DNA of 64,000 bases from Aurelia coerulea (Eukaryota; Cnidaria; Scyphozoa; Semaeostomeae; Ulmaridae). The DNA is taken from positions 7,615,501-7,679,500 of the forward strand of contig CM076945.1 in assembly GCA_039566865.1 (NCBI GenBank), written 5' to 3'. Of this stretch, positions 1-64,000 are shown piece by piece; positions within the stretch are counted from its first letter, which is position 1, and each line of letters begins with the position of its first letter. The notes under the pieces are model-generated. The model was not told the origin of the DNA. It ran no database searches and saw only the letters and a program-made list of their open reading frames with translations. Position numbers and translations under genes: made by a program.

Positions 1-369
1 CACAAAATAAATCTTTTAGCCATGTGATTGAGTCGCGCATGAGATCCTCAAATGGAACAGCAACCATGAACTCAAAGCAAATAGATGGTTCACTAAACAT
101 TAGCTGGGTTTGTAGCTATGTAAGATTAAGTTTACCCGCCGAAGAACTAGATGTGTGGTCAAAAGACTTTCCATGACCATGCTATACCATTCAATGTAAA
201 TAGTCACCTTGTTTTCAAGTAACATTTTAATTCGATGGGCTGTTTTTCAAGTACATGTTCGTGGCCAACAAACTGACGAAACATTCTTGCCGTTTATGGA
301 CAGTGCCCCTTACATACGAGTCTGTCATGAGAAAATTAAAAAATGAGAAATCACACAAATACCTTGCGG

Positions 370-640
370 ACTTTATTTTATTTTATTTTTTTCTATATTC
401 AAATATCAAATTTTACAATATATTTTACATTCTACTATACCTAATTCTAATTACTATACGACACTACAGGTACGATACCATGGGGAGCGAAAGACAATGA
501 CTACCCCATGGCCAATATCTAAAAACACGAAACGTTAAACTGTATACAGTCACACTACACGAACATTTATAAATTAAAGGATACTATAATAGATTCTGTT
601 TCACACCAGATGTCAGGTCGGGGCTGCGATGAATTTATTG
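370..640 (-). mobile_element. 3-prime end of non-LTR retrotransposon, family A
   Basis: Shares a long 3-prime UTR with the copies at 12453-13019 (plus) and 35486-36235 (minus), including GACAATGACTACCCCATGG near 494-515. The T-rich run at 375-391 is the poly(A) tail of a minus-strand insertion. No coding part is left here. Confidence 0.6.
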
Positions 641-1020
641 ATACTACGAGCGCAACTCGCGCGGATTTTATTTATTTCATTCAAACAAATGATCTGCGGT
701 ACAGAATTCGAAAATAACCTTAACGAACTTATCGTACTAAACCCAACGAAGGCAACATTAGACAGTGTAATCTGCGAAAAGAAAACTCTTAACTTAAATC
801 CTGTAAAGAAATAACAACCAAAGTAACCTGTAACAAGGGAGAAAACCGTTAAATCCTGCAAGAGAAATAACGAATTAATTTGAAACCCTGAAAGGAAAGA
901 AATCAATTAATAGCGGCAATAAAGAGCAACGTCGAATAACCAAAAACGCGTTTCGCCGCACACTCGTCAGTTCGGTTCATGCGAAGAAGAAATTAACGAT
1001 ACAAACAAGATAAAACCAGA
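641..1020. other. nothing recognised
   Basis: AT-rich unique-looking sequence with only short spurious open frames on both strands. No repeat or gene assigned. Confidence 0.4.
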
Positions 1021-1021
1021 A

Positions 1022-1378
1022 GATTATTCAGAAGCCGAGCACTAACTGCTCAATATACACTTTTGCGAACATTACAATGCCTTCCACTCAGTTTCTGAAT
1101 TAGATGAATGAAATTGGCAAGCCAGATGTTTAAATATACCCTTCTTCTTTCCATATAATTCATTACATCTCTTAACAACCCTTAGTCACGTGCACAATGC
1201 AATATCTAGCCATTTTGGTTTCGAGATATCTTATGCGGCTGGCTTAACTTGTTTTGAATTTTTTTGCTTGAAAGAATTTCCTTTGTCTGCAACCACTAGT
1301 CGCTTTGAATTGGCGTGTCAATGAAAACCAACTTGTGGTATTGTTACAAAATATGTCCTTGTTATTGTAAATGGATGT
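1022..1378. mobile_element. half copy of foldback element family F
   Basis: Matches the right half of the elements at 11690-12227 and 39769-40251, including the TACCCTTCTTCTTTC block and the terminal ACAAAATATGTCCTTGTT. The left arm is missing, so it is a truncated copy. Confidence 0.6.
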
Positions 1379-1389
1379 AAGGGGGAGAG

Positions 1390-1748
1390 TACCGTAAAGG
1401 TTCTATTTAGCCCCTCTCTATTAAGCCCCCTGATTAGCCCCTCCTTTCTTTCGCCAAAAATTTTAATTGGCCCCTCTCTCTATTAACCCCCCCCCCCCAA
1501 CTTATATCAAATGCCATAGGTTACCAAAGATTTTCCATTCATTTAGCTCAACGAGTTTCTATGCTAATTTTGACATGGTTTGAGATTAAAACTATGTCGA
1601 CTTTGTGTGATTGAGTCGTGAAATCGTATGTTTTTCATATCCTTGCGATTTGACTTCTTGAGAATAAGCTACTTTTTCTTGAGCCCCCCTTTTGGAGTCT
1701 CCGAATTAAGAAAGCGCCCCGGGTGGCCTTGATAAAGCTTTTACGGTA
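1390..1748. mobile_element. TA-flanked MITE with TACCGTAAAAG termini
   Basis: Ends are TACCGTAAAGG at 1390 and TTTTACGGTA at 1748, inverted with respect to each other and bounded by TA. The interior holds a striking series of TTAGCCCC/TTAAGCCCC motifs. A second, truncated copy in the other orientation is at 20460-20745. Confidence 0.75.
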
Positions 1749-2129
1749 AGAAACCTACTGAGGGAAGCTTCATCATGGTAGGAACTATTCTAAATCACAG
1801 TACTGTTAACAGCGGCCATTTCTTTCTTTACAGTTTCAACATGCTGTGTTTGCCAGATTACTCTTCGAAAGCAGAACTCAAAAGATTGCTTTTAATTGCT
1901 CTAAACGAAGGATCCGAGGGTTTTGGATTGACTTAGTGTTGCTACTATATTGTCACGTTTCTTGCATCACTTCGCCCAATGCAATAACACTTCAACGCTT
2001 GCAATGAGAGGGGATTCCCCTTCGCAAATCCGCCACCTTCCAAAAAAGTAGCGCGCCGTTTCCAGACCTCTGTGAAAAGGTCTATTAGCGCACAGGAGAT
2101 TCAACGCATTGTGGTAAGGGGTCCTCTGC

Positions 2130-2282
2130 GTATATTATGAAACTTCAAGATCTTATCTTATCTTATGTACATGAAACTTTTCTTGCCAATGTTTCATATG
2201 ACTGCCATTTCGTCTTGTCGTTTCCTCGTTCTCCGCCTATCAAGTACAGCGCCTCGAAGAAAGCCGACCATAAATGCGTAAC
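2130..2282 (+). repeat. repeat segment shared with 5764-5930
   Basis: The stretch containing CTCGAAGAAAGCCGACC (about 2253) is also present, in reverse, at about 5790-5770, just upstream of the reverse transcriptase fragment there. It is probably an older piece of the same retroelement family (B). Confidence 0.45.
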
Positions 2283-3250
2283 GATGACAATATTTGAAAT
2301 CCCGTCTGGTTTTGTACTGCGTTAGTACTGTGCTGAAGTATCTTTATGCATAATAAAAGACAAGGACTGCAACTTGTTTCCAAACAGATAAGCAGCAACG
2401 GTTTTCATTTCAACAGTATTGCATCAATATGCTTCTTAACATGCTAATTGACACATCAAAATATTGCTAATTTATCAGGAAACATTCTTGGTAACTTTCT
2501 GCTTGAATGTTTTATCAAGCCTAAACTAATTCAGCGGCTAAAGCTCTTGTAGTCGGCCTATTTATCTTTCTCCGTAGGCTCTGTAGTTATTTTTAGTAGT
2601 TTATTCTTAGTCTTCGTACAAAGTCATATTTTTAAATAAATCTATGTTTTATTGACACAATCAAAGCTCAAAATTCGAAATTCGAACGCGAGAACTCAAC
2701 CAAACTTCAATAGACCTTTTAGCTATTCTACAAAAGAGCCTGGATCGAGCGTTATTTTTATACAATTTCATACGCGACGCTGGATCGAGTAGCGATAGAG
2801 CTTCTATCACTATTGTGCACATTTGAAAATTCTACAAAACGTCGCAGAATATCGTTCGATTCTGATCCTTTTCAGAATAGTTAAAAGGTCTATGCAGAAA
2901 CCTTCATTTACCCCCGCTATTTGCCGATAAACTTACATTGCTTAACAAGAGAGCAGGGGGTAAATGAAGGTTTCTGCATTGATTATTGTCGAGTTCTCGC
3001 GTTAGTTTAGGTTTGATGAAACATCCAAGCTGAAAATTATCCAAGAATGTTGCACGATAAATTAGCAGCATTTTGTTGTGTCAATTTGCACGTTAAGATA
3101 AATATTGATGCAATACTGTTGAAATAAAGACAGTTGCTGCTGATCTGTTTGGAAACAAGTTGCACTCGTTGTCTTTTGATATGGCTAAAGATACTTCAGC
3201 ACAGTACTAACGCAGTACAAAACCAGACAGGATTTCAATTATTGTCATTA
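2283..3250. repeat. large imperfect palindrome (foldback element)
   Basis: Outer arms 2283-2475 and 3040-3250 are inverted copies (ATGACAATA, then CAGTACAAAACCAGAC versus GTCTGGTTTTGTACTG). Inner arms 2670-2700 and 2990-3025 (GAGAACTCAACC) and 2893-2920 and 2952-2979 (ATGCAGAAACCTTCATTTAC) nest inside. The centres do not coincide, so the arms have suffered indels. No coding sequence. Confidence 0.8.
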
Positions 3251-3289
3251 TTACTTCTTTCTACTATAAATAATGAAATAAGATCTAAA

Positions 3290-5800
3290 AAAAATGTGCT
3301 GTTCTTCCAGAGGGTCGTGTTTGGGGTTATTTGTTTCTTGGCATGTTCAGCTCGTCAAATGCGCTTTTAGTTCTTTTTTGAAGCGCCCGAGTGTTTGGAT
3401 TTCTCTAATATTAGTTGGAATATCGTTCCAAGTCTTTAAAGTGAATATGACGCGAAAATTTTTATTGTCGATATTAGTCAATTCAAGTACGCTGATTTCG
3501 AATCTAAACTGTAGACTTTCAAATTCTAAGTCGTTTCGTAGATATTAGCGTTTTGAAATTGATTGTTTCGTCGAAAAAGTGTCCGGGAAGTCTGGGGCGG
3601 GTTTTGAATTGTGACGTAAAGTGTTTGGGGCCTAAGCAAGCAGTCAGTCGACCAGTGAGAGATAACAGCTAAATTTCGGTTCTTGTGTTTCGGGTGTTTC
3701 CTTGCCTTCAGTTTCCCTTCCTTTGGCTGCAGTGGCCTTTAGCAACTATGATAGAAAATTTAATTTTTAATAAGTTTTGTTTATTTTAAACCGCTTTTAC
3801 AAAGGTAGTAAGATATCAAATTCCCCCCACAGGAGGGCTACAGGAGGGCCGAAGTCATTGGTTTGCAGTACCTACCTACCGAAAAAGAATCAAAGAGCTT
3901 GGTTTCAAATTTAAAAAACGTTTGGTCTGAAGGACCGTAGCATTGATGAAATATTTAGGAACAGGGCAGTTGAAGTCAACATGCCCAAGGTTATTGTACT
4001 TTTCACTTTTCAAAGGGGTATTATTTCCAACAGCGAGATATTGGATCTTTCTTTGAGAATGACGTAAGTAAAAGCAATAAGATACAATAGTCTAATAACC
4101 ATTCTTTTGTCTGGACTGCCTGGTTGCTTCCTTGTCAAACTGCGTTGTATCGTAAACACGTCGAAGGAAGTTTTTCATATCTTCGGTATTAAATTCACGC
4201 AGGGAGGCATGCGTTCTTTGGAAGTCAGTTGCAACAAAATAAAGAATGAAATGAAATGATTTCGTTTTATGAAATGAATTCTCTGTCTTCGCACTTCTGG
4301 ATCCTTTGGTAACCGATGGTGGGTAATGCCAGCAGGCATCGAACTTCGATTTTGTCAGCTCATTTTGTTTGGTAACCCGGCACAGCAATACTTTCCTCCA
4401 TAATCATATTTTGTGAACATTTCATGGCTTAGATTTTGGTAGAGGACGAGCTTTCTTGGGTAAGTTTGCAGCTTTATCATCCGTTATATCCAATCGAACC
4501 AGACCAAAATATACGGAGCTGTCTGATGGCCTATGGTCATGGTCTGGAACCCTGTCTCGCCTTCCTTCGGCTTCACGGCTTCACTTGGAAGGCTTTATCG
4601 ATTAGAAGCACCCAAACCAATCCATTTATATGGCAAAACCTACTAAAATAGTCGCAACATGTAACGTTTGTTTATCTAAAGGTTTATTAAATAGTCACAA
4701 ACGTAATGTTTATTTTTGTTTTGGAAACTTTGACCTGTGTGTGGGATGTGTTGCGAAATATGCTTTCACTTTCATGTCATCGCGCGTAATATCCCTTCCA
4801 AACATGCCACTTTATAGAAACATTTTAGTGCGAAAAACCTCCAAAAAGTTCGTTGCATACCTTGTCTGGAGTAACTGGAGATATCTGGAGGAAAATTTAT
4901 CGGTTTAAATTGGGTATAAAGGTGGAAAATCAAGCCAAACTTCATCTTTTATGGCCAGTTTTCATGTTGTTTTGTGTATCGAGGTATCGTTGCCCAAACA
5001 CTTTACGTCACAGAGATCTGGTACTCAACGGTTAGACCGCGCAGAACTGCCGCCACTTTTTGAAGCAGAGTGGGGGCTCTTTAACCCCATTTTCCAGCGA
5101 AATAAAAGCGTAAATCGAAAAATTAAATTCACCATCGTGATCAGCGATATTTAATGCATCAGATAAGACAATAAAAATTTTCGCGTCATATTCACTTTAA
5201 AGCAGAGTAGTAAAATCCTTTTTTGGCATGTTCAGTTTTCAGCCTGGGGATCTGGAGATCCTTACAATTCCTTGTTTCATAATTTGAGAATGCGGATCTA
5301 TATTGGTACTTATCCCAAAGGCATTCCGGACTCGACTTGTTTAGAATCTCATATGCCATCACAGAACGATCAAATCGAATAAGATTCTCAACACTTAGCC
5401 AATTAGATGACCATTCGTCCTTTATGCGTGCATTTTCTATTATTGAATGAGCCCTGTTATGCAGACGTTGGAGGGTATCTAATTTAGTTTTTGAGAGACT
5501 CCCCCAAATAATATTTGCATAGCGAAGATGACTTTCCACGATTGCGTAGAATACACTACACAATTGTGATTGCGGTATGATATTTTTTAACTTTTTTAAG
5601 GCAGACAAACCACCGCAAACTTTGGACTTGACAGCTTTAAACTGTTCGTCCCATGTGAGACTTTCGTCTATGATAACTCCGAGAGATTTGGACTTTGGTA
5701 CCCGTTTAATTTCCGTGTCGTTTAACAACAGAGCTCCCGAGATTTGAAGTGGCTTATTACACATTGATGGTCAGCCTTCTTCGAGGCACTGTATTCGATA
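3290..5800 (-). mobile_element. non-LTR retrotransposon family B, C-terminal RT end, split by a DNA transposon
   Basis: On the minus strand 5764-5195 encodes the end of a reverse transcriptase ORF2 (KSLGVIIDESLTWDEQF, IVESHLRYANIIWGSL, LDTLQRLHNRAHSII, KKGFYYSALK). The next residues, TWNDIPTNIREIQTL and FKKELKAH, then stop, are found at about 3440-3345, i.e. on the far side of the 3442-5194 insertion. The same residue order is uninterrupted in the copy at 59605-61540 (SALKAWNDIPINIREL). The 5-prime part with the YADD active site is missing. Confidence 0.85.
3442..5194. mobile_element. DNA transposon with 28-bp TIRs and 8-bp target duplication CTTTAAAG
   Basis: The left end reads TGAATATGACGCGAAAATTT and the right end is its exact inverse over at least 28 bp. 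It is flanked by CTTTAAAG at 3434-3441 and 5195-5202. Removing the 1753 bp plus one duplication rejoins a reverse transcriptase frame (see the surrounding element). The interior has only short frames; one at 4388-4092 (minus) ends FLRRVYDTTQFDKEATRQSR and could be transposase debris, but I cannot name the family. The 8-bp duplication fits hAT, P or Merlin-like elements. Confidence 0.85.
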
Positions 5801-5930
5801 GGCTAAGAACAAGGAAACAAAAAGAGGAAATGACTTGTCATATAAAACATACGCAATAAAGTTTCATGTGAGGGTACTTTCAACGAAAGATTCTAAGGTA
5901 AAATGAGATCTTGACATTTTGTACGTTTAG

Positions 5931-6640
5931 AATATATGCAGAAGCCCCTTTTTCCATAATACGTTAACTTCATGTGACTAACGTGGCATTTTCACAATGG
6001 CAGTGAAGGGAACTCGGTATTCCGTTCTAGTGAGTGGCGAGTTGCCGTTTTGCAAAACAGCTTCCTTTGCAAAATAAGATAATTTCTCAAACAATATTTA
6101 GCCTGTGTGGAAAACTGTAAAAAGAATGTTATTCTGCTGGCAAGTCTTTACATTCGAACGATAAACCGGGTGAGTCAAGAAAAGTTAAACCCTTTGTATT
6201 CTTGTAGCTTGTTACCTATTCATTAGACTGAATACCATTGTGTTGGTAACACGCCAACTTAGATAGGAAAATTTAGTTGATTTAAATCGGTTGTATTGTT
6301 CCAACATTATGAGCGATTTTTTAATTTATCAAACTCAGAATCCTTCAAAGCAAGCCTAAGCCCCGCGATCAACTTTGCCAAAAATTCGGCATGGCGATAC
6401 TGAGAATTATCTGAAAAACGGCTCAAAGAGATTACCAAGTGAAAAGAATATCAGGGCTGGCTCTGTATCCACACATTTCATTTTAAATTCTTTAAACAGG
6501 GTTAAATATACAGTTAAATACTGATTTCCAAATTGCCCTGTAAAAGAATAACAAAATAAAGATATCTAATCAAAATTTACAAGTAACGATAAAGATGAAA
6601 ATAAAACTGGTATGTAAATAAGGAGTTCAACCGAAAAGAT
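5931..6640. other. no gene; one solo MITE end
   Basis: The only recognisable item is ACCGGGTGAGTCAAGAAAAG at about 6165, the terminal motif of the GGGTGAGTCAAAAAAAG MITE group seen complete at 10061-10580 and 17336-17977. No matching right end was found. Confidence 0.4.
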
Positions 6641-6649
6641 TACTGGCTG

Positions 6650-7960
6650 GTTTTATATGCAGCTTTGAATCGATTTAAGGTCGACGCTGTCTTCACATCA
6701 GCGTTAAGGTTATTCCATAATCATGCTCCTCTATAAGCAAAGCACCGTTGACCACTGGACGTTTTTAGGAAAGGCAGCTTCAGGTCTGTATTTGTATTTC
6801 GAAGCACTCTAATACTATCAGGGGCGGATCCAGCCCTGAATTCTGACCGGTTTACAGGGGGCAAAAAAGGGGGTCTGGGGGCGAAGCCCCCAGAAAAATT
6901 TTTCGTGACCACGCCCTTCAGACTCTCAGAAAACAAGGGCAACGCCCTTTTACATAAATAATGATGGGCTGCAGGTCTAGAGCTTTTCCATGTAATTTCT
7001 ACCCCCCATCCTCTGCATAATAACTTTATCGACGAATGTCTGTGCACATCGATGTTCGTCACCACCCCTCAGACCCTTAAAATTTAAGTTAAATTCTCTT
7101 ACGCCTTCCTTCAACTTCAAACTTCCTAAAATACACTCGTATTTTTGTTTTGTGTGCTATATCTCTCCTTCACTCTTCTCTTCGATGGCACTGTGAAGTC
7201 GATAAAGATCTTCCCTTTCTGGGTCAGCCATTGCCGTCTGCTGGCCCTTCTTGTTCTTGTTCTATTCGATGAAAATCTACTTCCTTTGCAAACATATTTT
7301 ACTTCCTTCAGAAACGGTTTACTTCCTAATCGACACAGGTTCACTGATTTCGAACAATTGCCGACCGGTTCACGGAAGTCGCTGGACAGGTTCACTCAAC
7401 CCTTATTGGTTTATCAGATTACAAGGACTTGATATCAAAACAATTGGGAACGTCACAGCCATTCAAAGCGAATCAAATGTGCAAATCTGTTGCGCAACTT
7501 GAAACTGATGACGCAGGTTTCGAATCACATACCTCCTGGAGAACCATAGCAAATAAAGCCAAATGACTGCCATATGTAGGTTGCTTATTGTTTATGAGAA
7601 ATTTTGTGAAGAAGTACCCTATGTCATGTCTATGAAGACTATCACTTTTTGACTTGAAACTGGTTTGCGGAGTGAAAATAGGTTCAAGTTATTTTACTTT
7701 TCTGTAAAGTTAGGCAGATACCCGGCAGATAATACAAATTTATCTTAGGTTTGGAAATCTGACCGATGCACGGAAACCGGTGAAACCGGTCTGGATCCGC
7801 CCCTGACTATTATCCGACAACCTCTCGAACAAAGTTGCAAGGTAATTGGGAGCTTCCTCATTAATTGACCTGTACACCATCCTTGCGGTTTCCATGTCAA
7901 TAAGTTCTCTGACCGTTTGCCATTCGACTGACACGACAATGTTCAACGATGTGGAGCTTA
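6650..7960 (-). mobile_element. non-LTR retrotransposon family C, C-terminal RT fragment split by a hAT-like element
   Basis: The minus strand encodes EWQTVRELIDMETARMVYRS, then APNYLATLFERLSDNS at 7955-7806, and continues IRVLRNTNTDLKLPFLKTSS, GQRCFAYRGA, a stop in place of the usual residue, then LWNNLNADVKTASTLNRF at 6818-6650. This is the typical C-terminal tail of CR1/L2-like non-LTR reverse transcriptases. The two parts join in frame when the 6819-7805 insertion is removed. Confidence 0.85.
6819..7805. mobile_element. hAT-like TIR element with 5-bp target duplication ACTAT
   Basis: Termini CAGGGGCGGATCCAG (6819) and CTGGATCCGCCCCTG (7805) are exact inverses. ACTAT is present at 6814-6818 and 7806-7810. 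Near the left end is a hairpin-forming run GGGGGCGAAGCCCCC (about 6879). No transposase was recognised; non-autonomous. CAGGGG termini suggest the hAT superfamily, some groups of which make 5-bp duplications. Confidence 0.85.
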
Positions 7961-7989
7961 GAGTTTGGAAAATTGATCTAAAAGTTTAG

Positions 7990-9015
7990 GCCTGTTTTGT
8001 ACGATTCTGAAATAAAGTTGAACATTTTACTTTCAGTTTAATTTAACATTCCAATGATGTAATCAGGATACATGAATCATACTCATTTGTAAAAATTAGT
8101 TGTAAGACGATTAACTTTCTAGGTAACATTGCTCATCATAAATAAATAGTGTAAACATTGGGTGTCCCAAAGAAAGTACACAGACTTGGTTTGATGCAGC
8201 GATGTGAATTCGGCTTTAATCAATGACAAATTTCTCTCAAAATAGTCCTTGATAGCTAATTTGAACATTGACACATCGTTTGTCGGTATTGGTGTCTTGA
8301 AAGCAGAAATATTGACCTTGAAAGCTCAAATTTTCGTCCACCTCCAAACCAGAGTTTTGGCCTCAGCAAATTCTTAAGGTACAGAATCGACGATAACGGC
8401 AGAATTACAAACTTTGCCGTTTTGCTAACCGACATACAATTTTGCCGGCAGAATTTGGGAATTCTATCACGTCTGCCACGCAAAACGCGAAAAACCGTCG
8501 AACAGTTGCCGAAAATTGATTTTGTTGATATTGGGATTTTCCTTGTGAAAGTTTTTCAAGATGAAACACTCGAATTCTTGTCATTTGCAAAACCAAGTAC
8601 ATAATTTGGGAGTCATCCAGGACACCTATTACGATAGTTTTAGTTATCGCTGTCGAAAGAGCTTCTGAACTGTAAAACTACGTTTACTTGGAACAACTTG
8701 ATTAAATAGTTCGGAAGAGCGATCATTAGGACTTTTGTAGTATGTCTAGTTACAATTTTAATAAATGTGAGATATTTTTTGTACGTTTGTAATTCAAATT
8801 AACAAAAAACATTAATCAAGGGCCTTCTATAATAATACCATGCTTTGTGATCGCATGGTGTATAACACTTTCAATTCCTTGTATCATAAATTTGTCGTAC
8901 GCTTTTAATGTAAAATAATTCAAAGTCTCCTCAGCTAGTTGCGGTGTTTTCTTTATTCTGCTGTTTTGCTTCTCAGTGTTTGGGCCTTATGTTGTCTATT
9001 TCGATGGAAATTTAA
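7990..9015. other. no gene recognised; one solo mariner-like end
   Basis: GGGTGTCCCAAAGAAAGTAC at 8161 resembles the terminal motif of the TACAGGGTGTCCC group (complete at 10590-11170), without a partner. The rest is unique-looking AT-rich DNA. Confidence 0.4.
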
Positions 9016-9393
9016 AGGACAAGTCCGGGGTTTCTACAATTAATGTCAAAATGTGCGTTCTTTCGAAGTTTTGAGATCTCTTTCTGTTGTAAATTCGTAC
9101 AACATTGTTTCATAAAAAATATTTTTTGAAACACACGTACACACACCTCACCAGAAAGTTAGGCCCAATGTCGTCGCCATTTTGTAAGTGTGCGTGATAA
9201 GGCCAGCCTCGGTTTGGCGGATCGATTGTAACGTCGGAAAGTACTTGAGAGTTTTGCGAGAAAACAGCCTCGTTCAGGTCGAAGGCGAAGTTAGCGAAAT
9301 GACGTCAAAAATAATGACGTCATTTCGCTCATTTCGCCATAACGTTGTAATCTTTCATTTTATCAACAATTATTCTAACCCCGGACTTGTCCT
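9016..9393. mobile_element. MITE with AGGACAAGTCCGGGG termini
   Basis: AGGACAAGTCCGGGG at 9016 is mirrored by CCCCGGACTTGTCCT ending 9393. It contains an internal palindrome built on TGACGTCA (about 9300-9325). No coding capacity. Confidence 0.7.
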
Positions 9394-9443
9394 GTAAAGC
9401 AAGTAAATTTTCACTATATTGCTATCAATCTCAGTGGATAATG

Positions 9444-9600
9444 TACAGGATGTCCCAAAAATATTGTGCCCTGTTTGTAGTGTGAATGCTGCAAAGGAGC
9501 TGTACGTTCTATTGTTCCGTAGAGTAAGGCATGTGATCGACCAAAACTTTCTTTTCAATCACGCATAAAAGGTTGTTTTGCAACGGCTATTGAAATCTTC
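9444..9600. mobile_element. solo end of TACAGG-TGTCCC mariner-like family
   Basis: TACAGGATGTCCCAAAAATA at 9444 matches the terminal motif of the MITE at 10590, but the adjoining sequence differs and no second end is visible. Confidence 0.4.
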
Positions 9601-9691
9601 CAAGTAGAAATTCCACAAAACTAACAAAGGGACGGATTAAGAAGGCTTTGTTCCCACTGCCTGTTGACGTTTCATGATTGTGTGGTCACAA

Positions 9692-9879
9692 CACGGGGGG
9701 GGGGGGGGGTTCTTGACCAAATTTTGGGTAGGGGTCTGCAGCGAGCATCTTCAAAAGGGTACCGTTGGCTAGACTAATTTTTACGAAAATGGTACCCTTG
9801 GCTAGACTAGAAGTCCGAAAAAGTATACCCTTGCTCGCGGCACATCCCCATGTACCTTTACTATGGAAGAACCCCCGTG
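9692..9879. mobile_element. 188-bp MITE with 8-bp target duplication GGTCACAA
   Basis: CACGGGGG at 9692 (with an expanded G run) followed by TTCTT is inverted at AAGAACCCCCGTG ending 9879. The flanks GGTCACAA at 9684-9691 and 9880-9887 are identical, so the insertion is intact and fairly recent. Confidence 0.8.
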
Positions 9880-10060
9880 GGTCACAAAAGGTTGTCCACA
9901 GCACTTTTCTCTATTCATGTGATCAGTTTGAAAATAAATCAATCACTTGCCGATAATTTGATGGATTTTGACAGGTTGGGTATACGCTGTTCTTATTTGT
10001 AGATAGACGATTTGTCAAAACTAGCGGTTCTTGGATAACCTGATACATTTGAAAATATCA

Positions 10061-10580
10061 TACCGGGCGAGTAAAAAAAGTTGACACGTTTGGCGGGCTG
10101 TGTAATAAAAAGTACGGGACCGATGTTCAAAACTGAAATGTTAATCTATCAATCAAAGGCTACATTAGATGTGGAACTTTTGTTTGGTAAATTCTCTCAC
10201 CTTTCAAACCCAGAAATTAGGAAAAGTCTGGAAAGGGGTTTGAATTGGAACTAGAAGTCTACATTTGATTCTGGTCTATAATTTGCTTGCAATTGAAACT
10301 TAAATTCTATTTCTAAAATTGACAATTGTATGGAATCTAAATTTCAATGGCGAGTAAATCATGGACCAGAATTGAACTTGGAATTTCCGTTCCCATACAA
10401 AACCCTTACTTACATTTTCTTCATTCTTTGATCTAAAAGATGAATGATGTCACCAAACAAAATTTTACCATCTAAGTTAGCCATTGAATGATAGATTAAC
10501 ATGTCAGTTTTGAATATCGGTGGCGCACTTTTTATTCCACCGCCCGCGAAATGTCTAAACTTTTTTTGACTCACCTGGTA
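10061..10580. mobile_element. TA-flanked MITE, GGGTGAGTCAAAAAAAG group
   Basis: TACCGGGCGAGTAAAAAAAG at 10061 is inverted at CTTTTTTTGACTCACCTGGTA ending 10580, with TTGGCGGGC-type subterminal blocks on both sides. The right half of a second copy is at 26640-26935. Confidence 0.8.
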
Positions 10581-10589
10581 CTATTATAC

Positions 10590-11170
10590 TACAGGCAGTC
10601 CCAAAAAAATGTGGCCCGTTTACCTAAAGATTGCCACAAAACCGCAAAAGATTCTGGTAAAACTTTTATATGATGTTGCTCTTCAGATTTCAAATAAAGG
10701 TTGCTGCCATTCCCGTAAAAATCCGTTGAAAAATTCAGAAGAAAAAATTTGCCTCAGGACTGAAACCAGCGGTTGGCCATTTTGTCTTACTATTTTGCAG
10801 TGATAAGTAGCTTCACGTGAGGTAAGAAATAATTTATGTGAGGTCAGAAATAGTGTAACTCTCTGAGGATTATCGGAATTTTCACAAGAGCTATGAAATT
10901 GGAGGCTGCTACTTCATTTTCCATCTCTGAAGCTATTTATCGCTGCAAAATAGTACGACAAAATGGCCGATCGCTGGTTTCAGTCACTGGCAAATTTGGT
11001 CTCCTGAAGGTCATAGCTTCATCATTTTTCAACGGATTTTTATAGGAATGGTAGCAAACTTTAACTGAATATCTGAAGAGCAACATCATGCAAAAGTTTT
11101 GCTAAAATCTTCTGCCGTTATGTCGCAATTTTCAGGTATACGGGACACAATTTTTTTGGGACACCCTGTA
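10590..11170. mobile_element. TA-flanked foldback MITE at the 3-prime end of RRP36
   Basis: TACAGGCAGTCCCAAAAAAA at 10590 is inverted at TTTTTTTGGGACACCCTGTA ending 11170. The arms are about 200 bp (both carry GCTCTTCAGAT/ATCTGAAGAGC and AACGGATTTTTA), with a loop of about 170 bp. TA at both ends suggests Tc1/mariner mobilisation. Confidence 0.88.
10665..11044 (-). terminator. candidate RRP36 poly(A) signals inside a MITE
   Basis: On the minus strand no AATAAA occurs between the RRP36 stop and the far end of the flanking MITE. Variant TATAAA hexamers lie near 11044-11039 (about 150 nt after the stop) and near 10670-10665. A canonical AATAAA is at 10536-10531 in the next MITE. Which is used cannot be told from sequence. 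Confidence 0.3.
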
Positions 11171-11193
11171 CATATTACATACTACATATTATA

Positions 11194-11339
11194 TCAGCTA
11201 TTTTGCGTCCTTATTTTAGGCAAATGTCTTCTATCTTTTGCAGCATTTCTCTTTCTCTTCTTGCTCAAGTACTTTTCCAATTTTCCATCGCTCTTTAAAG
11301 TTTTGTATTGTTCAGCAAGTTCAAGTTTTTTCTTCTCAG
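11194..11339 (-). CDS. RRP36: RRP36 exon 9 (C-terminus and stop)
   Basis: The last exon encodes SEKKKLELAEQYKTLK, a lysine-rich middle and KKRKRNAAKDRRHLP, then ends in TGA at 11196-11194. These are the conserved C-terminal RRP36 blocks. The stop is only 24 bp from the end of a TA-flanked MITE (10590-11170), so most of the 3-prime UTR must read through that element. Confidence 0.93.
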
Positions 11340-14300
11340 CTGTAAAAAATGAAAATGTAATTACGAAAGGAGACTCCTCAAAATATATACCGGTCGAGAG
11401 AGAAAAAACTATAGTTTGTCTCAAATTAGATGTCACCTGCAAATGCCAGCGAATAACAACAATAGAAGTGTTTTGCAAAGGAATTTCGCGTTATCGCAAA
11501 TCTCAGGTGACATCTAATTTCAGACGGACTTTAGGGACGTCCAACAAGCCGTGTTTTGGTGAAAAGCAAGTCAAATCGAGTGTGTGGAAGTTTTCTTTTG
11601 TAGAAGAAAGATTGAATTGGGTATGGAAATTCAGTTTGTTAAAATCGGTAATTTCTTTCCGTATCTATTTGTGATTTTGTGATATGGCTAACACGAACAG
11701 ATTTTGTAATACAATAGCATCAGTTGCTTTTGATTGACACCCAAATTCAAAGCGATTAGCAACTGCAGCCAAAGGAAATTCTCTCGACCAATAATTCGAA
11801 ACAAATGAGGCCACAAAAGTTGCCCCGAAACCAGTAGGGCAAACTCTCGCGTTGTGCAAGCAAAAGATAATTTCTAAGAGAAGTTATGTCCTGTGTGGTA
11901 ATTGCTTCATTTAAGCCCTAAACATGCGAGAATTGTAATGCCTTCTGCTCGGCTTCTGAATCAAATAAACAAAATCTGCTATGCAGAACTTTAGATTTAC
12001 CCTTCTTCTTTCGCTACAAGCACCTAGCTTCCCTTAAAAACCACCTTTCGCATGCCCAAGGGGACAAATTGCCCTATTGGTTACGGTTTCGGGGCAGCAT
12101 TTGCGGCCTCGGTTGTTTTGAACTACTGGTTGAGAGAATTCCTTTATCTGCCGTCGCTAATTACTTTGAATTTAGGTGTCAATCAAAAGCAACTGATGCT
12201 ATCGTATTACAAAATCTGTCCTTGTTTAGTATAAGAACGTTCTGCTTCCAAACTATGACAATTGAATAAAGAGTCCCCAATGGGATAAAGAATAAATTAA
12301 AATAGTCGTTTCTTTCATGTTCTAACACAATACATGCCTGGTTTTTATATGTTAGAAATACAGTATGTTTGTCACGCTTTAAAAGTTCACATGTGCATGA
12401 ATGGCAATCTAATTGCGGTCTAGTTTGGGAATCTTGCGAAACAACAGATCACCAATCTTTCAAATGATTCTTTGACGCAGCTTTTATTATATGGTGATCA
12501 AGACCTTCTAATGACTTGAACAGAAATATATTCGAATTAACTTTACGCTCCATCCACCAAACTGGTCGGTTTGATTAAGATCTATTGAGACTTCGCCTAT
12601 GTACTAAGCAACCACCAAGTCCTTTATCGTAAATGTTCCTTTTCTTTGTAAATCCTGTTCACATATGATGTCAGGCTTATCATTTACTTTAAACAACAAG
12701 AATGAGTTGCACTCGTGACATGACATGACATCTTGATGTGAGACAGAATCTAGTATAGTATCCATTAATTTCTAATGGTTCGTAGTGTGACTGTACATAG
12801 CTTAACATTTCGTCACATTCCATCACATAGTTTGCATTATATAATTTAACATAACATTACATTGTTTAACATAATTGTTTATATTGGCCATGGGGTAGTC
12901 ATTGTCTTTCGCTGCCCAAGGTATCGTACCTGTAGTGTCGTATAGTAATTAGAAAGTTACAGTAGAGCGTAAGATATATTTTGGAAATTTTATATTTGAA
13001 TAAAACAAATTAAAAAAAACACCAGTTTACTAAAATCACTCGAAATTGTGGAAGGAGAGACCGATTTGGATCAACAAAATTTCACAGCTAACTTAGCCTT
13101 CCTCTATGCAATGAATTATAAAGAAACGAACTTGCAAAGTAACTGTTTCGATAGAAATTGGCAAACATTCAATGTTTTTCTGACTCACCCGGTGCAAAAG
13201 CAAATGAAATCATGAATGAATCAATTGACAAAAGCTCAATTTTCATTTCTAGGCCCAACCAATTCTGTTCACTTATTGAGATGCCCGGTTTACATACGGT
13301 TGGGAAAAATGACCGGAAAAACTGTGATGGATTAGGTAAAAAGCACATGAACATAAACTTACATTTCTTGAGGAAATACGGTTTTTTGCCTTGCTTTATG
13401 GCTTCCATTTCTTTCTTTTTTATTTCTCGATGTTTTTCTTTTCTATGTTCATCTTCCTTTTCTTTCTTCTCATTCTGTTCCTGAAAATAAAAGAGTTCAT
13501 CAAATAAATGTTTCAATTCTTAATCCAATGCCAGGGTTTCAGAAACATCTCAAAGCCCTGGTCAAACGGTGGCAAAATTTCATTGAGCATTTCTAAGCGT
13601 TGATTAGACTGATGGTAATCGTCTAAGTTTTGCTCCATTGAAATGAATTATTATTTACTGTTATAGTCAAATTCGTTGAAGCGGAATAGATATTGTGGGG
13701 GGTATCGTCGGAGGCAATGGAGCGAAAACAAGGACTCATGTAATAAGTCTAATAATTAATATTCAGGCCCCGTTAACGCTGCTCTCTATTCATACCGAGA
13801 AAGTAAGAAAAAAGTACATACCCTTTGAAACATCGTAACACAAAGACTGTAAAACTGATTTGAAAAATTACAACTCCGTCGCCTAACTGAGGGCTTTGCT
13901 TCATTTTGAGAATCTATTCATAACTTAGAATGCATTGTATCAATCTCAATGGAGAATTCCCGAAAACTAGCTCCTATTGGCTATTCGTAAAACTGGCATA
14001 ATTTGATCAACGTTTCAATAGTTAAAATGGTAAAACAATGTTTTTCTTAGCTCAGGCATTGCATTCTAATGATATGAAAACTCTTGAAATGTTATTGTGT
14101 TTTCCTATCAATGCTGGGCATCAAAAAGCTTAATCTACATGATTGTCAACAAACCATTTTTAGTTATTTTGGGGCATATCAAGAAATAAGACTTTTGACT
14201 AACTCCTGATTTCAGAGGAAATAATGCACCTAAAGTTATGAGAAAAATCTTGAAAATTACGTTGAAGCCTCAGTAAGATAATGGAATTAACGATTTACGG

Positions 14301-17300
14301 ATTGGTAAACCTTTAAGTTTAGTCCCTTGGGAATTTTAGGAATTGTTTTACTTCGCAAAGTTTTCAAACCTCCTCACTCGAAAGTGCAGGTCTTCGCAAA
14401 CAGTGATATGAATTTAGATTTTGCATAAAATGACTGGTCTAACCATCGCCTGTCACAGAATGCACTTTGGTCAGTTTTATGGTCCTATACCTTCTTAATA
14501 TAATTTGATAGAAATAACCTCAAACAGGGGCTATTCCGGAGCGCACTGTTTCATAAGGAACGACTTCTACCGTATTCTGCTTGCAGATTCCTAATCAGAA
14601 GGCATCACAGTTTCATAGGATGCAAAACTTGTTTTGCAAGAAAGATATAAACAAAAAACTTCAAATAATTCTCAAGGGACTGAGCACCCCTTAATTCAAC
14701 AAAATTTCATAATGCTTGAACGATTCAAATTCTGCTCTCAAATCTGTTTTAAATGATACCAAGCATGCAGTGTTTTGCAATATAATGATACTTCTATGAC
14801 CAAACACCATTTTACTCTACATAGTTTTTGCTTGTACTTTAGGTGCAAGGAATTTTCAAACGTTGGAACTTTTCTTAGCGTGCCAAGTATAACAAAAATT
14901 CACCAACCAGTTTTTGAAGTAACTTGTGCAATTCAGCTTTCTTCTCTGCATTTTTCTCCCTTTTTAACCTTTGTCTAACTTCCTGTAAAAAATCCAAACT
15001 GGAAATCAATCTGACCTTCAAACTAACATTCATTAACGATAGCGGATGACTGAGAAAAAAGGCACGGCATTTGAAAGGCTACTTTCCCCTGAATATCACA
15101 ACAACAACATTTTCTATCATCTCGTTGAATAGCCAACAGTTTATTCAAATCAGTTGAAGGAATCTTCATCGCTGAAATCATCGGCCACTTTCTTTCCAAA
15201 ATTTGACGGATATTCCGGAGAACACCCCCCTGAAAAAACAATCAACAGTGGCTTAAAATCGAAACCGAATTCCCCACGATTTCGGCCTTACAGCGAGGAC
15301 TTGCCTTGCTTTAGCACGTGTTTTCTTTTGGGAGGATGAACAAGTATTTTGCATTAGTAAAAGAAAATTAGTTAAAAGGATTCCATTCCCCCCAAGAAAA
15401 TATAAATTTCATTGACGTTAGGATAATGACGTTAGAATAAGAATTCAATTTACGGTATAAATGAAATTGCTGGGATTAGGCACTTGTCGAAATTGCGACT
15501 AAAGTTTAGTGGACTAAATGAGCATAGATTCAGACATAACTTTGACTGTCTCAATCCTGTCTGCCGGTGTGGTACTGCTGATGAAGATAGTGAGCAGGAG
15601 TGAGCATTTCCTCCTGCACTGCCATTTTTTCGAAGAAGCACGAAGAGATCTTCTGGCAGCTTATCAGATGTTCCTGGGTTAGATATAGTTGGATTGGACA
15701 CACAATCCTTATGCCATTTAATCTTATTTGGAAATGCAGACCTAACCCTAATTACAAATAGGATGATTATGGAAGCAACAATTACTTACATCAAGGCAAC
15801 GAAGAGATTCGATTGAAGCGTAAACAAAGCAGCAGCATCCCCCCCCCCCCCTCCCAAATATCCTTTTGAGTGATTTTGGTAGTTTTTGTAGAAAATTCTG
15901 TCTCTCTTTTGATGTTAGGCGATAGACAACTGTAAATTTTTATCTTAGGGTGCGGGGTGGTGGGTGGATGGGGTCCTGCTGTGTGGATGGGCGGCTGCTG
16001 ACCTTTAGTTTCATGTGTTATCCCGGTGGGGGTGGCACGTGTGGCGATGGGCGGCGGCTGTTTGTCCGCGCGTAGGGCCCTCTGTTAACTGCCTTGCATC
16101 TATTTTCTCCCAAATTATAAAATGTTTTGATATCATTGCCTGACATCAAATGTGAGACAGACATTAACTTTTTCTTTTAGTTTGTTGTTTTTTCTTTCAG
16201 TATATTGTAATTTTTGAATTGTAAGTGCCTTTCATGGTGGGAACTCCGATGACCTAGTGTCTATTCCCGCCATGATAGGCACAGTATATGTACTTGTTGA
16301 GTTTGTATATTTTAATTGATTATATAAAAAAAAGAAAAAAAAAAAGGAAATCGACGAATTTTTGGTTGTTCTATTCACTTGTTTTGTGCAGGTTTTTGAA
16401 GGGGGCTTTCTGCACAAAATCTCCTTTAGCCACGGGAAGGAATGACCGATTAAAGCTGAGTAAATTTCTAAATCTAATTGAAAATATTGGCTTTGAAAAA
16501 AGGCATTTTTCAACATTATTGCTTTGATATCCAGGGCTATTTCTTTGTTCTATTCAAAGTCATATATTCGGTGACTTTAATTAATATGACTTAGGGATAG
16601 AATTCGTCGAATTCTATTTTGATATGGCTTAGCTCATTTATCTACCAAAAATGTGCTTTTTTGGCCAGATGTGTTGTTCACACGACTGCAAAGTGAATAT
16701 GTCAATCATACATGTAGTTAGGAACAAAAAGCCTTCAAAAGAATATTAGTAGAAGACAACGACAGACTCGGATCCATTAAAATAATGTTTTCGCTTCTTC
16801 CAAACGGGGATTAATTCTTGCGAATTTATGAGAGGCGGTATTGACACGACTCCAAAGTGAGTGCGCCAAGATCAGACATATGGTCGGGAACTAAAAGCCC
16901 TCAAAATAATATAAGTAGAAGGCAATGACAGAGGCTGATCGCTTTAAATAAAGTTTTCGCTTCTTCCACGCGGGGATTAACTGTAGATAATTATGAGAGG
17001 CGGTATTGAAACGACTGCAAACTGAGTGCGCCAAAATCAGACATATAGTCGGGAACTAAGAGCCTTCAAAATAATATAAGTAGAAGGCAATGACAGAGGC
17101 TGATCGCTTTAAATAAAGTTTTCGCTTCTTCCACGCGGGGATTAACTGTAGATAATTATGAGAGGCGGTATTGACACGACTGCAAAGTGAGGGCGCCAAG
17201 ATCAGACATATAGTCGGGAACTAAGAGCCTTCAAAATAATATAAGTAGAAGGCAATGACAGAGGCTGATCGCTTTAAATAATGTTGCCACGACTGCAAAG

Positions 17301-20300
17301 TGACTGCGCCAAAATCAGACAGAAATTCGAAAATATACTGGGGGAGTAAAAAAAGAATCCCCGTTTGAAAGGCCACAGCTCCACAGTTCCTTACTGGATA
17401 TCAAGACGAAAATATATAATTTAATGGTTGACATGTTCAACTCTACTTTAAAATTTACCTGACTGAAATCGGCCACTACGTTCTGAAATTATAAAGGATT
17501 TTCTCGAGAATGCCTCTTCAAGAAACCTTCAAAACGTGCCCAAAATCAAGAGCAAATTTCCCCAACATTTCTGCCCTACACGGGCCTTAAAGCAATGACT
17601 TCTGCACGCTTTAGCACGTGCTATCCTCTTGGGAGGATAAACAAGTTATCCTTCGGTATGAACAGCCTATTCAGGAGGATTCCATTCTCCTAAGAGGACA
17701 AAATACATGAATACATATGAGTGTCATAATTTTTTATGCAGGAAAACCAAGGAAATTTTGCTCATCGTTTTCATTCGTTTTTGCAGGTTTTTGGAAGGGG
17801 CTTTCTGCGCAAAATCTCCCACATCCACGTGAAGGAATGGCCGATTAAAGCCGGGTAAATTACTGAAACTAACTTAACATATTGGCAATAAAACAAGACA
17901 GTTTCAATATTATTGCTTTGATATTCAGGAAGCAGTATTTTTTCAAACGGGAATCCTTTTTTGTGACTCACCCCGTAGCACTTAAATGATGTTTCGCTGT
18001 TGCCTCATCAGAAAATTTTTTTCAAAACATCATTTGAGCTCTTTATTTTCGAATTTCCTTATCATTAGAATCACAATCAAACCAAAATCATACATATAGT
18101 CGGGAACTAAAAGCCTTTAAAAGAACATAATAAGCCGAGACCTCTGCGACGAGACCTCTGAACTAAGTTACAATGGAAGGCACTTGGGAGGGGCGAGGAA
18201 GGTCTGCTGCCGTTCAATCAATCAAGCAAGGAACAATTGCATACCTTTTTTTCCTTCTCTTTTATTTCATCCAAGAATGCGTATGATTTCTTGAATAATT
18301 CATGATTTAACTTTCCAGACAGATCATCAAAACGTGGATCCCTCGTCATCTAAGATCAAAAAGTATGTAACTAGCAATAACAATAGTTACTGAGTGCGGC
18401 ACTTTGGGGAATGGAAACAACAAACTTGAACTAACTTCAGCAAAAGGAATAAAAGTTTATAACAGGCCTTTCCAGTTCTGTTGACAGTATTAGTGCCCGT
18501 GCGCTTTCCCCCTATTATCTTTGCACCGCTATTTTATTGAAAGCTTATGTGTGCCTAGATTTCCTTTAATTATTCGATACACCGATTCCTCTGTGCGAAA
18601 AGACATCTGGTCATTAAAGATCTAAATTTAGGAATACTGAGGTCCTTTTGTCTTTGTTTGAGCTCCCTTTGATTTGCGTCCGACAAACTTTCAGTTTTTG
18701 CGTTAGTAACTGCGAGCTTTGATTCGAGTGTAGCTTTAAGCAAAACGATTAAATTGCGAGGTACAAAAGACTACCAGCATTTTTGCACAAAAATTCTTGA
18801 GACTTTCATGAAAATCCTTAAGAAGGGAACAGTGTTACTGTACGAAAGGGCTGTACTGTACTGGGCGAGCCAGAAAAACATGGGTCGTTTAACAAGCCAT
18901 ATTTTTGTCAAAACAGGTCAAATTAGGTGTGTTCAAGTTTTATTTCGCAGACTTATTTTGATTGAATCTGTTACAAAAATTTGGTTAGTTAAAACTAGTC
19001 ATTTATTTCTGTATTCATTTGCGACATTGTGATAAGCTATTTTGGTGAAAAATATCTATAGCATGGGAACTTTCTGCTACCTAATAATGACAGATAATTA
19101 AGAGTCCTCATAGGCTAAACAATGAATTGCAACGATTTATTCTTTTGTACTCTAACACAATGCATGCCAATTCAATTTGTTGGTAGGGAAACAGTATGTT
19201 GGCCATGGTTTAAAAGTTCACAAGTGCATAGACATGAATCTAACCGAAGGCCTATTTTAGGAATCTGGCGAAACACCATTGTACTAATATTGCTGCTAAT
19301 TATGGAAGTTAAAGACCGATTTTGACCAAAAAAATTTCATGGCGTCTATGTTAACTTTGAAACTGTACAATGCAAACTGCATCAATAGATATTGGCAAAC
19401 ATTGTTCATTTTCTCTGATTCACCCCACAGTTTCTACGGATGCAATAATCATCAGAGGCTCTTGCTTACCTTATTTCCACCAGCAACAACTTTTCTAAAC
19501 TTTGAAGGCCTCTGTTTTGATGACATTTCCAGTGGCCTGTTGAACGAAGAAACAACAGTGAACAAGGGTGATCTTTCCACCTGCGGCGGGGGGTATACAA
19601 ATTGTGGATGGACAGGGGTCTGCTACCCAGTCTACAGAAAGCTACCCACTTTCTAATTGTCAAAATTTGCATCTGTAAATCTGCCAAAAAAACATCGCTT
19701 ATAGAACTTTAGGCCAAAAAACCCACCTATATGTGCAGCACATACCTGTGCCTTCTCCCCAATACTTGAATTCAAGCAAAGTGATTTTCCACTGAAAAAT
19801 TATTGAATGAGATTTTAACAGGTTGGAGATTGTTTGACTGCTTATCTTACCTGCTATCTTTTTTCTTTCTGTTTTCAGCAAAAAGATCACTTTTTCCTAT
19901 TTCTTTTTCTTTCTTCTTTGGTGAAGCTCTTTTATCCATTGTAGTCCCAGATGTTGTTTCTTCAGATCTAGTGCAAATTAAAAAAAAGTTATGGCGTTCT
20001 GCACAATACCAGAAACATAGAAAATGTTGAATTCTCTGAGACCTCTTTACCAACAAGAAAACTGATTCAAACGATTGATTCTGTCTGACAAAAGGGCAGA
20101 AAATCACATTGATCTTAAGTTCCAGACCTCGAATCTGGTAAAGAAGAAAGTATATTTCAAAAAATTCTGGCCAATATTTACCAAGAAAAATAGTCACTCA
20201 GAAGCAACAACTCCTGGAAATTGAGGATTACGGAAAAGATAGCGTCAGGGGGCATTTGACCAAGATGCACTGCATTTGACGATCAAATTTCTATAGTTGA

Positions 20301-23253
20301 TTCCATTACAGAATGCAATGCATCTTGGTAAAAAGCCCCCAAAGCCATCTTTTCTTTGATCATCTATTGGATTTGGAAATCAAAGCCTTCACTAAAATCA
20401 TGAAAACTAAAAAGTATACAAAATTTGTAGAAAAATGAAAAACTATCCAAAACAAATTGAGTTCTTTTACCCCATATTTTGCGGATTCAAAATACAATTC
20501 TATGAGTCAAACACATAAGTTTGACACAGTTCTATTTCAAACCATATATCAAAATTAACATGCAAACTTATTTAGCTCAATAAATGGAAAATCTTTGGTA
20601 TCCTCTGGCATTTGATATAAGCAGGGGGGGGGGGGGCTTAATAGAGGGGGTGGCTTATTAAAAAATTTTGGCTCAGAGGGGAGAGGCTTATTAGAGAGGG
20701 GGCTTAATAGAAAGGGAGCTTAATAGAGCTTTTACAGAAAAGCCAATAATCCAAATTAAAATGACATGGTAAAACGAATATATCACGAATAGTGTGACTG
20801 ATGGACTATATCAAATTGTCCTTTCTTCTAGGCAAAGGGTGGATGGTAATAGTGCATTGTTATGTAAAACAATAGTGTATTGTTGGCGTGTTGTATTTCT
20901 CTGTTGCTTGTCTCTATTGTACTGCAATTTTTATGGACGAAACTGTGCTGAAGATTTTTTTAATGATGTTCTATGTGATGTAACAAGCTTCCTGTAGAAA
21001 GGGGTAGCGCTGCAGCTGAACCGGGGGAGCTTCCTTTGAAGACAATTTGCCATACAAGGATTCATCTGTGCCATCATACAAAGACTTTTGATTTTTGTAA
21101 CCACACCCTGACCACGCCCCTATTTGCCAAATAAAAGAATATTCAGTAAAATTAGCACAGAGTATTTGAATAGTTATAATCTTTCATTTGGACAGCACTA
21201 GTAAAAGCTAAAAAAGATTTGAGAATATTACTGTCAGCAAAATGAATAAAAAGACAGCACACTTACTTTGTTTTTCGAAGCTGTGTCTCCATCTTATCTA
21301 AATCTTCAAAGGGTATGTCTGCTAATTCTGAAGGACAAAATAAGGGAACATTTAGCATTCAGAATATTTACATTTGACAGAAAGCTTCAATTCACAGAGC
21401 TAGCAAAATTTTTATAAATCATTTGCAAGCCATGGAAAACATAGCAAATGATTTGTTTCATTTGTAATGAGCATTGCCTTCGCAAAAGAAATAATGCTTA
21501 TGTTCCAATATGTGCAGATGATCATTAGCTAAAAATGTTCTGTTAATTTTCACCAGTGAAATCATGGCACAGCCTCCATGGTAAATGGGTAAACTATAGG
21601 CTCTAACAAACTGATCATTATTGCTAGATTTCGAAATGATCTGACAGTTTGAATTAACAGATGCAGTGTATGTTTTGGCAAGATATCATTTAGCTTTACA
21701 TATGCATCGTTTACCAATCCTGAGAGCCAAGCTAGATTCCCAGCAACTCAGGAACCAAAGCTTACAGGCAATGTGTGAAAAAGAGCAAGGGGTGTATCAC
21801 TCTTTCAAAAAGGCATACGAGATTTTAAAACAATAGGATTTTTTGGATTTTTAACTGATTTTTCTTGAGAACAAAAGGATTTTTGCCAAAGGTGTACAGA
21901 TTTTTATGGAGTGATATGCCCTTCAAAATGATACGCTTTTGCTTTCAAACATAAAATAAGTTTACAAGGCCCTATCAAAGTTGCTGACATGCAAATGCTT
22001 ATTATAAATATTGTTTTGCATATACCTTTTCTCAGCAAATCCTGCAAATAAAAAGGAACAGTTGAAGTAAAATGACAGTTTCAAAATGATAAACTTAGTT
22101 TTTCACATAAATCTTGTAATTTAATCATTGATACTATCAGCCTTTAAATTAGTAAGGACTGCAGCCCACAGTCATATGATTTAAGGTGTTGTGGTGCTGT
22201 CTTGTAATACTAACTTTGCAGCTAAAACAATCAGGCAGATGGGGTTTGAGCCCCACTAACACTTCTTGAGCATCATAAAAAGGGGTAGAGCAGACTTAAT
22301 CAGCACTTGGCAATGTCTGTGAGATCCCAGTGCTTGACGCTAGAAGGCAAAAAATCACAACTTCACCTCCAACGCAAATCCGTGCTTCTTTTTTAAACTT
22401 AAATCAAGAATGTCTGTATTATTGGTTTCAAGTGATCAATGTGGCTTGCACCACCGTCTTCTGTGGTGTTTGCACTGAAGGAGAAGCATGTTTTGGCAGG
22501 TTTGAGCATGAACATAACTGAGTGCCTTTTTGTTACACATGGTACTGATGCGGTTGAGGTTAAAGGGAATGTCAACATATAAAAGTGGCTCAAGCCACTT
22601 GCGGTCAAACTCTAGCCAATCACCTATCTATCAGTATTTCCTGTTGATTTTGATAAGCTACCCAAATATGGTGCGGCACGTGTCAAGGCCCATCATCTTT
22701 GCACGGCAATTTTTATCAAAGGCTTAGATTCCTTTTAACTGCCCTTTGGACTAGGACAAACTGGCTACTCAGTCTTAGACGATTACATTCTTGTGCAACT
22801 CAATAACTCAGTTAGCTACATATGTTGGTTTCTATTCCTTAGTTTTCTATTTGGCTGCTCTTTGGACACTAATTTTGTGATAAATAGATACATATCATCA
22901 TATGTTTGCCAATTTCATGTGTTCCATTTTAAGTCTCTTTTTTGTGTGTAGGTGTGTAGATGGTAGATTGATTGTGGATTGTCATATTAGAATTAAGAAT
23001 TTGTGATAATTCGTTATTGTATTTACAATGATTGAATAAATTGAAACAGAAAATCTTGGCCGGCTGGTTAGACCAGGCCTATCCATTAGTATTAATAATG
23101 ATTGTTGTTGATTGAAGACGTCGAATATACTACTACTGTCCACATTCTCACCATTCTTTCAGTGGAATCAGATTCTTCTCCACTCATACTGCTGCTGTCC
23201 TCGTCATCTGATTCCTCTGACATAGCTCTGTCGTTATATTCTGCTTCATTCAT
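11194..23253 (-). CDS. RRP36: RRP36, ribosomal RNA processing protein 36 (nine exons, complete)
   Basis: Exons join as 23253-23152, 22041-22026, 21327-21267, 19967-19851, 19536-19470, 18349-18245, 14982-14908, 13480-13363 and 11339-11194, giving 807 nt or 268 residues plus stop; human RRP36 is of similar length (about 260). All nine exons join in frame with GT/AG junctions. Recognisable family blocks in order are an acidic Ser/Glu-rich N-terminus (1-34), ELADIPFEDL (about 40-49), RPLEMSSK (99-106), TRDPRFDDLSG (123-133), a long Lys/Glu-rich helix (150-210), GKKPYFLKKSEKK (about 212-224) and the basic tail KRKRNAAKDRRHLP (about 248-261). In yeast and human the protein sits in the nucleolar 90S pre-ribosome/SSU processome and is needed for early cleavages toward 18S rRNA. 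It is divergent from ZFYVE19 and probably shares its promoter. Introns are loaded with MITEs and a retroelement. Confidence 0.93.
11413..11535. mobile_element. short MITE, GTCTCAAATTAGATG group
   Basis: GTCTCAAATTAGATGTCACC (11418) is inverted at GGTGACATCTAATTTCAGAC. It lies in the last intron of RRP36, about 75 bp from the acceptor. A sister copy is at 42484-42600. Confidence 0.7.
11690..12227. mobile_element. foldback element family F
   Basis: Arms of about 165 bp: ACAGATTTTGTAATACAATA and TTGATTGACACCCAAATTC on the left are inverted at the right end (GGTGTCAATCAAAAGC, ACAAAATCTGTCCTTGTT). Sister copy 39769-40251; right half at 1022-1378. Confidence 0.8.
12240..13200. repeat. older repeat (family G), interrupted by a retroelement
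   Basis: Sequence from about 12260 to 12454 and 13020 to 13200 matches 19090-19430 in order (TCTAACACAATGCATGCC-like block, AAAGTTCACA block, then GCAAACATT and a terminal TCTGACTCACCCGGTG). In this copy a family A retroelement has inserted at 12455. Confidence 0.75.
12455..13019 (+). mobile_element. non-LTR retrotransposon family A, 5-prime truncated copy
   Basis: It begins in the end of the ORF2 frame (LSNDSLTQLLLYGDQD, followed by stops) and continues through the family A 3-prime UTR to an A-rich tail ending 13019. CACCA flanks it at 12450-12454 and 13020-13024. Same family as 35486-36235, which retains more of the coding end. Confidence 0.85.
13363..13480 (-). CDS. RRP36: RRP36 exon 8 (GKKPYFLKK block)
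   Basis: The exon is 118 nt and encodes a Lys/Glu-rich helix ending in EAIKQGKKPYFLKK, a conserved RRP36 motif. The acceptor is TTTTCAG and the donor GTAAGT, leaving one base of the Ser codon completed in exon 9. Confidence 0.93.
13500..14900. other. RRP36 intron 7, nothing recognised
   Basis: No repeat with identifiable ends, no open frame of note and no sequence shared with other parts of the window that I could see. Confidence 0.4.
14908..14982 (-). CDS. RRP36: RRP36 exon 7
   Basis: Twenty-five codons of charged helix (EVRQRLKREKNAEKK then LHKLLQKL). The frame of exon 8 requires the GTTGGT donor at 14907 rather than the nearby GTGAAT. The helix matches the coiled segment before the KQGKKP block. 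Confidence 0.87.
15046..16575. mobile_element. MITE family H, split by a retrotransposon
   Basis: The left part (15046-15420) matches 17336-17700 (start GACTGAGAAAAAAGGC, block GCTTTAGCACGTG, then GGATTCCATTC). The right part (16370-16575) matches 17775-17950 (GCAGGTTTTTGAAGG, GGAATGACCGATTAAAGC). Between them sits the insertion 15430-16350. It lies in RRP36 intron 6. Confidence 0.75.
15430..16350 (+). mobile_element. non-LTR retrotransposon 3-prime end with CxC...HC zinc motif
   Basis: Encodes GIRHLSKLRLKFSGLNEHRF, RHNFDCLNPVCRCG, a one-base frameshift, then EHFLLHCHFFEEARRDLL. The C-x-C...EHxLxxC pattern is the C-terminal zinc element of RTE/L2-like ORF2 proteins. A long G-rich 3-prime UTR leads to an A-rich tail at about 16325-16347. 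Confidence 0.8.
16676..17335. repeat. tandem repeat, about 165-bp unit, roughly four copies
   Basis: CACGACTGCAAAGTGA or close variants recur near 16681, 16847, 17012 and 17177, each followed by CAGACATATAGTCGGGAACT, AATATAAGTAGAAGGCAA and TTTTCGCTTCTTCC blocks. A fifth copy is cut short at 17286-17325. A stray piece lies at 18085-18135. Confidence 0.85.
17336..17977. mobile_element. MITE family H, intact copy
   Basis: TACTGGGGGAGTAAAAAAAG at 17336 is inverted at TTTTTTGTGACTCACCCCGTA ending 17977, with AATCCCCGTTTGAAA subterminal blocks on both sides. TA-bounded. Confidence 0.8.
18245..18349 (-). CDS. RRP36: RRP36 exon 6 (DPRFDDLSG block)
   Basis: Exactly 35 codons beginning MTRDPRFDDLSGKL and continuing with an aromatic/acidic helix (YAFLDEIKEKEKK). 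RDPRFDxLSG is the most conserved RRP36 signature. Acceptor TCTTAG, donor GTATGC, phase 0 at both ends. Confidence 0.93.
19090..19430. repeat. repeat family G, uninterrupted copy
   Basis: Collinear with 12260-13200 minus the retroelement. At the equivalent point it reads GAAACACCATTGTAC near 19270, an empty site. Confidence 0.7.
19470..19536 (-). CDS. RRP36: RRP36 exon 5 (RPxEMSSK block)
   Basis: The exon encodes RPLEMSSKQRPSKFRKVV followed by AGGNK. RP-[ML]-E-[MI]-SSK followed by a basic F-R-x-VV is a diagnostic RRP36 signature. Acceptor CAACAG, donor GTAAGC, leaving phase 0. Confidence 0.92.
19851..19967 (-). CDS. RRP36: RRP36 exon 4
   Basis: This 117-nt exon encodes a Ser/Thr- then Lys-rich linker (residues 60-98) containing KRASPKKKEKE and ENRKKKDS. 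It matches the variable basic region before the conserved RPxEMSSK block. The donor is GTAAGA and the exon leaves two bases of an Arg codon. Confidence 0.85.
20233..20354. mobile_element. small foldback element
   Basis: GAAAAGATAGCGTCAGGGGG and CCAAGATGCACTGCATT on the left are inverted on the right (AATGCAATGCATCTTGG, CCCCCAAAGCCATCTTTTC), giving about 45-bp arms and a loop of about 30. Confidence 0.75.
20460..20745. mobile_element. truncated copy of the 1390-1748 MITE
   Basis: Reverse orientation relative to 1390-1748: the GGCTTAATAGAG series and CTTTGGTATCCTCTGGCATT match its TTAAGCCCC series and AATGCCATAGGTTACC. The inner end is missing. Confidence 0.7.
21267..21327 (-). CDS. RRP36: RRP36 exon 3
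   Basis: Acceptor TCCTTCAG and donor GTAAGT flank 61 nt encoding ELADIPFEDLDKMETQLRK and part of a Lys codon. The ELxDxxFEDL block is the first conserved RRP36 motif. Confidence 0.88.
22026..22041 (-). CDS. RRP36: RRP36 exon 2 (16-nt microexon)
   Basis: A 16-nt exon between a TTTGCAG acceptor and a GTATAT donor encodes DLLRK plus one base. It is required to bridge phase 0 of exon 1 and phase 1 of exon 3, and the residues lead directly into the conserved ELADIPFEDL block. The short size makes it the least certain RRP36 exon. Confidence 0.75.
23152..23253 (-). CDS. RRP36: RRP36 exon 1 (start codon exon)
   Basis: This exon encodes residues 1-34: ATG at 23253-23251, then an acidic, Ser-rich stretch containing SEESDDEDSS and GEESDST. 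It ends exactly on a codon before a GTGAGA donor. There is no upstream in-frame alternative needed to match the family; acidic N-termini are usual for RRP36. The start lies 228 bp from the ZFYVE19 start on the other strand. Confidence 0.88.
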
Positions 23254-23481
23254 TTTATCCAACGTTTATTTTGCAAACTAAATTGGACAACACGACCACA
23301 CTACTTCAATTGATGAAAAATAATTGCAGACATCATTACGTTGCTGTTGTTGCTTATTCGAATGCCATTATCAATTGGTCTCTGTTTCAGTCCGCGGGCT
23401 ACTCACACCGGCCACCAAATCATTATTATTATCAAATCAATGTCGTTGAAGCTAAATAAAGCTGAGAAAGCGTTCAAAATA
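23254..23481. promoter_or_regulatory. shared bidirectional promoter of RRP36 and ZFYVE19
   Basis: The 228 bp between the two divergent start codons must hold both core promoters and both 5-prime UTRs. There is no clear TATA box for either gene. Two ATTGG (inverted CCAAT) boxes lie at 23282-23286 and 23374-23378, a spacing typical of NF-Y-type bidirectional promoters, and a short GC-rich patch is near 23390-23405 (CCGCGGGC). No MITE is recognised here, in contrast to all surrounding DNA. Confidence 0.7.
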
Positions 23482-23532
23482 ATGTCAATCTGTTTTGGTT
23501 GTGGCTCAAAGTTTGGATTATTTAAGAGAGAG
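23482..23532 (+). CDS. ZFYVE19: ZFYVE19 exon 1 (first FYVE CxxC)
   Basis: Encodes [17 protein letters not shown] with the first zinc pair C4/C7; the family has M-x-x-x-C-Y-G-C at the same point. An in-frame ATG 42 nt upstream (23440) could add 14 residues, but the family starts at or near the ATG chosen. Donor GTTTGT, phase 0. Confidence 0.9.
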
Positions 23533-26500
23533 GTTTGTTTATTAGAATATTATATGTCAATGACAATGAATGTTCAAATCAAATTGATATTTTGGTTGGT
23601 ATGGGTTTTTGATGGTGATTGGCCTACCTAAACAGAGGCCTAGGCCTAGCCTATGCTACCTATATAAACCAGGGTGGAAAGTTCGTTTTTGCTACGCCAA
23701 GTCTACGCCAAAGGTGTACGCCTATTGTTTTACCATTGTCCTTGATGCTGCTCCACGCCAAAGATATTTGGCGTAACATACATTTATAAATCATTCATGG
23801 CCTGAGAGATGAGCCTTCCTTGGAGTTTTTCACCATTTCGTAGAGTAAGAGAAAAAGAAAGGAAGGGCCTAATATTAATAAGGTCAAAGACTGCTAATTA
23901 AAATTAAGCTAATTAAAACCGGCGATGTCATGTTAACCTTATCCTTTGTTATATGAATTTGTTATATTAAATACACATATGTGATAATTACCCCATTTAT
24001 CATTGAAAGAGGGCCGATTCCCCATACCCCTATTATGGAAAGAAAGGCCTCTACACCGGATATGTCCGGTGCACGTGCACAGAGCACTTAGTTTCTATTG
24101 TTTTAATTGTTTTATCGGTGCAATGTGTCCGGCACACAAAATTTCACTTTCCATACCTCGGTCGATTCAGGTACTTTCAGGTATTCGGAAACAGAGAAGA
24201 GGGATTTTTGCAACAATTTGAAAAAGGAAAGCCCACGATACCAGCGTCGATTGTTGGATCTGAAGATGCTTGCGGTGATGAATGAATGAATAAGTTTGAA
24301 CGCAGAAACACCGCAATAAGACAAAAAACAACAGCAAATATGATTGAATTTATTTTATACAAATATTTCGTCCTGCCATGCAGGACTCCTTCAGGGCTGT
24401 AATGTGACAGTTACAATAAGAACTTAAATATTTACCATTCTTGCAACACTTTGTTTTAAAACTTTCAGTTTTGAAAAGTCCTTTGTTTTGAAAAAAGCGA
24501 CTGTTTGGAGTGTACAATTCATCAAAATGCAGCAAAACAGTGTTGATTTTTTCAGCTGCAAAGCAGCAGTGACACAATGGGCACACTGATTTCCCTGTTT
24601 TTGATTAATTTCAACAAATTTTAGATCTCTGCCCAGCTTTTTTAAATCCCTATTTTTGCCACTTTGCCATGTAGATGAAAAATAGCAATAAATGATATTG
24701 TAGCTAAGCGGTTAAGCTACCAAGCAACATTTGAATTGCTGATTTCTGTTGATTACTCTGTTATGCGTAAAAGTTTTCTTAAAATCTAAGATCTAAAAAT
24801 CTGAGGCCCTGTTTACACTGCTCCATCTCTTTTTACAACTAAACAAAGTGACAAACCTCTGTTTTTGTGAAAAGTCTTCTAGAAAAAGAGTCGACGTGAA
24901 CTCACAATAAATGGAGGTTTTTGAAAACGCTGAACATTCAACAATGATTTTCACAAAACCGGAGCAATGTGAACACACAAAAACGGATATTGTTGGCTCT
25001 GTATTTACAACCAGGAGGGTTAATAATCATTGTACAAACACGGAGGAATGAGAACAGGTAGCTTGGATGCATCGAAAACAGATGATTACAAAAATGGAGC
25101 AGTATATATTGGGGCATGCCCTTACACCAAAATATGAAGACTCATCTACATGGTGATATATTTGTTCATGAACATCCTTCAACTGCAAAATTGAAATCAG
25201 TATATTTCCACAGGCCCCTGTGCAATGACTGACAAAGATATGCACTTTTCATTCCAGCATTCATGCAAGAGTTGTGGCAGAGTCCATTGCAGTAAATGCC
25301 TTCCAAACAAATTTCTGCTGCCCACTTCTACTGTTGAACAGGATGTTTGCAACAGATGCTTTGAAGGCTTGAAAAGGTTTGTCCAACAAGCATTTTTCAG
25401 CAAATGATAAAATTTGTAACCACGCCTCAACTAGCCTCACTACACAAGGACCCTCAACTAATTGAAATGAATTGATTGATGTTGTTATTGTCACTCTTCC
25501 ATATCAGTCTATCAATAGCTATAACGTACAAACATATAGTCAGTCTACGCCTCAACCTCAAGCTGTAATGTCTTATGGAACCCTGCCGACTGCCCTAACC
25601 TGGGTAGGGTTCCAGTGGTGTGGTGGCCAGGGGGCCAGGGGGCATGTGCCCCCCCCCCCAGCATTGTGAGAACGAGGGGGCGCCTCCGGCGCCCAAGGTT
25701 TAGGGGGCGCCAAGTGCCTGGAAACTTGCTTCACACTAATTAGATGTGACAGAAAAGGTGTGGGAAATATTTTGCCTCAATTTTTTATTTTGAAGGCGCC
25801 TTTTGAAGATGTTTAGATGGAATCAGAATTGTTTTATTCGATGTGGAATAGATAACTCACTACAAATGCGTTTATGAAGTGTCTAGAGATTGTGCTATCC
25901 CAATTCCAAGGCGTTTTTACTCAAGTGTGAACCAATCCTATGTGGAAAAGTCAGTGTTGTGGCCACGAGAGGTATTCTTTCCACAAGGGGCATTTTCTAA
26001 TGATAAGAAGGGCATGATCTCAAAAATTTTCGCTCGCTCCGCTCGCACAGAGATTTGCTCCCTTCACCAAATGGTACATTTTTGTGTTCCGAAGAGAGTG
26101 CAGAAGAATCATCATCTTTAGTTTCAAAGCATTTTCTAAAGAAGGAACCAGTCTTAAAAGCCTTGACACATTTTATAGGAGACGAGAGACAAAAGTCACA
26201 GTTTTCTAGGGGGCGCCAAAAACAGGTTGTGCCCCCCACAGCCAATTTGGAGCCACCACACCTCTGTAGGGTTCCATAAGATTTGAAGTCTAATGGGAAC
26301 CCTTTCATTTTTCTTTTCAATTGTCTAGACACTATTCAAGTACTCAAAATGTAACACAGGAAAAATAGCCATTACAAAGTACACAAATATGTTGGATTTG
26401 TTTGAAATGCTATGGACTCCTAGACTAAAATATTCAATTGTGAAGGAGGCTGAAGTTTCTTAATTTTTCAATGATCTGAGAGTTGAATTTCTGTTGAAGA

Positions 26501-29500
26501 GTGTCCTATAAACAGAATGTCTTATTGTGATAGCTTTTTTTCTAGAACCCATGCAACCAAGAGTGCCACACCTAAAACTGCAAAGGAAGATTACAATCAA
26601 CAGAGAGTGTGAGTTGCATTTTTACCTTCTCAGGGTGGTTCGAAGTTGTATACTACTGTAGAATGGTGTGATTATGTGTTTTAGGACTTTGGGATTTGTA
26701 TTGGAACTAGATATCCACATTCCATTCTGGTCAATTCAAATTGTAATGGCAAGTAGTGGGCCAGAATTGAATGTGCAATTAATTTTGGGAATTCCTTGGT
26801 CTGATTTTACCATGAGTGATTTTACCAAACAAAAATTTTGTCGTCTAAGTTAGCCTTAACTGATAGATTAACATTTCATTTATAATCCACTGCCCGCCAA
26901 ATGTGTTAACTTTTTTTAATCACACGGTGGTACTTTTGTTGAAATTTGCTCAGTGAGTGAAAACAGAGAGTATCAGAATATCAAAGCAATAATATTGACA
27001 AATGTCTCCTCTATAGCTAACATATTCATTTAATGTTTTAAGAATTTACCTGGCTGAAATTAGTCACTGAATGCTACAGATATCAGTTATTATGTTCTCG
27101 GGACAGTGCCTTCAAAACGCTTCCAGAAATGGCCTAAAATCACGATCAAGTTCCCCTTATGTTTCTGGTACGAACATAACAAAGTTATTGAGGATAACAG
27201 ATGCTAGCACATATAATTGTCATTACTTTAAAGCAGGAAAAGCGACAAAATTTAATGATTATTTTCAAGGATCTTGTGCAGAAAATCTCCCATAATTTCC
27301 AAATGTCCCATCTATTATGAAATTTGTCTGAATTTGATGAGCCACTCTGTTCTGAAATTATTGGGGAATTTCTCACGAAAGCTCCTTCAAGAAACCTTCA
27401 AACGGGCCGAAAATTACAACCAAAGTCCCTCCCTTAGAGCAATGACTTTTACATGCTTTAGCACGTGTTATCCCTTTGGGAGACGCTTTACTCACCAGTT
27501 AGTAACAATGCATTTTCACAGGGATAACATTTTGGTTAGGCATGTCGGTTTTGGTGCATGTTTGGTGGCTTGCTTTATTTGAAACAGGGCCGTAGGAAGC
27601 AGCTTCGGATGGGGGGGGCAATTGTTCTCAAAACAATAGAGAACAATACATCGAAGTTAATGCGTGTGACGTAGCACCATTGTTTTAAGAAATTATTGGG
27701 GGGCTTGAGCCCCCCTGCCCCCCCCCCCCCCCGCTTCCTACGGGCCTGATTTAAAACGAAGCAAGAAGTCTTCCAAGCACCAGTTGGGGCACAAGATGTG
27801 TCATGGATTTGAGACCAAAACTCTGTGGAAATCTTTCAACTTTTAATTAGATTTACCGTTGATAGCATTGACTGATTACATAATCGAAGTTATCACTATA
27901 GCCTGTTTGTGCAAAAAATGCATTTCAATTCAAATAATGTCAAAAGTGTCGTTGTTGTTGTTGATGATGATGATGTTGATGTTGATGTTGCGATAGTTTG
28001 AACTATGTAGTGGGATGAAGCCTCCTTCCTCCATTTCGTTTTAACATCACAGCAAAATGCACCCGACTGCGAAATTTTTTCTTTAACACAGCTTTAAACA
28101 GCCATTGTCACCCAGTATCCTTTGCGGACACACTTCAATTTGACACTAAAAATTTGATATGATCGAGGTGGAAAATTTGGATACAGGAAAGTCAAACTTA
28201 TCGATCTGTTCAAACACTGCACTTTGGACCCGTATTTTGCACTGAGGCTAAATTTTATTTTCAGACTGTCTAAAATTGCAGCAAGCCCGCAAATGGCCCT
28301 GGGTGACAACGGCTCTTTAAGATTCTTTCGCAAAAAAACAGAGAATAACCTCGAGGTTGTTGCTGTAATTTTTGTTGGTCTTTTCATTTTAGCGATTTAC
28401 CAGAGGCACCACCTCCTTATAATGACAAAACCAGCTATTCCAAAGCAGTGAAATCAAACGCTCCACCTGAGATGGATCCAGATGCTCAACTCAGGGAACG
28501 ATTAGCAAACCTACGGCAAAAGGAAAATAAGGGTGAGTTTCACATTTTTTTGCATGGGAAAATCATAATGGTTGAGCCGTGAGTAGTTACACACCACAGT
28601 CATGCTTCAGCTTGTATGCTTTTGCGGAGGAAAATTTATATCATTCTGCGGAGGAGTTATTGAAATGTTAGCTTCTCCGTAGCAGTATACATTTTTTTCC
28701 GCCGCGAAAGTATGAAGCTACCGGCAATCAAGCACAACTTCGGCGTCAAACCACCTATATGGTTGATTCCGTCTATAAACTTCATGTTCCCCAGGACCTC
28801 ATTTTATAAGAAACTGGTACAGGTCTGAAAGAGACCCCTTTTTAACAAAATTAACCAAAAACACCTTCCTGGAACAATCATATCATTTGCAAATGCAAAT
28901 CAAAATGACATGTTTTTACCACAATCATAGAGCTTGTGTCTGAGTAGTTGATCAATAGTGCATGATTTTTGTATCAGAAACTCGAGCGGAGAGCGCGTGG
29001 CCGAGTGGATAAGGCGACTGACTCGTAATCCAAAGGTCAGAACGGCCGAGGTTCGAATCCTGCGCTGGACAGTTTGGTCGCTGTCCATAACTCTAGCCAG
29101 GGTCGACCAGAGCCATGTGAGGGAAATCTGGTAGCTGCGGCGGGTTGATGGTAAACATCCGTGGCCCCTGCTGGAAATAAGTCTCTCTCAGACTTTCGCA
29201 GGCTAGCCACGTTAAATATGATTACCTACCTACCTACCTACCTACCTACCTACCTACCTACCTACCTACCTACCTACCTACCTACCTACCTACCTACCTA
29301 CCTACCTACCTACCTACCTACCTACCTACCTACCTACCTACCTAACTCTTCCCTGATTTGAATTTTACCTCATTTTATAAGAAACATGTCAGGCCTGAAA
29401 TTGAAAAAGTTGTTTCTTATATGCGGGACACTACTGTAACTCAAGCTTACTGATTAACCCAATTGAGATGAATTGCTACCGATGAATTCGTTACTGTAGT

Positions 29501-32500
29501 GCAGTCACCTCGCTCTACTTCATGAAATGAAGTGAAGAAATATGAAATGAAATGACGAAATTTACGCAGCTGATTAGGCAACTTATTGGACACCACTTAT
29601 TCCGAACACAAATCCGTCTTTTTAATAAAACACGTGGCGGTGATATTTGTCTCTTAGATAACCGACAAAAGATCTTCATTGCCGTTTCAAACCGTCTTTC
29701 TTTTGGGGAGTGGACCACGTTGTCGTTTTACCGAAATCTGTTTAATGCAGGAGTTACGGTGAAATAGTTTCTCCGAAAACAGTTGAGGAGTGCTTCAGAA
29801 GAGCCCGAAATTCTCTCATCCAATGAATATTCTATTAGCAGTGTAATAGAAGAAAGCTAAGATGCCCTTATTCGGCTCAAAAATTGAAAGAGTGATATTA
29901 ATCATTCTTTAGCCTTAACATCCACCTTACGCAAAGTTCCTTCTCGCAAAAATTCTTGTAAAGCGATTACACTGGGAAATGTTTCAATATTTGCTGGATT
30001 ATGTGTCGTCAGAAATGTTTTTGGCCCTAGGATACAGCTTCGGCTCCATTTTATCGATGTTCTCAGCATAACTTTCGATCAATCTCGTTTCAAACAACAT
30101 GCCAAGACTTTATGCTAACTGCACGGATTTTGTGATCTGTTTTAGTTTTCTGTTAGGCCATTTCTGCACAATATTTAAACTAGCCTGATGAGATAAATAT
30201 CACCTAAAGCCTGTGGGATAAATATATCCAAAGCCTATGTGATAAATATTAACCGAGATTTTCACTCGATCTACGCTACGAGGCAATGTAAAGATATCCA
30301 AATCCCTAGTTAGTTATGGGACTGTATTTGCAAAAAAAGCTTTCATTGCGCAGCTCTCAAAGTCATGGTAGGATAGAACTGACGAAATTCGTGAGCTACC
30401 GACACTTAATCGTTTTAATAAAACTAATTAGAAAAAGCACTAACTTTCAAATTCAAATTTCTTGGCTTGCACTCACTCGATTTCATGATCTTTGCTTTGT
30501 TTGACAGATTAAACCTTGAAAAATATGCAGTGAAAAGGTCGATTGAAAGTTTGATCTTGGATGTGCAAATTTTGCGAATTCATAATGGTAACGAAATGTT
30601 GAAAAGCTAAAAGCGAATCACGGAATACTTCTTGAACATCAACAAGAAAAAATCGTATGTTTCACTATTGCCAAATCAAGTTTATTGGCAACACTGTTGC
30701 GGAAGGGCTAAAAAGAGTAAGCTCTCAAATATTTTTTGGCGAATTTTTCACAGTTTCTGGAGATTTTTGATATGGATTGTTGTTATCTCGGCTCAATAGA
30801 GGCTCGATTCGTGCAATCTTCTTTAAAGCTTTGATGGCTGTGCTGTTTATCGATAGCGATAACCACGATATTGTAATCAGTCTACAGGGGGTATTTATTC
30901 ACAGACAATCTTTCCCTATAAACAAACAAACCAAGGGCGATATGAAATGCGCAAGTTCGTTTCAATATTGATTTAGGCCCGATTGGTAAGCATGTGTAGA
31001 TTCTTAGGCCCAATTTGCTCACTCACATGTATCGGTGCTTGTTTCTCGTTTGGTTTCCTACGAGAAATTGTTCATATCTTACTGGCAGCACCTCTAAACT
31101 TTTCATGGCATTTATTGTCTTTACAGCTCTGTAAATATAATCTTTTCTGCTTTTTCCCCTTGCAGCGATTTTTTTTATCTTCAAGGGAACTGCGCATTGG
31201 TTTATCCTCGCATTTCATATCGCCCTTGAGCAAACTATATTTCCTTAATATTTATCGCTACTTTTTCATCATTCTTAGATGACACTGTCGCACACACTGA
31301 AGAAAACATAGATGACAGATTCGAGAAATTAACAGGCAGGCAAGCAACAAGTGCTCAGAAGAGTAATGTACGAATACTTTTCTATACGTATACTTTTCTA
31401 ATTACTATGCGCATACTACCTGGCTTTGTGTTGTACAGGAAAATATAACGCCCGAGGTCTTAAAAGTACAGACCGAGCTTGCGAGATCTGTGCAATAAGA
31501 CCGAGGGCTTTATATTTTCCTGTACAACACAAAACCGGTTAGTATGAGTTTTATTACCTGATAGCTTCTAATTTTGACTTATATCATTTGGTCAAACGCA
31601 TTTTGTTACTGTTATGTCGCTCTAGTTTACTGAAAATCTCACAGGCCTAAATCAGTTGCTGTGGTGACAGAAACGCGTCCTTGTATCGTATTATACAAGG
31701 CTGCGGGAAAACCGCGGGAAGTGTGCGATTAACCAATAGGATTGGCGGGATTCTTGTATTGCCTCGTTTTTGAAACGTCAGTCAGGCAATAATATACAAG
31801 ACAAGACAATGACTACCCTGTGGCCAATACATAAAGACACACAACGTTAAACTATATACAACTACACTACGAACCATTACATATATTTGTACTCCCAGAG
31901 GAGTATATCATTGACTAGTGCAGCCATACAGTCGGCGCTCGAAAGTTTTAATGCCTTCATTACTAAGGTACCAATTTTACACCCTGGGGACGTGGTGTGC
32001 CTACGATACCAGGAGGTCACCCATCCTGGTAATGATCTTCCCTGCCATGTTTAACTTCGGTGATCAAATGGGAAACGGTATACAGTAAAAACCTGCATGT
32101 AAGAACCTACAATTTTGCAAATCAGCCTAACTAGGTTCTTATGTTTTCGGTATTTAGTGGGAAATGAGGCTTGTCAGGTTCTTAAATTGGTTCTTATTTC
32201 ATTCAGGGCTTTCAGGAATTTCTTTTCTTCAGATTCAAACTTCAGGCCTATTATTTACTGTCATTTCACATCACTTGAGTTTATGAGGTATTATTCCCAA
32301 CAGCAATTTGTGGAGGAATCAGAAGTGTTTATATAATCCAGAGAAAAGCTTTCAAAAGATGCTTATCGGGTAATATAAACATGTTTGATTCTTCCACAAA
32401 CTTCCGTTGTGAGTAAGACCCCATGATCTCTATTTCAATTCCAGATTAAATGGGTTCTTATACAATTTGGGGTCTAATTGCAAATTGCAAAATTTCAGCC

Positions 32501-32934
32501 TGCAGGTTCTTAATCCACTAGGTTCTTATACGCGGGTTTTTACTGTATTCATTGTGGCAAATCGTAGTATTTAAGATTTGTTGAAGCCTGGTAGGATCTT
32601 TTCAATGTCGAGCTCTCTTTTTTCTCAGAACAGATTCTTACACCGCAACCAAAACTGTCTGAACAAGAAGAAATTAATCGACTTATGGAGGCTGCTTTAG
32701 CTGAGGCAAAGTTGGAGAACGATGATGATGATTTCGGTAATGGAAAAGCGACTGCAGGTGAAGATTTAGAAAACCGGCTGCTTAAACTGAAAGGCATCGA
32801 CCCGGGTAAGCATTTTATTTAGTCCGTGATGGATTTGAATATTTTGTAATTGCTTTCATAGTGATATCCTGAGGGGAAGATTCAATTCAATTCAAACTTT
32901 GCTTATAAGAATACTACCTGGTTATTATTATTAT

Positions 32935-32967
<33 letters not shown>

Positions 32968-33025
32968 TATTATTATTATTATTATTATCGTCATAGCGCA
33001 TACTGTCTAAATGTCAGTAGAGTTC

Positions 33026-33091
<66 letters not shown>

Positions 33092-33162
33092 TTTCTGCTT
33101 TAAGCACTGGCAGTTCTCATCGCCGAATTTACATCCCAAGGGAGCGGGTCACAACCCATGAC

Positions 33163-33196
<34 letters not shown>

Positions 33197-33200
33197 GTTA

Positions 33201-33243
<43 letters not shown>

Positions 33244-36200
33244 GACATTATTTACAGTTGGTTAAAAAAAAACTGATAGTTCTAAATTGAACTAATTAAG
33301 ACCAACTATTTACACAAAAAGGAATACTAATTACAATGAATAGATAAATACATGATTATAATACAGAAATATTTCTGGTGAAATTCCCACGGACTCTTTA
33401 TCTACATATTTTGCATGAGCAACTGTCACCCTTCCACGCTTTAATTGATCTCTTAAAGCTAGCACTGGTTGCCAGGCTTTTTATTGAGTCAGACAAAGTG
33501 TTCCAAAGGATGCCCCCCCCCCCCTGAAAGATAATGAATCATTCCCATATGACAAGGTGTTGGTGCTCCAAGGTTCAGTGTTAGGTCCATTTCTGTTTAA
33601 CTTCTTCATGAACGATTTCACATATGCCATTACTAAGTCAGAGTTCTGTAATTTTGCAGATGACAATGCAATATATGCATGCAGTCAAAACCTAGAACAT
33701 GTTGTATCCTGTCTTAAGGATGATACCCATAATGCGCTGTGTTGGTTTCGGGACAATGGAATGGTTGCAAATCCTTCCAATTTTCAAATCATGTTTCTTG
33801 GGCTGAAACCAGACCAGGAATACGTGTTTGAAATTGATAAGAAACCGATTCTTGCAACTAGCACAGTGAAACTCTTAGGTATTACTATTGACCCCCGGCT
33901 AAAATTTCCGAACATGTAAATACACTTTGCACAAAAGCCAACAACAAGACCAGTGCGTTTTCACGAGTAGCAGAATATTTAGATCAGGACAAGAGGCGTA
34001 TTCTTTATAATACATTTATCATGTCAAATTTCAATTATTGTCCTTTAATCTGGATGTTCTGTGGGAAAGATGCCAATGCAGCAATAAACAGAGTCCATAA
34101 AAGGGCACTGAGAATAATGTGGGAGGATTTCGCAGCCCCCTTTGCTGAACTCTTAGCTAGGGGTAGCGAATGTGCTATTCACACTCGAAAAAAAAGTGAT
34201 CCAAAAAAAGTGACCTATTGCAATCTGTTATAAAAATGAAGTTAGTGGCTGATTGAAATGCTTCAAATATTGTTCTGTCAGTAAAAGGTTATGACTATTT
34301 TTCGCAATTTTTTTCGACAAAGTAAATTTCCCAAATTAAGGATTTCGAAGAAAAGGGCATGCTTGAAATCCTCAAAAAGCCGTCAAAAACAGAGGATCGA
34401 TTTACAGCCATTTCAGATCTGCAAAACAATGATGAGCGTGTTTTATTTCAGCCTGGGAAAATTGTTTTAAGGTGGGCACACTCCCTTACAAGTTAAAATC
34501 AAGTACCCCTTCCCCCCTCAGGGGGTTACTTTCACAATTGATGGTCGATGATCAAACTTGTCAACTGCCTTTTCATGTAAGTGCTACTTTCTTACAGAGT
34601 CTGTTAAGCAAAAAAGACAATCAACTGAGTACGATAGCTCTGAAGATGAGATCGAATCCACTGCAAAGGCTGTTCGTAAGGTTAGTCCAGGCTTATCACT
34701 CTTGTATTTTTTATCCAACGAAAGTTCATTTCTATTACATATTTTTAGGCCGAGTTTATTATAAATGTGGCACCAATTTCAATTTACCAACGGTTTCTTT
34801 AGCAAACAGTTCGCCAAATTCTTTCCAAAATATTGAAAATTCCGCAAATGAGACTAAGTTTGTCCTCGTAACGACAAAGGTCCATGTTTCTACCTTCACT
34901 TGAATTTGATTTGCTAAGCTCAAAACCAGTGTCACAACGCGGCCTGATAGGGGTTATGCTAAAGTGTTATCCATCTAAAGTTTAAGGACTAATCAAAACT
35001 TATTCATTGTCTTTCGACATTTTCAGATTTTCAAAGTAGAGGATGGTGACAGGGGGTATGGATGGTCCTGGCTCCTATAGTACCTATAGTATTGATACCT
35101 TTGGTACTGGGTACTAACAGGGATTACTTTGGTAACGAGGATATCTTTCTAGGACAAGAACATGAAAATTATCTATTTTTTCTTCCAACTTTTTCCCAGT
35201 TTTTTTCCTATCATGTTCTGTTTAAAGTGGTACTGTTTTCCTGCTCTGATCGTCCCTGGTACTAAACTTGATGGTACTGTGGGTACCGGAAATTTTGGTA
35301 CCAGATACTACAGAAAGTTAAACATAGTTTTATCAAATGGCTGTACATGCAATGACCAATCGTGTTTCATCAGCGGATCCCTAGCATTGAGGTTGCTGAT
35401 TTAACTATGTAGATACTGCCCCTATGGTACTGTGGTACACTTTTCCTGTCACCATCCTCAAAATAGACCGGGTGTCCCAAAAACGTTTTTTTTTTATATA
35501 TCATTCATATAAAACGTTTACAATAAATTCTACAATCTACAATACTTATCTAATTACTATACAACACTACGGGAACGATACCAGGGGGAGCGAAAAACAA
35601 TGACTACCCCATGGCCAAAAACATAAAGATATATAACGCTTACCTACATACAACTAACTGTACACTACGAACGATTAGAAAACTAATGGATAAAGGATAA
35701 TATACTAGATTCTGTCTGATATTAGATGTCGTGTCAAGGTTGGGAAAAACTTAAATAATTCACGAGTGCGGCTCGTTTGAAACTGAGATGCATAAGATGC
35801 CTGACCTCTAATATCAAACAGAATTTACAAGGAAAAAAAAGAACATTCACGTAAAGGGGTTTGGTGGTTGCTAAGAACATAGCTGAAGTTTCAAGGATCT
35901 CAAACAAACCGACCAGTTTCGTGGATGAAACGTAAAGTCAATTCGAGTATATTTTTGTTCAAGTCATCAGAAAGGTCTTGATCATCATATAGTAAAAGCT
36001 GCGTCAAAGCATCATTTGAAAGGCTAGCGATTTGTACATATGGTTACAATAATTCTACAATTCCAGCGAGAAGATCTCTTCGTTGAACATCAAAAGAAGG
36101 GCAGAGCAACAAAAAATGCTCCGTATCCTCGGTGCCATCGTTTGTTGGACACATTGGGTTTATGGTATCCCTGAAATTATGCTTGGACTTGTGAAAATTT

Positions 36201-39200
36201 AACTTACTGAGGCCAACCCAAAAAAGTAAACCGATTTGGTCGGGCCTAGCGATAAAGATTAAAATTTTGTCAATGGGAAATCATGTTTAAGACCTATTCC
36301 TCAATAGTTAACTTGAAAATGATTTAACCTAATTTTCAACAGCATGTCTTATCGTTCAATAGTGCTATCTATTTTCAGCAATGAAATGTTCGCTTCAAGC
36401 CACCTTTAAGTGCGGTGCCTTTTTGATCATAGTCTCATTAATGTATTTAGCGTCAGATTTAATTCCAAATGCTAAAAGCTCACCGCTGTTTGACAGCGTA
36501 AAACGCTACTAATTATTCAACTAATTCGGACGGTATTTTGCGTGATTTCTTTTGACACGTCTCTACAGAAACTGCATCGAAGGCGATTAGAAAAAGATCG
36601 TTGTTTGAAATCGTATCGTTTCATGAAGTCTGATGTTGTTGAGTGCTAGCCTACGCATGGATTTTCAAGCGTAGGAATAAAATCCTTGAATAAAATGCAT
36701 AAAATCTAATCTTTGACAATATTGCACGATTAGTTGATGCATATTCCATTTGATTTAATGATTTGAAAGGAATTTCAGGTGCTTTTTAGCAAGTGTTCAT
36801 TGGCAATCTTTGAAATCTTGATTTTCTTCAGAATTCTTCTGTTCATTGAAAGAATTCACGAAATGCTTTAAGGAAACGTAGTACAGTGAAAACCCGCACA
36901 TAAGAACCTTCATTTATTAAGAACCTACAGCCTGAAGTCATATATTCTGTACCCAATGGATAAGAACTATTTCAGGCTGACATCATAACTAGGTTCTTAA
37001 TAAAGGTTGTCATTCATTCATTAGGAAGTGAATGCAATCTGTTTGCCAATTTACCTCTTTCGTGAACTCCAAAACATTACTTGCAGAACTGTGATAGGCA
37101 GGGCCTGCAGGGGTAAACTCGGTAAGCTTGGGTTGAAATGGATAGGGTCAAGAGTGTAAACAAGTTTGGCTAAGATTTAGATTCACATATTTCCCTTTGT
37201 TAAGAACCTACACCCTGATTACTGGATGTACCTCATTGTATAAGAACCTAAACAGGCTGAGTTCAAAATCTTAGGTTCTTATGTGCGGGTTTTTACTGTA
37301 TCGTTGGGAATCCTAAATAGATAGAAGAAAAGCAAACAATCTTCAAAAACCATATTTTATGAAGCTAGATATGGCGGTAAGCAAGAATATGTAGCCATTG
37401 TGATGTACGAGTTAGCAACTTGATGACGTCACTACGGTAAAAACTGTTTGAAAGAAGGATGACGCGCTGTAATTCCGAAACTAATCAGGATATCAAACAT
37501 TGCCAATGAACACTGTAGGGTTACCCCCTGGTTTGCATTGGTGTAGTATCGTACGTATTGTTCTTTAAGGTATATGTAGTCGCCTCTGCACATATCCCCT
37601 CATTCTTAGACAGTAATGTTAGTTACTTTACTGGGATTGACCGGTGTTCAGCTTTCTACACAACGACTGTCTAAGAATAAGGGGATATGTGCAGGGGCGA
37701 CTACATATACCTAAAGAACAATACGTACGATACTACACAAGTGCAAACCAGGGGGCAACCCTACAACACTTGTAATCCATTTCCTGAAGCTCCGTCTAAA
37801 CCTACCTCAACTGAGAGTTTTGAAGCGGTCAATACCTGGGGGGTTGATTCCATTGTACCACTTGAAGGCCTTCTTTCATCTTAACCCTTTCTGACTAACC
37901 ATACACACTACTTGTTTTGTGCCTGATTTATCAGCCCTTCCTAGAAATGAAAACGCCCGAAAAAGCTTACAATAGTGCGCTTTTAACAAAAATTTCTCGA
38001 AAATTTTTTCAAATGTGTTTTACAAAGATCACTCTGCCATAATCTTATGTATGTAACAGTAGGCCTGAACTATATAATGTAATTTATTTTCCAAGTTGAT
38101 TCATATTGTGTTAATTGTTGCCTTGTAGGCGCTAGCTGAAGCAAGATTGGACGAAAAAGCAACAGCTGATGGTTACGGTAAGACAGTTGATTTGTAGGAT
38201 AGCTGCTCTCTGTAATTTGAATGCATCCATTGGTAAATTTCACAACCAAGGGGGAACTTTGTGTAAAAAGGACACAGTCCTGTCAGAGACAGCCTCATAA
38301 TAGATTTCACACCTTCAACACAGCCGACCATAATGTTTTACCGTCTCTGTTTATTGTTTTTTGTTTTTTTCCTACCTAGCCTCCGAAGGTAGCTTTAGGA
38401 CGCTGAGAAGCTAAGCTTATCGAAGCAGCGTCATGGTCCTTCCTCTCGATGTGACCACACCTCGTGATTCCTTTAGCCTGGAATTACAGAGAGTTGGCGA
38501 CTCTCTTCACACTTTGTAGCAGGCTCAGCAGGGCGGGGATTCGAACCACCAACCTTCAAATTGGTAGTCGAGCGTGCTACCACTGAGCCATACCCACTGA
38601 GCCATCCCCACATTTATATTGATTTGACAGAATGCACTGAGAGGTGTTAAATCATGAGCAATAGAGCATAGGTTCCAAATCTTTAAAAAGGCTGGTGTAA
38701 AATTGAGTGACCTATTTCTTTGAACTGAATTATTTCAAAGAAACTTTAGCTATTTCTCTATAATTCTACCGTTGGACTTTTCTGAAATCTTCAATATTTT
38801 CAGAATTAGAATGTTTTTCTTCTTTATGAAGAATTCAAGAAAAAATTTCAAAAAAGCTTAAAACCATCGTAATTTCTAAACTGTTTGACGCAACATGAAT
38901 TAATTTGGAAGAAAACCATAGTTTATGAATGCCCACAATATGGCATCAAGCAAAAGTCTGTCATTCTTCTGGTTTATGATTTGGAAATTTGATGACGTCA
39001 CATCCTAAATTTAGTTGGAATACAAAATACGCTGTAATTTTGCAAAATATTCAAGATTTCCGCAAAGTCCAACGGCAGAACTATAGACCAGTATATAAAG
39101 TTTCTTTCAAGCCATTCAATCAGAAGAAATAGGTCATTGAATTTTACACCCACCTTTTTACGCTGAGTTAAAGATTTGGAACCTATGCTGAGCAATAGGA

Positions 39201-42200
39201 TACATACAGATTGGGTGATTTGAATGGCCTAAGTAAGTTACTCTCACTCTGTGTTTATTCAGTTTGCAGCGTAGTATATTCAGTTTGCAATGAACATTAA
39301 ATGAAAACTTACTTGTCTTCTTCTTTGTCATTTCCTAATGTCGCAATTACTGTATTCTCCAAGTCAAATACAGACAACACCGAAGCAAGCTTTCTCCTCT
39401 TCCGCCATTTTTTCAAACCGTCGTGCGTGGTCGTCTCTTCGCTCCTCCGAAAGTAACCTTTCAAAAAACTGGTGCCGAGAAAGCTTGCTTCGGTGCTGTC
39501 CGTATTTAGCTTGGAGAATACAGTAATTGCGACATTAGGAAATGACAAAGAAGAAGACAAGTAAGTTGCCATTTAATGTTCATTGCAAACTGAATATACT
39601 ACGCTGCAAACTGAATAAACACAGAGTGAGAGTAGCTTACTTAGGCCATTCAAATCACCCAATCTGTATGCATAATATTGCTCATGGTTACATCTATCCT
39701 TCGCAAAGCAAATCGATTTGTCGTTTCGGACACATGAATCTTTTGTTTCACAAAATTTGCCCTTGATTAACAAGGACAAATTTTGTAATACAATAGCATC
39801 AGTTGCTTTTGATTGACACCTCAATTCAAAGGAAATTGTCTCAACCAGCAATTCAAAACAAACAAAGCCGCAAAAGCTGCTCCGAAACTAGTCAGGCAAT
39901 TTCTCGCCTTGTGCACGCGAAAGGTGGTTTTTAAGAGAAATTATGTGCTTATATCAACAGAAAAAAGGGTAAATTTAAACTTCTGCCTGGTGGATTTTTT
40001 ATCTGATTCAGGAGCTGTGTGGGAATTGTTTCATTTAAGCGCTATATACGCGAGAATTAAAATGTCTTCTGCTTGGCTCCTGAATCAAATAGACAAATCC
40101 GCCTGGCAGAACTTTAGATTTGCCCTTCTTCTTTTGCTATAAGCACATAACTTCTCTTAAAAACCACCTTTTGCGTACACAAGGCGAGAGTTTGCCCTAT
40201 TTGAATTGAGGTGTCAATTAAAGTAATTGTGTTACAAAATCTGTCCTTGTTCCCTTGATTACTTCACAAGCCTAGATCACACCTAGCTTCGTTAACTCAA
40301 ATGTTATTGGCAAACACTTTGTATCACCATTAAGGGCGTGTTTACATGAGGAAAAACACCTCACCTGTCAGACCCGGGGCTGCCAAGCGAGATTCCACCT
40401 TCCCATGGAATCCTTTGTATTTTCATTTCGCGTTTATATGACAAACTTAACAGCACCGGTATAGTGAGGTCCCACCTCACCAGAAGTGGAATCTCACCTG
40501 GGCGAGGTGGAATTTTTCCATATAAATGAAACACTACCGGTAAGGTGAGGTGTATTAGTTTTCTTCGTTGATTCCTATTGGTTAATTCGTTCTGATTTCA
40601 CGGAAGAATTACTTAACTCCACCTCGCCTCTCATCCCCGGGGCTGACAGGCGAGGCAAAAAGCTTACATAAACAATGGCTGAAATTTACCTCGCCTGTCA
40701 GCCCAGGGTCTGGCAGGTGAGGTATTTTTCCTCGTATAAACAGGCCCTTAGTTGGTTACAAAAATCTTGATCTGAATGTAGTAACAAGAAATTATTCATT
40801 TTTAAGCCAGAAGGACTCAAAGAAACAGATAAATTTCTGGCACACCGAGGCCTTTTGAACCTATATTCTCGCCAGTGTGTGACTTTATATTAGTTTGCTG
40901 AAATATCCTCTGAAAAAATTGATAAATACGTTGATAAATCGTTCCCATTCCTCAAATTCTTGTGCTAGCCTTCAGCCCCCTTGAGAAAGTATGACCCGAA
41001 GTGTTAAGAACAGGTTTTAGAAAAAATCTTAAATTTCCTTCCGTGTTATTTATAGGTAATTTGATTGGTGAAGTAAAGAGTGTCATGAAAGAATACGAAA
41101 TGGTAAGTTTTAAGCATCGTTTAATTTTTTGATACTGAATGTTCGTACGCCTTTGGCTAACAGCTAACATTGAAATCACTCACAGCAGCTTTTGTTTTCA
41201 GTGTTTTTCTTTGGTTTTGAAAGGTTGCTCCTTCATCCTCTCACAGTTTAATTCTTTTCAATGCAACTCGTCCATTTGTGCAAATCCCTGATGAATTTCT
41301 CATGGAGTGCGCCTCCAAAGCTTTGTAAAATGACCTACTTTACCGTTTGAGGTGTGGACAAAGACCTATTCATTCATTAATTGATTTATTAATTGAAGGC
41401 AATCTATCCCCTTGATGAATGAAAGAAATCGATAAAGATCTCTGTTGAATATTCCACAAATTTACGCTAATTTCTTTTACTACGAAGGCAGCCATGAAAA
41501 TTAGTTAACCATCGAGGTTAACTTAGCCCTGAAAATTATGCATGAATGACTTTGCTTTCTTTGGATGAAGCAAATTATCGAGGGGACAGTGTGTCTTTAA
41601 TTAATCAATTAATTGATTGATTGATTGATTAATTAATCATTTCTTTTTCCATTTGATTAATTTATCACTTGATTTTAGATGATCTGCATCTGGAAGGTCA
41701 CCCAACCAAATTTTAGCCTCAATTGACCGAGCTTAACTTTAGTTAACTAACGGAAATTGAATAAGCCACTCAGCCACTCACCTAGTTTTCGCTCGTAATT
41801 TATATAAGTTAAACCCACCTGAACCCAGCTGAACCCATCTGAATCCATCTGAACCCAGCTGAATCCATCTGAATCCATCTAAACCCAGCTGAATCCATCT
41901 GAACCCAGCAGAGACCAACCTGACGCAATAGAAATCCCAAGAGGTCATGTGATTTGTATGAAGCACACAAGCAGGGAATTGGCATTTAACACTTGTTCAT
42001 AATGCTAATGGCTCTGTTTGGAATTATATCGGTCATGCAAAATTAACTGACTGGCCTAGGCCTTATTTGCATCATGGCTTTGTTGAGGTAGTTAGGGGCA
42101 AATGCTGTTCCCCTGCTCTGGCATGCTCTGCTGGTCTCCTTCTTTTTACCGTCAAAAATTGCCCACTACTAGCTTTGCCAAACATAAGATCCTTTTGGAT

Positions 42201-45118
42201 GATTACAAAGTCCGTCCTGAGCTGAGCATAATAAAATCTGAATATTGATTTCTTCATAACCCGAAATGATCGTTGATGCTGTTTTTAGGTTTTTAGCTAC
42301 AGTCAGAGAGATGAGTGTTGCTGCTAAAGTCGCCTTCAAGAGAAAATCAAGCGCCTTGTATAAGGACAAGAATCGTTTGAAAAGCAATATTTTGATCTTT
42401 ATGTCAAACGAGGATGATACCCAAAAAATCAAAAGTCATTACCCCTAGTTTGCTTAGTTCGTGCATGAAACTATTGGCGCATCTGTCTCAAATTAGATGT
42501 AAATTAGATTAAATCAAATTAAAGATTTACGATAACGCAATATTACTTATGCAGAACCCTGCAGAACGTTTCTATTCGCGGGCATCTAACTTGAGACAAG
42601 CAGTGACGAAGATATCCTCTTTGCAGAATCATATGCATGAAGATGTTTTGGTTCAGTGTGATCATGTGCCTTCCCCCAGTCAATGGCGCCATTGTTTGCT
42701 AGGATTCTGCACCTTTCCTCTCAACTTCACCTGCGACGTTTGCATCTGTAGCTGTGTAGAAGGGGGGTCCATCTACCTTCGGTGATGCTGCGAATGCTAG
42801 CCTCTGTGCAGCCCGCACGTTACATCATCCTCTAAAGTTGACTTATTTGCATAATGAATACTATCAATAAGTGGCTAATGATGCGTTCGTTCTAGAGAAC
42901 GATTGTTTGAACATAATTAAGCTGCTAATGAAGTCAAGAACGTGCCAATTCTGGGTAAATTTGTTGTTGTGCCAGGGTAAACATCATGGTGATTTATCCA
43001 TCTTATGGTGTCAAATCTGTCTAACATGAAATAAGCCGACGTCAAATGTTGCTATAGGATCGCGGGAACTTCTGTCTTGTGTGCGCTTTCTGTGCGCTTT
43101 CTTTATTTCAGTGCCAATTAGCTGAGGTAAAACGTTAATCAATTGCTTTAAAGGCAAACTGTCCCCTCGATAATTTGCTTTAAAGGCAATCTGTCCCCTT
43201 CGATGAATGAAAATAAAACCGATAAAGATCTCTATTGTATATTCCAGAAGTTGGTGTTAATTCGCTTTATCCAAAGAAATCAAGGTCATAGAGACTCAGT
43301 GATGCATGAATTTAGCTGCAGCGTAAATAAGGTAAATAAAGCTGTAACCAAGGTGAGAACAATATGGGGACAGATTGCTTTTAACCAAAGAAAGCAAAAT
43401 CATTCATGCATAATTTTCATGGCCATGAAAATTACGCATGACTGATCCTGCCTTCGTTGAATAAAGGAAATTAGCGTAAATTTGTGGAATATTCAATAGA
43501 GATCTTTATCGATTTCTTTCATTCATCAAGGGGATAGTGTGCCTTTAACGAGCGTGACTACCTTTCTTTCTTTCTGACTGACTGACATCGGAGCCCCTTC
43601 TTCGATTACAAAGGACTTTGTAATCAAAAACCATTTGTTTGTTTTGTTTTGTTGTTGTTATCTCAAACAGTTACTATGGACACCCCTGAGCCTTTTTGGC
43701 ATGGAAAGAAAGAGAATTTTCTCCTCTGTTGAAAGCCCTTTGTTTCAGATACAAGAGTATGCTGAGAGAATACATATTACGTTACGTAATACAAACACGG
43801 AAACTCAAAGGACGTTTTCGGACGTTTTAGTCCAATATGGTCCAATATATGACGAAAACAATATTGTGTACACGTGAAGGTGAAAAAGTTAGGCCTGATG
43901 ATTTAGTAGGAAAGTGATATCACTGCGAAAGAAGTCTATGACAATTTTTGGACAGTTTACCTACCTTCATAAAACGCAACCAGGAAAGAAATTGCTTGAA
44001 ATTTCCCGAATTTTTTTGAAGAAATCTACTCTCCAGATGTTTGGGTATTAAAGTTTGGGTGCCGGCTAAAATATTTCCTAGATTGGCGGAGTTATGGCCA
44101 CACACAAATCGATAAGGCATTTTGAACCCATAAAATGCCAAAATGAAAAACCGTCTGAGCCAATGAGATCAGAACGATTGTTATTCAGCTGTTTTCGTTA
44201 ACACCATAAAGCGCTAACTATGCTTATCACCCGTTTCTTTTGATACATTGTTCTCGATATTTCCAAACGGAGCCATCACACCTGGTAGGGAACCTCTTGG
44301 GAATTTCTATCGAGTCAGGTTGGTGTTGGTCTCTGCTGGGTTCAGCTGGGTTCTTGTTGGGGAGATGAGATACGGTTTGTCCTAGGAAACTTATGTGTCC
44401 CCCCGTGCAGTAGGTTAATGCTCATGCGCCCGTCAGAGTTCGAACCAAAAACGCTACTGCGCATGAGCATTAACCTACTGCACGGGGGGACACATACGTT
44501 TCCTTGGACAAACAGTATCTCGTCTCCCCAACAAGTTCAGATGGGTTCAGGTGGGTTCAGATGGATTCAGTTGGGTTCAGGTGGATTCAGGTGGGTTTAA
44601 CTTATATAAATTACGAGTTTTCGCTACATCTTAAAGCAACCGCCTAACTTTTCGCAAAATGGGAAATTGACTAAGGTGGGACTTATACTTTACAGTTCAA
44701 AGATTTGCACTTGTGAGATGAATTTCTCGTCAGAAATGGGCCTTGCATTGCAAATGTTCCAAGATTGAGTCAGTTTTTCGTAATTAAAGGCCAGCCCCCA
44801 CTGCAGTAGTTTTGTCGGTTACCTGCGCGTTTGGCTAGTGCGCATACTCTCGAACAACAAAGCATGCGCCCTAGACAAACGTGGTGGTCGGCCTTAAGAC
44901 ACTGTACTGAGAGAAGTATGTAACACAACCACATTTTCTCATCAGACCCTTCCCGCAGTGCCAACTGGACCAGTTTCATCAACGAAAACGAGGCAAACAT
45001 TCAAACCAGTTGAAAGTGAGGATGAGGAAGAGTTGCCATGGTGTTGTATTTGCAATTCTGACGCCACTTTACGTTGCCATGGCTGCGATGATGATCTATA
45101 TTGTAAACGCTGTTACAG
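23482..45118 (+). CDS. ZFYVE19: ZFYVE19/ANCHR, abscission/NoCut checkpoint regulator (ten clear exons, C-terminal end uncertain)
   Basis: Exons: 23482-23532, 25258-25376, 26546-26608, 28393-28532, 31279-31362, 32629-32805, 34598-34680, 38129-38177, 41056-41102 and 44946-45118; all join in frame (about 329 residues). An N-terminal FYVE-type finger has Cys at 4, 7, 20, 23, 28, 31, 48 and 51. MIM-like helices follow ([10 protein letters not shown] near 112-121; ENRLLKLKG in exon 6), then an acidic stretch (SSEDEIES) and a B-box-like finger with Cys 304, 307, 315, 318, 324 and 327 after EDEEELPW. This order is that of human ZFYVE19. The human protein binds PtdIns3P, VPS4 and CHMP4C at the midbody and delays abscission under Aurora B control. 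The final exon (family pattern R-E-G-H-D, then about 20 residues) is either 46787-46853 or outside the window. Confidence 0.93.
23533..25257. other. ZFYVE19 intron 1
   Basis: Contains AGGCCCTGTTTACACTGCTCC at about 24803, which resembles the terminal motif of the element at 40330-40750, but no second end was identified. Otherwise nothing recognised. Confidence 0.35.
25258..25376 (+). CDS. ZFYVE19: ZFYVE19 exon 2 (core of FYVE finger)
   Basis: Starts [14 protein letters not shown], the CxxC-GR-x-x-C-x-x-C core, and ends with the last pair VCNRC. The basic R(K/V)HC-like motif is reduced to GRVHC, as in human ANCHR (GRAFC), so phosphoinositide binding may be weaker than in classical FYVE domains; that last point is inference. 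Acceptor TTCCAG, donor GTTTGT, phase 2. Confidence 0.93.
25613..26266. mobile_element. hAT-type MITE with 8-bp target duplication TAGGGTTC
   Basis: CAGTGGTGTGGTGGC at 25613 is inverted at GCCACCACACCTCTG ending 26266. The flanks TAGGGTTC at 25605-25612 and 26267-26274 are identical. CAG-G termini plus an 8-bp duplication are diagnostic of hAT. Subterminal GGGGGCGCC hairpins occur on both sides. It sits inside a small older hairpin (TCTTATGGAACCC ... GGGTTCCATAAGA, 25571-26281). Confidence 0.9.
26546..26608 (+). CDS. ZFYVE19: ZFYVE19 exon 3
   Basis: Encodes [20 protein letters not shown] plus part of a Val codon. The E-D-Y-x-x-x-R-V end matches the NYKKRV segment after the FYVE finger in vertebrate ANCHR. 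Acceptor TTTCTAG, donor GTGAGT. Confidence 0.85.
26640..26935. mobile_element. half copy of the 10061-10580 MITE
   Basis: Shares TTTTACCAAACAAAA, AGTTAGCC, TGATAGATTAACAT and the terminal GCCCGCCAAATGTGTTAAC with the right half of 10061-10580. Confidence 0.7.
26960..27500. repeat. rearranged copy of MITE family H
   Basis: Has the CTTCAAGAAACCTTCAAA and GCTTTAGCACGTGTTATCC blocks of 17336-17977, preceded by an inverted end block (ATATCAAAGCAATAATATTG), so it is a rearranged or composite copy. Confidence 0.6.
27585..27748. mobile_element. 164-bp hAT-type MITE
   Basis: CAGGGCCGTAGGAAGC at 27585 is inverted at GCTTCCTACGGGCCTG ending 27748. The flanks ATTTGAAA and ATTTAAAA differ at one base, an 8-bp duplication with one mutation. 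The right side carries a C-run next to GGGGGCTTGAGCCCCC. Confidence 0.8.
27760..28392. other. rest of ZFYVE19 intron 3
   Basis: Only a short GTT/GAT-type simple repeat (27952-27990) is visible; nothing else recognised. Confidence 0.4.
28393..28532 (+). CDS. ZFYVE19: ZFYVE19 exon 4 (first MIM-like helix)
   Basis: Begins with a proline-rich linker ([12 protein letters not shown]) and ends with [17 protein letters not shown], which parallels the human MIM1 helix AERLARLRQE that binds VPS4. Acceptor CATTTTAG, donor GTGAGT, phase 1. Confidence 0.92.
28985..29345 (+). mobile_element. tRNA-derived SINE with (TACC)n tail
   Basis: Pol III box A (TGGCCGAGTGG, about 28998) and box B (GGTTCGAATCC, 29050-29060) lie in a tRNA-like head whose anticodon arm no longer pairs well (CTCGTAA loop, Thr-like). 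A non-tRNA body follows, then an unbroken TACC/CCTA tetranucleotide run at about 29222-29343 (about 30 units). The run is in the position of a SINE tail. Confidence 0.85.
29360..29440. mobile_element. right end of an old TATAAGAA-type MITE
   Basis: TTTCTTATATGCGGGACACT then ACTGTA resembles the right end of 36882-37300. Related TCATTTTATAAGAAAC blocks stand both before (28800) and after (29372) the SINE, so the SINE probably landed inside or beside it. Confidence 0.45.
29441..31278. other. ZFYVE19 intron 4, second half; nothing recognised
   Basis: Only a short tandem of GATAAATAT-containing units at about 30190-30255 stands out. Confidence 0.4.
31279..31362 (+). CDS. ZFYVE19: ZFYVE19 exon 5
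   Basis: Encodes [20 protein letters not shown] and seven more residues; DDRFEKLTG aligns with the second EARLAALK-type helix. Two donor/acceptor pairs keep the frame: AGA|GTAATG here with the acceptor at 32628, or AAT|GTACGA (exon end 31367) with the acceptor at 32633. I chose the first because its acceptor has the better pyrimidine tract. Confidence 0.85.
31412..31546. repeat. palindrome
   Basis: CATACTA then GGCTTTGTGTTGTACAGGAA on the left is inverted on the right (TTCCTGTACAACACAAAACC, TAGTATG). Arms about 55 bp, loop about 25 bp, 50 bp downstream of ZFYVE19 exon 5. Confidence 0.85.
31801..31890 (-). repeat. fragment of family A retroelement 3-prime UTR
   Basis: GACAATGACTACCCTGTGGC and the following ACACAACGTTAAACTATATAC match 494-560 and 35595-35650. 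Confidence 0.65.
31990..32080 (-). repeat. 5S rRNA-derived repeat or pseudogene
   Basis: Read on the minus strand it contains GATCACCGAAGTTAAACA (5S box A region) and GGATGGGTGACCTCCTGG (5S box C region) at the right spacing, then a TACG-rich end. The first third of 5S is absent. It is not a functional 5S gene; a 5S-derived SINE (SINE3-like) or a pseudogene are the options. Confidence 0.8.
32081..32547. mobile_element. TA-flanked MITE, TACAGTAAAAACC group
   Basis: TACAGTAAAAACCTGCATGT at 32081 is inverted at CGCGGGTTTTTACTGTA ending 32547. AGGTTCTTA/TAAGAACCT motifs recur through the interior. It starts at the base after the 5S-like piece. Sister copy at 36882-37300. Confidence 0.85.
32629..32805 (+). 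CDS. ZFYVE19: ZFYVE19 exon 6 (helical region and third MIM-like motif)
   Basis: Encodes a helix [19 protein letters not shown], an acidic run DDDD and [13 protein letters not shown]. The end matches human ANCHR KRLAVLRGQDP, a useful anchor for orthology. Donor GTAAGC, phase 1. Confidence 0.93.
32920..33243. repeat. three (TTA)n microsatellite tracts
   Basis: Near-pure ATT/TTA runs at 32920-32987, 33027-33090 and 33163-33243, separated by unique pieces. Any long open frame here is repeat artefact. They adjoin the 3-prime end of a minus-strand retroelement and are probably its expanded tail. Confidence 0.9.
33245..33525 (-). mobile_element. non-LTR retrotransposon 3-prime end, (TAA)n-tailed
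   Basis: The minus strand reads [36 protein letters not shown], stop. This is the usual C-terminus of many cnidarian non-LTR ORF2 proteins. The short 3-prime UTR runs into the ATT tract at 33243. Confidence 0.7.
33540..34250 (+). mobile_element. non-LTR reverse transcriptase fragment, family D
   Basis: Encodes [17 protein letters not shown], then FADDNAIYA (the FADD form of the catalytic YxDD box) and [13 protein letters not shown], a frameshift near 33915, then [15 protein letters not shown] and [16 protein letters not shown]. Both ends are truncated. It stands back to back with the minus-strand fragment 33245-33525. Confidence 0.85.
34598..34680 (+). CDS. ZFYVE19: ZFYVE19 exon 7 (acidic segment)
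   Basis: Encodes [17 protein letters not shown], aligning with the human D-S-D-D-D-E-D-E-E segment followed by a helix. Acceptor TTACAG, donor GTTAGT, phase 0. Confidence 0.9.
35041..35457. mobile_element. MITE rich in GGTACT/GGTACC motifs
   Basis: GAGGATGGTGACAGG at 35039 is inverted at CCTGTCACCATCCTC ending 35459. More than ten GGTACT, GGTACC or AGTACC-type motifs lie inside, clustered toward both ends, as expected for subterminal transposase sites. Confidence 0.75.
35467..35481. mobile_element. solo GGGTGTCCC mariner-like end
   Basis: Single terminal motif next to the poly(T) of the following retroelement; probably the insertion target. Confidence 0.4.
35486..36235 (-). mobile_element. 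non-LTR retrotransposon family A, copy with C-terminal ORF
   Basis: From about 36230 downward the minus strand encodes [20 protein letters not shown], then [39 protein letters not shown] and [16 protein letters not shown], stop. The family A UTR follows, then a T-run at 35486-35496 (its poly(A) tail). Confidence 0.85.
36795..37513. mobile_element. foldback element family E copy carrying a nested MITE
   Basis: GTGTTCATTGGCAATCTTTG at 36795 is inverted at CAAACATTGCCAATGAACAC ending 37513. Family members 38664-39190 and 45460-45960 share the ATGACGTCA and AAGAAAACCATA-like blocks. The MITE 36882-37300 sits inside. Confidence 0.65.
36882..37300. mobile_element. TA-flanked MITE, TACAGTAAAAACC group
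   Basis: TACAGTGAAAACCCGCACAT at 36882 is inverted at ATGTGCGGGTTTTTACTGTA ending 37300. TAAGAACCTA motifs repeat inside. Sister of 32081-32547. Confidence 0.88.
37508..37775. repeat. near-perfect palindrome, about 105-bp arms
   Basis: TAGTATCGTACGTATTGTTC and GACTACATATACC-type blocks of one arm recur inverted in the other with only a few mismatches, around a loop of about 50 bp (37615-37662). The left arm overlaps the end of the preceding element. Confidence 0.9.
38129..38177 (+). CDS. ZFYVE19: ZFYVE19 exon 8
   Basis: Encodes [16 protein letters not shown] plus one base; matches the human EEAALDEASG helix. Acceptor CTTGTAG, donor GTAAGA. Confidence 0.85.
38340..38610 (-). mobile_element. 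tRNA-derived SINE
   Basis: On the minus strand box A (TGGCTCAGTGG) and box B (GGTTCGAATCC) are spaced as in a tRNA (38605-38525). A body and an A-rich tail (GGAAAAAAACAAAAAAC near 38370-38350) follow. The anticodon arm is degenerate. Confidence 0.75.
38664..39190. mobile_element. foldback element family E
   Basis: GCATAGGTTCCAAATCTTTA at 38666 is inverted at AAAGATTTGGAACCTATGC ending about 39189; arms about 100 bp. Sister copy 45460-45960. Confidence 0.75.
39205..39668. repeat. large near-perfect palindrome, about 195-bp arms
   Basis: TACAGATTGGGTGATTTGAA at 39205 is inverted at TTCAAATCACCCAATCTGTA ending 39668. The inner arm ends are ACCGAAGCAAGCTTTCTC and its inverse, around a loop of about 70 bp (39407-39477). 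Open frames across it are palindrome artefacts. Confidence 0.92.
39769..40251. mobile_element. foldback element family F
   Basis: AACAAGGACAAATTTTGTAA at 39769 is inverted at TTACAAAATCTGTCCTTGTT ending 40251. Internal blocks match 11690-12227. Confidence 0.85.
40330..40750. mobile_element. MITE with AAGGGCGTGTTTACA termini
   Basis: AAGGGCGTGTTTACATGAGG at 40332 is inverted at CCTCGTATAAACAGGCCCTT ending 40749, with CACCTCACCTGTCAG subterminal repeats on both sides and additional internal GTGAGGT motifs. Confidence 0.85.
41056..41102 (+). CDS. ZFYVE19: ZFYVE19 exon 9 (poorly conserved linker)
   Basis: A 47-nt exon ([16 protein letters not shown]) flanked by TTATAG and GTAAGT, the only GT/AG exon I can see between exons 8 and 10 that keeps phase. 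The residues have no recognisable family match, so it rests on phase and splice sites. Confidence 0.65.
41392..41605. mobile_element. MITE, AAGGCAATCTGTCCCC group
   Basis: GAAGGCAATCTATCCCCTTG is inverted at CGAGGGGACAGTGTGTCTTT, followed by a TAATTAATCAA simple run. Related copies at 43146-43550. Confidence 0.7.
41768..41945. repeat. 10-bp minisatellite TGAACCCAGC/TGAATCCATC and flanks
   Basis: About twelve 10-bp units between 41813 and 41912. Flanking GTAATTTATATAAGTTAAAC and CTGACGCAATAGAAATTCC-like blocks recur in reverse at 44283-44616, so the minisatellite is part of a dispersed element. Confidence 0.8.
42484..42600. mobile_element. short MITE, GTCTCAAATTAGATG group
   Basis: TGTCTCAAATTAGATG is inverted at CATCTAACTTGAGACA; sister of 11413-11535. 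Confidence 0.7.
42601..43130. other. ZFYVE19 intron 9 section, nothing recognised
   Basis: No paired ends or coding match found. Confidence 0.35.
43146..43550. mobile_element. composite of AAGGCAATCTGTCCCC MITEs
   Basis: Two left ends in tandem (TTTAAAGGCAAACTGTCCCC at 43150 and TTTAAAGGCAATCTGTCCCC at 43181), an internal end near 43372 and an inverted end GGGGATAGTGTGCCTTTAA near 43547 indicate one copy inserted in or recombined with another. Confidence 0.7.
44283..44616. repeat. second copy of the TGAACCCAGC minisatellite element, carrying a palindrome
   Basis: Reverse orientation relative to 41768-41945. The GGGTTCAG units stand on both sides (44335-44352 and 44536-44600) of the palindromic insertion 44353-44535. 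Confidence 0.8.
44353..44535. mobile_element. palindromic element inserted in the minisatellite
   Basis: CTTGTTGGGGAGATGAGATA on the left is inverted at CTCGTCTCCCCAACAAG. Arms of about 75 bp are nearly identical (CACGGGGGGACACATA; GCGCATGAGCATTAACC), loop about 25 bp. Confidence 0.88.
44946..45118 (+). CDS. ZFYVE19: ZFYVE19 exon 10 (B-box-like zinc finger)
   Basis: After a linker and an acidic run (ESEDEEEL) the exon encodes [17 protein letters not shown] and [10 protein letters not shown], nearly identical to the human ANCHR C-terminal finger (WCCICNEDATLRC, then CARCF). Acceptor CATCAG, donor GTATGT, leaving two bases of an Arg codon, so at least one more exon must exist. Confidence 0.95.
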
Positions 45119-45459
45119 GTATGTTCTTGTAGACTTATGATGTTCGTCCTAGTTACTGCTACTAATACCTTAACTATTGCCCACCTCGTCGCTCAAACAA
45201 GTACTCATAGTTTTACAGACACAAGAACTGAAATTTTTTTAGTGCGAGTCTAGAAGGTTTGATACTGATACCATTTTCTTAAAATCATCACTGTCCATTT
45301 CAGTATTTTCAGGGCTCCCAGCTCTGTTTCTGCCCCACGCCCCGTCAAGTATCTAAAATAGGAATAATGATGATGATTATAATATTTTATAGCGTCTCTA
45401 TTGGGGAGACCTCCATTTCCGCGAGGTGCTCTCTGTGGAGCATGGGTTCCCTGTCATTA

Positions 45460-45960
45460 AAACGGTTGATGTGAAATTCTATGACCCATTTTCTTTGAAC
45501 TGAATGGCTTTAAAGAAACTGAAGCTATTTCTCTATGATTCAACTGTTCGACTTTCCTGAAATCTTCAATATTTTCAAAATTAGAATGCTTTTCTCCTTC
45601 TTTAAGAATTCAAGATAAATGTTGAAAAAACTTAAAACCACCGTAACTTCTAAATCTCTTTACGATATGGAATGATTTGGAAGAAAACCACACTTTATGG
45701 ATGTCTACAGTATGGTATCAAGCAAAAGTCTGTCACTCTTCCCGTTTATGATTTTAAAATTTGATGATGGCATGTTCTCAAATGAGTTTAAATGTTACAT
45801 ACACCCGAATTTCGAAAATATTCAAGATTTCTGAAAGGGCTAACGGTAGAATTACAGATAAGTAGCTAACGTTGCTTTCACGCCATTCATTTTAAAGAAA
45901 TATGTCATAGGATTTTACACCCATGTTTTTGAATCGATTTAAAAATTTACAACGTATTTT
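45460..45960. mobile_element. foldback element family E, diverged copy
   Basis: Shares TTGAACTGAATGGCTTTAAA, AATATTTTCAAAATTAGAAT and GGCATCAAGCAAAAGTCTGT-like blocks with 38664-39190. Confidence 0.7.
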
Positions 45961-46244
45961 TCTCAGTGGATGTCCTCAAAAAGCACACCTTTCGTGGTAG
46001 CTTGTGTGGGTGTGTCGACTGACCTGCATAAACAGGATTTAGTTTTTATTCCATTTCATTAAAGCGGATACCTTTGATGACGCAACTCAGCTTAAAGCAG
46101 TTCGGGGAGCATGGTTTAAAACTACGAGTTTTAGAACGCAGGTGTGTCGACGCTGCTGGAAGTACTTTTTGTGCAAAGTTCAACAAAACGGCGCAAATTC
46201 AAAATTCCCCTTAACTGCCGCTCGTTTAATTAAATTGATGTTAT

Positions 46245-46525
46245 TCTCATCTATCTTTTCTCTTTTGGAAAAGACGTGGGCGTCCTTTTTCATAAAGACG
46301 TCGGCATCTATCTTTTCTCTTTTGGAAAAGACGTGGGCGTCCTTTTTCATAAAGACGTCAGCATCTATTTTTAGCAAAACACGTCGGCGTCCTTTTTTGG
46401 AAAAGACGTCGGCGTCTATTTTCAGGGATTTTTACCAACACGCGTGAGCGTGTATATTTATGAAAAAGACGTTGGCATCTCTTTTAAAGATCACTTGTTT
46501 ATAAAAGACGTCAGCGTCTTTTGTT
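46245..46525. repeat. GACGTC-rich minisatellite
   Basis: At least nine GACGTC or ACGTCGGCGTC-type cores occur, each flanked by A-run and T-run (AAAAGACGTCGGCGTCTTTT form). Two 60-bp direct repeats at 46247-46306 and 46307-46366 are almost identical. Each core is self-complementary. Confidence 0.85.
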
Positions 46526-46786
46526 GTGGCATCCGCTCGGTAAAACACGCTGTGCTCTGTCGAAACAAAACAACAGACGAAACAAAATCTCCAACGGACG
46601 AAACAGCGAAACTGCGAGATTTCGCAACAGACCACAGGTAGCCCCTCCACTTAATACAAAGGATTTTTGCACACATTTTTGTGGAACATTTTTAAGGATA
46701 GCGAAGGCGAGCACAGGGCGTCCAAAGTAAGAATCTGATTTGAAATTTCCTATTGGCAAATAGCATCGTTCCCTCTATTTCTTCAG

Positions 46787-46853
46787 GGAGGGGCAGGACC
46801 ATTTTGTTATCATGGCATTCGTTTTCAACGCAACATTTCTTCCGACAGGCTAA
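46787..46853 (+). CDS. ZFYVE19: candidate ZFYVE19 terminal exon
   Basis: After a strong pyrimidine tract ending TTCTTCAG, the next 67 nt are in the phase demanded by exon 10 and read R-E-G-Q-D-H-F, then 14 residues and TAA. The family reads R-E-G-H-D-x-F at this point and ends about 25 residues later, so position, phase, four residues and length agree. Against it: the zinc-binding His is Gln and the rest (VIMAFVFNATFLPTG) does not resemble the family. It may be the true but diverged end, an alternative end, or chance. Confidence 0.4.
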
Positions 46854-46859
46854 TTATTT

Positions 46860-48460
46860 TTTTGAGCAAGCTGCTTAGAAGAGTCCAGAAAAGGCTTTCC
46901 AATAATATTGTACCAGTTTGTTTTCTGGAAATAATTAGAAAAATCACTAGCTTTTCAAGTTCGATAATTCGCTATTTCATAGAGTCTTCGGCTTTTATTT
47001 CACATGTTTTTCGCAAAGTAAATGCTCAATGCTGGACTCAGTGCAAAGAGTTTCTAATTGTTCTGCCTCGCTCACTTGAAGGAATACGAGTGTCTACAAG
47101 CGAGTTCACATGAAAGTTCTCATAACCATGAGTGTTTGTAACTGCGTTAAAGTATTTTCAGCCGAGCTCGCTTGAAATTTAATTCCCCCAAAGAAACAAG
47201 ACATAGTAAGCAGTTGCACCAAAGTAAAAACAAGTAGAAAAAGACAGAAAAAGACATTGGTACAGACTCGTCGTTAGAAGTGCAAATGCAAGGCAAAATC
47301 ATGCTTAAAATGTTCCATCATTAAAAATATAAACACAATACGAATATACAGAAATGCTCAGTAATTGTTCGAAAATTATTATCAAAATATCTATATCTGC
47401 TGCCGGGTGCATTTGTTAAAAGCTCAAACACCACGACAAGGAGCACCCATTGTTTGAGGTTTTCCTTTTCATCTGAGAAAGTCTCATCAATAACGTTTAA
47501 CTTTAACACTAACAGATGTAAAGAAAATGGAATGAAATTAAAACTATTCGTTTGCTCCCTCCCGCCACCATTCGAAAATCGAGACTTTCTCAAGTAAGGG
47601 AAGGAAATACGCCTTCCCATAGGCAGCAATCAGGGAAGACGTCAAAGCATAACTTATTATACGATTTTACATCAACCCCAATGCCTCCAAAAAAGTACAG
47701 GGTGTCCCAACGAATTTGTGCACCGCTTGAATAATTGCTGTGGAGAAGATTTGATTTAAGTGCTCTTGTTTCTAAGTAAATCGGACGACTATGAAGGCAC
47801 CACATTCGTATAAGAAAGTCAAAAGTCCAGCACGAAAGGGTCCCTGGGGCTCTATCCTCGCAATCAGTAGAAAAATTAAGTGGATATTGTAATATGATTT
47901 TTAGAATCGACCTCGGGCGGGAATTGCTTAGAATCTACACAAATGAGAGGACTCTGGTTTAGCTTCTTCGTTGCTGGCTCTTGTTAATGTCCTTCCTTGT
48001 GAGTCCCGTTGTGTTGTGTAACTCATTTGGGGCAGCTCTGGTCCTCTCAGCAAGACAAAAACTAAGTGCATAGATATGTCCGTATTTCTGCTCGTGCTCG
48101 TTTTAGCACCCTTCCTCTGACCCTGTTCATGTAATTACCAAGTCAAACACCAACAATAGGCACACGCTCTAACCTCATTAAGAATGGAGCAATATGAATG
48201 GTTTCATGTAGTCAGTCTTAATCAACCACAGCACTAGCAATAAGACAAACTCTACGTAAAGCTCCTCCAAAGCAATAATGCAAGCAGCACATATGTTCGT
48301 TGCAACAACCTGTAATTACATAATCATCTAACCAATGCGAGGCTACACAGTTTTGAAATTAATAAAACCATTCTGCTTCTTAGAAATAGAAGCCAATATG
48401 AACATACGAAACAGTCTAAAATATAGATGGAAACGATCACAAAGATGCAATCCATTAGAA
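46860..48460. other. no gene recognised
   Basis: Contains a solo TACAGGGTGTCCCAACGAAT end at 47697 and otherwise unique AT-rich sequence. Confidence 0.35.
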
Positions 48461-48469
48461 AACGAGGAT

Positions 48470-51400
48470 AAATGCACCCTGCAAGAAAGATAAGGTTATA
48501 TAAACTGACCCGCTTTTTCCTAAACTGCATCACGAGAAAAAGAGGATCAATCTACCCTGCAAGAAGCACAAAGTTATATAAACTGACCCGCTTTTTCCCA
48601 AACTGCATCACAAGGATGCAGCCTATTAGAAAAAGAGGATCAGTTTACCCTGTAAGAAAGATACAGACTCGTAGTGAAAAGATTAAGCATTGAAATAAAT
48701 CAAATTCTATTATTCAACATAGAACGAGATAAAGCCTGAAAATCAAAATACCAACTATTGCAGAGACAAATGTAGATTACTCCTGCAATAGAAATTAGTA
48801 ATTACCCTGCAAAAAGGATACAGTTAAGAAAGATAAGGTTATATAAACTGACCCGCTTTTTCCTAGACTGCATCTCGAGAATGCAGCCTATTAGAAAAAG
48901 AGGATCAATTTACCCTGCAAGAAAAACAATGTTTTATAAACTGACCCTCTTTTTCCCAAACTGCATCACAAGGATGCAGCCTATTAGAAAAAGAGGATCA
49001 GTTTACCCTGTAAGAGAGTTACAGACTCGTAGTGAAAAGATTAAGCATTGAAATAAATCAAATTCTATTTTTCAACATAGAACGAGATAAAGCCTGAAAA
49101 TCAAAATACCAACTATTGCAGAGACAAATGTAAATTACTCCTGCAATAGAAATTAGTAATTAGCCTGCAAAAAAGAGACAGTTATGTAAACTGACCCGCT
49201 TTTTCCTAGACTGCATCTCGAGAATGCAGCCTATTAGAAAAAGAGGATCAATTTACCCTGCAAGAAAAACAATGTTATATAAACTGACCCGCTTTTTCCC
49301 AAACTGCATCACAAGGATGCAGCCAAGGGTGGGCATGTAGGTATGGAGACAGTGGTCCTATGTATGTCCTAGAAATCGGTTTATTTTGTCCTTCATTCAA
49401 CAATGTTTGTCCTCAAAACCAGGTTCTTATATAGGTCTTTAAAAGTAGTTTATTTTACACTACAAGTATGGACTATCTATATTTTGCAATCTCTGTCCCC
49501 AAAAGTGGGTTATTTCAATGCCTGAACCTGGACAATGCTGTCATCGAAATTGTCATGTCTGCAGAATCCGGAATTTTTTCGTGAACTTGGTGGACAAAGC
49601 TTGTCTGACAATCTTCTGCCATTTCATTGAAAATAACGGTTTATTTCTCAAGTAATGCTGGACAAATCCCGAACAAAAACGTCACATTTTGAAAATAGTG
49701 TGGATATACGGTTTTTTTATTCCTGAAAGAGGACAGAGGTGGAACCAATTATGCGGTTTGTCCAGATTATTTCTTGTATCTTGAGGACAATTTGAGGCAG
49801 ATTGTTAAAAAGCTGGTTTATTTTCGGAATAGTTTGGACATAGGTGGAAACAGTTTTCCTAAGACTGGGTAAATCAAAGGCGTCTAGAGAGACAAAGGTG
49901 GAACCAAGATGGTGGGAGAAATGGGTGTTTGATACAAACTTAGACTTAAAATGAGATGAACTCATGTAGATTTAACAAAAGTTTCCATTGCAAATGTCTG
50001 TCCCCAAAATCAGTCTTTGGTGGACAGTAGATCACATTTATTCTCCAGAAACTGGGTAGATTAATTTTTTCTCGTGGACATACATAGGACCATAGAAATT
50101 ACAGTACGTGCCCACCCTTGTGCAGCCTATTAGAAAAAGAGGATCAGTTTACCCTGTAAGAAAGATACAGACTCGTAGTGAAAAGATTAAGCATTGAAAT
50201 AAACTAAATTCTATTATTCAACATAGAACGAGATAAAGCCTGAAAATCAAAATACCAACTATTGCAGAGACAAATGTAAATTACTCCTGCAATAGAAATT
50301 AGTAATTAGCCTGCAAAAAAGATACAGTTATGTAAACTGACCCGCTTTTTCCTAGACTGCATCTCGAGAATGCAGCCTATTAGAAAAAGAGGATCAATTT
50401 ACCCTGCAAGAAAAACAATGTTTTATAAACTGACCCTCTTTTTCCCAAACTGCATCACAAGGATGCAGCCTATTAGAAAAAGAGGATCAGTTTACCCTGT
50501 AAGAAAGTTACAGACTCGTAGTGAAAAGATTAAGCATTGAATTAAATCAAATTCTATTATTCAACATAGAACGAGATAAAGCCTGAAAATCAAAATACCA
50601 ACTATTGCAGAGACAAATGTAAATTACTCCTGCAATAGAAATTAGTAATTAGCCTGCAAAAAAGAGACAGTTATGTAAACTGACCCGCTTTTTCCTAGAC
50701 TGCATCTCGAGAATGCAGCCTATTAGAAAAAGAGGATCAATTTACCCTGCAAGAAAAACAATGTGATATAAACTGACCCGCTTTTTCCCAAACTGCATCA
50801 CAAGGATGCAGCCTATTAGAAAAAGAGGATCAGTTTACCCTGTAAGAAAGATACAGACTCGTAGTGAAAAGATTAAGCATTGAAATAAACTAAATTCTAT
50901 TATTCAACATAGAACGAGATAAAGCCTGAAAATCAAAATACCAACTATTGCAGAGACAAATGTAAATTACTCCTGCAATAGAAATTAGTAATTACCCTGC
51001 AAAAAAGAGACAGTTATGTAAACTGACCCGCTTTTTCCTAGACTGCATCTCGAGAATGCAGCCTATTAGAAAAAGAGGATCAATTTACCCTGCAAGAAAA
51101 ACAAAGTTATATAAACTGACCCGCTTTTTCCCAAACTGCATCACAAGGATGCAGCCTATTAGAAAAAGAGGATCAGTTTACCCTGTAAGAAAGATACAGA
51201 CTCGTAGTGAAAAGATTAAGCATTGAAATAAACTAAATTCTATTATTCAACATAGAACGAGATAAAGCCTGAAAATCAAAATACCAACTATTGCAGAGAC
51301 AAATGTAAATTACTCCTGCAATAGAAATTAGTAATTACCCTGCAAAAAAGAGACAGTTATGTAAACTGACCCGCTTTTTCCTAGACTGCATCTCGAGAAT

Positions 51401-53300
51401 GCAGCCTATTAGAAAAAGAGGATCAATTTACCCTGCAAGAAAAACAAAGTTATATAAACTGACCCGCTTTTTCCCAAACTGCATCACAAGGATGCAGCCT
51501 ATTAGAAAAAGAGGATCAGTTTACCCTGTAAGAAAGTTACAGACTCGTAGTGAAAAGATTAAGCATTGAAATAAATTAATTCTATTATTCAACATAGAAC
51601 GAGATAAAGCCTGCAAATCAAAATACCAACTATTGCAGAGACAAATGTAAATTACTCCTGCAATAGAAATTAGTAATTAGCCTGCAAAAAAGAGACAGTT
51701 ATGTAAACTGACCCGCTTTTTCCTAGACTGCATCTCGAGAATGCAGCCTATTAGAAAAAGAGGATCAATTTACCCTGCAAGAAAAACAATGTTATATAAA
51801 CTGACCCGCTTTTTCCCAAACTGCATCACAAGGATGCAGCCTATTAGAAAAAGAGGATCAGTTTACCCTGTAAGAAAGATACAGACTCGTAGTGAAAAGA
51901 TTAAGCATTGAAATAAACTAAATTCTATTATTCAACATAGAACGAGATAAAGCCTGAAAATCAAAATACCAACTATTGCAGAGACAAATGTAAATTACTC
52001 CTGCAATAGAAATTAGTAATTACCCTGCAAAAAAGAGACAGTTATGTAAACTGACCCGCTCTTTCCTAGACTGCATCTCGAGAATGCAGCCTATTAGAAA
52101 AAGAGGATCAATTTACCCTGCAAGAAAAACAAAGTTATATAAACTGACCCGCTTTTTCCCAAACTGCATCACAAGGATGCAGCCTATTAGAAAAAGAGGA
52201 TCAGTTTACCCTGTAAGAAAGATACAGACTCGTAGTGAAAAGATTAAGCATTGAAATAAACTAAATTCTATTATTCAACATAGAACGAGATAAAGCCTGA
52301 AAATCAAAATACCAACTATTGCAGAGACAAATGTAAATTACTCCTGCAATAGAAATTAGTAATTAGCCTGCAAAAAAGAGACAGTTATGTAAACTGACCC
52401 GCTTTTTCCTAGACTGCATCTCGAGAATGCAGCCTATTAGAAAAAGAGGATCAATTTACCCTGCAAGAAAAACAAAGTTATATAAACTGACCCGCTTTTT
52501 CCCAAACTGCATCACAAGGATGCAGCCTATTAGAAAAAGAGGATCAGTTTACCCTGTAAGAAAGTTACAGACTCGTAGTGAAAAGATTAAGCATTGAAAT
52601 AAATTAATTCTATTATTCAACATAGAACGAGATAAAGCCTGAAAATCAAAATACCAACTATTGCAGAGACAAATGTAAATTACTCCTGCAATAGAAATTA
52701 GTAATTAGCCTGCAAAAAAGAGACAGTTATGTAAACTGACCCACTTTTTCCTAGACTGCATCTCGAAAATGCAGCCTATTAGAAAAAGAAGATCAGTTTA
52801 CCCTGCAAGAAATATATAGAATCATAGTTAAAAGTTTTAGCATCAAAATAAATGCATTTCTATTATTCTACATAGAACGAAATAAAGTCTGAAACATCAA
52901 AATATCAACTATTACAAAGAGAAATGTAAATTATTCCTGGATAGAATTTACTATCTATTTACCCTACAAAATAGATACAGTTATGTAAACTGACCCTCTC
53001 TTTCCTAGACTGCATCATGAGGATGCAGCGAATTATGAAGAGAGGAACAGTTTACCCTGCAAGATAGATACAGAATCATAGTTAAAGTTTCAGCCCATTA
53101 GCAAATGCAGCAAAACGAATACGTTTCTACTATTCAATACAGAACGAGGCACAGCCTGCAATTTTAAAATGCAAACTGTTAGAAAAATGAATGTTATTGA
53201 TTCCTGCAATAGAAACAAGTATTTACTCTGCAAACAAGATAAGTTATGTAAGGTTATTTCCTAAAATGCATCACGAGGATGCAGCCCAAATGACATAGGG
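48470..53300. repeat. 343-bp satellite array with two hairpins per unit
   Basis: The marker ACAGACTCGTAGTGAAAAG occurs at 48663, 49021, 50167, 50510, 50853, 51196, 51539, 51881, 52224 and 52567; spacing is 342-343 bp apart from the first interval (358) and the one holding the insertion 49324-50120. Adjacent units look more than 95 percent identical; units after 52790 decay. Each unit has two hairpins built on AACTGACCCGCTTTTTCC and its near inverse GAAAAAGAGGATCAGTTT with TGCATCTCGAGAATGCA or TGCATCACAAGGATGCA at the tip, about 95 bp apart. No coding capacity. Confidence 0.95.
49324..50120. mobile_element. 797-bp TIR element in the satellite, target duplication TGCAGC
   Basis: CAAGGGTGGGCATGTAGG at 49324 is inverted at CGTGCCCACCCTTG ending 50120, with GGTCCTATGTATGTCC subterminal repeats on both sides and many GGACA/TGTCC plus GGTTTATTT motifs inside. 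TGCAGC is present at 49318-49323 and 50121-50126. Insertion is in the tip of one satellite hairpin. Confidence 0.9.
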
Positions 53301-55990
53301 GATCATTATACCCTACAACGATGATCTATATTCATAATCCATAAGTGACTGTAGCCATTGAAAATAAGAATTTGACTAGGTTGCTTAACTACATTGCACA
53401 TTGAACTTAGCTTCACCATTCTCCGGCCGCAAGAATGATGATTCTAAGTACAAGGTACACCAAATAATAATATGATAATGTAATGTAAATACTGAAAGGA
53501 GCGAAGGGTACTTCATTTGAAATTAAGAAAAAGAGAAGTAGGCTTTGTCCTATCACAGAGAGATGCAGTTAGAACTAATTTGTTCCTTCCTAGACTACGT
53601 TTAAATGACACAATCCTTTGCAAGGAAAAATCGATATTTTTTCCTTCTTATTTGGCAGGGAGATAGATGTTCAGCTACCGGATTAAAAAAGAGTGGAACC
53701 CTAGCTACGCCTCTCATCTGGCCACGCCTCACCTTCAAACATTGCTCAGTAAACTCAATGTTAGGAAGCAACCCGGCGGCGGCACTCATTTGGTTTTTTT
53801 GCAATTCTCTATTTACGTCCTTTTTGTGGGGAATACCTGCCTCGACTTTCACATATCCTAGTTGCCTTAGAAGAAGCCCAAACTATATCAATAATTGAAC
53901 ACATTTTGGACATGACCATGCATCTGGCAAAATCTTGGAACTGTGTGTAGTTGTAGTAGCATGCACGTACATAGCGTCAAGAGTTGAAGCTGTGTGTATT
54001 CTATCAAAGATAATAGCATTACTTCTCGATTGAAATACCTCTTCGTATTGCCATTAATAAACATTGTTTCCGCTTCTTTACTGCAGAAAAGATTTTTCGT
54101 ACGCATTCCATCATCAACAAGTATTATATTATTAGTGCAAATCATGGACCATTTCGCGGATGATTTGTTTGTTTCCTGGAGTTTTCCAAACACCAATTTC
54201 TGCATGTTTCCAAACAATGTGTATTAAGCTTGAGCGCTGACTTCCACCAGGAGTCTATACCCATTTTTAAATGGGAACGGAACAACGATTGTAATTCATC
54301 CTGTTTCTCCTAATCCTAGATGTTGCTCTATAGGCACCTGGACCGCTTGCTGTTGTCCACGCTCCCTTTCTATTATTCTCATGAAAAAGTATAAAAATTT
54401 GGACATCTTGCCGGTAGGAATGAAATTCTTCTCTTACCAAGAGCAATGCAAACTGCTTTCTTTTGTCTTTAATCTCTTTGAAATAAATGTGCTTGTGTTC
54501 CCCCAGTTTGAAAAGGTACCGCGGACGGTCGACAAGTTGACCTAAATATTGCACAGCACAACAAAGATGTTTTGTCATTGAGTTCTAGCGTAATTATATT
54601 GTGTCTTCTTTGGAAAAATGCACATATCATTCGCGAAGCTGGACTGAAAAAGTTCAGATGCTTCCAAGAAGAACGCTAGGCTGCGTAAAAACCCCGTTAT
54701 CCATGCAGCAAGGAAGAAAGGTGGTTGTTCACTTATAGTATACCAACTGCATCAGGATCTGCTATAGTTTGCATAGGATCTTTCTGAATAACCAAATTAT
54801 TTTAATGGAAACAGCAATGTGGACACATAACTCAATACACGTTCTCCACATCTCTTCCTCTGCATTCCATGTTGATGCTGGAAATATTTTGGTCCAACAG
54901 GAAGAACTAAAAAAAGAGAGGCACCTTTTAGGAACAGGCTCATGAACATTTTTCACAAGAAATCTGAAAATTCCAAAATTCCAAAATTCCAAACGTTTGG
55001 CAGGCCACAATAAATCGTACAATGAACCGATTTTGAAGATTTATGACTTATTCGTTAGCAGAAAGCCTGAATTAGATACTAGAATTTTTTGCAAATTTTT
55101 TTATTTTCAGTTTTTAGAGCTGCAAGCGAGTTTCCTAAGATTTTAGTTTTCGAAAACACTGAAAGCGATTTAAAAAATAGATCACATTTTCTAAAGAATC
55201 GGCACGAATGGACAAAGAGAGAACCCCCAAGCTTCCCATATTCGCCTGCAGTCGCAGGGATAATCTACTATCTATTGGACTTATCAGACTGAAATGTTTC
55301 TTAACGGCATATTTGCTAGACTAAACTGGTTCTTGTTATAAAAGGCCGTTTAAAAGACACTAATAGTAGCCTCAGCCTCCTCTAGAAAATTAAGAAACTC
55401 TGCTATTGCCGATCAGGGGTTAACTATATTTCAATAATCTTTCGCAATTCTTTGTAATGATATGCAAAGTGTTTTTAAACAAAGAAGAGTGCATTGCTAC
55501 AGTATTAAAATGTCTCATTAATGTCTATGATTTGGTTTTTTCTTGCTATCCATCCTCAAAACATTTATTAGCGGTTTTCGTCATTTTTATCCCTAGAGTA
55601 GCGTAAAATTAAACGATTAAGACATGAAAAGTAAGAATTTGATCAACTGAAATATGACTTACATTTATACGCTTCTTTGTCCACCTCTCTCATGCATACA
55701 CACAGGCATCAAGCACATGGCGATACAAATTGTTTGCAAGTTCGGTCTCCTTTGGTGTTCCTACTTTGATCGGGGGGTTGTCTCTGAAGTTGTTGACAAT
55801 CCAGGCAATGATTGAATTTACCTTCAGGGTGATCAGGATGCTGACAAGCGGTAAACCTATGCAACTTTTTGGAACCAAATGAAACTTCCTGCAACTGTCA
55901 ATTGACCCCAGAAACTCAGCTGGCGACCACCTCAAAGGCATCACTCCTAACTGCTTGACCGTCAGCGATGACTATATTGGGTCCTTGCTG
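53301..55990. other. unassigned region with short open frames
   Basis: Minus-strand frames at 53852-53601, 54217-53888, 54578-54267 and 55022-54762 and a plus frame at 55089-55292 (preceded by a TTATTTTCAG acceptor-like site) are longer than the local average, but I recognise no family in any. They could be debris of one degraded transposon gene. No conserved motif supports this. Confidence 0.25.
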
Positions 55991-56044
55991 TGATTTATGA
56001 AGTTATTTGTCTAGTTTTTTTGACAATTTTTCTTTTCCTCACAC

Positions 56045-57825
56045 TCACACGTTATTTTTTATAAGAAACTAAGAATTTGAGCCAGTACTGAAAGCGTCTT
56101 AAAAACATCAAATCTTCAGTACTTACTACTTTCTGTCATTAGGGTCAAGAATTTTGACTTTACTTGCTAATATAACCTTGTATCTCAGATTTTGAGTACT
56201 GAGAGTTTCTTACAAGTTTCTTAACAGTTCCATAGCTATCTCCATGTTCACTACCTGTTCCCTCGTGACCATTTAACACAAAAAGTTTTTGAAGCTATTT
56301 GAATGTTTAGATATTGCTGAAGTTCCTTGGGGTTCCTTCTGAGTATATGATACAGCAAACGATTGAAAATGAATAGGTACAAATACCTTACAGTTCAGTT
56401 CAGTTTTCATATTTCAAATTCCACTACATGCAATTTATAACCTAACTATACTATACATACGAATAACTAAACTACAAAGATAATTGTCACAGAAAATGAA
56501 CACAATGATACAGAAAATTAATACAATATACAAATACAAAGAGGGGCTAAATAAATAAATTGTATGCAGGGAATTACTTTGAGGAGGAGCTCTCTCAATA
56601 GGTAAACTAATCGAGGAGAGAGCCCCCCACCCCCTATCCTGAGATACTATCAGATGAAAATAGAAGTTGTGCATTTCCCTTTTAAAAATTGATAGAAATT
56701 GTTCAGGTGTCATAAAAGATTCATCGGTTGACCTTGTTTAGCAAGTAAATTTTTAGTTTTGTTTTGAATGATATTTTTGTTGGAGCATTTCTGCGTTCAA
56801 TAGGTAATGTGTTCCAAAGTTTAGCACCAAGATATCGAATTGACTTGAGGCCATATTGAAGACTGTTTTTTCGTGTTAAGTATAGATCCCCATGACTGGC
56901 CTGTCTAGTGGAATGGAATACTGATGAACAGATGAACTGAATAAGAAAAAGTCATGAGAGCAACTAGGTGAAGTCTTATTAACAGAATCAAAAACAAAAG
57001 TTAAGAGTCGGAGTTCAAAGAGCTCAGAAATTTTTAGGAGTTTGAGGTCAATGAAGATTGGAAGAGATGGAGACATGCGAGGCTGAAATGAGATAGCTCT
57101 GACTGCTTTTTTCTGTAATTTGAAAATTGGATCAATGTATGATGCATATGTTTGACCCCAAACAATAAGACCATATTGCAAGAAGGACAGAAACAAAGCA
57201 TTATACAAGCAAAGTAAAACATCTAATGGAAGTAAGTTCCTAATTTTGAAAAACATTCCACATGTTCTTGCTAATTTTTTAGAGAGTTCACTGAGATGGA
57301 ATTTCCAGCTTAGATGCTCATCCAGGAGGAGACCTAAGAAATTAACAAATTTAACTCATTTGACACCTTTCTTGCCTATTTTGATATCAGAATCAGAAGG
57401 AACATTGACAGATGAAGAATGGAAGATAATATGGTTTGTCTTGTCAATTTTTAATGATAATTTATTAGCATCAAGCTTAAGGATTTCCTTTGCCAAAAAA
57501 TAAGGTCTAAGTTTCTTAATTGTTTCCGATCTGAAAGTTGAGTTTCGAGTTTCTAACAAGAGGTTTCTTATATGTATACACGTATCTTGTTTATGAGAGA
57601 CTGACCATAAGCAACTCAACTCTCAGGTCGCCAAAATTTAAGAAACTCCACTAAGGCTACAAAAAGCATTGTTTTGAAATGTCAACAAGGGCACAGGTAG
57701 TGAACATGAAGAATGTTATGGAACCTCTAAGAAACTCGTAAGAAACTCTGAGTACTGAAAATCTCATAATTTTAAGAAGCTTTCAGTACTAGCCCAAATT
57801 CTTAATTTCTTTTAAAAAAACGTGA
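56045..57825. mobile_element. TIR/foldback element split by a retrotransposon
   Basis: Left arm 56055-56290 (AAACTAAGAATTTGAGCC, CAGTACTGAAAG, TTCACTACCTGTTCCCT) is inverted in the right arm 57665-57822 (AGGGCACAGGTAGTGAAC, CTTTCAGTACT, AAATTCTTAATTTC). The middle is occupied by the RT fragment below. Confidence 0.75.
56390..57620 (-). mobile_element. non-LTR reverse transcriptase fragment, family D-like
   Basis: Reading downward from 57500: LDANKLSLKIDKTNHIIFHS, then frames with LGLLLDEHLSWKFHLSEL, FFKIRNLLPLDVLLCLYNAL, LQYGLIVWGQTYASYI, FKLQKKAVRAISFQP and YLGAKLWNTLPIERRN. This is the thumb and C-terminus of a CR1/L2-type ORF2. The RT active site is missing. The 3-prime end is near 56395, with a short CTGAA-type repeat. 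Confidence 0.85.
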
Positions 57826-58064
57826 GGCCCGAGTTACACGACGTCGGATTGGTTTTCACTTCGGATTGCCTTCCCCAATCCGAAGCAAAAGCACTACGCT
57901 TTTTGAAGTGATTACACGACTTCGGATTGCCTTTTGCTCCGTTTTGCGTCGCTGTTACACGATGTCGGATTGTAATGTACTGCGCAGACAAAAACCTCTC
58001 TTTCGTATTTTGGCGGAGGGCGGAGGAGGCAAAGTGATTAGGAATGAGGTTTCGGAGTGAAAAT

Positions 58065-59227
58065 CCCGGGGGCACTTGGTACCTGATGTGTTATCATGCG
58101 CGTACAAAAAAACGCGGGAAAGGGTGCCTTTCTTCAAAGTAGGCACGGACCCGCGCGGGCCCGTGTTTAGGGGTGCCAAATCGACCATAATTTCAAAAAA
58201 GGGTCTCTTATTTTGCATTTCATAAGTTCCTAACTCCAGTGCAATGATATTCTAATCAAAATTTCTAAAATAGAAATTGTAACGAGTTAAAGAACTTGAA
58301 AAAGCAGACCAGGACAAGATGGGGGTAGGAATTCGGGAGTGAGTTTCTTCCTCTTCTACCCTGCGTACCAGACTCTATAAAATAGCATCTGTAACATCAT
58401 TTTAACATTATTAACATCATGGGGGGTATGGGTATGGGGGGGTCATTGCCCCCACCACTTTTTTCGAAAGATGGTTCTCGAGACTCCTTTAAAACCGAAG
58501 AGAAAATGGCTTGGCAAAGGTTGGGTAAGAATTTTCTGATAAATGCCAAAGCTTCCATTTTAGCACTGGCAAGAATGGAATCAGGGGATTCATTCTATGC
58601 CAAAGTAAAGGGTGCATCTTCAAAAATTTTCCTCGTGCTCCGATGAATAGGATAAATGTCACAAAACTACAAAGGTTTTCTTGCCACAAATGGCAAGCAT
58701 GATGTTGGGAGATGCTTTCTAAGCCAAAGTAAAAGATGTTTCTACAAAAATTTTCCTCGTGCTCTACTTTATTGAACAACTGTCGTAAAACTATCAAAGT
58801 TACCTTGTCGCTATTGGTAAGCATGATATTAGGAGATGCATTCTCATCCAAAATAAAGGGCGTGTCCCAAAAAATTTCCTGAGGGCTTCGCCGCCAGACC
58901 CTCTCATTTCAATACCCCCACTTAATTTACCTTAGCCAAGCCACTGTGGTAGCATCTATAAAATTATGTTTTAGAGAGTCTGGTACCCAGGGTACTTCTC
59001 TTCAAATCACACCGGCAATATTAGCAATTTTAATAACTGACTTATCAGCGATTAGGGTAGCTGAAATTGAGAAGCTCTATTTTGACGCGGGAAAGGGTAT
59101 GTTCTGAAGAAAATTTTCCGCGATTAGGGTATGTATTTCGCTAAAACAGGTCGGCGTTTAGGGTGCATATGTTAAACCTTTGTACGAGCATGATACTATA
59201 TGAAAGTATAGAAGTGGCCCCCCCGGG
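58065..59227. mobile_element. middle element of the nest, CCCGGGGG termini
   Basis: CCCGGGGGCACTTGGTACC at 58065 is inverted at AAGTGGCCCCCCCGGG ending 59227, with ATCATGC.CGTAC and GCGGGAAAGGGT subterminal blocks on both sides. The flanks TGAAAAT at 58058-58064 and 59228-59234 (GTGAAAAT if one terminal G is counted) are a 7- or 8-bp target duplication. Confidence 0.88.
58357..58994. mobile_element. inner TA-flanked element of the nest, with internal tandem repeats
   Basis: TACCCTGCGTACCAGACTCT at 58357 is inverted at AGAGTCTGGTACCCAGGGTA ending 58994. Inside are about three diverged tandem copies of a roughly 125-bp unit (58555-58860) marked by AAAATTTTCCTCGTGCTC and GCATTCTAAGCCAAAGTAAA-like blocks. 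Confidence 0.85.
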
Positions 59228-59604
59228 TGAAAATCACTTCGGATTCAGTTGTTACACGAGATGGAATGCGATGCGAAGCGAAGTACTTCGGATTGATTTT
59301 CACTTCACCTCCAGAGCGGAGTGACTTTCACTTCGGTTTCACCCACCGAAGTGCTTCGGATTGCCTCGGCGTCGTGTAACTGAAACCCTTATCCGAAGTG
59401 AACAGCAATTCGCAGTGAACCCAATCCGGCGTCGTGTAACTCAGGACCAAGTCTTTTTTAGCAAACCAACTGGGTGGGCAATGACCTAAGCCCTTTCGTG
59501 AAGTCTTTCTATCTATCATGTCGAACAATAGGTTTATTGTTTCTTTTATTAAAGGAAACAGTAGTAGATGGCTCCCAGACATGTTACCTAAACTCTATTG
59601 GTAG

Positions 59605-61540
59605 TATGTTGGTAGTATATTGGTACTAGACAAAGCAGTTCCTTCAACAGAAATTTCGAGCTTAGATGTTGAGGGGAAAACAATTACTAAAGAAAAGGAT
59701 ATAGCTGAAGCACTTAATCATCATTTTACCACCATAGAACCGAAACTTGCTAGCAAGTTAGAGTCTAGGCCTGATGATGATTCTCTCAAGCATATCAACA
59801 TTCAACAGAACAAAATAACATTTGTACCCATTGATGAAACATATGTGCTGAACGCCATAAAGCAACTGAAAAATGGCAAAGCACCAGGCCCAGACAAGAT
59901 CTCCACTATGCTAATTAAAGATGCAGCAGACTTCATTTGGAAGCCATTAACCATGGTTTTCAACTCGTCATTGAAGTTTGGTGTCTTCCCAGATATCTGG
60001 AAATTAGCAAGAGTCACACCAATTTTTAAAGCAGGTTCGAAAAGGGATGGAAACAATTATAGGCCGATCTCGGTCATCTCAGTTTTTTCTAGGATGTTGG
60101 AAAAAATAGTTCACGATCAGCTCATTGATTATCTCATAACTAACAAAGTATTGACACCAAATCAATCTGCTTTTCGAAAACTGTATTCAACTGTAACGTC
60201 CCTGATAAATGGTACTGATTGCTAGTATGACAATATGGATAAAAAACAGCTCAACTTGGCCATATTTCTTGATTTAAAAAGGCGTTTGATACCGTAGATC
60301 ATACAATACTGATAAAAAAGTTAGGTGCACTCGGTATCAGGGCAAGTTCAGGAGAATGGTTCACATCCTTCCTAAGTGGTAGGAAACAATTCTGCTCAGT
60401 TAATGGACAACAGTCGGGGGATAGATTGGTAACATGTGGTGTACCTCAAGGATCCTGCTTGGGACCACTCCTATTTATAATCTACCTAAATGACTTTGAA
60501 AAATGCTTAGAATTCTCCAGAGCTACTATGTATGCAGATGACACACATGTTACATTAACATCTAGTAACGTCGATGATCTAATTACAAATGCCAAAAAAG
60601 AATTAAGAAACATCTCGGAATGGATGCGGATAAACAAGTTAAGTGCAAACCCGAAAAAACCTGAATACATGATCATTGGCCATCCACGGAGGACAAATAA
60701 GGTTGAAATCTCAGAACCACTGAATCTTAACAATTCAGAAAATAAGTGTGTGGTGAAGACCAAATCACTAGGGGTTATTGTGGATGAAGGGCTAAACTGG
60801 GATGAACAATTCAACAAAGTGAAAGGGAAGATTAGTGGCGGTCTTAAGTCACTAAAAAAATTGAAAAATCTCATTTCCCAATCCCAGCTGGACCATGTGT
60901 ACCGTGCACTTGTCGAAAGCCATCTGCGATACGCCTATGTTATTTGGGGGAGTCTTCCTAAAACAAAATTGAATACCCTCCAACGTCTGCAGGACAGAGC
61001 CCATTCGATTATTGATAAGGCCAGACTAAAAGACAATTGGTCTCATAATTGCTGGTTGACCGTTGAACAACTAATAAACTTTGATCGATCAGTTATGACA
61101 TACAAAATAATCAACAGGCAAGGTCCCGAAAGCCTTTGAGGTAAATACCATCATAGGACCCAGCATTGCAACTACAGAACAAGGAATTGCAGGGACCTAC
61201 AAATCCCAAGAAATAATCTTGAATATGTCAAGAAAGGCTTTCACTATTCGGCTCTGAAAGCTTGGAACGATATACCCATCAATATCAGAGAGCTCCCTAC
61301 ACTTAGTAGATTCAAAAAACAATTGAAAAGTTATTTTATGTGCTGAACACAACCCCTAAAACACGACGCCCTGGAAGAGCAGCTACTATTAGGTAGGTTG
61401 CTGTACATAATTTTGCTTTAACTGTATATAGACTATATTAATGTAATTAGGATATTTATTTTCTTATTTAAGTATTGCGTTAGTAAGCTGAAGGGTTCTT
61501 GTGTATGAATATTTTAAATTGAAAAAAAAAAATGAAAATG
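59605..61540 (+). mobile_element. non-LTR retrotransposon family B, 5-prime truncated RT copy
   Basis: The best RT in the window. Fingers: LKNGKAPGPDKISTMLIKDA, WKLARVTPIFKAGSK, NNYRPISVISVFSRMLEKI. A stop at 60222, then a frameshift near 60280 (DLKKAFDTVDHTILIKKLG). Palm: VPQGSCLGPLLFIIYLNDF and MYADDTHVTL (intact YADD). Thumb: TKSLGVIVDEGLNWDEQF, RYAYVIWGSLPKTKLNTL; a stop at 61137; then GFHYSALKAWNDIPINIREL and a stop at 61343. A 3-prime UTR and A-run (about 61520-61531) follow. The endonuclease domain is absent. Dead copy, CR1/L2-like group by motif style. Confidence 0.92.
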
Positions 61541-61756
61541 AAAGTGGGGGGCAAAGTTGCCCCCTCTGGTAGATTTGTTCTGTTAACTCTACAAGAGGAG
61601 GTCTTACACGCGTATTTTTGTGAATAAAATTGCTTATAACAGGCCCATATGAAGCAGAGAGCGCGGGGGACTTTTGAAAACAATTGTACATGGTGCAAAC
61701 AACAACTAGCTACGTCACAAGCATTATCAGATGTATCGTTTCCTTCTGTTTTCAGT

Positions 61757-61800
61757 GGCGAACCAAAGGGGGGAATGTAGGGGGGTTCAGACCTCCCGCT
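61757..61800. mobile_element. possible solo hAT-like end
   Basis: CAGTGGCGAACCAAAGGGGG has the CAGTGG form of hAT termini and a C/G-rich neighbour, but no matching second end was found. Confidence 0.3.
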
Positions 61801-61984
61801 TTTCAAAAATATGGTCCTCTAGATTTTTACAAACAAAAATGCAATTCAATTTGTATCTCATGGGGGGGGGGTGTGAAGTGAAGGTGAAGTTGCGTTTTCC
61901 AGCGGCAAGCGCTGGAATCGCAGAAATAGAGCAGACCTAATCGAGTCCGCGACCCCTTGTCATATTGTCATGACGCTCAAGTGG

Positions 61985-62075
61985 TGGGGTCTTACCGGGT
62001 ATCGACCCCCGCCGCCTGACTGCTCTGGCTGCAAAGTCAGAGGATTACACCACTGCGCCACAACACCTTCTCGCG
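61985..62075 (-). repeat. tRNA-derived repeat (Cys-like)
   Basis: On the minus strand GTGGCGCAGTGG (box A) and GGGTCGATACCC (box B) flank a CTTTGCAGC anticodon loop (GCA, Cys). An extra segment (GCAGTCAGGCGGC) between the anticodon arm and box B rules out a normal tRNA-Cys gene. Likely the head of a SINE. Confidence 0.65.
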
Positions 62076-62189
62076 AGGGGTCAAGCAGATTTGTCAGGCG
62101 GTGGACTTTGAGATTCTTGAAAAGCAAGGAGAGGATGGTTTTGTCAAGGTTTGGAAGAGCAATGTTTTGGGTTTCTAAGAACAAACATT

Positions 62190-63400
62190 AAGTAGCACTC
62201 ACAAACCCACATGGCCCACAATCTCACAAACTCACAAACCAACACCAGTTAAACACAAACCCACAGCCACTCACAAATAAATTCACAACCCACGTGACCC
62301 ACGCGACCCACAAACCCACCTTTATTTGTCACACTCTTCTTCGTCTACTTTCCTAGCTTTTGCTAAGTTGGGTACAAATTCTCAATACAAATTCAATAAA
62401 ACATCCCGTCTATTTTGTGTTCATTCCTGCAATATTTACGATACAAAATATTGATAAACCGGACAAACCGTATCATTTCGGCAACAAATGCGAACGAATG
62501 ATCTTGATAGAGTGAATCTCAAAAGTAAACGTGGTCAGGAACGCCAGAGAGGGGGACGCGGAGGGGGGGGGGGGGCAAGCGTCCCTCCTGCCCTTTCCTA
62601 ACGGGGGCAAGGGGGCAAAAGTGTCCTTTCAATAAAAACAATAATTCACTTTGAAACTTGATAGAAAAGCTACCATCGCTTCATTTCTTTATCAGAAACA
62701 AACCAGTAACGAAAAATGACTGGCATTTGCAACTTCAAAATAAGCCATATGCGATCTTATGCGATTCGCAATGAGGACATGTAGAGAAAAGGCCGAGAAA
62801 TTTCGTGAAAGAACATGATTAATGTTCACTGAAGCATTTTTGATAGCATTTTAAGCCAATCTAAAGGGCGTGACCACAAAAAATTTCCCGGGGGAGGATC
62901 CCCTGACCCCTCGAGTTTTCGGCTCGCTTCGCTCGCCTTTGGTTGTGATTGCCCTTACGTTCCTAGTCGCCCTCTTGCCCCACCATCGCTCCGGCGTCCC
63001 TGGACGTGGTCTTAGTGTTATGATTGGTTCCACTCAAATTCGTGCGGGAGGCGGCACGGAACTGCATTGTGTCCGTTTCTAGCCAAACAATGCAATTGAA
63101 TGAGCAAAAATAAAACTCATGTTGTAAATCTAAACAGAGCACCTCTACAAGCAACCATGCGAGCTGAGCCCATGTTCTTGGGACACCCTGTAGAGTTCAA
63201 TCATCACTTACTTAATGGCGTTTCATTAGCACTGGAAGTAGTATTCAGATACTGCTTCCGAAAACAGCAGCCAATATAGATTGTGAAGTGATCTTTATTA
63301 TTAAAATAGAGAAACGAGACACAGAGTCTACAAAATAAGGTTACAGACCATTAACGACCAAGCAACCTGAGATCAGGCTCACCTAAAGATAAAAATAAAT
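62190..63400. other. repeat debris, no gene
   Basis: Simple CACAAACCCAC-type runs (62200-62330), a G-run near 62560 and a GC-rich end GAGTTTTCGGCTCGCTTCGC at about 62910 that also occurs in other MITEs of this kind. A solo GGGACACCCTGTA end lies at 63180-63192. Confidence 0.4.
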
Positions 63401-63440
63401 GAGAAGGAGAAGAAAAACTTTTCCCCTTTATCATTTCTCT

Positions 63441-63623
63441 CCTCCGCAGTTTCGATATATCTTGGAGAGCCATCCAAAAGACTACATCATCGAAAAGATG
63501 CAGCCAGGGGCGGTCAAGTACGGTAAATTTTGCGACCTCACCTTTGTCCTGAGAACAAAAATGAGCCAACGCGGGTTTGACCATGCTACAAAATTTAGAA
63601 AAAGCCGAGTTTTGAGGATATAG
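63441..63623 (+). CDS. unassigned open frame with acceptor-like start
   Basis: After a CTCTCCTCCGCAG acceptor-like site the frame reads FRYILESHPKDYIIEKMQPG, then VKYGKFCDLTFVLR, ending at TAG 63621-63623. Composition looks protein-like but I recognise no family, and the opposite strand is also open (63728-63351). It may be a retroelement remnant or the exon of a gene outside the window. Confidence 0.25.
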   Translation, partial: PPQFRYILESHPKDYIIEKMQPGAVKYGKFCDLTFVLRTKMSQRGFDHATKFRKSRVLRI

Positions 63624-64000
63624 CCGGTCACCACCACTAAATGATTGACCTTTCCGCAGAATACACTGCATTCTTCTAATATTTTCTATCCAATTTAGAA
63701 TGTTCACATACAATTCTAGTTTTTGCATATTGCAAATAAAATATTCTATGACACTTCAGCTCACCAGGACTATAAAATTGACATGCATATAAATTCTTGC
63801 GCATAAAGAATCTCTAAACTTGAAGAAAACGATGCAATCCATCCCAAAATGAATTCTAGAACATGTCATAGAAATTAAATTTATAACGGGGAGTAACTTG
63901 ATCTGCTGCCCACGAGGTAAAGGGCCTGACCTGCGCAGAGGCCAAACCCCCGCTTGAAACTGCGCAGATGGAAACCTATTTTCTCTGGTTGTATTAACTG

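What the first reader, a model, noticed from the sequence alone, without database searches (positions are those of the whole stretch)
23152..23532. Head-to-head RRP36 and ZFYVE19 with only 228 bp between start codons
An SSU-processome factor and an abscission-checkpoint protein share one compact promoter with two inverted CCAAT boxes. It is the only MITE-free stretch of this size around, which suggests selection. In human the two genes are on different chromosomes (6 and 15), so the pairing is lineage-specific. Shared control would couple ribosome production to a cytokinesis checkpoint; that is speculation.
Basis: partly seen in the sequence, partly recalled or inferred. Interest (0 to 1): 0.75.

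Follow-up and report, generated by a model that had tools for sequence, protein, structure and literature searches.

The report
Jellyfish head-to-head RRP36–ZFYVE19 gene pair
In what is most likely a moon-jelly genome, two everyday cell-maintenance genes start back to back 228 bases apart, an arrangement that is common in animal genomes and not by itself evidence that the two jobs are linked.

Summary
The gene arrangement is real. RRP36 runs on the minus strand from 23253 to 11194 (9 exons, 268 aa, Pfam RRP36 E 5.4e-48). ZFYVE19/ANCHR runs on the plus strand from 23482 (FYVE finger, ANCHR B-box; model incomplete). The genome is most likely Aurelia.

The added arguments are weaker. Two or more same-strand CCAAT cores occur in 3.4% of 228-bp stretches. 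'Only MITE-free stretch' fails within the window: the gap lies in a 6.1-kb stretch without an in-window repeat copy, one of 29 such stretches of 228 bp or more. 'Lineage-specific' is open: contig lengths suggest one shared chromosome in Xenia, two Branchiostoma entries and Lytechinus, but not in Hydractinia.

Best reading: an ordinary short bidirectional promoter between two housekeeping genes. Coupling of ribosome production to abscission has no support here. Gene order in relatives, transcription starts and expression could not be tested.

The parts
23152..23253 (-). RRP36 coding exon 1 (102 bp, start codon at 23253)
   Evidence: first in-frame Met after a stop; protein matches deposited P0001 at 267 of 268 residues
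22026..22041 (-). RRP36 exon 2, 16-nt microexon
   Evidence: AG/GT flanks, in frame; its residues are present in P0001
21267..21327 (-). RRP36 exon 3
19851..19967 (-). RRP36 exon 4
19470..19536 (-). RRP36 exon 5
18245..18349 (-). RRP36 exon 6 (TRDPRFDDLSG core)
14908..14982 (-). RRP36 exon 7
13363..13480 (-). RRP36 exon 8
11194..11339 (-). RRP36 exon 9 with stop codon
23254..23481 (.). 228-bp gap between start codons: putative shared bidirectional promoter plus both 5' UTRs
   Evidence: no AG in it scores as high as the weakest confirmed acceptor
23282..23286 (-). CCAAT core (ATTGG on +)
   Evidence: weak evidence
23374..23378 (-). CCAAT core (ATTGG on +)
   Evidence: weak evidence
23482..23532 (+). 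ZFYVE19 coding exon 1 ([17 protein letters not shown])
25258..25376 (+). ZFYVE19 exon 2 (rest of FYVE finger)
26546..26608 (+). ZFYVE19 exon 3
   Evidence: no significant profile match of its own
28393..28532 (+). ZFYVE19 exon 4
31279..31367 (+). ZFYVE19 exon 5 (donor uncertain; join to exon 6 out of phase)
32629..32805 (+). ZFYVE19 exon 6
34598..34680 (+). ZFYVE19 exon 7
   Evidence: weak profile match, E 0.09
38129..38194 (+). ORF holding a probable further ZFYVE19 exon ([18 protein letters not shown]); exact exon ends not set
   Evidence: profile match E 0.004; translation
44946..45118 (+). ZFYVE19 exon with ANCHR B-box start; the last exon after it was not found in the window

Best explanation
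The 228-bp gap is an ordinary short bidirectional promoter region: one open stretch of chromatin from which two separate core promoters fire outward, one for RRP36 (18S rRNA processing) and one for ZFYVE19/ANCHR (abscission checkpoint). Shown: two divergent genes with start codons 228 bp apart, RRP36 complete and ZFYVE19 with most exons found. Inferred: both transcription starts lie in the gap, and the two genes are broadly co-active as housekeeping genes. The pairing is probably a by-product of gene reshuffling inside a chromosome block that may already have carried both genes in the ancestor of cnidarians and bilaterians. It is not kept because the two functions need each other.
For: Gene models and distance. 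No AG in the gap, in either direction, scores as high as the weakest confirmed acceptor (best 2.2 and 1.6; confirmed sites 8.1 or more with the same matrix, 3.5 or more when each of the 15 is left out), so the first coding exons are probably first exons. CpG o/e of the gap is 1.22 against 0.73 for the window, 92nd percentile of 228-bp windows. Such pairs are common: 25% of amphioxus neighbouring genes and 12.8% in mouse by CAGE, commonest among ubiquitous promoters (PMC6292497 passages); almost a third of Amphimedon genes (PMC4773876 passages). Partners seldom share function: 35 of 105 human DNA-repair genes have bidirectional promoters and none of the 35 partners acts in repair (PMC3403606 passages); 8.5% of 924 close human divergent pairs were functionally related by GO (PMC2871058 passages). 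Sea anemones keep chromosome content but little longer-range gene order (PMC10719294 passages).
Against: No transcription-start, chromatin or expression data were available. From my recalled motif list the gap holds only short single matches besides the CCAAT cores (GCCAT, two ACGT, one TTCAAA; one E2F form was mistyped there and re-tested without a match). In-frame upstream ATGs and an open frame from 23317 leave the ZFYVE19 start, and so the exact gap, uncertain. The acceptor matrix rests on 15 sites and 716 of 7,421 AGs of the window pass its leave-one-out minimum. Adjacency in other species was not tested. Some papers seen in passages stress functional links between divergent partners (PMC2871058, which also lists fungal divergent pairs of two ribosome-biogenesis genes).
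Confidence: 0.75

Rival explanations
1. An ancient RRP36-ZFYVE19 divergent pair: the two genes were already head to head in the cnidarian-bilaterian ancestor, stayed so in some lineages, and were separated in vertebrates and in at least one hydrozoan.
For: Equal contig lengths for both genes in Xenia (16,714,500), B. lanceolatum (33,141,815), B. floridae x japonicum (33,741,523) and Lytechinus (45,571,165), i.e. 4 of the 5 invertebrate entries in which both listed contigs exceed 10 Mb. Many ancestral bidirectional promoters are reported as disentangled in vertebrates (PMC6292497 passages). Two-gene blocks are not rarer in cnidarians than in other clades (PMC10719294 passages).
Against: Same chromosome is not adjacency. 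Hydractinia has them on contigs of different length (39,956,072 and 32,621,594). A second B. lanceolatum ZFYVE19 entry (P0163) lies on a contig of another length (31,719,604), perhaps another assembly. Xenia chromosomes carry many translocations and fusions, so sharing there may be secondary. Gene order was largely lost even between Nematostella and Scolanthus.
Confidence: 0.12
2. One reading: the shared promoter exists to co-regulate ribosome production and the abscission checkpoint.
For: Short shared gap. Both genes plausibly matter in dividing cells (general knowledge).
Against: No motif or repeat evidence for selection. No co-expression data. Reports that partners seldom share function (PMC3403606 and PMC2871058 passages).
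Confidence: 0.04
3. Transcripts overlap: one gene starts inside or beyond the other gene's first exon, so that the gap is not a clean shared promoter.
For: The frame upstream of the ZFYVE19 start is open from 23317 with ATGs at 23362 and 23440, so a longer 5' end is possible. Between 22900 and 23480 the best donor-like site on the plus strand is at 23066, outside the gap.
Against: No good acceptor in the gap. The nearest relative begins at the 23482-type Met.
Confidence: 0.12

Closest known systems
Bidirectional (divergent, head-to-head) protein-coding gene pairs of animals
   Same: Opposite strands, start codons well under 1 kb apart, genes of housekeeping type.
   Different: Transcription starts not mapped here, so only start-codon distance can be given. 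The gap is AT-rich (36% GC), unlike typical mammalian CpG-island promoters (recalled).
RRP36 (Pfam PF06102), SSU-processome factor
   Same: Near full-profile match, E 5.4e-48, 268 aa; nearest relative with a species name is Rhopilema at 60%.
   Different: Nothing unusual seen apart from a 16-nt microexon.
ZFYVE19 / ANCHR abscission/NoCut checkpoint regulator
   Same: FYVE finger (5.6e-11) and ANCHR-like B-box (1.2e-8); cnidarian relatives so named align.
   Different: The final exon that completes the B-box was not found downstream in the window.

Membership tests
Bidirectional promoter gene pair | Neighbouring genes transcribed divergently from opposite strands | tested here: met
Bidirectional promoter gene pair | Transcription starts less than 1 kb apart (definition in PMC3403606; intergenic region under 1 kb in PMC2871058) | tested here: inconclusive
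   Start codons are 228 bp apart; transcription starts themselves are not available
Bidirectional promoter gene pair | Promoter activity in both directions from the shared DNA | not testable with these tools
   needs a dual reporter or nascent-RNA data
Bidirectional promoter gene pair | Pair kept in relatives (optional, for a conserved pair) | tested here: inconclusive
   Contig lengths suggest a shared chromosome in 4 of 5 invertebrate entries with both contigs above 10 Mb; adjacency not visible
RRP36 | RRP36 domain PF06102 over its profile | tested here: met
   profile positions 2-165 of 165, E 5.4e-48
ZFYVE19/ANCHR | N-terminal FYVE finger | tested here: met
   PF01363, E 5.6e-11, profile positions 9-66 of 67
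ZFYVE19/ANCHR | C-terminal ANCHR-like B-box, complete | tested here: inconclusive
   PF22586 positions 1-25 of 39 matched; last exon not found in 45119-64000

The most novel reading that the evidence does not exclude
RRP36 and ZFYVE19 were a head-to-head pair in the cnidarian-bilaterian ancestor, sharing one promoter that tied 18S rRNA processing to the abscission checkpoint, and vertebrates later separated them.
Probability: 0.08. Interest if true: 0.45.

Novelty: new member of a known kind. Interest (0 to 1): 0.15.

Why it matters
As it stands, it is a tidy example of a compact divergent promoter in a repeat-rich jellyfish genome. It would matter more only if the pair turned out to be adjacent in distant animals, because a pairing kept since the cnidarian-bilaterian split would point to a real constraint on gene order. 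The hint that both genes share a chromosome in a soft coral, amphioxus and a sea urchin makes that a cheap question to settle.

Tried and rejected
Repeat argument: not borne out by self-BLAST of the window. That test detects only elements with two copies in the window; a whole-genome repeat test could not be run because the genome search 'own' did not complete.

CCAAT boxes as strong promoter evidence: rejected after counting all 228-bp windows.

5'-UTR intron in the gap (the candidate tttcag before 23391): scored 2.2 against 8.1 or more for confirmed acceptors with the same matrix and a leave-one-out minimum of 3.5, so not favoured.

Solved structures for RRP36 by sequence (phmmer): no match at E 0.001. 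Prokaryote genome collection for stray jellyfish contigs: 129 stretches matched a pattern, none encoded a relative. ARAGORN scan of the window: no tRNA.

Gene numbers in EukProt names (gene20097-22067_t for RRP36, gene20321-22320_t for ZFYVE19) were looked at for adjacency and set aside, because I do not know whether the numbers follow the chromosome or even that both are one species.

Papers. Searches: RRP36 with ZFYVE19, 0 papers; RRP36 with 'bidirectional promoter', 0; DNAJC17 with ZFYVE19, 6 listed, none opened; 'bidirectional promoter' with jellyfish, 6 listed, none opened; ANCHR terms, 8 listed of 9, none opened, 6 listed, one opened (PMC4773876), 13 listed of 14, one opened (PMC2871058), 4 listed, two opened (PMC10719294, PMC9112765), 4 listed, one opened (PMC6292497). 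PMC3403606 was taken from a reference seen. What I saw of the six opened papers is passages by 'find': PMC4773876, PMC2871058, PMC3403606, PMC10719294, PMC6292497, PMC9112765. No paper was read whole.

Full report
What is there. On the minus strand, nine exons from 23253 to 11194 make an uninterrupted 268-aa protein with GT-AG borders at all eight introns. It matches the Pfam RRP36 domain over profile positions 2-165 of 165 (E 5.4e-48). The protein search lists a deposited 268-aa protein (P0001, 'Seg2116.2 ... GoldUCD') that differs at one residue of 268. The label points to the Aurelia genome of Gold and colleagues. PMC9112765 lists Gold et al. 2018 as Aurelia coerulea (passages), so the window is most likely Aurelia; that is an inference from the name. 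The nearest relative with a species name is Rhopilema at 60%.

On the plus strand, a gene with a FYVE finger (E 5.6e-11) and the ANCHR-like B-box (E 1.2e-8) begins at 23482. A weak match to MDM1 in the same protein stays below Pfam's cut-off. Its first residues, [17 protein letters not shown], align with the first residues of its nearest relative. Eight exons were placed by hand and a profile scan added a probable ninth in the ORF 38129-38194 (E 0.004). The join between exons 5 and 6 is out of phase in my model, so an exon or a splice site there is not resolved, and the last exon was not found. RRP36 is complete, ZFYVE19 is not. No Aurelia-labelled ZFYVE19 protein appeared among the 120 rows shown or.

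The gap. Between the start codons lie 228 bp, 23254-23481. Two in-frame ATGs upstream of the ZFYVE19 start (23362 and 23440) would shrink the gap to 108 or 186 bp. They lack the A at -3, and the relative starts at the later Met, so 228 is the best figure.

Is it more than chance? As gene structure, yes. As a promoter with special features, the evidence is thin. GC is 36%, ordinary for the window (36th percentile). CpG o/e is 1.22, at the 92nd percentile. Two or more CCAAT cores in one orientation occur in 3.4% of windows of this size, and in any orientation in 6.2% (all). The motif list that I scanned is from memory; besides the CCAAT cores it gave only GCCAT, two ACGT and one TTCAAA. No AG in the gap scores like a splice acceptor, which favours first exons that start inside the gap, though the matrix has only 15 sites.

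The repeat argument. Self-BLAST covers 22% of the window with in-window copies. Of 43 stretches without a copy, 29 are 228 bp or longer, and the gap lies in a 6,076-bp one, 20736-26811. Among 16 inverted-repeat pairs found in 19000-29500, MITE-like ones lie inside that stretch (24807-25113, 25571-26281) and outside it (20248-20340, 27578-27755); two pairs with 14-nt arms touch the gap. The claim that this is the only clean stretch around is therefore not supported. A genome-wide test was not possible, because the own-genome search did not complete.

Lineage-specific or old? No eukaryotic gene order was at hand. The protein listings give the length of the longest contig for each cluster of proteins, which can serve as a tag. 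Comparing by eye the 120 rows shown with the 120 rows shown of each, 21 species carry a contig length for both genes; five have equal lengths: Xenia, B. lanceolatum, B. floridae x japonicum, Lytechinus and Sceloporus. Among invertebrates with both contigs above 10 Mb it is 4 of 5 (Hydractinia differs; the two Branchiostoma entries are one genus). Among vertebrates with both above 20 Mb it is 1 of 8. The other eight species have at least one contig shorter than that and were dropped: Actinia, Acanthaster, Lingula, Eleutherodactylus, Phyllobates, Urocolius, Turnix and Cepphus; all eight show different lengths.

Limits of that comparison. A second B. lanceolatum ZFYVE19 entry (P0163) lies on a contig of 31,719,604, perhaps from another assembly. 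One search found 339 hits (with only the 7,985 best-sharing candidates scored), 165 and 157, each listed only to 120, so Rhopilema and Nematostella, whose ZFYVE19 did not appear, stay untested. Equal length is taken as same contig, an inference, and a cluster may hold proteins of more than one species. With 15 chromosome-scale scaffolds in Xenia (PMC10719294 passages), chance sharing in three separate lineages seems unlikely, but the same passages report many translocations and fusions in Xenia. Both genes probably belonged to one ancestral linkage group. That does not show adjacency.

What it most likely does. Published surveys make the ordinary reading the best one. Bidirectional arrangement is found for 25% of amphioxus neighbouring genes and 12.8% in mouse, is commonest among ubiquitous promoters, and was often broken up in vertebrates (PMC6292497 passages). 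Almost a third of Amphimedon genes appear to use such promoters (PMC4773876 passages). Xu et al. report co-expression without shared function and conclude that co-regulation of the partners hardly decides whether pairs persist; they also cite earlier work that claimed functional relevance (PMC3403606 passages). In PMC2871058 8.5% of 924 close human divergent pairs were functionally related by GO, though fungal pairs of two ribosome-biogenesis genes exist (passages). Sea anemones keep chromosome content but little gene order beyond two-gene blocks, which are about as frequent as in other clades (PMC10719294 passages). The step from a shared promoter to a coupling of ribosome production with abscission is not supported by anything seen here.

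Novelty. No paper in the held open-access library holds both gene names or RRP36 with 'bidirectional promoter'. The pair itself may thus be undescribed, but the kind is well known.

Noticed in passing
window 22026-22041 (-): RRP36 exon 2 is a 16-nt microexon, in frame, and its residues are present in the deposited Aurelia-type protein.
   Followed up: partly
window 45119-64000 (+): The last ZFYVE19 exon, which should complete the B-box (REGH... in relatives), was not found by a profile scan of plus-strand ORFs of 12 aa or more; it may lie beyond the window or be missing.
   Followed up: partly
window 5192-5770 (-), 33488-33919 (+), 56876-57355 (-), 59605-61139 (+): ORF pieces that look like LINE-type reverse transcriptase (recognised by eye, not scanned), one of them inside a ZFYVE19 intron.
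   Followed up: no
window 28990-29080: A tRNA-like stretch, SINE-like by eye; ARAGORN calls no tRNA in the window. A long CTAC tandem run follows at about 29222-29345.
   Followed up: no
window 11150-11170 (-): Just after the RRP36 stop codon comes CAGGGTGTCCCAAAAA, like the end of a Tc1/mariner-type element (recalled resemblance).
   Followed up: no
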